Shown one piece after another: positions 1-38,677 of a stretch of 38,677 bases of DNA (within the stretch, counting starts at the first letter, position 1; every line of letters begins with the position of its first letter). The notes under the pieces were generated by a model that worked only from the letters and a program-made list of their open reading frames with translations, was not told the origin of the DNA and searched no databases. The position numbers and the translations under genes were made by a program. The DNA is from Chloroflexi bacterium CFX4 (GTDB taxonomy: Bacteria > Chloroflexota > Anaerolineae > Aggregatilineales > UBA2796), in the NCBI GenBank assembly GCA_021404685.1, contig QWHC01000004.1:1-38677 (forward strand), given 5' to 3'.

Positions 1-27
1 CCAACACTCCGCGCATTCTAGCACATC

Positions 28-55
28 TCACGCCCCTGTCAAGGGCGTGATTTTT
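28..55 (+). terminator. Rho-independent terminator of an upstream + strand gene
   Basis: Perfect 8-bp stem TCACGCCC (28-35) / GGGCGTGA (43-50), a 7-nt loop and five T (51-55). The T-run follows the stem only on the + strand, so it should end a transcript entering from left of the window, not the permease gene, which converges from the right and stops at 76. Confidence 0.8.
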
Positions 56-75
56 CCCTCTCCGTGCTTCCTTTT

Positions 76-1131
76 TTACCCTACCAGCCAATTGAACAAA
101 TAGCCCGTTATCATGATGCCGAGCGCCACCACACCCACAAAGATAGCGATCAGGTGCGGCTTCAAAACCTTTCGCAAGATGATCATCTCTGGCAAACTGA
201 GCGCCACCACCGACATCATAAACGCCAACGCCGTGCCGAGCGCCGCACCCTTGCCAAGCAGTGCGCTCACAATCGGGATGACGCCCGCCGCATTTGAATA
301 CAGCGGAATGCCTATCAGCACCGACGCTGGAACTGACCACCACGCACCTGCTCCCATAATATCGCTGAGCGCCGCCTCAGGCACAAAGCCGTGAATAAAT
401 GCGCCAATCCCAATGCCGAGGATGACGAACAGCCACACCCTGCCGACGATCTCGCCTGTGGCAGCCGCTGCCTGCTGAAAACGCTCTAGCCAACTGAGTT
501 TTTGCAAAAGGGCGCCGCCTTGCCCGCTGCGTGGCTTGATGTTGTAGACAAACGGCTCAACATAGCGCTCTAGCTTTAGCCGCCCCAGCAACAAGCCCGC
601 CAACACGCCGATGGTAATGCCAGAGACGAGGTAGAGCAGCGCCACTTCCCATCCAAACAACCCTAGCAGCATCACAAAGGCAACCTCATTCATGATCGGC
701 GAGGTGATCAGAAACGAAAAGGTGATGCCCAACGGGATGCCCGCCTGCACAAAACCGATGAAAAGCGGCACAGAGGAACAAGAGCAAAACGGCGTAAGCG
801 CGCCAAATGCCGCTGCCATCAGGTTGCCCACGCCCTCACCACGCTTCTCGACCAATGCGCGTACCTTTTCCGTATTGATGAAGGTTTGCAACAATGTGAT
901 CAAGAAGATCATGCCAGAGAGCAGCAGCAGAAGTTTTGGCACATCATAAATGAAGAAGTTGAGGGCTTCTCCGATCTGGCTCTCCTTGCTCAACCCTAGC
1001 AGTGAATAAGTGATCCAATCCGCGATTGGCTGTAGGTTGCTGTAGAGGAAAAACCAGACCACTGCCAACAGGGCAACCAGCGCAAAGGCAGCCCGATCAG
1101 TTCGGATTTGTGCAAAGCGGGAGAAATACAT
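76..1131 (-). CDS. UPF0718 / ArsP-like membrane permease
   Basis: Polytopic inner-membrane protein of about 351 residues with roughly eight to ten hydrophobic segments. It carries the family hallmark TPFCSCSSVPLFIGF (Cys-Ser-Cys-Ser motif near residues 115-120) and a second conserved stretch SPIMNEVAF. The family (UPF0718, YraQ/ArsP) includes exporters of organoarsenicals, and the cysteine motif fits a metalloid or thiol-reactive substrate. An ATG at 1140 is in frame, but its AGAGG lies directly against that codon. The ATG at 1131 has the same AGAGG at normal spacing, so I use it. The gene lies 38 nt downstream of the small thioredoxin-like gene on the same strand and is probably co-transcribed with it. 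A divergent ArsR-type regulator lies beyond. The actual substrate (arsenic, other metalloid or unknown) is inferred from context only. Confidence 0.85.
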   Translation of the reverse strand: MYFSRFAQIRTDRAAFALVALLAVVWFFLYSNLQPIADWITYSLLGLSKESQIGEALNFFIYDVPKLLLLLSGMIFLITLLQTFINTEKVRALVEKRGEGVGNLMAAAFGALTPFCSCSSVPLFIGFVQAGIPLGITFSFLITSPIMNEVAFVMLLGLFGWEVALLYLVSGITIGVLAGLLLGRLKLERYVEPFVYNIKPRSGQGGALLQKLSWLERFQQAAAATGEIVGRVWLFVILGIGIGAFIHGFVPEAALSDIMGAGAWWSVPASVLIGIPLYSNAAGVIPIVSALLGKGAALGTALAFMMSVVALSLPEMIILRKVLKPHLIAIFVGVVALGIMITGYLFNWLVG

Positions 1132-1169
1132 CGTCGCCATCCTCTGGTTTTCTTAACGGTCGGCGCTGC

Positions 1170-1421
1170 TCATTCAGCGGTTTGATACTGTGCTGCCCAT
1201 GTGGCGATTTGCTGATGCGTAGGAATACGCCCGGCAGAGACCACTGTTTCGTTCATGACCAGACCCGGCGTACTCAAGATGTTATACGCCATAATATCGG
1301 CGTAGTCAGTCACTTTGACGATTTCATAATTAAGGCTGCTGTTGGAGAGCGCTTCCCGCACAGCTTGCTCTAAACGCTTGCAGTTTGCACAGCCAGAGCC
1401 GAGAATCTTGATGGTAACCAT
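1170..1421 (-). CDS. Small thioredoxin-like redox protein (MTH895/TM0996 type)
   Basis: A protein of about 83 residues with a thioredoxin-like fold signature: a beta-strand VTIKILG followed by G-S-G-C-A-N-C (C-x2-C redox site near residues 13-16), then a helix, and a C-terminal cis-Pro-like segment STPGLVMNE. This matches the family of compact 'redox-active disulfide' proteins often encoded beside UPF0718 permeases and ArsR regulators. Its role may be to reduce or shuttle thiols for the permease or its substrate; this is inference from co-occurrence. AGGAAAGG lies 9 nt before the ATG at 1421; a GTG at 1424 is an alternative start that changes only one residue. It is the promoter-proximal gene of the two-gene - strand unit. 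Confidence 0.85.
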   Translation of the reverse strand: MVTIKILGSGCANCKRLEQAVREALSNSSLNYEIVKVTDYADIMAYNILSTPGLVMNETVVSAGRIPTHQQIATWAAQYQTAE

Positions 1422-1568
1422 CACGGTTTGCCTTTCCTGAATCCTGTAAAGCGCGGCGGTGTTTGGTTTGCACGCGCTTCATAATCAATGCGATGCTCAC
1501 ACTCTAACGCCGATCACACCTGCCCAGCAGTGCAGAATGTCACGCGGGACACATGACATAGATAATCA

Positions 1569-1611
1569 TTTATATATACAGGTATCTATATAAAGTGTTT
1601 TATGCTACACT
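1569..1611 (+). promoter_or_regulatory. arsR promoter with overlapping operator dyad
   Basis: An extended -10 element TGCTACACT lies at 1603-1611. Just upstream is a perfect 8-bp inverted repeat TTTATATA (1569-1576) / TATATAAA (1587-1594) with a 10-nt spacer, in an AT-rich island of otherwise GC-rich DNA. The dyad covers the -35 region and spacer, the classic position for ArsR/SmtB autorepression, and could also control the divergent thioredoxin-like/permease unit. Confidence 0.65.
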
Positions 1612-1638
1612 GTCTGGAAAAGCAGAGGGTAGGATCAG

Positions 1639-2001
1639 ATGGATCGCGCAATAAACCTAGTAGAGACCGACAGCCCCTCCACGCGGCGCGGCTGTGATCC
1701 CACGCTTCAACAGCGCATCCCAACGGAGATGGCAGAAGCCTTTGCTAATCTCTTCAAGGCGCTCAGCCATCCCGTGCGTGTGCAAATGCTCGATCTGATT
1801 AGCCAGGGAGAAGGCGAAACGTGCGGCTGCGATATTGAACGGCACTTCGCTCTGACGCAGCCGACCATTTCCCATCACCTTAAGGTGCTGCGCGAGGCGG
1901 GCTTGATCACATCCGAATCGCACGGCGTATGGGTGCATCACCGCGTGAACAGGCAGGCTTTGGAACTGCTGCAAAGCCTGCTGGCAACCATGCACAAGTA
2001 A
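1639..2001 (+). CDS. ArsR/SmtB-family metalloregulator with C-x-C sensor motif
   Basis: Winged-helix repressor of 120 residues, typical family length. The segment ALSHPVRVQMLDLI is the conserved first helix, and LTQPTISHHLKVLREAGLI (about 72-90) is the recognition helix-turn-helix, followed by a beta-wing ending VWVHHRVN. The motif T-C-G-C-D-I (Cys62, Cys64) aligns with the ELCVCDL metal site of ArsR proteins that bind As(III)/Sb(III), so a metalloid inducer is likely; Cys19 in the N-terminal tail could be a third ligand. AGGGTAGGA precedes the ATG at a good distance. The gene is divergent from the thioredoxin-like/permease pair and has a palindrome in its promoter, which supports local autoregulation. 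Inducer identity is inferred. Confidence 0.92.
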   Translation: MDRAINLVETDSPSTRRGCDPTLQQRIPTEMAEAFANLFKALSHPVRVQMLDLISQGEGETCGCDIERHFALTQPTISHHLKVLREAGLITSESHGVWVHHRVNRQALELLQSLLATMHK

Positions 2002-2008
2002 GGGCATC

Positions 2009-4654
2009 CTAGCCCGTTTGCCGTGCAGCGCGTGCAGCGCATTGATTGATAAGTTTGGCGATCAGCGCAGTCCAGCCGGTCTGATGGCTGGCGCCTAAGC
2101 CTGCGCCGTGATCACCGTGAAAATATTCGTAAAAGGGAATGTAATCGCGCCAGTGTGGATCATTCTGGAAGAACTCGCAGTCCCCAAAGACAGCCCGCCT
2201 GCCGCTAGTTTCATCGCGCAGGAAAATGGCATCCAGCCGCCGCGAAATCTCCCATGCCACCGTATCCAATGTGGCTTCATTTTCGGCGTGGCTTGGCAGC
2301 GGCACACGGAAGGCATCGCCATAGTAGTGATGGTACTTTTGCAGCGACTCAATCATCAGGTAGTTGACCGGCAACCAGATCGGACCGCGCCAATTGGAAT
2401 TGCCGCCGAATAGGTAGTTGCGTGACTCCGCAGGTTCATAGGCAACCTGATAGCTTTCGCCATTCAGTATGATGGTGTAAGGTTGGCGTTCGTGCCGCTT
2501 GGAGAGTGAACGCAAGCCGTAGGGCGAGAGAAATTCATCCTCATCTAGCATGGTTCGCAGCACACGCGCCAGCCTTTCACCACTGACCAGCGAGAGCAGG
2601 CGGCGGTGATGTTCGCCATGTTTCGTCAGGGAGGCGATCCGCTCGATCAAATGCGGACGATATTTGACGAACCACTCAAGGCGGCGCGTGAAGTTAGGCA
2701 GTTTTTTTAGCAGATCAGGCTCAAGCGTCTCTACGGCGAACAGCGGAATCAAGCCGACTAACGAGCGCGTCTTAAGGCGTGTGGCAACACCGCGTGTCGA
2801 GCGCAGCACATCATAGAAGAAGCCGTCTTCCTCATCCCAGAGTCCCATATCGTAGATGGCGTTGGCGATGTAGATAAAATGCTCAAAGAACTTGGTGGCA
2901 ACATCTTCATAGGCAGGCTGCGTGCTTGCCAACTCAAGGGCAATTGCCAGCATATTTAGGCAATACATGCCCATCCATGCCGTGCTATCCGCCTGTTCAA
3001 GCTGCACACCGCTGGGCAGTTTGGCGCTGCGGTCGAACACACCGATGTTATCCAAGCCCAGAAAGCCGCCCTGAAAGACGTTGCGCCCGTCAGGGTCTTT
3101 GCGGTTCACCCACCACGTAAAATTGAGCAGCAGCTTGTGGAAGGCGCGTTCCAAAAAGACTGTATCGGCATGTCCCGTCACATTGCGCGCAATCTTGTAG
3201 ACGCGCCAGACCGCCCACGCATGAACGGGCGGATTGACATCGTTAAACGACCATTCATAGGCAGGAATTTGCCCATTGGGATGCATATACCATTCGCGCA
3301 GCAGCAAGATCAGTTGGCGCTTTGCCCATTCTGGATCAACCATGGCGATGGGCAGCGTGTGGAACGCTAAATCCCACGCTGCGTACCACGGATACTCCCA
3401 TTTATCCGGCATGGAGATCACATCAAGATTATAGAGGTGCCGCCACTCGGCGTTCCGTCCCTTTTTGCGGATTTCGGGCGGCTTGGGACCCTTAGGATCG
3501 CCATCCAGCCACAGATCAATGGCATAGTGGTAAAACTGCTTTGACCACAACAAGCCTGCCAACGCTTGCCGCTGCACGCGCCGTTCATCTTCGGTGAGCT
3601 GCGGCAGGTGGATCGTCTCGTAAAATTCGTCCGCCTCTTGGCTGCGCGCCGCGAAGGTTGACTCAAAAGCTGCGAAAGGATCCTCTTGCGGCTGGTTGGT
3701 AAAGCGCGTCCAGACCGTGAACGCCTCGCCCGCCTCAACCATTCTCTGAAAGTGTGCTGCTGCTTTTGTGCCGTGCTGTTCAGGATTCACATAGCTTAGA
3801 TCACCTAGCAGGACCGCATTGTGAATGCCATCTTTCACATAGGGCGACTCGTTCGGTACGCCGTAAAGGCGCTGAAAGTTCGTGTTATTCTCGGTGAACA
3901 GCAGAGTCGGTTCAAGATCGTCTGCCCGCACGTACCACCAGCGTTCGCCCAAGTGCCGTTCGCGCACGCGCACCGTATGGTTGCCTTCTGCGCGCAAGTC
4001 AGGACGTTCGGGATTGTGTCCCCATGACCAAGTGTTGCGCGCCCACAAATGCGGCAAAATGTGCAACGGCGCCGCCTGTGCGCCGCGATTTATGGCAGTG
4101 ATGCGGCACAGAATATCCTCTTGATCCAGTTTGGCGTATTCAATGAATACATCAAAGTAGCGCCCTGCTTCAAAGGCTTGCCGCAAGGCGTCAATCAATT
4201 CATATTCAGGTTGATGTTTGGTGCGCCGCCGATTTTCCTCGACGAGATCGCGGTAGGGAAAGGCAACCTGCGGATATTTGTAGAGCATTTTGAGGTAGGA
4301 ATGCGTTGGCGTGCTATCGAGGTAGAAATAGTATTCCTTAACGTCCTCAGCGTGGTTGCCCTCTTTGCCGCTTAGCCCAAACAAGCGCTCTTTGAGGATC
4401 GCATCTTGTCCGTTCCACAGGGCAACCGCCATACACAGGTTTTGGAAGCGGTTACACACACCACCTAGCCCGTCTTCATTCCAACGGTAGGCACGGCTGC
4501 GCGCCTGATCATGTGGAAACGACTGCCATGCGTTGCCGTCTGCGCTGTAATCCTCGCGCACCGTTCCCCATGCCCGTTCGCTAAGGTAAGGTCCCCAGTG
4601 CTTCCAATCTGCCTGCCGCTGGGCAAGCCGCCGATGTTCCGCGGTTTTCGTCAT
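2009..4654 (-). CDS. GH63-like glycoside hydrolase
   Basis: Large cytosolic protein of about 881 residues without a signal peptide. The C-terminal half has the (alpha/alpha)6-barrel features of family GH63 and relatives (mannosyl-oligosaccharide glucosidase-like, bacterial alpha-glucosidase/mannosylglycerate-hydrolase-like): [28 protein letters not shown] and [19 protein letters not shown], with the usual acidic residues next to aromatic ones. The N-terminal half forms the beta-sandwich typical of these enzymes. An in-frame GTG lies at 4681, but AGGGAG sits just before the ATG at 4654, which I choose. It stands alone between the convergent arsR gene and a divergent small lipoprotein gene. Substrate cannot be read from sequence; a glucosylated or mannosylated compatible solute or glycan is plausible. 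Confidence 0.85.
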
Positions 4655-4758
4655 TTTCTCCCTCACAGCAGGCGTTCGCACGCCTAAACATTAGGTGTGT
4701 CATGCTGGGTATTCTAGCCGATTTGAGGAGAAGTTTCCCATTGGGTATTGGGGCGCAG

Positions 4759-4787
4759 TTGCTTTCAACAAACACTTTCGTTAGTAT
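4759..4787 (+). promoter_or_regulatory. Sigma70-type promoter of the 37-residue lipoprotein gene
   Basis: TTGCTT (4759-4764), a 17-nt spacer and TAGTAT (4782-4787). An overlapping alternative -10, TATGCT, lies at 4785-4790. Transcription would begin about 30 nt before the ATG at 4824. Confidence 0.5.
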
Positions 4788-4823
4788 GCTAAGCGCGCAG
4801 CCGCAGATCGGGAGGGATTTCAA

Positions 4824-4937
4824 ATGAAACGTACATTGAGCAGCCTTGCCTTGCTGGTCTGTGGTGTGCTAGCAGGGTGTGTCCTTGTGGAAGACGCGCT
4901 GCAAACAGCGCGCTACAGCCCCTACCTGCGATCTTGA
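4824..4937 (+). CDS. Very small predicted lipoprotein (37 aa)
   Basis: A short reading frame preceded by a strong ribosome-binding site (GGAGGGA, 8 nt before ATG) and a plausible promoter. It begins M-K-R, continues with a hydrophobic core LSSLALLVCGVL, and has a textbook lipobox L-A-G-C with the acceptor at Cys19. Only 18 residues would remain after cleavage and lipidation. It could be a genuine micro-lipoprotein comparable in kind to entericidin-type peptides. It could also be the surviving 5' end of a longer lipoprotein gene truncated next to the 3' end of yvcK. I do not recognise the mature sequence. It is convergent with yvcK, 28 nt away. Confidence 0.6.
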   Translation: MKRTLSSLALLVCGVLAGCVLVEDALQTARYSPYLRS

Positions 4938-4965
4938 CCACGCGCAATGCTGCACATTAGCAGGC

Positions 4966-6291
4966 TCAGGCTTTGGTGGCAGTCTCGGTGTAAAGCGCAC
5001 GGGCAGCCAGCACATCATGTATGGCGTGCTGCAACTTTTCGGCGCTGTGCCGCCAAGGGCGCTGCGGATCGGTCAGATCGGTCTCGATCAGGTCGTAGCG
5101 GTAGCGCAAGGCGTGATCGGCTGGTAGCGGCGCCACATAGTGCGTATTTTCGCCGGCATTATGCTGCGGATAGGCATTGTTCGCCAATACCACATCAATC
5201 ACGCCTTGCCCAATGTGCCGCTCGATTGCCAGCACATGGTCGGCAACGTTAAAGCCGTCCGTCTCGCCGTGTTGTGTGGCGATGTTGCAAACATAGACGA
5301 CCAAGGCGCTGCTGGCGCGCACTGCCTGCACAATGCCATCCACCAAGAGTGTGGGTAGGATGCTGGTGAACAAACTGCCAGGTCCGATCACAATCAGCTC
5401 AGCGTTCAGGATGGCGCGAATGGAATCAGGATAGGCGCGGGCATTCTCCGGGATGAGGAACACGCGCTCGATGCTGCCGCCTGCACTCGGAATCTGCGAC
5501 TCGCCGATCACGCGCCGCAAGCCGCGCTCTGCGGTGCGAACTTCTGCGCCAAGCTGTACATCTTGCAAGGTGGAAGGCAGCACGCGCCCACGAATGACCA
5601 AAACGCGGCTCGCCTCGATGACTGCTTGATCCATGCTGCCGGTAATATCGGCAAGGGCAGTCAGAAATAGATTGCCGAAGCTGTGCCCTTGCAAGCCGCC
5701 GCTGTTGAAGCGGTATTGAAACAACTGCGTGATGAGCGATTCGTCATCTGCCAATGCCGCGATGTTTTGCCGCAGGTCGCCGGGCGCCAGCACGCCGTAT
5801 TCCTCGCGCAGTTTGCCGGTGCTGCCGCCGTCATCGGCTACGGTCACAATGGCAGTGATATTCTGCGTTTGCCCTTTGAAGCCGCGCAGCACCGAAGGCA
5901 GCCCCGATCCGCCACCGAGCGCCACAAGGCGTAAGCCGTTTGCCTGCCGTGCATGGTCTACCATCACGTCAATGAAGCGTTGGCGGCGCCCGCGTGCGAA
6001 AGGCGCAAGGATAGAGCGATTAAGGCGCACAAAGCCAATATAGAGCGCCGCACTGCCCAACGCACCCAGCACAGCACTCAGGGCAAGCAGCACAGCACGC
6101 CGCAGCGTGAATAGATCGGCAAGGGCGGGGAAAAATAACACAATCAGCAGCGCAAACGAGAGGCTGGTTGCCAAAAAGCCGAACGCCAGCAGGACGAGCC
6201 AACGCTTGATGCCAAGACCCGGCGTTAGCCACTTGCGCCATGTGTCATCTGGGCGCGTGCGGATAGGTTTGTGCGCGGTTTGCTCTGCCAT
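4966..6291 (-). CDS. yvcK: YvcK/CofD-like gluconeogenesis and morphogenesis factor
   Basis: Protein of about 441 residues. The N-terminal part has two hydrophobic segments (about residues 25-50 and 65-90), a membrane-anchored form common outside Firmicutes. The CofD-like domain follows, with the nucleotide-binding glycine-rich motif [15 protein letters not shown], the diagnostic [13 protein letters not shown] and the segment [11 protein letters not shown]. Later segments include GHSFGNLFL and [16 protein letters not shown]. YvcK homologues bind UDP-sugars and link carbon metabolism to cell-envelope synthesis; that role is from the family. I prefer the ATG at 6291 over an upstream TTG at 6312, which would add seven residues. 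It converges with the micro-lipoprotein gene and is divergent from the lipoprotein gene at 6483. Confidence 0.92.
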
Positions 6292-6438
6292 GCCGTGTAG
6301 CTTAGCACGCAAGGCGGTGCAGCGTCAAAAAGTGTGGCGGGCTTGCGCTACAACACATGGGCGTTCATTTATGGTTCCACTGTCATGTCCCAGCCGACTT
6401 GCCCAAACAATCTCTAACAGCACCCAACACGCAAGCAG

Positions 6439-6447
6439 TGGTATAAT
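6439..6447 (+). promoter_or_regulatory. Extended -10 promoter of the 6483 lipoprotein gene
   Basis: TGGTATAAT (TG at 6439-6440, TATAAT at 6442-6447), a consensus -10 with extended TG-n element and no good -35. Transcription would start near 6454, about 30 nt before the ATG. Confidence 0.6.
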
Positions 6448-6482
6448 GGCAGCGCAATGCGCTCAGGCGGAAGGAATGATCC

Positions 6483-7322
6483 ATGCGGCAACTAGTCGGT
6501 TTCATTTGTGGCGTGCTGCTGCTTTCAGCGTGTGGCAGCGCACCAGCACCAGAACAGACCGCGCCACCACAGCCACAAGGCGAAGTTATTGGTTGGGATC
6601 GCAGCCCGAATACGCTGGTGATGCGCCTTGATCGCATCATCCTGAACGAGACACCACGCGAACGCTTAAATCGGCTGCCAAGCTGCACCCTCTACGGCGA
6701 TGGACGCCTGATTTGGGTGGATGCGGTGCCGCCGAGCGGCGAGGAAGTCTCCGAGACGTACCTTGATGAAGTGACCATGCGTGGCTTCCTTGAATACATC
6801 ATCCGCGATTTGAATTTCTACGAACTGCCCGATCTTGCCGCACAAGAATTTCCACCCAGTGAGGACGCCGCTCAAGAGAGCCTTACCCTGAACGTCTCGC
6901 GTGGGTTGCGGACGATTCGCAGCTACCGCAGTTGGGCAAACGATGCCTATGTCGCCATCCTGACGCGCTGCCGCACCATCAATCCGCAGCGTGCGCTTTT
7001 TGTGCCGTTCGGCGCGTGGATCACAGTCTACGAGGATGTACGTAACCCTGCCCTGCCCGAAATTGGCTGGTCTCTGGCGGCGCCCTTCCGCCTTGCAGAG
7101 GCGGCTGCCTCTGGCGAGGCACGCTGGATCACGGGCGTGGCGCTCACCCAGCTTTGGAACTATGAACGGCAGACGCTAGGGCGCATTCAGTGGATTGAGA
7201 ACAACAGCGCTTACCGCGTCGCTATCCAAGTGCCGAACATCTCGCGAGATGCACCGCCAGCACCACCCGGCAGCGAAACGCCGACACCTATGCCAACTGC
7301 CACACGCCCACCTGAGGAATAA
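6483..7322 (+). CDS. Predicted lipoprotein of unknown function
   Basis: Protein of 279 residues starting with a type II signal peptide: M-R-Q, a hydrophobic core, then lipobox L-S-A-C with Cys17 as acceptor. After it comes a Pro/Ala-rich linker, a globular domain of about 220 residues with several Trp and Tyr, and a Pro/Thr-rich tail ending in PTATRPPEE. It should be anchored on the outer face of the membrane. I do not recognise the globular domain. GGAAGGA precedes the ATG. The next gene begins 65 nt downstream with its own promoter, so this may be a single-gene unit. Confidence 0.85.
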   Translation: MRQLVGFICGVLLLSACGSAPAPEQTAPPQPQGEVIGWDRSPNTLVMRLDRIILNETPRERLNRLPSCTLYGDGRLIWVDAVPPSGEEVSETYLDEVTMRGFLEYIIRDLNFYELPDLAAQEFPPSEDAAQESLTLNVSRGLRTIRSYRSWANDAYVAILTRCRTINPQRALFVPFGAWITVYEDVRNPALPEIGWSLAAPFRLAEAAASGEARWITGVALTQLWNYERQTLGRIQWIENNSAYRVAIQVPNISRDAPPAPPGSETPTPMPTATRPPEE

Positions 7323-7334
7323 GCGCGCAAATAT

Positions 7335-7343
7335 GCTATACTT
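7335..7343 (+). promoter_or_regulatory. Extended -10 promoter of the c-di-AMP-receptor/queA operon
   Basis: TGCTATACT (TG at 7335-7336, TATACT at 7338-7343), the same extended -10 style seen at other + strand genes here. Predicted start is near 7350, with a ribosome site TGGAG at 7372-7376 ahead of the ATG at 7388. Confidence 0.55.
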
Positions 7344-7387
7344 GTTCATCATGTGGCGCGCAAGCCCTTATGGAGATTATTAACGTT

Positions 7388-7714
7388 ATGAAACTTATTG
7401 TGGCGACTGTGCAGGATCAAGACTCGGATTACGTGGTTAGTAAGCTGACGGAGAAAGGCTACCGCGTAACACAAGTCGGTTCCACGGGCGGCTTTTTGCG
7501 GCAAGGCAACACAACCCTGCTGGTGGGTGTGGAAGATAAGTATGTGGAGTTGGTGATCAGCCTGCTGACTGCCTCCAGCCAGCGCCGTATGCGCTATATG
7601 CCAATGGCAACTGGCACCACGCCCAACGGCATGACGCTCTACAACTACATTGAGGTAGAAGTCGGCGGTGCCACCATTTTCGTTTTGGATGTTGATCACT
7701 TTGAACAAATCTAA
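7388..7714 (+). CDS. Cyclic-di-AMP receptor-like protein (DarA/PstA, DUF970), full length
   Basis: Protein of 108 residues with the ferredoxin-like fold and sequence hallmarks of the DUF970 PII-like family: an N-terminal strand MKLIVATVQDQD, the motif GGFLRQGNTTLLVGV that forms the nucleotide-binding loop, and a C-terminal strand ATIFVLDVDHFEQ. A full-length B-loop region (about residues 70-92, including RYMPMATGTTPNG) is present. Family members form trimers that bind c-di-AMP at subunit interfaces. I choose the ATG at 7388, 11 nt after TGGAG; an upstream in-frame ATG at 7370 overlaps that ribosome site. It is first in a tight unit with a shortened paralogue and queA, suggesting a link between nucleotide signalling and translation-related functions. 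Confidence 0.88.
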   Translation: MKLIVATVQDQDSDYVVSKLTEKGYRVTQVGSTGGFLRQGNTTLLVGVEDKYVELVISLLTASSQRRMRYMPMATGTTPNGMTLYNYIEVEVGGATIFVLDVDHFEQI

Positions 7715-7732
7715 CAGTAGAAGCATTTCCTT

Positions 7733-8002
7733 ATGAAAAAACTCATTTTCGCTATCATCATGGCAGATGCAGTCGAGGCTGTTTCCCGCGCTCTGGTCGA
7801 AAAGAAGTTTCCCGTCACGCAGATTGCCAGCGTGGGCGGCTTTTTGCGGCGCGGCAATACGACGCTGGTCATCGGTGTGGATGAAGGGCAAGTGGCAGCC
7901 GTCACCGCCATCATCCGTGAAGCGTGCGCGCCGCACAGCAAGGGCGATGTTCACGCTGCCACGCTCTTTGTGTTGAATGCCTCGCAGTTCATCCAAACAT
8001 GA
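7733..8002 (+). CDS. Shortened DarA/PstA-like paralogue (B-loop deleted)
   Basis: Protein of 89 residues clearly paralogous to the preceding gene: MKKLIFAIIMADAVEAV, then VGGFLRRGNTTLVIGVDE matching the nucleotide-loop motif, and a C-terminal strand AATLFVLNASQF. Between the central helix and the last strand about 20 residues are missing compared with the upstream copy, exactly where the flexible B-loop lies. The conserved glycine-rich loop is kept, so the fold and possibly ligand contacts remain. It might form mixed trimers with its neighbour or bind another nucleotide. Its TGA overlaps the ATG of queA (ATGA, 7999-8002), indicating translational coupling. The two copies probably arose by tandem duplication. 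Confidence 0.85.
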   Translation: MKKLIFAIIMADAVEAVSRALVEKKFPVTQIASVGGFLRRGNTTLVIGVDEGQVAAVTAIIREACAPHSKGDVHAATLFVLNASQFIQT

Positions 8003-9096
8003 GCCTTCCGACAGTTCATCCTGAAGACTTTGACTATGAACTGCCGCCAGAGCGCATCGCGCAGACGGCGGCAGAACCACGCGATTCGGCGCGGCTGTTG
8101 GTCATTCACCGCAGTAGTGGCGAATTGCAGCACCGCACCTTCCGCGATCTGCCCCAATACCTAACGCCCAACGATGCGCTCGTCCTCAACCAGACGCGAG
8201 TCATCCCGGCGCGCCTGCACGCCCGCAAACAGCCAAGCGGCGGCGCGGTGGAAATTTTGCTTGCTCAGAAGCTGGACGGGGAGCGTTGGTTAGCGCTGCT
8301 TGGCGGCAAGCGCCTGACGGTTGGCGCACGCCTGAGCGTGGAAGGCGCACCCAACCTTGAGGCGGAAGTGTTGGAAGTCCGCGAAGGCGCGCAGCGTGTG
8401 ATCCAATTCAGCGCGCCGATTGAGCCGCATCTGAACGCCATTGGTGAGATGCCATTGCCGCCTTATATTCACCAAAAACTGAGCGACCCTGAGCGCTATC
8501 AGACCGTCTACAGCCGCACGGAAGGCTCTGCTGCCGCACCAACTGCCGGCTTGCACTTCACGCCCGAACTGCTGCTGAGCATTCGTGCGCTGGGCGTGCC
8601 GATCCTCTACTGCACGCTGCATGTTGGCTTAGGCACTTTTCTGCCCTTGCGCGATGATCAAATCGCGGCGCGGCGCCTGCACCCTGAATATGCCGAACTC
8701 TCGGCGGAGGCAGCCCGTGCATTGAACGAGGTCAAGCTGCGCGGCGGGCGCATTTTTGCAGTCGGCACGACCACAGCACGCACCCTAGAGACTGCGGCGC
8801 TCTGTGCGCTTGGCACGCCACCCGAACGCCTACACTTAGCGGGCTATGAAGCGGCAGATCGCTGCCCGTGGCAGCCGCTGAGCGCCTTCCAAACGCAGAC
8901 CGAGCTATTTATCATGAATGGCTTTCAATTCCGTGCGGTGGATGCCTTAGTGACGAACTTCCATTTGCCTAAATCATCGTTGATGATGTTGGTAGGCGCT
9001 TTTGCTGGGCGCGAGCTGATCCTGCGCGCCTACCAAACAGCGGTGCGCGAAAACTACCGCTTCTACAGTCTGGGAGACGCAACCTTAATCTTGTGA
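7999..9096 (+). CDS. queA: S-adenosylmethionine:tRNA ribosyltransferase-isomerase
   Basis: Enzyme of 365 residues, normal for QueA, which transfers the ribosyl part of SAM to preQ1 in tRNA to make epoxyqueuosine. Recognised segments are the N-terminal DFDYELPPERIAQTAAEPRD, LNQTRVIPARL, GAVEILL, the central TEGSAAAPTAGLHFTPELL, and the C-terminal TNFHLPKSSLMMLVGAFAG. The start is the ATG at 7999, embedded in the stop of the preceding gene; a longer in-frame extension to 7924 runs through that gene and lacks conserved sequence. No other queuosine gene (tgt, queG, queC-F) is in the window. An FAD oxidoreductase gene follows 11 nt later. Confidence 0.96.
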   Translation: MSLPTVHPEDFDYELPPERIAQTAAEPRDSARLLVIHRSSGELQHRTFRDLPQYLTPNDALVLNQTRVIPARLHARKQPSGGAVEILLAQKLDGERWLALLGGKRLTVGARLSVEGAPNLEAEVLEVREGAQRVIQFSAPIEPHLNAIGEMPLPPYIHQKLSDPERYQTVYSRTEGSAAAPTAGLHFTPELLLSIRALGVPILYCTLHVGLGTFLPLRDDQIAARRLHPEYAELSAEAARALNEVKLRGGRIFAVGTTTARTLETAALCALGTPPERLHLAGYEAADRCPWQPLSAFQTQTELFIMNGFQFRAVDALVTNFHLPKSSLMMLVGAFAGRELILRAYQTAVRENYRFYSLGDATLIL

Positions 9097-9107
9097 GGAT
9101 GTGAACA

Positions 9108-10250
9108 ATGTCGGTTTCGGTTTGGCAGGCGGATGGCACACAGCCGATCCGTGAGGTGGATGTGTTGGTGATCGGTGCGGGTGTGGTTGGCTGCGCGGCT
9201 GCCTACTTTTTGCGGCAAGCAGGGCGCAATGTCGTGCTGATAGAGGCGCGAGACATTGCGCTTGGGGCAAGCGGGCGCAACGCCGGCTTTATGATCACCG
9301 GCTTGGATGTTTACTATCATCAGGCAATCGAACGCTATGGGCAGGCAATGGCGCGTGAATTGTGGGCGCTCTCGACGCGCACAGTGCGCTTTTGGCGCGA
9401 ATTTGCCAAAGATGGCACGGTGCCAATCCGTGAGTGCGGTGCGCTGCTGCTGGCAGAGAGCGCCGAAGAAGCCGTCGATCTGGAGCAGGCAGCGCGTGCG
9501 CTGAACGCCGACGGCATCCCTGTAGAGTTCCACAGCAGCGATCCACTCGGACGCGGCTATCACGCGGCAATTTTCCAGCCGTTTGATGGTATGGTGCAGC
9601 CAGTGGCGTTGGCGCAGGCAATCTTTGCCCAAAGTGGCGCGGAATTGATCGCCAACAATGAGGTGTACGCCATACGGCAGCTTGCGCCTGAGCGCGTGCT
9701 GGTCGAATCGCGCTTGTATCGCTTTCAGGCGCGTAAGGTGCTGCTCTGCACCAATGCCTATTCCGCGCTGATCGAGCCGTATTTCGTCGGTAAGGTCATC
9801 CCGACACGCGGGCAAGTGCTGGCAACCGCGCCACTGCCGCAGCCTGTGCTGGAAACATGCGGCTATAGCAACTATGGCTATATGTATTTCCGCCCAACCT
9901 TTGACGGACGCCTGCTCTTAGGCGGTGCGCGCCACCTGTTCAAGCCACAAGAGCAGGATACGCACGATGACCGCACCACTGAGGCGGTTCAGGTAGCGCT
10001 AGAGGCATACCTGCATCAGTACTTTCCCGAAGTGACAGCGCCTATCGAACGCCGTTGGGCAGGCATCATGGGCTTTAGCTGCGATGGGCTGCCGATGGTG
10101 GGCTGCCTGCCCGATAAACCAGATGTCGGCTTTGCGGTTGGTTTTACCGGGCATGGCTTATCGTTTGGTGCGGCAGCCGCCGAACGTGCCGTGGATCATC
10201 TGCTGAACGGCGCGCCGATTGGTGCGCTTGACGCAGCGCGGCTAGGCTAG
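9108..10250 (+). CDS. FAD-dependent oxidoreductase of the DAO family
   Basis: Protein of 380 residues. The N-terminal dinucleotide-binding motif VLVIGAGVVGCAAAYFL and LIEARDIALGASGRNAGF are characteristic of the D-amino-acid-oxidase superfamily, in particular gamma-glutamylputrescine oxidase, sarcosine oxidase and glycine oxidase relatives. The C-terminal part has RWAGIMGFSCDGLPMVG and GFTGHGLSFG, which close the FAD site. The likely reaction is oxidative deamination of a secondary or primary amine; resemblance is strongest to PuuB-like enzymes, but specificity cannot be fixed from sequence. It follows queA by 11 nt and may share its transcript. Its last 9 nt overlap the convergent sugar-kinase gene. 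A deoxyhypusine-synthase-like polyamine enzyme lies just beyond, a loose hint of amine metabolism. Confidence 0.88.
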   Translation: MSVSVWQADGTQPIREVDVLVIGAGVVGCAAAYFLRQAGRNVVLIEARDIALGASGRNAGFMITGLDVYYHQAIERYGQAMARELWALSTRTVRFWREFAKDGTVPIRECGALLLAESAEEAVDLEQAARALNADGIPVEFHSSDPLGRGYHAAIFQPFDGMVQPVALAQAIFAQSGAELIANNEVYAIRQLAPERVLVESRLYRFQARKVLLCTNAYSALIEPYFVGKVIPTRGQVLATAPLPQPVLETCGYSNYGYMYFRPTFDGRLLLGGARHLFKPQEQDTHDDRTTEAVQVALEAYLHQYFPEVTAPIERRWAGIMGFSCDGLPMVGCLPDKPDVGFAVGFTGHGLSFGAAAAERAVDHLLNGAPIGALDAARLG

Positions 10251-11183
10251 TTGCGCCGCGTATGGCAGCGAAGGGATCGCGCCGCGCACCTGAGTCGCTA
10301 ACGCGCCGGCACGGCAAGCACGCCGCACCAACCAATCCAGCGAGTCAGTTGGCAGCGCGGTGAGCGCATAGCCCTGATCGCGCAGATCGCACAAGCCTGC
10401 CAACACCGCTGCCGTGAACGAATCGCCAGCGCCGGTCGCATCCACCACCTGATCGACCTTGGGTGCATCCGCATGGTAGAGCGCGCCGTTATAGCGGTAG
10501 GTGCAGCCTTGCGCGCCAAGCGTAATCAGGATCAGCGGCGCGCTGTAGGGCAAGCCGCGCAGTGCGGTCTCAACCTCACGGCTACCTGTCAGCAGGGCAA
10601 GTTCACTCTCGCTCAGCTTGATCACGTCTGCCTGTGCCAACGGCGCAGCGGCAAGCGCCGTGTCGGCGGTACGCCACAAGGCAGGGCGCCAGTTAATATC
10701 ATAGGAAAAGAGCGCGCCACTTGCCTTAGCGCGCTGCATGGCAGCTAGTGTTGCGCTGCGCGATGGCTGACTGACTAACGAGACTGATCCGCAATGGAAC
10801 AGGTAGGTTGACTCGATCACGGCTGCGGGCAGATCATCAGGCGTGAGCGCAGCGTGTGCGCCCTCAAAAAACGCGAAGGATGGATCGCCACCGTCCGAGA
10901 GGGAGACGAAGGCAAGCGTTGTCAGGCGCGCCGCGTCGAGCAACATGCCGCGCACGTCCACGCCTTCATCTGCCAATAGAGCGCGTAAGCCTTGCCCAAA
11001 GGCATCCTGCCCAACCTTGCCCACAAAGGCGGCACGTTTGCCCAAGCGCGCCACACCGACTGCCACGTTGGTCGGCGCGCCGCCGGGCTTTGGCTCAAAG
11101 GCAGGTGCCTCGTAAAGCGAGACGTTGCGCGCCGTCGCCACCATATCCATGAGCGCTTCACCGAGTGTTACGACATCAAACAT
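10242..11183 (-). CDS. PfkB-family carbohydrate kinase (fructokinase-like)
   Basis: Protein of 313 residues, typical ribokinase/PfkB length. N-terminal FDVVTLGEALMDMV and PGGAPTNVAVGVARLG form the substrate pocket, and DATGAGDSFTAAVLAGL near the C-terminus is PfkB signature 2 with the catalytic Asp in GAGD. The overall pattern is closest to bacterial fructokinases (phosphorylation of fructose or a similar ketose by ATP), but 2-keto-3-deoxygluconate kinase cannot be excluded. GAGG lies five nt before the ATG. It starts 7 nt after the stop of the deoxyhypusine-synthase-like gene, so the two are co-transcribed. Its end overlaps the convergent flavoprotein gene by 9 nt. Confidence 0.92.
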   Translation of the reverse strand: MFDVVTLGEALMDMVATARNVSLYEAPAFEPKPGGAPTNVAVGVARLGKRAAFVGKVGQDAFGQGLRALLADEGVDVRGMLLDAARLTTLAFVSLSDGGDPSFAFFEGAHAALTPDDLPAAVIESTYLFHCGSVSLVSQPSRSATLAAMQRAKASGALFSYDINWRPALWRTADTALAAAPLAQADVIKLSESELALLTGSREVETALRGLPYSAPLILITLGAQGCTYRYNGALYHADAPKVDQVVDATGAGDSFTAAVLAGLCDLRDQGYALTALPTDSLDWLVRRACRAGALATQVRGAIPSLPYAAQLA

Positions 11184-11190
11184 GGCAGCC

Positions 11191-12276
11191 TCACGCGCCG
11201 ATGGGCTTGTGCTTTTCGTAGGCGGCGATCAGGCGTTCCAGTAGTGCCTCACGCCGTTCATAGAGCCGCTTCAGAGGGCGGCGCACACCCGCGCTAAGCG
11301 CATAGGCAGCCGCAATTGGGAAGGCGATGGTCGAGTCGGCATAGCAGACGATGCTATCGGGCAGTTGGTCGGGATCAATTTTGCCCCACGTCATCGCCTC
11401 TGAGGGCGTTGCGCCGCTTAAGCCGCCGGTATCAGGGCGTGCGTCGGTGAACTGCACGAAATAATCATGCCCTGCTTCAGGAATGCCCAAAATCTCTTGG
11501 ATTTGCGGCTCGGTTTGCAGGGCAAAGTTCTTTGGGCTGCCGCCGCCAAGGATGATCACAGCGCTGCGTCCGCCGCTTGCCTTCGCATCGTAGACGATGG
11601 CTGCCGTCTCATTCACATCATGTTCGACATCCATTTGCAGCGCATTGCCTTCCAGCCGCAGTGCTGCCACATTCATGCCCAGCGTCGAATCACCAGGGCT
11701 GGAGGTGTAAATCGGCACGCCGTTGGCATAGGCAGCGCTCAGGATCGAGCGGTGCGCCACACCAAGTTCATCCTCAATGGCGCGCACATATTTACCAAGC
11801 AGGTAGTGCATCTCGGCAGTTCCCATGCGCCGCTGGAATTCAGGCGCGACCATCACACGGCGCAAAAAGGCGTCCGATTCGAGCAGCACTTTTTGGTCAA
11901 AGAGGATGTCGTAAATGCGGATGATGTGCTGATCGCGCAGTTCCAGATCGTTGGTATTGGGCGTGGTGTTGAACAGCTCAAAGCCAAGCGAGAAGTGGAT
12001 ATCGTGGTAGAGGTTTGCGCCGGTGCTGATGATCCAATCTACCAAGCCGCTTTCGATGAGTGGCACAACGGTTGAGTAGCCCATGCCGGTTGGCGTCAGC
12101 GCGCCGGTGATGGTCAGGGCGACGGTCACTTCGGGCTGAAAGATTTTCTGGGTGAGGACGTGGCACGCCTCGCGCAGGCGTGCGGCGTTATAGGCGCTAA
12201 AATAGTCATCCACTAACGCCTGAACGGTCAGGTTGGGCGTAAGGGGCTTAGGTGTGATCTTGCGACCATAGGGCAT
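11191..12276 (-). CDS. Deoxyhypusine synthase-like protein
   Basis: Protein of about 361 residues with the deoxyhypusine synthase fold. Visible motifs are TITGALTPTGMG, STGANLYHD, PIYTSSPGDSTLGMN, IILGGGSPKNF (nucleotide-binding) and the active-site region SGATPSEAMTWGKID, in which the Lys of W-G-K-I corresponds to the catalytic lysine that forms the covalent aminobutyl intermediate. Bacteria lack eIF5A. Bacterial homologues are thought to transfer the aminobutyl group from spermidine or a related donor to a small acceptor such as putrescine (homospermidine formation) or an unknown substrate. I prefer ATG 12276 over GTG 12285, because GGAG is only two nt from the GTG. It is coupled to the PfkB gene downstream. 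Confidence 0.88.
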   Translation of the reverse strand: MPYGRKITPKPLTPNLTVQALVDDYFSAYNAARLREACHVLTQKIFQPEVTVALTITGALTPTGMGYSTVVPLIESGLVDWIISTGANLYHDIHFSLGFELFNTTPNTNDLELRDQHIIRIYDILFDQKVLLESDAFLRRVMVAPEFQRRMGTAEMHYLLGKYVRAIEDELGVAHRSILSAAYANGVPIYTSSPGDSTLGMNVAALRLEGNALQMDVEHDVNETAAIVYDAKASGGRSAVIILGGGSPKNFALQTEPQIQEILGIPEAGHDYFVQFTDARPDTGGLSGATPSEAMTWGKIDPDQLPDSIVCYADSTIAFPIAAAYALSAGVRRPLKRLYERREALLERLIAAYEKHKPIGA

Positions 12277-12465
12277 GGTAAACACTGCTCCGTGTGCGTT
12301 CCGATTTATCGGGCGGAGTCTAGCGCATTTGGGTGGGTGTGGCTAGTTAGGGTGAAGATCGTGCGGGCGGGATGCATGTTGCCTACTTGCGCAGCGCCGT
12401 CCAAACTGCCGGCACAGATAGCGCTGGCTGCCACGATATGGGCAAGGTCGCGTGTTTTCCATGCC

Positions 12466-12483
12466 GTAAAGGGTACCCCTTAC
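12466..12483 (-). other. Imperfect palindrome downstream of the tagging operon
   Basis: GTAAAGGGTACCCCTTAC, an 18-nt palindrome with one mismatched pair, 29 nt past the last gene of the pup/E1-E2 operon. There is no T-tract, so it is at best a weak transcript end. The rest of 12277-12511 shows no convincing gene. Confidence 0.3.
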
Positions 12484-12511
12484 CACGCTTTCACCGCGCC
12501 CGCCCACCCGC

Positions 12512-13384
12512 TCAGTTGTGAAACGCCAACCTTTCGCCAGAGTCCGCCGTGAGCAAGCGTGCCAGCCCAGCATCACGCCCTAAATCTGCCATGATCTGCA
12601 CTTCATAAGCATAGTCCGCAGCGTATTGCACCACCGCCTGCCCACTCAGCCGAAAGCGCTCTAAGGTGAAAAGCGTCAGCGGCGCATCCAAAAGCAGCAC
12701 CACACGCCCTTCCTCATCCAACACAAAGCGCGCCCAATAAAGCTGTTCATTCACCGCCAGCAGATAGCGGCAGAGCGCCTCGTGCTGCCCACCTTGCCAC
12801 CAATCCGCCGCAGCCGCCGCATCAAGGATTGGGACTTGCCAATATGCCCACGCCGCATTGAAGGCAAGATAGACCTCAAAGGGACGCTCGGCTGCCTTGT
12901 AGTGAAAGTGATAATCGTTCAGGCTCAGCGGCTTGCGGAAGCCCCAACCCTCGTGTTTCAGCGCCTTGAAATACGTATCCAGCGTATGGCGCGGAAAGTA
13001 TTCAAGCGTCTCACCCCTTTCGGCAGGTTGGGAAGGCATCACAGGCTGGTCATGCTGGATAGCTGCTCGCCAGAGTGCCTCTACAGTCATGTGGATGTAG
13101 GTGCGCTCCAACTCTGCTAAGGGCAACTCTGCTTGCAGCAGCAACTGCCCTTGCGAATCGTAGGCATATTTACACAGATACAGCCGCCGCGCCGCCTGCA
13201 AATAGTGCGCTGCAGGCTGGGTTTGTGGCAAGGGCAGCGTGAAGTATAGCCAGCGCGTGTTCATGCCGACGTAAAGCGTGTGACCCTCGCGCTGAAGCTG
13301 CCAGCCTTGCTCCGCCGTGCTGATCTGCCAACCTTGTGTTGCCAGCGCAGAGAGCGCGGCGCTGATCGGCTGTAACTCATCCAT
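12512..13384 (-). CDS. Tandem YbjN-like (T3SS-chaperone-fold) protein
   Basis: Protein of 290 residues composed of two similar halves (about 1-140 and 150-285). Each has a pattern of alternating strands followed by LPLAELERTYIHMTVEALWRA or APLTLFTLERFRLSGQAVVQYA, resembling the YbjN / type III secretion chaperone-like fold, in which L-x-R/K-Y-x-x-D-x-x-G-x-V-x-L precedes the final helix. No catalytic residues or membrane segments are evident. YbjN-like proteins are thought to bind partner proteins, so it may be a substrate adaptor or chaperone for the conjugation machinery. It is the last gene of the tagging operon, only 5 nt after the E2-like gene, so translational coupling is likely. Function is inferred from position only. 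Confidence 0.7.
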   Translation of the reverse strand: MDELQPISAALSALATQGWQISTAEQGWQLQREGHTLYVGMNTRWLYFTLPLPQTQPAAHYLQAARRLYLCKYAYDSQGQLLLQAELPLAELERTYIHMTVEALWRAAIQHDQPVMPSQPAERGETLEYFPRHTLDTYFKALKHEGWGFRKPLSLNDYHFHYKAAERPFEVYLAFNAAWAYWQVPILDAAAAADWWQGGQHEALCRYLLAVNEQLYWARFVLDEEGRVVLLLDAPLTLFTLERFRLSGQAVVQYAADYAYEVQIMADLGRDAGLARLLTADSGERLAFHN

Positions 13385-13389
13385 GGTGC

Positions 13390-14118
13390 TTACTCGCTAT
13401 CTACCAATTCGATCAAGTTACCAAGTGCCTCTGAACGGTCGTTCGGTGTGCCGTCCACCCATTCCACAAAGCCGCCCACACGCCGCATAACCAACGGCGT
13501 GCTGGGTGCTTCACCGCTCAGCACGTCGCGCGCATCCACGGGGAAGCGGCTTTCGGGCTGCGCCTTCAGCCATGCCACCACGTTATGCGTCATGGCAAGC
13601 GGATCATCCATGTTATAGTGCCGATACTGCACCATACGCGCCGTCATCACCGCGATCTGATCGAGCGTGGCAGAGATCGGGAAGGCGAGATCGGCGTTGC
13701 AGATGAACGGCGCGTAGATGTTCGGGTGCCAAATCGGCGTCAGCCACACAAAGCGCGGCGGCTTCACAGGATAATCCACATTGAAGATGACTTCCATCGC
13801 GTGGTTGGTCGTCTCCACGATGTTGCCCGCCTGATCTTGGCGTAGCCCAACGCAGTTAAAGACCAACAGGTATTTCTCCGGCGGCTGATTCGGAAATTTT
13901 TGGCTGAATTGCTCTGGCGTCATGAAACCGCGCAAACCATCGTTAATGGTTTGGTTGAACTCTTGGCGCGTCATGGCACGCCCAAGATAGGCGCTTGCCT
14001 CATCAGCGCTCAGGTCGGCGCAATAGACCTCAATCAGGCTCTTTGAACCGCGCACGGACTGAATGCGCTCAAATTCGTGCTTCAAACGGTTATTGCGGCG
14101 GTCGGTATAGCTTGGCAT
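13390..14118 (-). CDS. E2-like ubiquitin-conjugating (UBC-fold) protein
   Basis: Protein of 242 residues with a recognisable UBC core. YPVKPPRFVWLTPIWHPNI (about 116-134) matches the E2 signature of eukaryotes (Y-P-F-x-P-P followed by T-x-I-x-H-P-N-I). The cysteine Cys140 in A-P-F-I-C-N lies at the position of the E2 thioester cysteine, and MDDPLAMTHNVVAWL corresponds to the conserved N-x-D-D-P-L segment and last core helix. A roughly 80-residue N-terminal extension and a 55-residue tail flank the core. H-P-N is retained; the Asn expected to stabilise the oxyanion is therefore present. It lies between the E1-like gene (27 nt) and the YbjN-like gene (5 nt). It should accept a thioester-linked modifier from the E1 next door; the modifier itself is not visible here. 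Confidence 0.88.
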   Translation of the reverse strand: MPSYTDRRNNRLKHEFERIQSVRGSKSLIEVYCADLSADEASAYLGRAMTRQEFNQTINDGLRGFMTPEQFSQKFPNQPPEKYLLVFNCVGLRQDQAGNIVETTNHAMEVIFNVDYPVKPPRFVWLTPIWHPNIYAPFICNADLAFPISATLDQIAVMTARMVQYRHYNMDDPLAMTHNVVAWLKAQPESRFPVDARDVLSGEAPSTPLVMRRVGGFVEWVDGTPNDRSEALGNLIELVDSE

Positions 14119-14145
14119 CCTATGGTTTACCTCTCTTGCTTCTAC

Positions 14146-15384
14146 TCAACGAGACCACGCAGCAAATTGTGCATCAGCATCAGCGCTTAGCTCGAACCAA
14201 AAAATACACTCAGCGCCTTGCAGGGTGGCTGCTACTTGCAGCACCGCCAACGGCGGCACACCAAGCTGCGCCAACGGTACAGCAGCAGCAGGCGATTCAG
14301 CGCTCAGCGCCAACCGACTAAGAATGCTGGGCAGGCGCGGCACACCGCACGTTGGGCAGGTTGCGCCGTCAGGCATCACGGCATCGTAAGGGCGGTAAAC
14401 GGGCGTGGTCACCTCGCACGTTGGGCAGTAAAAACGGCTGACGATCTCTAATTCGGGCAGCAAGGCAGCCTTCTGAGCGCCTTCAGCGGCAAGTAGGGGC
14501 GCAATTGCCGCATAGAAGCCGCCCACCGTTAGATCAGCAGCGCGCAAAGGCAGCTCTGTGACAAGCGCACGCCCTTGATTATGGCTGAAGCAATCCTCGC
14601 GTTCGGTGTAGGTCAGCAGCGATGTGCTGTAGGTGTGTCCATTCACGTAAATGCCCTTGCCGGCTGGCACTGCCATGCCATGCAGCAGCTTCACAGCCTC
14701 TTGCACCTGCCACGCCGCCACAATGGAAGCGCTAGTCGGCGTGGTTGGCTGCCTGCCGTCCTGCAAATCTTCAGGGCGCAGCAGCGGGCAGCGGTAGCGC
14801 ACATTGACCAGATCGTAATCTGCCTCCGTCATGGTGCATTCATAGCACGCGCCCTGATCAGGCACAAAGACGCGGGCGATGCCCATCAGCACCTCAATGG
14901 CGCCATCAATCCACGCCACGCCATAGCGCCAGCAGGCACGGTTGACGGCAAGGCGCGCCGCACGGTTATCCAAACAGCCAATCACGACATCCACGCGGCG
15001 GTAAACACCTTGCCCAAGCGCTTGCGTAACATCACCGTGAAAGGTTGCCACGCGCACATCAGGGTTGATCTCGCGCAGGCGCGCCGCGGCAACGTCCACC
15101 TTGCGCTTGCCGCTATCCTCAGCGCGATATAGCACCGAACGCGAGAGGTTCGCCGCCTCTACACTGTCAAAGTCTGCCAATAAAATATGCCCAACACCCA
15201 ACAAGGCGAGGTTTTTCAGCACTTCGTTGCCAAGCGCACCGGCGCCCACCACCATGACTCTAGCATTCCGCAGCTTAGCCTGATCCCACCAATCAATCAG
15301 CTTGAGCGCCGCGTAGCGGTCGGCGCTGGGCGCGCTGATCTCAATCAGCCCGTCGCCCTCGGTCAACGCAATCAGGTCGCTCAT
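14146..15384 (-). CDS. E1-like activating enzyme (ThiF/MoeB fold)
   Basis: Protein of 412 residues. The adenylation domain shows VMVVGAGALGNEVLKNLALLG (GxGxxG near 47-52), DFDSVEAANLSR (71-82) with the conserved Asp and Asn-x-x-Arg, and IGCLDNRAARL (Asp139), as in MoeB/ThiF/E1 enzymes. C180-x2-C183 plus CPTC (343-346) or C320-x2-C323 could bind structural zinc. Cys199 in V-R-Y-R-C-P-L-L lies in the crossover region and is my candidate for the thioester cysteine. The C-terminal 90 residues extend beyond MoeB length and may recruit the E2. Its ATG overlaps the stop of the RING-like gene (ATGA), so the two are translationally coupled, and E2 follows 27 nt later. With an E2 and RING next to it, a role in protein modification is more likely than cofactor sulfur transfer. 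Confidence 0.88.
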   Translation of the reverse strand: MSDLIALTEGDGLIEISAPSADRYAALKLIDWWDQAKLRNARVMVVGAGALGNEVLKNLALLGVGHILLADFDSVEAANLSRSVLYRAEDSGKRKVDVAAARLREINPDVRVATFHGDVTQALGQGVYRRVDVVIGCLDNRAARLAVNRACWRYGVAWIDGAIEVLMGIARVFVPDQGACYECTMTEADYDLVNVRYRCPLLRPEDLQDGRQPTTPTSASIVAAWQVQEAVKLLHGMAVPAGKGIYVNGHTYSTSLLTYTEREDCFSHNQGRALVTELPLRAADLTVGGFYAAIAPLLAAEGAQKAALLPELEIVSRFYCPTCEVTTPVYRPYDAVMPDGATCPTCGVPRLPSILSRLALSAESPAAAVPLAQLGVPPLAVLQVAATLQGAECIFWFELSADADAQFAAWSR

Positions 15385-16181
15385 TGCGCCGCTTCCTCGT
15401 CGAACTCACCGTTTTCCTCGCCCAGATAGGGCAGCATGTTAGGCATGAACACAGAGCGCAGCAGTTTGCCGACATCATACTTGCCGCAAACAGGGCAGTT
15501 GCCCAAACTCACCCAACATTCAAGGTGAAAGGCTGCCCCACACGCAGAGTTCGGGCAGTATGCCACATGCTGCCCCGCCTGAAAAGGTTGTGCATCTACG
15601 CCGGGCGTGCCAGCAGCGCAGCGTTTGCTCTGTGTGACGACAGGGCTATTGGCGGCAAGTTGCTCGATCAGGATGCCGCGCCCTGCCAACAGGCGCTTGA
15701 GTGTGGCGCGAATCGGGTACAGGCAGCCGGGATTAGAGCAGAACTCATGCTCAAACCAGCACTCTTTGTGGTGCGGCACGCCGCAGCGCGGACAAATGAC
15801 CACCTCGTCCGCGCTGCGGTAGTCCAGCCGACAGACTGGGCAGCGCTTGCCGATCAGCGCTGACCCAACGGCAACTTCTTGCAGGGTCATCTCCCAAAAG
15901 AGCATCTCCATATCGCCGATTTGCAGGCGGCTGCCCTGCCGCAGCACACGCAGACCAACCACACGGCGTCCGTTCACGCGCACACGCGGATCGCCGCGCA
16001 GGTTGACCAGCAGCGGCACTTGGTAAACTTTGGCACGGGTGATGATCGCCTGTGGTTTGCCCTCGCCCGTCCCAAAGCGTGCGCCGCCGTTTTCGGCAAC
16101 GCGCAGCAGCACAGGATCAGCATCCGAGAAGGTGTATTCGCCGAGCGTGCCATCAGCGTTTTGAAAGGTCAGGACGGGCAT
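15381..16181 (-). CDS. FHA-like plus RING-like putative E3 protein
   Basis: Protein of 266 residues. The first 100 residues end in VRVNGRRVVGLRVLRQGSRLQIGDMEMLFWE, written here in two parts by feature: N-G-R-R-V and R-L-Q-I-G-D are typical of the second half of an FHA-like beta-sandwich. Two binuclear zinc-binding units follow. The first has C114-x2-C117, C130-x2-C133, H138-x2-C141, C148-x4-C153. The second has C209-x4-C214, H219-x2-C222, and C229-P-V-C232, with C188 as a possible extra ligand. This spacing is RING/treble-clef-like. I use the ATG at 16181 (GAGG 7 nt upstream). Located directly before E1 and E2, it is the natural E3 candidate, recruiting substrates perhaps through a phospho-peptide surface; ligase activity is inferred. 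Confidence 0.78.
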   Translation of the reverse strand: MPVLTFQNADGTLGEYTFSDADPVLLRVAENGGARFGTGEGKPQAIITRAKVYQVPLLVNLRGDPRVRVNGRRVVGLRVLRQGSRLQIGDMEMLFWEMTLQEVAVGSALIGKRCPVCRLDYRSADEVVICPRCGVPHHKECWFEHEFCSNPGCLYPIRATLKRLLAGRGILIEQLAANSPVVTQSKRCAAGTPGVDAQPFQAGQHVAYCPNSACGAAFHLECWVSLGNCPVCGKYDVGKLLRSVFMPNMLPYLGEENGEFDEEAAQ

Positions 16182-16216
16182 CACAACACCTCACAGTCTG
16201 CTAAAAGGGAATATCC

Positions 16217-17056
16217 TCAAAAAGATGTCGCATCGGCGCGGGCGTCGCCTTCTGGGTGCGGTGCAGCAGGCGGTGCTTCCGCCTTCCTGACAGGCGGCTC
16301 AACCTGATCCTCAGGCGCGGTCAGCAGCTTGTCGAGCGCTTCTTGCGCTTCCCAACGGATAACAATATCAGCATCGTTCAGCAAACCGATCAGCGTATCT
16401 ATGGCTGTTTCGCCGCCCAAGTTGCCAAGCGCGCTCACCGCCGCCAAGCGTACCGACTGTTCCCATGCTGAATCAAGGAAATGCGCCACCAAGCCCAAAT
16501 GCTCATCCGCCCTGCCCACTTTGCCCAAACCACTCAGGGCGTGCCGCACGATGGCAGGACTGTGCTGCTCATAGTTTTGCAGCGTTTGGGTCAGGTGCGC
16601 CAGCATTTCGGCAGCAGCATCCTGATCCTGCACATTTTGCGAGTCTGTGTTTGGGCGTGGTGCAGGGCGCTGCCCGAACAAGCCGCCAAACAGACCAAAT
16701 GGGCGCGGTGGCGTATTTTCGGGCGTCTCGGAAGCGGGCGAAGATGCGCCCATGGGTGGGCGTGCGCCTAAAGAGGCAGGCGACCCGAAGCGATAGGTTG
16801 CCGCGCTGCTTGCTGATGATGGCGGCGAAGGTGGCGAAGGGATACCACGCGGCGCACGCCCAAATATGCTTGTTTGGCGCAGTGGCACAGTTTCTGGCGA
16901 AGCAGACTCAGCCGATTGCTCTTCCGCACTCGGCTCGGCAGGCGTTTGGGATCGGCGGCGGGCAAGCGATGCCAGCCATTCCATCGGATCAGCGCCACCG
17001 CGTTGGCTCTCTGGTGGTGTGTCTTCTGGGTTGGGCGGTGTGGGGCGGTCAGTCAT
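16217..17056 (-). CDS. HEAT-repeat protein with long disordered N-terminus
   Basis: Protein of 279 residues. Residues 1-145 are Pro/Ser/Thr-rich and probably disordered, with one ordered short motif A-D-P-M-E-W-L-A-S-L-A near 22-32. Residues about 145-248 contain HEAT-like (PBS-lyase type) repeats, for example VRLAAVSALGNLGGETAIDTLIGLLND followed by VIRWEAQEALDKLL (split here as two repeats), giving two to three helical pairs. The tail is again low in complexity. Such proteins act as binding platforms. In this operon, 17 nt after pafA and about 35 nt before the RING gene, it sits between the Pup half and the E1-E2-RING half and could be a physical adaptor between them. No enzymatic motif is visible. 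Confidence 0.75.
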   Translation of the reverse strand: MTDRPTPPNPEDTPPESQRGGADPMEWLASLARRRSQTPAEPSAEEQSAESASPETVPLRQTSIFGRAPRGIPSPPSPPSSASSAATYRFGSPASLGARPPMGASSPASETPENTPPRPFGLFGGLFGQRPAPRPNTDSQNVQDQDAAAEMLAHLTQTLQNYEQHSPAIVRHALSGLGKVGRADEHLGLVAHFLDSAWEQSVRLAAVSALGNLGGETAIDTLIGLLNDADIVIRWEAQEALDKLLTAPEDQVEPPVRKAEAPPAAPHPEGDARADATSF

Positions 17057-17073
17057 AGCGCACCTCTCAAAGC

Positions 17074-18510
17074 TCAGCTAGATAGCTTCCCATCATTCAG
17101 CAAGGCGTAGGTATCGGGCGAGAAGAAGGCGAATGGGTCATGCAGTTCCACGCGCTGACCGCCTACACGCACCTCATTCCAATTTTTCACCTCAACGCGC
17201 CCACTCGTCCGCCGCGCAGAAGCAATCACCTCGCCGCGCACCCGCGCACGGGTATAAGGCGGTGGCGCAGCCTGCGCTATCCGCACCGATTCAACGTCCC
17301 ATAAAGTGTCCAGCGCATCGGCGCCTTGTTGGCTTCTCAGCAGTTTGTAGAACAGGCTCTGGGTCGGATCAACATTGTGGTACTGGATGTCCAGTTCTTG
17401 CAGCTTATAGCGGATTGGATGTTTATCCAGATCGGGCGTATCCCAGCTTAGCCCGTTGCTCGTCAAGAGGCGATCTAGCACGCTTTTCTTGGTGATCCAG
17501 TCAATTTTGCCGAACAGCCGCGAAGGCGCGTTCTGTAAAGCGTCGAGCGTTTCTGACCACAACCCGATCAGTTCGCGCTCTTCTTCAGAGGTTGGGTAGC
17601 GCTCGGCATAGCGCAGCACCTGCTCTAGGTAAAGGCGCTGAACATCAATCGCCGTCATCTGGCGTCCGTCGTAAAGCGGCAGCAGCGCCGTGCAGCTTGG
17701 ATCGCGGGAGACGGCGTGCATGGCGCGCACAGGGTCTTTCAAGTGCGGAATCGCGCCGATCTCAAGGTCTTCCAGCAGGCGCAGCAGCAAGCCAAAGGTG
17801 CCAACCTTCAGGAAGGTGCCATAGCCGGACATGCAGGCATCGCCCAAGATCAAATGCAGGCGACGGTAGCCGCCTTCGCTGAACGGCTCATTTTCGCGCC
17901 CCAAGTTGAACAAACCGCGCATATCGCGTGTATCCCGCGAGACGACGGCATTCATAAAATCGGCGCGCTGCCCAAGCTGAAAGGCAAAGCCTTGCTCGCC
18001 GCGCCGCCCTAAGCCAACCCGTCCCGGCGCACAAAGGATCAGGCGCGTTGCCAAGAACGGCACAAGGTAGCGAATCGAAAGGCGCAGATAGTCCTCATGA
18101 TCCAGCCATGCCGTCTCGCGTTCTGCCATGTAGTTTTCGTGGCAGCCATAGGTGTTGCCGTGAACATCCACATTGTTCTTGACGATCAGGAATCGCCCAC
18201 GAAAGCCATCCACACGCAGCGATTCCTGTGCGCTGGGCAGCAGCAGCGCCATCAGCGCATCGGCAGCCTTATCGTAGAGTGCAATCTCGCGTGCGCTGCG
18301 GCATTCTGGGTGCGCCCACTCCGCATGACCAACATCGTGGTAGAACTTTGCACCGTTGGCGATATACATGCTCTCATTCAGCCCGATTGCCTCTGTGAGG
18401 GCATGGCGCAGCGCACTAACGAGGGTTTCCTTCGTCGGGTCGCTGGTGCCTTTTTCGGAAAGGAAAGACACGCCGTATTCCGTCTCTAGGCTGAAGATTC
18501 GCTCTCGCAT
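17074..18510 (-). CDS. pafA: PafA-type Pup ligase
   Basis: Protein of 478 residues, close to PafA length, with the carboxylate-amine ligase (glutamine-synthetase-like) fold. FSLETEYGV near the N-terminus supplies metal-binding Glu9. NGAKFYHDVGHAEW carries Asp59, matching the catalytic Asp of mycobacterial PafA in Y-V-D-V-G-H; the usual H-P-E-Y is H-A-E-W here. Further motifs are DVHGNTYGCHENY, LGQRADFMN, RRLHLILGDACMS, KIDWITKKSVLDRLL and TRARVRGEVIASA, the last two being PafA-like rather than Dop-like. PafA uses ATP to join the C-terminal Glu of Pup to substrate lysines. AGGGAG precedes the ATG. It lies 69 nt after pup, where prcB-prcA would intervene in Actinobacteria. Confidence 0.93.
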   Translation of the reverse strand: MRERIFSLETEYGVSFLSEKGTSDPTKETLVSALRHALTEAIGLNESMYIANGAKFYHDVGHAEWAHPECRSAREIALYDKAADALMALLLPSAQESLRVDGFRGRFLIVKNNVDVHGNTYGCHENYMAERETAWLDHEDYLRLSIRYLVPFLATRLILCAPGRVGLGRRGEQGFAFQLGQRADFMNAVVSRDTRDMRGLFNLGRENEPFSEGGYRRLHLILGDACMSGYGTFLKVGTFGLLLRLLEDLEIGAIPHLKDPVRAMHAVSRDPSCTALLPLYDGRQMTAIDVQRLYLEQVLRYAERYPTSEEERELIGLWSETLDALQNAPSRLFGKIDWITKKSVLDRLLTSNGLSWDTPDLDKHPIRYKLQELDIQYHNVDPTQSLFYKLLRSQQGADALDTLWDVESVRIAQAAPPPYTRARVRGEVIASARRTSGRVEVKNWNEVRVGGQRVELHDPFAFFSPDTYALLNDGKLSS

Positions 18511-18544
18511 GGCGCTCCCTTTGGCTATGGCTTGATCAGGGTGT

Positions 18545-18566
18545 GGGACGGCGGTGATGCCGTCCC
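18545..18566 (-). other. Intercistronic hairpin between pup and pafA
   Basis: Perfect 8-bp stem GGGACGGC (18545-18552) / GCCGTCCC (18559-18566) with a 6-nt loop, 13 nt downstream of the pup stop codon. On the - strand no T-run follows, so it should not be a strong terminator. A stabilised 3' end of the upstream message could favour more Pup than PafA. Confidence 0.6.
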
Positions 18567-18579
18567 GTTTGGTGTGCGG

Positions 18580-18819
18580 TTATTCGCCCGTCTCTTGGCG
18601 GAAACGGCGCACAAATTCCTCAGAGTTGGTGGTGCGGAGTTCTGGGCGCTGCTCAGACTCGCCGCCAATCGTTTCGACAGGCACATCTTCGCCGCCGAAA
18701 AAGTCGCCTAGCACGTCATCAATCACGTCACGGGCAGGCGCGGCAGGCTCCTGCGCCAAGCCGCCCGCTTCGCTGCTGATGCTCTGCTGACCGCGTGTGA
18801 TCTGATCTTGATCGCTCAT
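18580..18819 (-). CDS. pup: Pup-like protein modifier (ends Thr-Gly-Glu)
   Basis: Small acidic protein of 79 residues. Its C-terminus TTNSEEFVRRFRQETGE matches the Pup family pattern (T-N-A-E-D-F-V-R-x-Y-x-Q-K-G-G-Q/E), and the preceding IDDVLGDFF fits the Pup helix. Glu is already the last residue, so no Dop deamidation should be needed before ligation. Differences from canonical Pup: Thr-Gly instead of Gly-Gly before the end, no lysine anywhere in the protein (so no Pup chains), and an extra 15-20 acidic or Gly-rich residues. GGAGGG, 8 nt before the ATG, is formed by the last codons of dop, whose stop lies 2 nt upstream. The neighbours dop, pafA and arc confirm the identity. Confidence 0.92.
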   Translation of the reverse strand: MSDQDQITRGQQSISSEAGGLAQEPAAPARDVIDDVLGDFFGGEDVPVETIGGESEQRPELRTTNSEEFVRRFRQETGE

Positions 18820-18821
18820 CT

Positions 18822-20699
18822 CTAGTACCCTCCATAACTATAGCTATCGTAGGTGCCATAACTGCGATAGTATGGCTGCGTAATCGGCTTCAAGGTACGG
18901 ATTAGCCCTTGTAAGTCGGTCACATCTGCCAAGAGCGCCTCTACCTCGGCGCGTGTGCCGCTCATCGGATCGGGCATGGCAAGGTAAACATCCTGTGTCA
19001 TGTATGGCTCGCGGAAGCTGACTTCCGACCAGTCGGCGTGTGCAACATGCTCACCAAAGCGCCCTAGCAGCGTGCCACGCAGATAGGCGCGTGTATCTGC
19101 TGGCGGCGTGCTGATGTAATGTTCGATCTCGGCATCGCTCACAAGGCGATCTACAGCGCCACTTGCCTGCAAACGGTAGAAAATGCCGTTGCTGCGCGCA
19201 TCCGTGCCGCGCCGAATATCATGATACTCCAGATCGAGTCGGCGCAGGCTGAAGTAAATCTCGCGCTGCCGCCAGTAATCGGCATAGCTGAGTTTGTGGC
19301 GCGCCATATAGTCCTCGATGTACGTGCCACGCACGCCATGCAGCCGCTTGATTGCCGCTTGAATAGCCTCAGGGCGATCACCGATCACCTCACGAGTCTG
19401 ATCGAGTGTTAGCTCAATGGGCAATTCCCAAAGTGCCACTTGCGACCAATCAGCGCGTTGGCTGGTCAGGTAGCGCTCCAGCAGGTTGCGCTTGATCGCC
19501 CAGTCCAAGCGCGTGCTGAGCAGACGCCAATCGCGCCCGATCTTATCAAGTGTATCTGCCCACACGCTCAGCACTTCGCGGTAGGCTGCCAGCACGTCAT
19601 CGGCAAATTCGCTCGCCTTTGCCTCCACATAGTCACGCGCAGCAGCGTAGAACTGACGCTGCATCTCCAACGCGGTGATGCTGCCGCCGCTATCGAGTTG
19701 GAGCGGCTGGCTGAAAGTCAAATCGCGGGAGATGAACTGATAGGCATCAATCGGATCATCAAGGGTGAAGTTGAGCGCAATTGCGTTGTCCTCAAGCATC
19801 ATCAGGATGATCTGCGTGGTGCCAATCTTCAGGAACGTGCCGTAGTCCGCCATGTTGGCATCGCCCAGGATGACGTGCAGGCGGCGGTATTCATCGCGTG
19901 CGGCGTGCGGCTCATCACGGGTGTTGATCAACGGACGGTTGTGCGTTGTCTGCAAGCCGATCAACGTTTCGAAGAAATCGGCGCGCTGTGTGAGCTGATA
20001 GCCATTCGCCGCACGCTCATTTTCCGAGCCAACCTTGCCCGATCCACAGAAGATGGCACGGCTGGTCAGGAACGGGATCAGGACGCGCAGCGTGCGGTGA
20101 AAGCGCCGCATGATCAGGTCTTCGTAGAGGGCAGCCGAGAGCAGATAGTTCTCGTGGCAGCCGTAACTGTTGCCCTTGTGATCGCTGTTGTTCTTATAGA
20201 TGGCGATCTCCTCACCGGCGCCCAGCACAGCACGCGCATTGGCACGCTGCCGCGAACGCTCTACGATCAGTTCGCCAGCTTTATCGGCAGCCACCACAGT
20301 GCGCGGCAAGCGTGTTTCCGCCGTGCAGTATTCGGGATGGGCGTGGTCAATATAGAAGCGCGAACCGTTCGGCAGCATCAGGCTTGAATAATCCCAACCG
20401 TAGGTTGCCATGTAGGTTTCGGCACGGACGGGCTGCCCAGAATCGAGCATTTCCACCAACGGCTCACCGGAGTCCAGCAGGCGAATATCTTGCGTTTCGG
20501 GCAGGTTATAAGCAGCCTGCTGTGCGCGGCGCACCTCACGCAGGCGCGCCTCTTTGAGCTTATGGCGGCGCAGCAGCGCGCCTGCCTCCTCACATTGTCC
20601 CAGCACCAAGCGCGAGGCAACAAACGGGTTGGATGCCGCCGCGTTCAGCACAAAAATGCCGTATTCCGTCTCAATCCCGATCAGTTTTGGCGTCGTCAA
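18822..20699 (-). CDS. dop: Dop-type depupylase/deamidase, enlarged
   Basis: Protein of 625 residues, about 120 longer than mycobacterial Dop. LIGIETEYGI gives metal-binding Glu10; NGSRFYIDHAHPEY carries Asp118 at the position of the Dop nucleophile, and D-H-A-H-P-E-Y is the Dop form of the motif. Then come SDHKGNSYGCHENYLL, GYQLTQRADFFE, RPLINTRDEPHA, RRLHVILGDANMADYGT and PADTRAYLRGTLLGRFG. Extra sequence lies between residues 15 and 105 (including the Dop-loop region) and around 430-490 before the conserved LDLEYHDI. The start is an unusual TTG, with GGAG 8 nt upstream and no in-frame ATG nearby. Since Pup here ends in Glu, the main job is probably depupylation. It ends in S-Y-G-G-Y and overlaps the pup ribosome site. 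Confidence 0.9.
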   Translation of the reverse strand: MTTPKLIGIETEYGIFVLNAAASNPFVASRLVLGQCEEAGALLRRHKLKEARLREVRRAQQAAYNLPETQDIRLLDSGEPLVEMLDSGQPVRAETYMATYGWDYSSLMLPNGSRFYIDHAHPEYCTAETRLPRTVVAADKAGELIVERSRQRANARAVLGAGEEIAIYKNNSDHKGNSYGCHENYLLSAALYEDLIMRRFHRTLRVLIPFLTSRAIFCGSGKVGSENERAANGYQLTQRADFFETLIGLQTTHNRPLINTRDEPHAARDEYRRLHVILGDANMADYGTFLKIGTTQIILMMLEDNAIALNFTLDDPIDAYQFISRDLTFSQPLQLDSGGSITALEMQRQFYAAARDYVEAKASEFADDVLAAYREVLSVWADTLDKIGRDWRLLSTRLDWAIKRNLLERYLTSQRADWSQVALWELPIELTLDQTREVIGDRPEAIQAAIKRLHGVRGTYIEDYMARHKLSYADYWRQREIYFSLRRLDLEYHDIRRGTDARSNGIFYRLQASGAVDRLVSDAEIEHYISTPPADTRAYLRGTLLGRFGEHVAHADWSEVSFREPYMTQDVYLAMPDPMSGTRAEVEALLADVTDLQGLIRTLKPITQPYYRSYGTYDSYSYGGY

Positions 20700-20732
20700 A
20701 AAAGTTTCTCCATCCTACCTGTTCTGCACTTA

Positions 20733-23219
20733 CTACGCGCCGTTAGGCTGCGCGTGCGGCTGTGCCGCCTGATACGGCTTGCTCTTTTCCATGCCCCACG
20801 GGTCTTCTTCGGTTGCCTCTAAGAAGACCCTCACGGCACGAATATCGCCCTGCCGCGCCGCGCCCATCCCAACATTTTCGTTCAGCCAGTGGGCAATGAA
20901 CTGCTCAGCATTCTCGCGGAATTCATCGGCGAGTGCTGCGCGCAGATCGGGCAGGGTGATGCCAACCTTGCCGCTGCCCGCCGCGATCTGACGCTTGAGG
21001 GCAGTCTTTTTAGCGCGAGAGACTAGGCTCATCAGCACCGCACCACTGGAAAAATCACGCAGTGGAAAGACTAAACGCTCATCCGAGCCGTTCTGCGCCC
21101 GCACGGACGTTTCGAGGCGGCTGGTTGCGCTGTACAGCACGGCAAGCGTCTCGATGATGAGCGCCTCTGCCAGTTGTTCACGGCGCGCCACCTCACTGAT
21201 CAGTGCGTGCGCGTCAGCATTTTCTGCGATCAGGGCGCGTAAAGGTGCGCCGTGTGCCTCACGCGGATCAAGTGCCTTGCGCGCATCATGCTTGTCCGGC
21301 AGTGCCGCAAGCAGTGCTGCGCGTGTGCCTTCGGGCAGCAGTGCGCCAAAGAGTTCAATGCAGCGGCGCGTTGTTGCCGCCTTGAAAGTGATTGACCGAC
21401 CGTATGCCTCTGGCGCTTGCGGCAGATCAGCATCGCTTAAGGGTAGATCAGGCGTTAGGTAGAGCGACATAATCTGCAAAGCTGCCTCTTGCGTTGGACG
21501 GTTGATCTTGATCTTGACATCAAGGCGACCTGGGCGCAAGATTGCAGGATCGATCATATCAGAACGGTTGCTGGCGCCGATGATGATGACGTTCTCGCTG
21601 CCTTCCACGCCGTCCATTTCGGCAAGGAACTGCGGCACAATGGTCGTCTCCACGTCCGACGAGCGCCCGCTGCCGCGTGTGCGGAACATCGCTTCCATCT
21701 CATCAAAGAAGATGACGACAGGCGTGTAGAAAGAAGCACGCGCCTTGGCGTCCTCAAAAATCTTACGAATGCGCGACTCTGTCTCACCGACGTATTTGTT
21801 GAGCAGTTCAGGACCTTTGACGTTCAAGAAATAGCTGCGGATGCCATCCTGACGGCGCACCACTTCATTAATGCGCGCCAACGCCGCGCTCGGATCGTCT
21901 AAATCCACCTCGTTCAGGCGCAGTTCTTCGGCAATCTCGAACAAGTTCGGCACGGCATCGCCGCCGCGCAGCGTACGGAACGCTGCCAGTGCCTCTGCAT
22001 CCTGCGGATTGGCGCGCAACTTCAAATAGATTTCGATCAACTGCGCCAACTTGCCCAAGTAGGCGCGAATGCTGAGCGTGAGCGAGTTGGCAACCGCTTT
22101 GGCGATCAGCGTTTTGCCGCAGCCGGGCGGTCCGTAAAGCAAAATGCCTTTGGGGCGCTCTAGCTGGAACTCATCAAACAGGTTGCGGTGGATGTAGGGC
22201 AGCTCAATGGCGTCCCGAATGGTGACGATCTGATCATCCAAGCCGCCGATGTCTTCGTAGCGCACGTCTGGCACTTGTTCAAGGGTTAGGCTGCCGCTTT
22301 CTTGCGCGGGCAGCTTCTCAAAAGCGATGCCGATGCGCGGATCAACGCGCACCACATCACCAATCTCAACCGTGCTGTGGAAAAGCTGATCGCTGATTTC
22401 GACAACAGCCTCTGTGTTGCCAACGCGCACCTGTAAGCGCGGACGAATCTTGGCGATGGCGTGCTTGCCGCTCGGATCAATTTGGACAATATCGCCGCGC
22501 TGAAGCGTCTCGGCAAGGGCAGGATCGCACAGCACGCTGAACTTTTCGCCGCTGAGCCACTGCACGCGCAAGCTGACGCCCTCAGGCGCAGAGAGCAGGC
22601 GCGCCGCGTTATCTGGACTGAGGATGGCGAGGACTTCGGCGGTTTCGCCGCGCAAAAAGTCTTGCCGAATGCCGACCACATTTCGCGCACGGTTCAGCAC
22701 AACCTGCTGCCCTTCGCGCAGCTGGTCAATCGGCAGATCGGGCGCGGCAAGTTTCACCTCTAGGCGCTGCCCGTTATAGCCAACGATCACGTCGCGCCCA
22801 GTCACAAGGATGCCGTGCAGTTCGTCGCGCAGGGTCTCTAGGCGCTGGCGGTCATCCGGCGTAATGCTGCGTTGAATGGCATCATTCAGCACCTCTGCCA
22901 GCATCTCCCAGATCAGGTCATAGTCGCCTTCCAGTTCGACCATCTGCCCGTTTTCGTCTACAATCTGCGGCTTGGGGCGCGGCGGGCAAACACCTAAGAA
23001 CACGCCATATTCAAGCGGCGCGCTGCGTGCTTCTTCAAGATCGCGCTGCGTTTTGATCAGCAGTTCGCGCAGGCGTTGAATGCCGCTCAGCTTTCCAACA
23101 AAGCCGAGCAGTTCCATCAGGCGGGTGCGTTCATCGGGCGGCGGCGGTGGTGCGGCGCGCAGTTTCTCTTTGACGAGGGTCTCTAACAGGTGGATCAGGG
23201 TTTCAGTGTCCGTCGGCAT
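20733..23219 (-). CDS. arc: ARC/Mpa-like AAA+ proteasomal-type unfoldase
   Basis: Protein of 828 residues. It has an N-terminal helical, probably coiled-coil part (about 3-75) that in Mpa binds Pup, OB-fold-like domains (about 135-300), and a AAA+ domain with Walker A GPPGCGKT (363-370), pore loop K-Y-V-G (475-478), Walker B VVIFFDE (501-507), sensor GASNRSDM and arginine-finger region LRPGRLD. About 65-80 residues are inserted between Walker A and the pore loop (roughly 382-460) where Mpa has a short linker. The C-terminus ends in N-G-A, without the G-Q-Y-L or HbYX tail needed to dock on a 20S core. First gene of the operon, 33 nt before dop. Likely unfolds pupylated proteins without a proteasome partner. 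Confidence 0.93.
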   Translation of the reverse strand: MPTDTETLIHLLETLVKEKLRAAPPPPPDERTRLMELLGFVGKLSGIQRLRELLIKTQRDLEEARSAPLEYGVFLGVCPPRPKPQIVDENGQMVELEGDYDLIWEMLAEVLNDAIQRSITPDDRQRLETLRDELHGILVTGRDVIVGYNGQRLEVKLAAPDLPIDQLREGQQVVLNRARNVVGIRQDFLRGETAEVLAILSPDNAARLLSAPEGVSLRVQWLSGEKFSVLCDPALAETLQRGDIVQIDPSGKHAIAKIRPRLQVRVGNTEAVVEISDQLFHSTVEIGDVVRVDPRIGIAFEKLPAQESGSLTLEQVPDVRYEDIGGLDDQIVTIRDAIELPYIHRNLFDEFQLERPKGILLYGPPGCGKTLIAKAVANSLTLSIRAYLGKLAQLIEIYLKLRANPQDAEALAAFRTLRGGDAVPNLFEIAEELRLNEVDLDDPSAALARINEVVRRQDGIRSYFLNVKGPELLNKYVGETESRIRKIFEDAKARASFYTPVVIFFDEMEAMFRTRGSGRSSDVETTIVPQFLAEMDGVEGSENVIIIGASNRSDMIDPAILRPGRLDVKIKINRPTQEAALQIMSLYLTPDLPLSDADLPQAPEAYGRSITFKAATTRRCIELFGALLPEGTRAALLAALPDKHDARKALDPREAHGAPLRALIAENADAHALISEVARREQLAEALIIETLAVLYSATSRLETSVRAQNGSDERLVFPLRDFSSGAVLMSLVSRAKKTALKRQIAAGSGKVGITLPDLRAALADEFRENAEQFIAHWLNENVGMGAARQGDIRAVRVFLEATEEDPWGMEKSKPYQAAQPHAQPNGA

Positions 23220-23340
23220 TACAATTCCATCACATCTGGCGCAGTGTGCGCCGCAAGCTAGGCGGACGGGACGCCATGCGTTTCGGCTGAATGCACTCCC
23301 TATCGGATGATCAACCCTAAAAACGCATGTTGCAAAAGCG

Positions 23341-23368
23341 TTACAAAAAAATCACAACTGACTATACA
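23341..23368 (+). promoter_or_regulatory. Candidate promoter of the glycosyltransferase gene
   Basis: TTACAA (23341-23346), a 16-nt spacer and TATACA (23363-23368) on the + strand, intertwined with the - strand promoter of the tagging operon. Two small hairpins lie downstream (AAGGG/CCCTT at about 23430 and CTGC/GCAG at about 23465). Confidence 0.35.
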
Positions 23369-23388
23369 GTATGCCATATTTTCTGCAA
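23361..23388 (-). promoter_or_regulatory. Candidate promoter of the tagging operon
   Basis: On the - strand, TTGCAG (23388-23383), a 16-nt spacer and TATAGT (23366-23361), in an AT-rich island. It would give a leader of about 135 nt before the arc ATG at 23219. A second option, TTGAGT-N17-TACTGT, overlaps it. Confidence 0.45.
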
Positions 23389-23487
23389 ACTCAACATGCT
23401 AAATGTACTATTTACATTTTTTATCAACAAGGGTGTTTCCCTTATTGGTTGGTTAGAAGATAGCTGCTTTAGCAGAAGATAAAGCCA

Positions 23488-24369
23488 ATGCCAACCCTGA
23501 CGCTCATCTATGTCACCTACAACAGCGCCGCCACCATCCGCGCTGCGCTCGATTCAGCCCTGGCGTTGCACTTGCCGCCTAACCTTTCAATGCGTGTCGT
23601 GGTGGTGGATAACGCCTCGCAAGATGGCACGCCTGCCCTGATTACTGCCTATTATCCACAAGTGCAAGTGTTGGTGAACCCTAAAAACGTGGGCTTTGCG
23701 GCAGCCAACAATTTAGCCATGCAGCGCTTCCCAGCGGCGTACTTTGGCTTGGTGAACGCCGATGTGCGCTTGGCAGAGGCTTGGGCAGAGGCGCTATCCG
23801 CAGCCTTCGAGTCTGATCCACAGTTAGGCGTGGCAGGCAGCAAGATTTTCTTTGGCGAAAGCGGTATTTTGCAGCACGCGGGCGCTGGTGTGCGTCCAAA
23901 CGGTTTAACCTACCACATCGGGACAGGCGAACGCGACGAAGGACAGCACGATCAGCCGCGTGCGGTGGATTATGTGATGGGTGCGGCGTTCATGGTGCGC
24001 GGCGACCTTGCCGCTGCGCTTGGCTATCTGCACACGGGCTATTTCATGTACTTCGAGGAGACCGAACTGTGCGCGCAGGCGCGGCGCTTGGGCTATGCCG
24101 TGCGCTATGTACCGACTGCCGTCGCCTATCATGATGAGCGCCACAGCTTAAGCGGCAAACCTTCGCTAAAGTACCTGTGGCGCTATCACCGTTCGCGCTA
24201 TCTGTTCGCAGCGCGCAACCTTGATCCGCGCACCTTCTGCGCCGCAGAACAGGCTTGGCTGCGCGGCTCTGCCCGTGATGTGCGCTACCGTGCGCTGCTG
24301 CACACGGCACGCCTTTCGCAAGTGCGGCTCTGGCTGCGGCATCGCTGGTTGCTGACGCTGCGTGCCTGA
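23488..24369 (+). CDS. Family 2 glycosyltransferase (rhamnosyltransferase-like)
   Basis: Protein of 293 residues with the GT-A fold: LIYVTYNSAATIRAAL at the N-terminus, VVVVDNASQDGTPALI, NPKNVGFAAANNLAM, the nucleotide-binding L-V-N-A-D-V in the place of a DxD motif, VMGAAFMVRGDLAAALG, and the C-terminal MYFEETELCAQARRLGY, which contains the catalytic-base region. This pattern is that of WbbL-like rhamnosyl and related transferases that build cell-surface polysaccharides from nucleotide sugars at the inner face of the membrane. There is no transmembrane segment. The ribosome site is weak. It is divergent from the tagging operon and convergent with the SDR-like gene, so it appears to be a single-gene unit. 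Confidence 0.88.
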   Translation: MPTLTLIYVTYNSAATIRAALDSALALHLPPNLSMRVVVVDNASQDGTPALITAYYPQVQVLVNPKNVGFAAANNLAMQRFPAAYFGLVNADVRLAEAWAEALSAAFESDPQLGVAGSKIFFGESGILQHAGAGVRPNGLTYHIGTGERDEGQHDQPRAVDYVMGAAFMVRGDLAAALGYLHTGYFMYFEETELCAQARRLGYAVRYVPTAVAYHDERHSLSGKPSLKYLWRYHRSRYLFAARNLDPRTFCAAEQAWLRGSARDVRYRALLHTARLSQVRLWLRHRWLLTLRA

Positions 24370-24375
24370 TCTTCC

Positions 24376-25047
24376 CTAAAACACAAATAGGTTGTCGCGG
24401 TCTGCCCTGCCGTTGCCTGCTTGCGTGATGATCTCGGCAATTTTGCCGCGTGCTTCGGGCTGAAGCAGCGCTTGTACCAACACTTCTGCCACATCCTCAC
24501 GGCTGATCATGCCAAAAGCGTTGATGTGGCGTGCAATGGCAATCTCTGCGCCGCCGGGTGCATTGGTCAAGCCGCCGGGACGCACAATGGTAAACGGGAT
24601 GCCGCTCTCTGCAACCGCCAATTCGCCACGCCGCTTTTGCCGCAGAATGCGCGCAAGGTGCGGTACTGCATCTGGCGTTTCCGTGCCAAGCGAAGAACAC
24701 ATAGCAATCTGTTCAACGCCGCACTCAATGGCAGTTGCCACGATGTTCATATAGGCAGTGGCTTCGACCGCTTGTATTTCAGCATCTGTATAGTGAATGC
24801 GCGAGCCGATTGCGCTGATGATGGCGCGCACACCGTGCATGGCGCGCCGCAGATCATTCACATTCAGCACTGAACCGATCAGCGTCTCGACGCCGCTTAG
24901 CGTCAGTTCGGGTGTGGTCTGAAGGCGATCTTCAGCGCGCACCATAGCGCGGATAGCGATTGCCTTGTCATGCAGATGTTTCACAACACGCCGTCCGGTT
25001 TCGCCATTGGCGCCCAAAACAAGCACAGTTCCTTCAAAGGTGGTCAT
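24376..25047 (-). CDS. NAD(P)H-binding SDR-like protein (atypical SDR5 type)
   Basis: Protein of 223 residues with a Rossmann fold: VLVLGANGETGRRVVKHL is the atypical-SDR glycine motif GxxGxxG, followed by IRAMVRAEDRL (NADP-preferring Arg), IGSVLNVNDLRRAMHGV, IISAIGSR and FTIVRPGGLTNAP. The canonical Tyr-x-x-x-Lys catalytic pair is not evident, as is common in SDR_a5 and NmrA-like members, which bind NAD(P) as sensors or act as reductases or epimerases of unknown substrates. It stands alone with a weak ribosome site. Function beyond cofactor binding cannot be assigned. Confidence 0.85.
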   Translation of the reverse strand: MTTFEGTVLVLGANGETGRRVVKHLHDKAIAIRAMVRAEDRLQTTPELTLSGVETLIGSVLNVNDLRRAMHGVRAIISAIGSRIHYTDAEIQAVEATAYMNIVATAIECGVEQIAMCSSLGTETPDAVPHLARILRQKRRGELAVAESGIPFTIVRPGGLTNAPGGAEIAIARHINAFGMISREDVAEVLVQALLQPEARGKIAEIITQAGNGRADRDNLFVF

Positions 25048-25172
25048 GGTGAGGTATCTTGCTTCCTGATTGCTTCAAAAATCCGTCCCTAATCCTAGCA
25101 GGAAGGGCAGAAAATGCACAGGCAATCAGGCGGGCGGCGGAAGACTACACACAAAAAGGCATCGCAAAACGT

Positions 25173-25907
25173 TCAGTTTGGAAAGAGATTGTAAAGCATT
25201 CTACCACTATCATTGAGTCCGCTTTCGGCAATCCAACCCACTTGCCCTCTGGCGCTGCCGCTGGTAAGCCGCACTTGCCACCACATCAACTCGTGCCTGC
25301 CCAGTTCTGCACAGCGCGCCGCACCAATCACCTCAAAACGCGTATTAGGCGCTAGACGCATACCTGACTCTCCCGCTGGCGCATTGCGTAAGCGAACGTT
25401 AAATTGATGATGCGTGCGCGCTGTAGCACCCACATACAGGCGGGTGGGCAGAGAATTCCTACACTGCAAAACGGTTGGCTGGGCGGCTTGTGTTGGTTGC
25501 AGGGTGGGTTGGATAGGGCGTGCTGTGATAACAGGTAACACTTCAATTAAAGGTAGGGATGTTGGCTGCGCGGTGTGGGTTGGGCGTAGTGTAGATTGGA
25601 CGGAACGTACTGTAGGGCTTATCCAAATTGCTGGCTGTGTGGGTTGGATAGGGCGTGCTGTTGGAAGGGAACGACTCTCAGGGCGCGGTGCGGTGAAACG
25701 GGACAATTCAATTGGCGAAAAAAGTGATGTGCTTCCTTGCCAATAGTAACAGGGAGCAGTCGGAATGCCATCCAGAAAATGCTCCCAACCGCCCAAACAG
25801 CGCAGACGCTCTAAAGCACGGATTGTAAGGAAGATTGCAATGCCCCAACCGCAGATGAGCAAGAGAACTGCAAGAATACGTAACAGCCAAGAGGGTTGCT
25901 CCACCAT
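25173..25907 (-). CDS. Membrane-anchored SH3-like domain protein with Pro/Thr linker repeats
   Basis: Protein of 244 residues. One transmembrane segment (about residues 9-31) follows a short cytoplasmic start, so most of the protein is outside. The middle (about 80-150) is a Pro/Thr/Gln-rich linker with degenerate repeats of the form A-R-P-I-Q-P-T-x-x-P and T-A-Q-P-T. The C-terminal 85 residues, VRLRNAPAGESGMRL through QVGWIAESGL, resemble a bacterial SH3b domain, often a cell-wall or peptide-binding module. AAGGACG lies 6 nt before the ATG. It lies 34 nt downstream of a membrane-protein gene on the same strand and may share its transcript. Exact role unknown. Confidence 0.75.
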   Translation of the reverse strand: MVEQPSWLLRILAVLLLICGWGIAIFLTIRALERLRCLGGWEHFLDGIPTAPCYYWQGSTSLFSPIELSRFTAPRPESRSLPTARPIQPTQPAIWISPTVRSVQSTLRPTHTAQPTSLPLIEVLPVITARPIQPTLQPTQAAQPTVLQCRNSLPTRLYVGATARTHHQFNVRLRNAPAGESGMRLAPNTRFEVIGAARCAELGRHELMWWQVRLTSGSARGQVGWIAESGLNDSGRMLYNLFPN

Positions 25908-25941
25908 AGCATCGTCCTTCAGCGTTTGCGTTTATCATTTA

Positions 25942-26457
25942 TCATTGGTTTGCCACACCACCTAAGACTGCGAATATAACGCTGAGTACGATAGTGATAA
26001 TTACAATCCAAATAATAATAGTTACGATAGTGATAAGCAGAAACAACCCTATGAAAACGCCTAGCGAAACCAAACTTAACACAGCTGGAATGCCATTGGC
26101 AGCGATAAGGCTTTGGACAGGTGCGCTGCCTCCACGTAAAGTCCCTAATGTAAAAGTGAGAAGTGCCATCGTCAATAACAAGTTAAAAGCATTCAACACA
26201 ATCAAGTAGGGATACAAAAGGAGACCAATGCCGAATAACCAGTAAACAATCCCTTTGGTCGGCTCGAAAAAGCCGCCCTCTAGACGCAGATTGTAAAGAG
26301 CTGAGTCTGGTATCAAAAGCAGAATCACGAGCGATACAGTGCTTGTAAGCAGAGTCCAAAAGACGCTGTGACGCACCCAGCCGCGAATAGGCAAAGGCAA
26401 TCGCTCGTAAATATCCAACTTCAGCGCGCCAAGCGATACATACTCTAAATTATGCAT
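25942..26457 (-). CDS. Integral membrane protein, unrecognised
   Basis: Protein of 171 residues with four predicted membrane helices: about 30-50, 70-92, 95-112 and 128-168, the last unusually rich in Ile/Val (FLLITIVTIIIWIVIITIVL). The short N-terminal part is polar. GGAG is 9 nt before the ATG. DNA in this stretch is more AT-rich than the rest of the window, which may indicate a different history. It sits between two other proteins I cannot assign, and no family was recognised. Confidence 0.7.
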   Translation of the reverse strand: MHNLEYVSLGALKLDIYERLPLPIRGWVRHSVFWTLLTSTVSLVILLLIPDSALYNLRLEGGFFEPTKGIVYWLFGIGLLLYPYLIVLNAFNLLLTMALLTFTLGTLRGGSAPVQSLIAANGIPAVLSLVSLGVFIGLFLLITIVTIIIWIVIITIVLSVIFAVLGGVANQ

Positions 26458-26577
26458 ACAGCATTACTCCAAGCAAAACTGAACCGCGTCCCCTCGAAAC
26501 GCTGAGCGATGCATGAACGTTCCGAGGGCAGCAACTTAGCTATGCGAGAAATTGAGGATGCCAAGCAATAACACCGG

Positions 26578-27336
26578 CTATTCCCAATACCAATGTGTTA
26601 GGTAGTACCACATTGCTACTGGCAAGCCATTCACACGATTGTGCGGATCGAGTTGTAAACCAAAGAGGATTGGATCATAGGACGCACTGAGGAGCATCGG
26701 TGAGCTGGCAAGCAACAACGCAGAAGTGGCAGCCAGCGCGGCAACGCCCGCTACCGCTGTGAAGGCGCCTGCCTTCCACAAGCCTTCTGCAAAGCGTTGA
26801 GCGGTGTGAATGCGTGCTTGGGCGCGGCGTGGTGGGGGCGGCATAATTAGCGCTGTGGGTGGTGGTGAACCATTAGGAACCACACCAGCGGGAATTTCGT
26901 GCGCGATGAACAGCGCATCCATATTAATGCCCGCCGCCCGAATTGCTTCAATGTCCTTAGCAACGGTTTGTGGCACGATTAACCGATTTTTGCGCCCGAA
27001 GAATCCACGCGGCGTCGTAAATAGAACATCCTGTGCAAGGTTGATAATCGCCCAGTCACTGTTCTGACCGCGGTGGATATACCACCCACTAAAGGTAGGC
27101 GCATATCCCATGAAATAGACGGATAAGTTGTGCTGTGCTACGCGATCATTCGTCTCATGATAGCGATCAATGAGGCGTGCATCAATTGATACAGGTAGTT
27201 CTTTTACACTGGCACGTAAACTGAATGCTTGTGTCATAGCCAGCCAATTGCCCACCGATGGCACTTCCGCCACTGGCGCTTCAAGAATTGCCCGTGCCTG
27301 AGATTGCCGTGTCTTGGTTATTATGTGCTGTGTCAT
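26578..27336 (-). CDS. Hypothetical protein with C-terminal membrane region
   Basis: Protein of 252 residues. Residues 1-165 look globular and soluble and contain aromatic-rich segments (YFMGYAPTFSGWYIHRG, DWAIINLAQDVLF). A Pro-rich link (A-L-I-M-P-P-P-P-R-R) follows, then a hydrophobic helix around 190-215 (GAFTAVAGVAALAATSALLL) and a short tail ending in T-H-W-Y-W-E. It has a very strong ribosome site, GAGGAGGT, and a near-consensus promoter (TTGACA-N18-TATGCT), so high expression is likely. I do not recognise the family. It may form a unit with the membrane and SH3-like genes downstream, although 120 nt separate it from the next. Confidence 0.7.
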   Translation of the reverse strand: MTQHIITKTRQSQARAILEAPVAEVPSVGNWLAMTQAFSLRASVKELPVSIDARLIDRYHETNDRVAQHNLSVYFMGYAPTFSGWYIHRGQNSDWAIINLAQDVLFTTPRGFFGRKNRLIVPQTVAKDIEAIRAAGINMDALFIAHEIPAGVVPNGSPPPTALIMPPPPRRAQARIHTAQRFAEGLWKAGAFTAVAGVAALAATSALLLASSPMLLSASYDPILFGLQLDPHNRVNGLPVAMWYYLTHWYWE

Positions 27337-27366
27337 TTACTACCTCCTCAACAACTTACAATTGAA

Positions 27367-27396
27367 AGCATAAGGCAAGTGTAGACTCTTTGTCAA
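27367..27396 (-). promoter_or_regulatory. Strong sigma70-type promoter of the 26578-27336 gene
   Basis: On the - strand, consensus TTGACA (27396-27391), an 18-nt spacer and TATGCT (27372-27367). The ATG at 27336 is preceded by GAGGAGGT. Confidence 0.7.
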
Positions 27397-27497
27397 TAGG
27401 GATAAGTATATAATTTACGCTGTTAGCATAGATTGCCGTGAAGAAGGTCTAATATAAAGTAATTCGCCCGCTGCTGGACCCCTTCAAGCAGACCTTG

Positions 27498-27506
27498 TGC
27501 TATGAT
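27498..27506 (+). promoter_or_regulatory. Extended -10 promoter of the 27556 gene
   Basis: TGCTATGAT (TG 27498-27499, TATGAT 27501-27506), matching the extended -10 form seen at other genes here. A start near 27513 excludes the ATG at 27502 as initiation codon and supports the GTG at 27556. Confidence 0.45.
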
Positions 27507-27555
27507 GAAAACATTCTTTTGTCGAGTTCGGCTTGCGATCTTAGCGAGGTGTAGC

Positions 27556-27993
27556 GTGAGTCCGTTTGTGGAAACGCTCTTTGAGACGGCAACTATTCGG
27601 GTTGGCTGGTACGACGCAGAGCGCACCATCCTTGTGGTGGAAGCCGAACAAGGCTGGACGTGGGACGAAGCACTTGTTGTGATTATGGAAGTTGTGAACC
27701 CTGCTATTCAAGCGCGTGCGCCAGAGCCTATCTACAGCATTTACCATCACCGCACACGCTATTTTCCTGAAGGGCGCGGTGCGTTGAGTGCGCTGCGCCG
27801 TATGATCTCCGTCAATGTGCCGAATGAAAGGCTGCTCATCTTTGTGCGCCAAAGCGAGGTACTCAACACTCTTCTAGAGGTTGCCCTGCGTGCCTTCCGC
27901 ATGTTCAGCCACTTAGCGCATACCCATTTTGTGCAGACCTTTGAGCAGGCACTCACCATCATCCAGACTGATAAGCGCGCTAGGGAAAAATAG
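27556..27993 (+). CDS. Hypothetical STAS/SpoIIAA-like small protein
   Basis: Protein of 145 residues, counted from a GTG at 27556 that has GAGG seven nt upstream; an in-frame ATG at 27502 would place the start before the probable transcription start. Sequence pattern: a strand with T-I-R-V-G-W-Y-D, T-I-L-V-V-E-A-E, helix W-T-W-D-E-A-L-V-V-I, then YSIYHHRTRYFP, a helix, RLLIFVR and a long C-terminal helix. This alternation resembles STAS-like domains that sense or relay signals, but no diagnostic motif is present and the call is tentative. Homologous short proteins with a W-T-W-x-E segment seem frequent in Chloroflexota. It is divergent from the 27336 gene. Confidence 0.6.
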   Translation: MSPFVETLFETATIRVGWYDAERTILVVEAEQGWTWDEALVVIMEVVNPAIQARAPEPIYSIYHHRTRYFPEGRGALSALRRMISVNVPNERLLIFVRQSEVLNTLLEVALRAFRMFSHLAHTHFVQTFEQALTIIQTDKRAREK

Positions 27994-28012
27994 CCACCTT
28001 CCTCTTAAGCGT

Positions 28013-28045
28013 GCTGCACGCTGCTTTGTTTGGGCAGCGTGCAGC
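28013..28045. terminator. Perfect 12-bp hairpin between convergent genes
   Basis: GCTGCACGCTGC (28013-28024) / GCAGCGTGCAGC (28034-28045) with a 9-nt loop. It lies between the + strand gene ending at 27993 and the - strand binding-protein gene ending at 28056. No T-tract follows on either strand, so it may act as a weak bidirectional terminator or protect 3' ends. Confidence 0.5.
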
Positions 28046-28055
28046 GAGCGTAGGT

Positions 28056-29075
28056 CTAGTTATCAGGCGTAGCAGCAGGCGCTGGCACATACTCGCCGAT
28101 GGCTGCCAAAGCAGACTCGACCAGTGTTCCATCTATCAGTGCTGGCACTTCAAGCAGATCGGCGTATTCCAATAAGCCGCGCCCTTTGAAGTAGCGTTGC
28201 ACTTCTTCAAGGTCTGCCACAGGAATCACACCGTTCGGATCGTAGTATTGACGGTTCATCCGCAGCACGACAGGCGCAGGCACATTGGTGTACTTCTCAA
28301 TGATGGACGCCGTGGACTCATCAATCTCACCTTGTAGATCGCGTGCGGCACGCAGATAGGCACGCATAAACGCCTCTGCGACGGCGCGACGCTCCGTGAG
28401 CATGGACTCGCTCATGAAAACGTAGGTGACAGTGATGCCATCAATGAAATCGTCGGCGAGGACCGTCAGCAAGCCCTGATCGCGCCCTAAGGTTGCCAGC
28501 GGCTCAGTGATGACAGCCGCATCCACAGCGCCAGCATCCAGCGCCGCTGCCATTTGCGGGAAGGGCATCGCAACCGTCGTCACCTCATCCATGCTGATTC
28601 CTTCGCGCTTCAGTGCAGCATAGACCCAATACTCAACGGCTGAACCGACGCCGTTAATGGCAATCTTGCCACCTTTCAGATCGGCAACGCTTTTGATCTG
28701 ATCGGCGCGCTTGGCAGCAATGACCAACGGTGTGGCTAAGGGCGGACGCTCCGTGTGCAGCGGTGCCACAATCTTAACGGGAAAACCAAGCGCAATGGCG
28801 TTCCACAGTGCCGCGCCGGCGCCAGTTGCCGCAATGTCAAGGTTGCCGGCAGCAAGCTGCACGATGGAGTCACCGCCACCGCTTGGCAGCGGCAGCAGGT
28901 CAATCTCGATGCCTTCTTCGGCAAAGTAGCCGCGCTCGATGCCGATGAAGAAGGTGGCATAGGTGATCACGGGCAGGTAGCCAAGCCGCACCTTCTCGGT
29001 TTGGGCGTGGACAGGCGGCTGCACCATAAGGGCAGCCAGTGCCGCTACAAAAACTGACAAAAGCAGGCGTTTCAT
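28056..29075 (-). CDS. ABC transporter substrate-binding protein (NMT1/TauA type), copy 2
   Basis: Secreted protein of 339 residues. A Sec signal peptide (MKRLLLSVFVAALAALMV...VHA-Q) lacks a lipobox Cys. The mature part begins EKVRLGYLPVITYATFFIG with a short linker, followed by GYFAEEGIEIDLLPLPSGGG, AAGNLDIAATGAGAAL and DLKGGKIAINGVGSAVEY, typical of NMT1/SsuA/TauA-like type II binding proteins for nitrogen or sulfur compounds (aliphatic sulfonates, taurine, nitrate, HMP-like compounds). The ligand is unknown. It is paralogous to the upstream gene over the whole length and ends with nearly the same E-Y-V-P-A-P-A-A-T-P-D-N. Only 11 nt separate the two, and GAGGG precedes its ATG. No permease or ATPase is present. 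Confidence 0.9.
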   Translation of the reverse strand: MKRLLLSVFVAALAALMVQPPVHAQTEKVRLGYLPVITYATFFIGIERGYFAEEGIEIDLLPLPSGGGDSIVQLAAGNLDIAATGAGAALWNAIALGFPVKIVAPLHTERPPLATPLVIAAKRADQIKSVADLKGGKIAINGVGSAVEYWVYAALKREGISMDEVTTVAMPFPQMAAALDAGAVDAAVITEPLATLGRDQGLLTVLADDFIDGITVTYVFMSESMLTERRAVAEAFMRAYLRAARDLQGEIDESTASIIEKYTNVPAPVVLRMNRQYYDPNGVIPVADLEEVQRYFKGRGLLEYADLLEVPALIDGTLVESALAAIGEYVPAPAATPDN

Positions 29076-29086
29076 AGCAACCCTCG

Positions 29087-30118
29087 CTAGTTATCAGGCG
29101 TGGCAGCAGGCGTTGGCGCATATTCGCCCAACACTTCGATAGCTTTCTGCACCAACGAGGTATCTACAAACGGCGCTAAATCAATGGCTTCGGTGTATTC
29201 CAGCACACCGCGTTCAAGGAAGTAACGCTGAAGCTCTTCAATATCCGCCATGGGAATCACACCATTCGGATCGTAGTAGGGACGGTTAGCGCGCAGCACC
29301 ACGTCGGCAGGCACGTTGGTATATTTCTCGATGATGGCGGCAGTTTCAGTGTTCAGCCAGCCTTCGTCGTCCAGATCGCGCAGCGCACGCAGATAGGCGC
29401 GCACAAAGCCTTCGGCAACCTCAGGGCGATCATTGAGCAGCGGCAGGCTCATATACAGGTAGGTGACGGTGATGCCTTCGACAAAATCATCGGCAAGCAC
29501 GCTGATCACACCTTGATCTTTTTGAAGAGTCACCAACGGCTCGCCCAGAATGGCGGCATCCACTGCGCCGCTCTCAAGGGCGGCTGGCACGTCGCGGAAG
29601 GCGACCGTGGTCAGCGTAATATCCTGCATGGTCAAGCCTGCTTTGGTCAGGGCAAGGTAGACCCAATACTCGGTGGCAGCGCCCGTCGCATTGATCGAAA
29701 CGGTCTTGCCTTTCAAATCGGCAACGCTCTTGAGTTCATCAGCGCGGCTGGCGGCGATCACCAAGGGGCTGGCAATCGGCGGACGTTCGGTGTGCATGGG
29801 TGCCACAATGCGGAACTCCAAGCCGAGCTTGGCGGCGTTCAGCAAGCCGGCGCCCACACCACCAACGGCAGCATCAAAGTTGCCAGCGGCAAGCTGCACC
29901 ACTGAGTCTGAGCCGCCTTGTAATGGCGTTAGCTCCACGCTGATGTCTTCATCCGCAAAATAGCCGCGCTCTGCCGCGATGTAGAGCGGCGCGTAGATCA
30001 TGACTGGCACGTAGCCAAGCCGCACAGTTCGGTTTTCCTGCGCGGTGAGGGTGCCAAATGCGCTCAGGCTGAGCGCCGCAACGAGGCTAAACGCCAAAAG
30101 GCGCGCAAAGTGTTTCAT
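29087..30118 (-). CDS. ABC transporter substrate-binding protein (NMT1/TauA type), copy 1
   Basis: Secreted protein of 343 residues, first gene of a two-gene unit. The signal peptide MKHFARLLAFSLVAALSLSAF... has no lipobox. VRLGYVPVMIYAPLYIAAERGYFADEDISVELTPL is the NMT1-like N-lobe, given here by its ends; PLQGGSDSVVQLAAGNFDAAV and DLKGKTVSINATGAATEY line the ligand pocket. Compared with copy 2 the G-S-x-S ligand-contact region (GGSDSVVQL versus GGGDSIVQL) and the LTTVAFRD loop differ, suggesting related but not identical ligands. AAAGGAG precedes the ATG, and a strong promoter with an inverted repeat lies upstream. Free periplasm-like binding proteins without lipid anchors are unusual if the cell has a single membrane. 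Confidence 0.9.
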   Translation of the reverse strand: MKHFARLLAFSLVAALSLSAFGTLTAQENRTVRLGYVPVMIYAPLYIAAERGYFADEDISVELTPLQGGSDSVVQLAAGNFDAAVGGVGAGLLNAAKLGLEFRIVAPMHTERPPIASPLVIAASRADELKSVADLKGKTVSINATGAATEYWVYLALTKAGLTMQDITLTTVAFRDVPAALESGAVDAAILGEPLVTLQKDQGVISVLADDFVEGITVTYLYMSLPLLNDRPEVAEGFVRAYLRALRDLDDEGWLNTETAAIIEKYTNVPADVVLRANRPYYDPNGVIPMADIEELQRYFLERGVLEYTEAIDLAPFVDTSLVQKAIEVLGEYAPTPAATPDN

Positions 30119-30154
30119 AAGGTTTGATCTCCTTTGGAGTACAAACGCTGCACA

Positions 30155-30224
30155 AAGTTTAGATCGTTCAGAATGTTTTGAACGATCTAAACTTCATTGT
30201 ACTTCGCTTCACAAACAGATGCAA
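30155..30224 (-). promoter_or_regulatory. Promoter plus 16-bp inverted repeat controlling the binding-protein pair
   Basis: On the - strand, TTGCAT (30224-30219), a 17-nt spacer and TACAAT (30201-30196). A perfect 16-bp inverted repeat, AAGTTTAGATCGTTCA (30155-30170) / TGAACGATCTAAACTT (30179-30194) with an 8-nt loop, covers the predicted start (about 30189) and the early leader. It could be a repressor operator or a leader hairpin. As RNA it would be followed by T-T-T-G-T-G, a weak terminator, so attenuation is also possible. Confidence 0.7.
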
Positions 30225-30249
30225 GTAGTAGTTAGGAAGGGTAGCAAAC

Positions 30250-33198
30250 CTAAGCCTGTGGTGGATCAATTTCCACTTCGATAGGCGTGCCGAGTTGGCT
30301 AAAATCGAGGGTGGGCAAGCCTTCGGGCAAGCCCGCGCCAAGCGCGCTGAGTGTGGCGCGTGCCTGTGCCATGCCGTACGCGTAGGCGTAAGGTTCGCCA
30401 TTGCACCATGCAATCTGCACGGCTGCCTGTGCCGCTTGCACGGCTGCCTCATCCCGCTGAATGGCGCGCTCTGCGTGTGCCAGCACGTTTAGTGCATCTG
30501 CCTGCGCCATGCGGAAGCCACCGCGCTCGGCTGCCTCCCACACATCCTCAAGTGTGGTGCGCGCCGTTTCGGGCATGTCATCTTGCAGGCGCACCGCCGC
30601 CAGACCGACCACCGCCGCCAATTCATGCTCGGTCAGGCTGGCTGCCCGCGCACGGGTTAGCGTCTCGGTGAAGGCTGCCTCCGCTGCGCTTAAGTTGCCC
30701 ATCAGCAGTGCCGCCTCACCCTGAAAACGCCGCGCCCGCACCAAGTCCGCCTCATACTGAAGCGTTTGGGCAAGTTCCCATGCCTGCTCAGCGTATTGGT
30801 AGGCGCGCTCTGCGTCGTCCTGCCACACGGCAAGTTGGGCAAGGAAGGCATACATCACGCTCTGCCCTTGCGGATTGTTCTGGCTTGCCTGTAAGCGTAT
30901 GGCACGCTGGAGGGCAGTCTCGGCATCTGCATAGGCACCGTATGCCATGCGCGTCAGCGCTAAAACGCCCAGCGCAGTTGCCTCATCGCCCACATTGTTG
31001 ACGGTGCGCGCAATCAGCAGGGCGCGGTTGGCAGACATTGCCGCAGGGTAAAAATCGCCAATTTGCCGCAGCGACTCGGCGAAGTTCATCAGCCCAATGG
31101 CAACATTGCGCGGCACGCCTTCATACTCTGCCATGTTCACGGCGCGCAGATAAAGCGGCGCAGCGCGGGCAGGCTGCCCAGACATTTGGTAGGCAAGCGC
31201 CAGATCGTTGATGGCGCGTGCTTGGGCAATCTTGGTGGTAAGGCGCGGCGCTTTCTCCGTCCCTTCAGGGAAGAGCTGTTCAAGCAGTTCAGCGCGCTGC
31301 AAATTGGCGCTCAGGCGGCGCAGCATGGGCAGGTTCAAGCGTGCATCATAGAGCGCGTATGCCTCATCATATTCGCCCATGCCGATCAGTGTGTTGTACA
31401 GCTCGATGGAAGGCGTCAGGTCTTCCAGACTTCGCACGTCTTCCACACGCACGGCAGGCATGGCGTTGAAGTGCGCGTTCAGGGCAGCATACAAGCCTTG
31501 TTGCGCTTGCGCGTCTAGCGCATTCCACGCCACACCACGCACAATCGGATGCAGGTCATAGCGGTTAGCGCGCTGATCCCAACCAACCAAGCCACGCCCT
31601 TCCAGCACGCTGAGCGCGGCGTCAAGTTCCGCTTCTGTGCTGAAGCCGCTGAATGCCTCACGCGGTTTCTTGCCCAAAAGCCCACCGAGTGCGCCGCGTA
31701 AGCCGCCTTGCGCCTTTGGGGCAGCGTCGGACGTTTCGGAAGGTTTCATCAACAGCGGCGCCAGCGATTCGTAGAAAGTAGGCATACGGAAGGCGGCAAT
31801 CGTCTCTAAGGTGCGGCGTGCGCCTGCGTCCAGCCCGCGCAAGGCGTAGCTCATCAGGTGTGCGCGCACGGAGTCCGCGCTTTGGCGCAGCGGCGCAAAG
31901 CCACTATTAGCACGCCGCCATGCAGCAAAATCGCCGTTCGCAGCGGCGGCAACCTCACCAGCAAGCGCACGGATGAGCAACGGATAGTTGTGGACTGTGT
32001 TGAAGATCGGCAGCAGTTCAGAGTCCTCGCCACTACATCCGTAGGCGCGCCACAGGGCAAGCGCTTCGGCATCTTCCAAGCCGCCTAAGAACATGGCAAA
32101 ACTGCCTAGTATTGGATAGCCGCTGGCGTGCTGTAAATCAGCAGGGTAAAGCCGTGTGCTGATCAGGATGCGCGAAGCGTTCACGCCTGCCAGCTTTCGC
32201 AAGAATGCGCCGGCACGCGGATCAGCCGTCTTACGCAATCGGTTGGGCGTGAAGATGGTGCCTTGCGCCTCTTTGGGAATGCCAAGCGCACCTGCCACAA
32301 CGTTCGCCGTCTCCTCATCCAGCGAGTCATCGTCCATGCGTGCGGCGTCCATGCGTGCATAGGCGATCAGAATGCGCTCCAAGCCGTCCAGCGTGATCAG
32401 GTACGGCTCACGGTCTAGGATTTCGAGCAGTTCGCGCTCACGTTCGGCGGCGCTGATCTCACGGATTTCGTCCTCTGGTGAGTCTGTGACGTAGGCAAGC
32501 GCACGGATCACAAAGTTTTCAAAGTAGGCGTCGCTCTCGTAGAAGCTCCACCACATCCGTCCGCTGAAGTCGCTAAGCGTTGGCGCAATCTCGCTAAACC
32601 AATGCCAGGTCATAGCGCTTTTGCCCATGCCGCCAATGGCAACCACATTCATCAGGCGCACTTTGTGGTTGGTCTCGGTCACCCAGTCGGAAAGGACTTC
32701 GAGCTGTGTGCGCCGACCGATCATCTGGCTTGAGGGCAGCAGCGTATAGGGATGCGCGATGTACACTTCGGGCGGGGTTGGGATAGCGCCGACGTAGTGC
32801 AGCGATTCCAGCTTGAGATCGCGCAGGGCGGCAAGGCGGTTCACCAAAGCGGCGCGCAGGTCGGCGGCTTCGCGGAAGGTGATTGCGTCAGGCGCGGCGC
32901 GCAGTGTGGTCAGCGCCTCGCTTTCGGGCAGTCCTTCGCGCAAAAAGATCAGGCAGGGCGTGTTGCGGGCGGTGGCGCGGCTGTATTCTGCGGCGCTTTC
33001 GGGCGTGGGCGGTTCGGGGTAAATGCCAATAAACAAGCCAGCATCATCAATTTGGCGTGGTGCATTCGGCTCGGCAAGCTGCGGCGCGATGTTCATGCGT
33101 TGGCAGGCATCAAGGGCGTGGCGCAGCAGGTCGGGCGCGGCGCGCACCGCAGAGCCGATCAAGGCATAGGCGCGGGTGTCTTTCCGATCAAATCGCAT
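30250..33198 (-). CDS. STAND ATPase: DUF4062-like, NB-ARC and TPR protein
   Basis: Protein of 982 residues. Residues 1-130 resemble DUF4062: D-D-A-G-L-F-I-G-I-Y, then EYSRATARNTPCLIFLREG. A linker ends in the MIGRRTQLEVLSDW motif that opens STAND ATPase modules. Walker A is AIGGMGKS (187-194) and Walker B YLITLDGLER (266-275, Asp271). ILISTRLYP is the sensor-like R-motif (STR). A winged-helix region follows, ending near ADLHPIVRG, then from about 570 many TPR-like helices (AINDLALAYQMSGQPARAAPLYLRA). Such proteins are signalling or defence switches in which ligand binding by the TPR part triggers oligomerisation and the N-terminal domain. No catalytic effector is obvious. It lies alone between lpdA and the binding-protein pair. 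Confidence 0.82.
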   Translation of the reverse strand: MRFDRKDTRAYALIGSAVRAAPDLLRHALDACQRMNIAPQLAEPNAPRQIDDAGLFIGIYPEPPTPESAAEYSRATARNTPCLIFLREGLPESEALTTLRAAPDAITFREAADLRAALVNRLAALRDLKLESLHYVGAIPTPPEVYIAHPYTLLPSSQMIGRRTQLEVLSDWVTETNHKVRLMNVVAIGGMGKSAMTWHWFSEIAPTLSDFSGRMWWSFYESDAYFENFVIRALAYVTDSPEDEIREISAAERERELLEILDREPYLITLDGLERILIAYARMDAARMDDDSLDEETANVVAGALGIPKEAQGTIFTPNRLRKTADPRAGAFLRKLAGVNASRILISTRLYPADLQHASGYPILGSFAMFLGGLEDAEALALWRAYGCSGEDSELLPIFNTVHNYPLLIRALAGEVAAAANGDFAAWRRANSGFAPLRQSADSVRAHLMSYALRGLDAGARRTLETIAAFRMPTFYESLAPLLMKPSETSDAAPKAQGGLRGALGGLLGKKPREAFSGFSTEAELDAALSVLEGRGLVGWDQRANRYDLHPIVRGVAWNALDAQAQQGLYAALNAHFNAMPAVRVEDVRSLEDLTPSIELYNTLIGMGEYDEAYALYDARLNLPMLRRLSANLQRAELLEQLFPEGTEKAPRLTTKIAQARAINDLALAYQMSGQPARAAPLYLRAVNMAEYEGVPRNVAIGLMNFAESLRQIGDFYPAAMSANRALLIARTVNNVGDEATALGVLALTRMAYGAYADAETALQRAIRLQASQNNPQGQSVMYAFLAQLAVWQDDAERAYQYAEQAWELAQTLQYEADLVRARRFQGEAALLMGNLSAAEAAFTETLTRARAASLTEHELAAVVGLAAVRLQDDMPETARTTLEDVWEAAERGGFRMAQADALNVLAHAERAIQRDEAAVQAAQAAVQIAWCNGEPYAYAYGMAQARATLSALGAGLPEGLPTLDFSQLGTPIEVEIDPPQA

Positions 33199-33225
33199 AG
33201 GTTGAGCAGTCCTGTCTTGGGTAGG

Positions 33226-33261
33226 CGCTCTGCCACGGGTGAGCGGCGCTGTGGCAGAGCG
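33226..33261. other. Perfect 11-bp hairpin between lpdA and the STAND gene
   Basis: CGCTCTGCCAC (33226-33236) / GTGGCAGAGCG (33251-33261), 14-nt loop. It lies downstream of lpdA (both genes on the - strand) with no T-run, so it may be a transcription-end or mRNA-stabilising hairpin. Confidence 0.5.
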
Positions 33262-33276
33262 GAAAAGGTGTTCAGC

Positions 33277-34674
33277 TTATAGGTTGATCATGTGTCCTTC
33301 AAGACCATGTGCGGCTTCCATGATTGCCTCGCTGAGGGTGGGGTGTGCGTGAACGTTGCGGGCAATCTCGGCGGGCGTGAGTTCCCAAAGCTGGGCAAGG
33401 GTGAGTTCGGGCAGCAGCTCGGTGACGTTGGGACCGATCAGGTGTGCGCCCAGCAATTCACCATAGCGCGCATCACTGATGATTTTAATAAAGCCCGCGT
33501 AATCACCCAAGCCGAGCGCCTTGCCATTCGCCTGCCACGGAAACTTGGCAACCTTGACCTCATAGCCTTTTTCGCGTGCCTGCTTTTCCGTATAGCCAAA
33601 GCTGGCAACCTGCGGATTGCAGTAGGTGGCACGCGGCATCATGATGTAGTTCAGCGGCATGGTCTCTGCGCCGGCCATTTTCTCGGCAGCGATGATGCCT
33701 TGCGCGCTGGCAACGTGCGCCAATTGCAGTTTGCCGGTTACATCGCCAATGGCGTAGACGCCTTGGACGCTGGTCTGCATGAACTCGTCCACCTCGATCC
33801 AACCGCGTGAGTCCAGCTTGACGCCGGTTGCCTCCAAGCCGTAGCCCGTGCGCGGCTTCCAGCCAACCGCCTGCAAGACCATCTCAGCGCGCAGCGTTTG
33901 CGTTTGCCCATCAATGCTCAGGGTGACCGTCGCCGCGTCAGCCTCTTCGGTAATGCGCTCAACCTTAGCGTTGGTCAGCACTTTCACGCCCATGCGCGTA
34001 TACTGCTTCTTGAGTTCTTCGGAGACCTCTTCATCTTCTAAGGGCAGCATGGTTGGCATGTATTCCACCATGGTCACCTCAGTGCCATAGTTGTGCATTA
34101 CGTAGGCAAATTCGGTGCCGATGGCGCCCGCACCGACGATGATCACGCTGCGCGGCAGCTTGTCATCCATGATGAACTCTAGATAGGTGCGAACGCGGTT
34201 ACCGATCTGTGTGTTCGGCAGAAGGCGTACTTCAGAGCCAACGGCGATGATCACATTTTGGGCGTTGAGCGTCTCGGTTTTGCCGTCGTTGAGCGTCACT
34301 TGCAGGGTTTTGGGCGCGGTGAACGTTCCCCAGCCATCGTAGGTGTCAATCTTATTCTTCTTCATCAAGCCCTGCACGCCCTTCACCAAGCGATTGCTGG
34401 TCTGGCGGCTGCGCTTAAAGGCAACGCTGTAATCCAGTTCGACCTCGCCTTGCATTTTGAAGCCAAACTCGGCGGCGCGGTGCTTGACGATGTGCGCCAG
34501 TTCAGCGTTGTGCAGCAGCGCTTTGGAGGGAATGCAACCTACATTCAGGCAGACGCCGCCCCACCACTGTTTTTCAATGATGGCTGTTTTGAGTCCGAGT
34601 TGGGATGCGCGAATGGCGGCAACGTAGCCGCCGGGACCTGCGCCCAGCACTACGAGATCGTATTCTTTTGCCAT
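33277..34674 (-). CDS. lpdA: Dihydrolipoyl dehydrogenase (E3)
   Basis: Protein of about 465 residues, standard length. The FAD motif [18 protein letters not shown], redox-active disulfide [15 protein letters not shown] (C-x4-C), NAD motif [50 protein letters not shown], and the interface motif [16 protein letters not shown] with catalytic His and Glu are all present, so it should be active. It oxidises dihydrolipoyl groups of pyruvate, 2-oxoglutarate or glycine-cleavage complexes to reduce NAD. I choose ATG 34674 because GGAG is 9 nt upstream; an extension to 34704 lacks a ribosome site. No E1/E2 complex genes are adjacent. It stands alone. Confidence 0.96.
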
Positions 34675-34741
34675 GCTGAGAATCTCCGATTGCGGATATA
34701 ACAATTAAGGGCAATTGTAGCTTGTGTGCGGCGAAAGGGCT

Positions 34742-34767
34742 AGGGCGCGCCTAAAACGGCACGCCCT
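34742..34767. terminator. Terminator-like hairpin after the 34778 gene
   Basis: AGGGCGCGCC (34742-34751) / GGCACGCCCT (34758-34767), 9 of 10 pairs, with a 6-nt loop. It is 11 nt beyond the stop of the secreted-protein gene on the - strand, with only AGCCCTTTC after the stem there, so termination is probably incomplete. Confidence 0.5.
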
Positions 34768-34777
34768 GCCTCACAAG

Positions 34778-35515
34778 TTATTGTCCGCGGCTGGCGCGCA
34801 CGGCGAGGCTGTAGTTGAGCGGGGTGACCGTTTCTAGGATGCTGGCGATATCAAAGGGTTTTGGGGAGATCGTCACCAGATATTCGACGTTGGCATCAAG
34901 CACCAACCGCAAGCGTGCCTCTTGCATGGCACGCCCTGAGACAGCTGCCACTTCACGCGGAATACCCTGCGTGAAATCTTCAATGCGTAGTTCAGGGCTG
35001 AAGGTACCTTCTAGGCGCTGATAGTCAAGCTCTATGGTTAGTGGCTGTGGGCTGAAAATGCGGTAAAAATGAAAGCCTTCTGGCTCGATTGTGCTGGTCA
35101 CTTGAACGCCGGGCAGCAGATTTACGGTCTTTTGGAGCAGCAGGGAAAATTCGCCGGCGCTATCACCCGTCAGAGTAATGGTGTACGTGCCATCAGCGGG
35201 CAACTCTGCCAGCAGCACAGGCTTTAGGCGCTCCTTGTTATAGACGTTGCCGATTGATTCTCCGCTGCTGTTAGTTAGTTTGATGTCAAATGCCAATGTG
35301 GAAAAAACGGCAGTCCCTAGTGGAAAGATGTAGATCACATCTTGTGCGCTGCCCGTGAAGGTGAAGCGCATTTCACCGGCTCTGGTAAAATTGCCGATGG
35401 CAGGTTCGCCGTAGGCAATTGGTGTGGCTTCTTGTGCCGCTGCGAACAGCGTTTGCCCAAGAAGCACTGCGCCTAAGCACAGCAGCACACCCCAGATCAC
35501 GATTTTTCTAAACAT
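34778..35515 (-). CDS. Secreted protein with PPC-like beta-sandwich domains
   Basis: Protein of 245 residues. Sec signal peptide MFRKIVIWGVLLCLGAVLLGQTLFAAAQ, given here by its ends, with cleavage after A-A-A. The mature part contains two repeats of about 95 residues similar to bacterial pre-peptidase C-terminal domains: AIGNFTRAGEMRFTFTGSAQDV, then ADGTYTITLTGDSAGEFSLLLQ and later LDANVEYLVTISPKPFD. Such domains occur in secreted proteases and adhesins and may bind polysaccharide or calcium; no protease is fused. GGAGG precedes ATG 35515; a longer start at 35527 is disfavoured. It lies divergent from the tRNA gene. Function unknown. Confidence 0.8.
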   Translation of the reverse strand: MFRKIVIWGVLLCLGAVLLGQTLFAAAQEATPIAYGEPAIGNFTRAGEMRFTFTGSAQDVIYIFPLGTAVFSTLAFDIKLTNSSGESIGNVYNKERLKPVLLAELPADGTYTITLTGDSAGEFSLLLQKTVNLLPGVQVTSTIEPEGFHFYRIFSPQPLTIELDYQRLEGTFSPELRIEDFTQGIPREVAAVSGRAMQEARLRLVLDANVEYLVTISPKPFDIASILETVTPLNYSLAVRASRGQ

Positions 35516-35585
35516 ACAAGCCTCCATTTTGGCGTTTAGGCGCGCTTATTATTGCGCTAGAGAGGTAGGTTTGCAAAATTTAGGA

Positions 35586-35613
35586 TTGACAAGCAAGCGG
35601 TGCAGGCTATAAT
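35586..35613 (+). promoter_or_regulatory. Consensus promoter of tRNA-Lys
   Basis: Perfect TTGACA (35586-35591), 16-nt spacer and perfect TATAAT (35608-35613). Start would be near 35620, six nt before the tRNA. Confidence 0.85.
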
Positions 35614-35625
35614 ACGAGGCAGTTT

Positions 35626-35701
35626 GGCTCCGTAGCTCAATTGGCAGAGCAGTTGACTCTTAATCAATTGGTTAGAGGTTCGAGTCCTCTCGGAGTCACC
35701 A
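35626..35701 (+). tRNA. tRNA-Lys(CTT)
   Basis: Cloverleaf folds by eye: acceptor GGCTCCG / CGGAGTC, D-arm GCTC / GAGC, anticodon arm GTTGA-CTCTTAA-TCAAT giving anticodon CTT (codon AAG), variable loop TGGTT, T-arm AGAGG-TTCGAGT-CCTCT, discriminator A at 35698 and an encoded CCA (35699-35701). It is a typical integration target for mobile elements. Confidence 0.96.
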
Positions 35702-35830
35702 TTCATCAGGGCAAACGCCACATTGTTATCTCAGACAAAGCCCCGACACAAAGTCAATTGGCTAGAAAGGGCAACCAAAGCGCCTAGCGGTATGTGCTAG
35801 GCGCTTTTAAGTGGTGGTCATTCGGAGTCA
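35664..35830 (+). repeat. Partial echo of tRNA-Lys sequence
   Basis: TCAATTGGTTAGAGG in the tRNA (35664-35678) reappears as TCAATTGGCTAGAAAGG at 35754-35770, and the tRNA 3' end TCGGAGTCA (35690-35698) reappears exactly at 35822-35830. The terminator hairpin lies between the two echoed parts. This could be a decayed att-type duplication or chance; the matches are short. Confidence 0.35.
35777..35808 (+). terminator. Rho-independent terminator of the tRNA-Lys transcript
   Basis: AAAGCGCCTAGC (35777-35788) / GCTAGGCGCTTT (35796-35807), perfect 12-bp stem with loop GGTATGT and T's to 35808. It lies 76 nt past the tRNA. Confidence 0.85.
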
Positions 35831-35966
35831 GTCAGGTGGCGCAGGGCTGAAAAACGGTTGTGCCGCGCTGCGGAGCGTGCCGACACGCCCTCATGCGCGT
35901 CGCGGGTGAGGAAGGTGGCTTCGCTAGGTTGTTAAGGTGAGGTTGGTCGGGTTGCCCTCTACGTAA

Positions 35967-36125
35967 CCGTACCCATTCCGTGACGCCGAGCGCGCCGTGC
36001 TGCTCTCAACGCACTTAGTGGAGGATGTCGTGCGCTCAGCAGAGTGCGTGATCGTGCTGGATCGCGGGCCGATGCAACCTGCACTGCACACGCTTGAAGA
36101 TGCCTATCTGAACCTGCTGAGGTGA
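35967..36125 (+). pseudogene. C-terminal relic of an ABC transporter ATPase
   Basis: An open frame that begins after a stop at 35964-35966 encodes VLLSTHLVEDVVRSAECV followed by IVLDRGPM and a tail ending D-A-Y-L-N-L-L-R. This is the H-loop (S-T-H) and the last strand of a typical ABC-2 exporter ATPase. Walker A, signature and Walker B are absent upstream, where frames are broken. It is therefore a decayed gene, its final part preserved. Confidence 0.7.
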
Positions 36126-36130
36126 GCGTC

Positions 36131-36301
36131 ATGCAGAACTTACCTCATGATTTGCAGACCATGCGCGCCATCGCGCTGACAGAGTGAAAGCTACAAGCAC
36201 GCAGCATTGCCTTTTGGGCTGTGGTTATCTTGCTCATAATCTACGCCGCGGTGCGTTTCGCCTGTGGTAGTGAGGTCAGATTGCTGATTCAGGCAGGGTG
36301 A
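36131..36301 (+). pseudogene. N-terminal relic of an ABC-2 permease
   Basis: Five nt after the ATPase relic, a frame starts ATG (36131) with MQNLPHDLQTMRAIALTE, is stopped by TGA at 36185-36187, and continues in frame with KLQARSIAFWAVVILLIIY, a first membrane helix, to TGA at 36299-36301. The order ATPase then permease with a short gap is the usual ABC-2 arrangement. One nonsense codon and loss of the rest show it is dead. Confidence 0.65.
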
Positions 36302-36363
36302 TTATCTCCCAATACCTCCACCTCTCTCCGCCCTGTTACGTTCTTTTATCATACCGCTTTTCG

Positions 36364-36372
36364 TGCTACACT
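36364..36372 (+). promoter_or_regulatory. Extended -10 promoter of the TIR/NB-ARC gene
   Basis: TGCTACACT (TG 36364-36365, TACACT 36367-36372), identical to the element at the arsR promoter. The GTG start at 36410 follows with AAAGGA about 7 nt before it. Confidence 0.45.
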
Positions 36373-36409
36373 AAGCGGAAGCGTCCTTGCTGCCCGAAAG
36401 GATTTCGCC

Positions 36410-38677
36410 GTGACCTTAACCGCCGCGCAATTTCGCCAGATTGTTGACCTGTGCGCGCCGCACATGCAAACCACTGCCGCTCGCCAGACCTGCTTCTACG
36501 GCGCCTTTAGTAACGCGCCCTTCCACAACCAGATTAACTGGGAAGGCACCACCACTGACTATGTAGCGCACCTGCTACGCACCCTGCTCACGCTGCACCG
36601 CTACAACGGTGAGCATCCGCTGCGGACGCTGCTCGTCTCGCTCAAGAGCGAGTACGGCGAGGATATTCAAGCGCAGATTGACGCGCTCCTGCCACACATT
36701 GATGCCCTGCCCGAAGGCAGCACGCTGCCCGCCCTGCCCCTGACGCTCTTTCTGAGCTACGCCCGCGCCGACGATGAGCCATTCGTCCGCCGCCTGTATG
36801 ACGACCTGAAGGCGCACGGCTTCAACGTCTGGTTTGACCGCGTCAGTATGCCTAGCCGTGGTCTTGGCTTTGCGCCTGAGATCGCCCGTGCCATTGAGCG
36901 AGCAGACCACCTGCTGCTGGTTTGCGGTCCCGCCGTCTACAGCTCGGGCTATGTGCAGGCAGAATGGCAGCACGCCCTAGCGCACTGCAAGCCGATCCTA
37001 CCCGTCGTGCGGCTGGGCGACTTTCCGCCGCCTATCCTCGACCAACTCAGCGTTAATCCTGTGGATGCCCTTGATATGCGCGATGGCGCCACCTACGCCG
37101 AGACATTCGCCCACCTGCTGCGCCAAGTGCGCGATCAGCCGCTGCCGCTTGGCGCGCTGACCAACGTCCGAGCGCCTGAGCAGTGGTACATCATGCGGAG
37201 CGCGCCGCAGCGCCAAGTCATCCAGTCGCTGACTGCGCTAGGGCGCGAAAACACAGTCGCCATTAGCGCCATTAACGGCTTAGGCGGCGTCGGCAAGAGC
37301 GTGCTGGCGGCGATGGTCGCCCATGATTGCGAAATACGGCGCACGTTTCCGCATGGCATCGCCCTGATTGAGGTCGGCAAGCAGCCGAACCTGACGGAAC
37401 TCCAAGCACGGCTTGGCAAGCTGGTTGGTTTGGAAGCGGCAGAATTCAAGGAAAACCTAGACGCCAACCGCCAACTGCTGAGTGCCGCTTTTCTCGGCAA
37501 GCGGATGTTGATCATCCTTGATAACGTCTGGAACAAGCACGCCGTAGATGCCGCCAATTTTGGTGCGGAAGGCGTCAAGTTCATCGTCACCACGCGCTTG
37601 GTGAACCTTGCCAACATGCTCGGACGCAGTGTGCGTGTAGACCTGCTCTTGCCTGAGGAAGGCGCTGACCTGATCGTGCGGCGTGCCGAACTCAAAGACG
37701 ACCAGCGCGCTGCTTGCGAGGCAGTCTCGCGCCAATTGAACGGCTTAACGCTTGCCGTCAGCATTGCGGCTGCCAAGATCAAGAACGACGCTCTGACACC
37801 TGAGGCTTACCTGGCGCGCCTGAAAAATGCCGAGAATCCGCTTGGTGAGCTGACCCTTGCCGATCCTGACGATCCCTACGCCGATGCCAACCAGCCTGAG
37901 CAGAATTTTGCCGCCTCGCTCAACCTGACCTACGGCGATTTGAACGCCGAGATGCAGCGCCGTTTCAGGCTGCTAGGCGTCTTTGCGCCCGAAGGGACGT
38001 TCGATGTGGCAGCCGTAGCCGCCGTGTGGGATGAGCCACTGGAGACGGCGCAGACCAAGCTCAATCTGCTGGTGAACCTTGAATTGGCAGCCCGTGACGA
38101 AGGCGAACGCTACAGCCAGCACAGCCTGCTGCGCGCCTATGCCCGCGCCTTGCTGCGCGAAGCAGATGCGCTGGAGGACACTGCCGAACGGCACGCTGCC
38201 TACTACCTTGCCCACATGCGCGCCGCGAATGACGCCCAAACCTACTACACCATGCGCGATGACCTGCCCCAACTGCGGGTTGCCTTTGGTTGGGCAGAAC
38301 AAACTCAACAACCTGACTTAGCGCTAGGCATTCTGGTCAACACCGCCAACCTGCTGCGGATGCTCAACTTGGGCGAGGAATACCTTGACTGGGCGAATCG
38401 CTTGGTGGTGTTGGTGCAGACACATGGCGGTGATTTGGGTGCGGCATTGGGAACACGTGGGAATGCCTACCAATCCGCTGCAACCGTGGTGGTGGGCGAA
38501 GACCGCCGGGCGCGCTTGCTTCAGGCGCTGAACGACTACACCACCGCGCTCGACCTGAGCCGCGACGTGCCGCTCGCTTACGCGACCACACTCAACAACC
38601 GTGCTAACCTGCTGAGTGACTTGGCGGGGCTGCCGGGCGAAGACCGCCGGGCGCGCTTGCTTCAGGCGCTGAACGAC
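36410..38677 (+). CDS. EAD-like/TIR/NB-ARC/TPR protein, 5' part (bacterial NLR-type)
   Basis: Open from a GTG at 36410 (AAAGGA upstream) to the window end: 756 codons, no stop. Residues 1-100 resemble an effector-associated domain (EAD1-like; LTAAQFRQIVDLCAPHM, YVAHLLRTLLTLHRYN). Residues about 110-205 are a TIR domain: LFLSYARADDEPFVRRLYDDL, GFNVWFDRVSM, SSGYVQAEWQHAL, with Glu185 at the position of the NADase catalytic Glu. NB-ARC has Walker A GLGGVGKS (290-297), Walker B MLIILDNV (Asp371) and VTTR (sensor). A winged-helix region follows, then TPR-like repeats from about 600. This architecture belongs to bacterial NLR/Avs-like immune proteins that cleave NAD after sensing; the sensing part is the TPR region, truncated here. 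Confidence 0.85.
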   Translation, partial: MTLTAAQFRQIVDLCAPHMQTTAARQTCFYGAFSNAPFHNQINWEGTTTDYVAHLLRTLLTLHRYNGEHPLRTLLVSLKSEYGEDIQAQIDALLPHIDALPEGSTLPALPLTLFLSYARADDEPFVRRLYDDLKAHGFNVWFDRVSMPSRGLGFAPEIARAIERADHLLLVCGPAVYSSGYVQAEWQHALAHCKPILPVVRLGDFPPPILDQLSVNPVDALDMRDGATYAETFAHLLRQVRDQPLPLGALTNVRAPEQWYIMRSAPQRQVIQSLTALGRENTVAISAINGLGGVGKSVLAAMVAHDCEIRRTFPHGIALIEVGKQPNLTELQARLGKLVGLEAAEFKENLDANRQLLSAAFLGKRMLIILDNVWNKHAVDAANFGAEGVKFIVTTRLVNLANMLGRSVRVDLLLPEEGADLIVRRAELKDDQRAACEAVSRQLNGLTLAVSIAAAKIKNDALTPEAYLARLKNAENPLGELTLADPDDPYADANQPEQNFAASLNLTYGDLNAEMQRRFRLLGVFAPEGTFDVAAVAAVWDEPLETAQTKLNLLVNLELAARDEGERYSQHSLLRAYARALLREADALEDTAERHAAYYLAHMRAANDAQTYYTMRDDLPQLRVAFGWAEQTQQPDLALGILVNTANLLRMLNLGEEYLDWANRLVVLVQTHGGDLGAALGTRGNAYQSAATVVVGEDRRARLLQALNDYTTALDLSRDVPLAYATTLNNRANLLSDLAGLPGEDRRARLLQALND
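38494..38677 (+). repeat. 141-nt TPR repeat with 43-nt identical segments
   Basis: The 43 nt at 38494-38536 recur without change at 38635-38677, a period of 141 nt (47 codons). They encode G-E-D-R-R-A-R-L-L-Q-A-L-N-D in the TPR part of the STAND gene. Identity at the DNA level means recent duplication or homogenisation; more copies probably lie past the window end. Confidence 0.85.

What the first reader, a model, noticed from the sequence alone, without database searches (positions are those of the whole stretch)
12512..23219. A single operon joining pupylation (ARC-Dop-Pup-PafA) to a ubiquitin-type E1-E2-RING triad
Seen: nine - strand genes with gaps of 2-69 nt or 4-nt overlaps, encoding ARC, Dop, Pup, PafA, HEAT, FHA/RING-like, E1-like, E2-like and YbjN-like proteins. 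Known: pupylation and ubiquitin-type ligation are unrelated chemistries (Gln-synthetase-like ligase versus adenylation and thioester relay). Inference: the two are coregulated parts of one protein-fate system, with the HEAT or YbjN proteins as adaptors. I know of no characterised system of this kind.
Basis: partly seen in the sequence, partly recalled or inferred. Interest (0 to 1): 0.93.

Follow-up and report, generated by a model that had tools for sequence, protein, structure and literature searches.

The report
Twin tagging operon: Pup plus ubiquitin-like
A Chloroflexota lineage keeps the genes of two unrelated protein-tagging systems, bacterial pupylation and a ubiquitin-like E1-E2-RING set, side by side in one conserved gene cluster, which suggests that both tags are likely put on the same target proteins; the pairing was mentioned in one sentence in print in 2020, and I found no study of what it does.

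Summary
The pairing is not a chance neighbourhood: the order recurs in sister species and, at 28-50% protein identity, in Chloroflexi bacterium OHK40, and 16 of 81 long-form E2 relatives lie on a contig with exactly the length of one carrying a PafA relative (shifted-length control: mean 0.35, maximum 2). In sisters the cluster continues with a ubiquitin-like protein (YukD family, ending MTAG), a JAB peptidase and a WD40 giant; in the window's own genome these sit on another contig. No 20S proteasome gene was found in the five genomes where the joined cluster is seen, nor in a sixth of the genus. HEAT belongs to PafA (one protein in OHK40). My reading: two tagging cycles acting on shared targets, with ARC as an unfoldase that works without a proteasome core. 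Against a wider rule: in 400 Chloroflexota genomes the two systems co-occur no more than chance. The linkage itself is prior art: one sentence in Kaur et al. 2020 (PMC7159879) reports a Ubl system coupled to a Pup system in Thermofonsia and Planctomycete bacteria. Shared targets and tag order are inference; nothing was tested at the bench.

The parts
20733..23219 (-). ARC/Mpa-type AAA+ ATPase (828 aa); carries an insert of roughly 75 aa between Walker A and B that OHK40 shares; C-terminus ...AQPNGA
   Evidence: TIGR03689 4e-145 (below its cut-off), OB domains PF16450/PF17758; alignment with L007, L009, OHK40
18822..20699 (-). Dop, depupylase/deamidase (625 aa, TTG start)
   Evidence: PF03136 1.7e-137, TIGR03688 1.3e-118 (below cut-off); PDB Dop 5lrt 9e-102; GIETEY and YIDHAHPEY motifs
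18580..18819 (-). Pup, the small modifier (79 aa) ending FRQETGE
   Evidence: no Pfam hit, TIGR03687 E=0.025; C-terminus E in window and L009, Q in L007 and L010, IGGE in OHK40
17074..18510 (-). PafA, Pup ligase (478 aa)
   Evidence: PF03136 3.3e-103; PDB 4b0t PafA 4e-58 and Dop 4b0r 2e-67
16217..17056 (-). HEAT-repeat protein with a long low-complexity N-terminus; separate gene here, part of PafA in OHK40
   Evidence: HEAT_2 5e-10; PafA-HEAT in L011; HEAT domains in 41 of the 120 PafA proteins listed (counted by hand)
15381..16184 (-). FHA-fold domain plus two zinc-binding RING-like fingers: predicted E3 (267 aa, GTG start)
   Evidence: Prok-RING_1 6e-16, two stretches; ligand Cys/His invariant in 5 of 5; FHA fold
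14146..15384 (-). E1-like ThiF adenylating enzyme (412 aa) with C-terminal Cys-pair region
   Evidence: ThiF 1e-55; GAGALG, D71, D73, N79, R82, K95, D139 and Cys199 invariant in 9 of 9; PDB E1 enzymes from 2e-31
13390..14118 (-). E2-like enzyme (242 aa), long form with an insert at about residues 36-76; HPN at 131-133, catalytic-type Cys140
   Evidence: UQ_con 3e-6; HPN and Cys140 invariant in 20 of 20 long forms (against short forms the Cys column shifts); PDB E2s by profile 4e-7 and by fold, best E 5e-5
12512..13384 (-). YbjN/CesT-like protein (290 aa), last gene of the window's part of the cluster
   Evidence: YbjN PF10722 1e-6; conserved at this place in L007-L011

Best explanation
This is one gene cluster that carries the genes of two protein-tagging systems, pupylation (ARC, Dop, Pup, PafA) and a ubiquitin-like conjugation set (E1, E2, FHA-RING, with its Ubl and JAB peptidase on another contig in this genome), which are predicted to act on the same target proteins. 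Shown by sequence: the parts, their catalytic-type residues, the conserved order, correlated divergence of PafA and E2, the separate location of Ubl-JAB-WD40 in this genome, and no detectable 20S core. Inferred: the E1 adenylates the MTAG C-terminus of the Ubl and passes it to the E2, and the FHA-RING protein picks phosphorylated targets; JAB removes the Ubl. PafA, steered by its HEAT module, adds Pup to the same targets and Dop removes it. ARC binds Pup and unfolds or dismantles the doubly marked protein or complex, without a proteasome core. The YbjN/CesT-like protein and the WD40 giant would be chaperone and scaffold. Which tag comes first, or whether one tag recruits the other's enzymes, is open.
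For: Same order in L007 and L009, in L010 from within ARC (contig end), and in OHK40 (L011) with PafA and HEAT as one protein; 4 of 4 other same-genus genomes in the set carry the E2. Ubl and JAB follow YbjN in 4 of 4 genus loci (L008 shows only E1 to JAB, its contig being 3.7 kb) and Ubl-CHAT, Ubl-JAB and JAB genes follow it in OHK40. In the window's genome Ubl (97%), JAB (74%) and a WD40-type gene keep their order on contig C28. 16 of 81 long E2s share an exact contig length with a PafA relative (null mean 0.35, max 2); E2 and PafA distances of 20 pairs correlate, r=0.57, 0 of 20,000 permutations as high. No PF00227 in 6 of 6 genomes: five with the joined cluster in view plus G003. Catalytic-type residues kept; FHA fold.
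Against: No experiment and no transcript data. In the window's own genome the Ubl part is not in the cluster. In the phylum the two systems co-occur about as chance would give: 40, 14 and 2 (both) of 400 genomes. Linkage does not prove shared targets. The contig-length match is indirect evidence of co-location, and 65 of 81 long E2s had no match in the capped list of 120 PafA proteins. FHA phosphopeptide-binding residues were not tested. PafA has S in place of the first G of the GhExE motif. All genomes are drafts.
Confidence: 0.6

Rival explanations
1. Two independent systems that share a locus for regulation or transfer only: each tag has its own targets and fate.
For: Each system occurs alone: 17 stand-alone E1-Ubl-E2 loci without Pup-side matches in the DNA held, and 20 PafA/Dop stretches from 19 genomes without a match to any gene of the Ubl side. 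The window's genome keeps the set in two places. Co-occurrence in the phylum is at chance level.
Confidence: 0.27
2. A conflict (anti-invader or cell-suicide) system: the tags mark invader or self proteins and recruit a protease effector, as Kaur et al. suggest for related Ubl systems. This can be true together with the best explanation.
For: OHK40 carries a Ubl fused to a CHAT protease next to the cluster; the printed remark stands in a paper on conflict systems; a TIR-like gene (by eye) lies beside the moved Ubl.
Against: No CHAT gene was seen in the window's cluster or in the Pfam lists of the sister's Ubl and JAB (the WD40 giant's list is cut at 25 of 68); the Ubl is 89-97% identical among sister species, unlike a fast-evolving defence part; 5 of 5 genomes of the genus that were searched have the E2. 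No defence library (PADLOC) scan was run.
Confidence: 0.3
3. The E1-E2-RING half works on Pup itself (activates or transfers Pup), since no Ubl lies in the window.
For: In the window Pup is the only modifier gene found.
Against: A cognate MTAG Ubl follows the same genes in 4 of 4 genus loci and exists on C28 in this genome; Pup ends in E or Q, which fits PafA/Dop chemistry.
Confidence: 0.03

Closest known systems
[quoted passage not shown] passages seen)
   Same: Same pairing, named from 'Thermofonsia' and Planctomycete bacteria; the PafA relative P0026 (79% identity) is labelled Candidatus Thermofonsia Clade 1 bacterium.
   Different: In the passages seen it is one sentence without gene list or function. 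Added here: gene order, separate Ubl-JAB locus, PafA-HEAT fusions, no 20S core found, correlated divergence and wider co-location. I did not see a planctomycete locus.
Actinobacterial Pup-proteasome system (Iyer et al. 2008, PMC2588565, parts 1-2 of 3 read)
   Same: Dop/PafA-family genes with Pup (G[EQ] end) and a proteasomal ATPase in one neighbourhood.
   Different: No 20S subunits found in six genomes; ARC with an insert and without a recognisable proteasome-docking tail (motif recalled); joined to Ubl-side genes.
Bacterial RING-type Ubl systems with YukD-like Ubl, E1, E2, JAB (Burroughs et al. 2011; recalled and seen as a citation in PMC7159879, not read)
   Same: All components present if contig C28 is counted; stand-alone cousins in 17 Chloroflexota loci.
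   Different: Different order (RING-E1-E2-YbjN-Ubl-JAB against E1-Ubl-E2-JAB-JAB-RING, the latter read in five of the 17), long-form E2, FHA on the RING protein, joined to Pup genes.
FtsH-ternary conflict systems (PMC7159879, passages)
   Same: A tri-ligase Ubl set with JAB.
   Different: Ubl and E2 are separate genes here; no vWA, MoxR or FtsH partner was recognised in the cluster.

Membership tests
Pupylation system | Pup ending G[EQ] encoded next to a PafA-family gene | tested here: met
   window TGE; sisters TGE/TGQ; OHK40 IGGE; profile hit only E=0.025
Pupylation system | PafA and Dop of the carboxylate-amine ligase family with active-site motifs | tested here: met
   PF03136 and PDB hits, NCBIfam below its cut-offs; GIETEY in Dop, SLETEY in PafA, so the first G of GhExE is S in PafA
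Pupylation system | ARC/Mpa AAA+ partner | tested here: met
   TIGR03689 484 bits against a cut-off of 505, clear but below cut-off; OB domains over cut-off
Pup-proteasome system | 20S proteasome alpha/beta subunits | tested here: not met
   PF00227: 0 of 6 genomes (G000-G004, OHK40); the search rings in 10 of 14 controls; genomes are drafts
Bacterial RING-type Ubl conjugation system | beta-grasp Ubl with exposed C-terminal Gly | tested here: met
   YukD 1e-11 for the sister's Ubl; MTAG end in 5 of 5 including C28; not in the window
Bacterial RING-type Ubl conjugation system | E1 with nucleotide-binding motif and conserved Cys; E2 with HPN and Cys | tested here: met
Bacterial RING-type Ubl conjugation system | RING-type E3 and JAB peptidase | tested here: met
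   PF14446; sister's JAB PF01398 1.5e-4, 22.0 bits just below the cut-off of 22.5; JAB of this genome on C28 at 74% identity to it
Bacterial RING-type Ubl conjugation system | Ubl is conjugated to proteins | not testable with these tools
   needs biochemistry
Coupled Ubl-Pup system of Kaur et al. 2020 | Ubl-conjugation genes coupled with Pup-conjugation genes in Thermofonsia-type Chloroflexota | tested here: met
   their gene list was not available to compare
FtsH-ternary conflict system | Ubl fused to E2 (and to EAD1) | tested here: not met
   separate Ubl and E2 genes
FtsH-ternary conflict system | vWA, MoxR and FtsH partners in the operon | tested here: inconclusive
   none among the nine window proteins, Ubl or JAB by Pfam; the WD40 giant's list is cut at 25 of 68 families and flanks were not scanned

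The most novel reading that the evidence does not exclude
A bacterial two-key protein-fate switch: an FHA-RING ligase reads a phosphorylated target and adds a ubiquitin-like tag, the HEAT-guided Pup ligase adds Pup to the same target, and only the doubly tagged protein is pulled apart by an ARC unfoldase that has no proteasome, so that two chemistries invented independently are wired as an AND gate.
Probability: 0.2. Interest if true: 0.9.

Novelty: new member of a known kind. Interest (0 to 1): 0.66.

Why it matters
Pupylation and ubiquitin-type ligation are two unrelated protein-tagging chemistries and are usually treated as alternatives. A conserved cluster that holds both, with a Ubl 89-97% identical between sister species and an unfoldase but no proteasome core found, makes two open questions testable in one place: what pupylation does without a proteasome, and whether bacterial Ubl tags feed a degradation or disassembly route. 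The remark of 2020 suggested a link to degradation; the apparent lack of a 20S core here argues that the simplest form of that idea needs changing.

Tried and rejected
Chance neighbourhood: rejected by conserved order and by the shifted-length control. Pup as substrate of the E1-E2: set aside once the Ubl was found. General co-occurrence in the phylum: not seen; 40 of 400, 14 of 400 and 2 of 400, expectation by chance about 1.4; in one of the two, G312, the genes lie on different contigs and the E2 match covers model positions 68-190 only. Searches of 396 genomes of the window's class and 158 of OHK40's class found an E2 match over the full length of the model only in G000 and OHK40; the other 48 and 6 matches cover the conserved core only. 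ARC as a marker: TIGR03689 rang in 399 of 400 genomes, none over the cut-off, so it said nothing. Plasmid tblastn for the Nostoc PafA gave 2 actinobacterial records. PF05639 (Pup) found nothing in the own genome although Pup is there, being too divergent. The neighbourhoods of the metagenomic E2/PafA relatives and of the two Nostoc PafA proteins could not be read (no scans left or allowed), hence the contig-length test.

The genome-contig scan works from two peptide patterns, so relatives lacking both are missed. Searches for the coupling in print; I opened passages of PMC7159879, PMC8195603, PMC11354881 and PMC7203096 (none of the terms in the part held) and parts 1-2 of PMC2588565; PMC7159879 is the only report I found. 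The fold matches are weak to moderate (E2 best 4.8e-5, FHA best 2.2e-3; both models pLDDT 72), so they support the fold class only.

Full report
Observation. Nine minus-strand genes at 12512-23219 encode ARC, Dop, Pup, PafA, a HEAT protein, a RING protein, an E1, an E2 and a YbjN-like protein, with spacings of 33, 2, 69, 17, 32, -4, 27 and 5 nt. Homology is strong for Dop, PafA and E1, clear for ARC, RING, HEAT and YbjN, and marginal by single-sequence profile for E2 and Pup. The E2 is supported by 20 long-form homologues that all keep HPN and the Cys seven residues on and by profile and fold matches to solved E2s. Pup is supported by place and by its end: E in the window and L009, Q in L007 and L010, IGGE in OHK40, the G[EQ] signature that Iyer et al. 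2008 name for Pup (PMC2588565, parts 1-2 of 3 read). The N-terminal part of the RING protein is FHA-like by fold; its phosphopeptide-binding residues were not examined.

The missing modifier. No ubiquitin-like match was found in the window (tblastn). In the sister loci L007, L008, L009 and L010 the gene after YbjN is a 93-aa YukD-family Ubl ending MTAG, followed by a JAB peptidase; in L007, L009 and L010 a WD40/HEAT giant follows (Pfam run on the L009 copies). In the window's genome these genes lie on contig C28: Ubl 2586-2864 at 97% identity, JAB 3015-4172, and an open frame 4169-9259 whose start reads like the WD40 giant (by eye), about 2.5 kb inside the contig. The glycosyltransferase upstream of ARC is shared with L009, while the homospermidine-synthase-like and PfkB genes downstream of YbjN gave no match in the sister loci held, so the break is downstream of YbjN and the window shows a split form. 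A mis-join in the draft assembly is not excluded.

Conservation. In a set of 41 genomes (own plus 40 relatives) 4 of 4 other genomes of the genus have the E2 at 85-88%; among the remaining 36 there is one partial 30% match. A pattern-based scan of 84,980 species genomes with the E2 alignment gave 22 loci. Four are the genus (their contig lengths equal those of G001-G004); L011 is Chloroflexi bacterium OHK40, with ARC 48%, Dop 43%, PafA 41%, RING 31%, E1 50%, E2 38%, YbjN 28% identity in the same order, a Pup ORF between Dop and PafA, PafA and HEAT as one protein, and then Ubl-CHAT, Ubl-JAB and JAB genes. The other 17 are stand-alone loci with E1, Ubl and E2 in 17 of 17 and no Pup-side match in the DNA held; a RING match was seen in 10 of 17, several contigs being short.

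Spread. A protein search with PafA listed 120 of 812 relatives (the window's own among them) and one with the E2 alignment 120 of 811. Two rows without a contig length (P0130, P0194) were dropped. Of 81 long-form E2s (190 aa or more, P0204 counted as short), 16 share the exact length of a contig carrying one of the 119 PafA proteins; shifting lengths by 1-50 bases either way gives a mean of 0.35 and a maximum of 2. Of 38 short-form E2s one matches (control mean 0.13, maximum 2), within chance. For these 16 pairs plus the window, L007, L010 and OHK40 (L009 was not used), E2 and PafA distances correlate with r=0.57 (0 of 20,000 permutations as high); without the window, L007, L010 and P0005, r=0.58 (1 of 20,000). 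HEAT domains stand in 41 of the 120 PafA proteins listed, OHK40's among them, and two also carry an acyl-carrier domain (counted by hand); names include Nostoc and Victivallales, but I could not see whether those carry the Ubl half.

Against a general link. In 400 Chloroflexota genomes PF03136 is in 40 and the E2 family in 14; both are in G000 and G312 only, in G312 on different contigs. Of the other 39 PafA genomes I read 20 stretches (4.6-19.9 kb) from 19; tblastn with the window-type and Ubl-side proteins at 1e-3 found only PafA/Dop matches, and 19 of 20 have a Pup-like ORF ending PTPQPGG[EQ]. So the joined form is one lineage of PafA and E2, not a rule of the phylum.

No proteasome. PF00227 found nothing in G000, G001-G004 and OHK40, while the same search rings in 10 of 14 control genomes. 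G000 is estimated 94.75% complete and G001-G004 88-94%, so a single absence would be weak; 0 of 6 is firmer. ARC shares with OHK40 an insert between Walker A and B and lacks the C-terminal docking motif that I recall for proteasomal ATPases. Hence unfolding or dismantling without a 20S core is the likely use of ARC; whether another protease takes over is open.

Mechanism. I commit to two tagging cycles on shared targets: Ubl by E1-E2-FHA-RING with JAB as eraser, Pup by PafA-HEAT with Dop as eraser, ARC as reader. Parts and residues are shown; shared targets, order of tags, FHA recognition of phosphorylated proteins, and the roles of YbjN and WD40 are inferred.

Prior work. Kaur et al. 2020 (PMC7159879; [quoted passage not shown] P0026, 79% identical to the window's PafA, is named from a Candidatus Thermofonsia Clade 1 bacterium, so this is very probably the same lineage. 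I therefore file the finding as a new member of a kind noted in print, uncharacterised as far as I found, with new anatomy. Searches for further reports; the library lacks most subscription papers.

Noticed in passing
L033 (window genome contig C18):93-908 and 896-1318: A second set in the same genome: a protein with a Ubl-like N-terminus (E 6.5e-5 to the Ubl) and an FHA domain (7e-13), followed by a small Prok-JAB protein (6e-19).
   Followed up: partly
L032 (window genome contig C28):1-2067: A TIR-like STAND-type gene (by eye, no family search) lies on the opposite strand right beside the relocated Ubl-JAB-WD40 genes.
   Followed up: no
window 20733-23219: ARC has an insert of roughly 75 residues between Walker A and Walker B, also in OHK40; function unknown.
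   Followed up: partly
L011:11664-13379: OHK40 encodes a Ubl fused to a CHAT protease (3.7e-12) right after the joined cluster.
   Followed up: partly
L017:3504-8100: This stand-alone E1-Ubl-E2 locus is preceded by a dynamin-like GTPase, a 400-aa protein with a faint ADP-ribosylglycohydrolase match and a CAP-domain protein; similar frames seen by eye in other such loci.
   Followed up: no
L082-L101: Other Chloroflexota have a minimal Dop-Pup-PafA locus without an ARC match nearby; PF00227 was found in 1 of 12 PF03136-positive genomes of this kind that were searched.
   Followed up: partly
P0034, P0037 (named Nostoc), P0084 (named Victivallales), P0043 (unnamed): PafA relatives at 47-51% identity, some with extra domains (HEAT, acyl-carrier); their neighbourhoods could not be read.
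   Followed up: no
window 11191-12285: A homospermidine-synthase-like gene (NF001980, over cut-off) lies where sister species have the Ubl gene.
   Followed up: partly
P0234 and P0110: One short-form E2 and one PafA relative share contig length 9181; may be chance.
   Followed up: no
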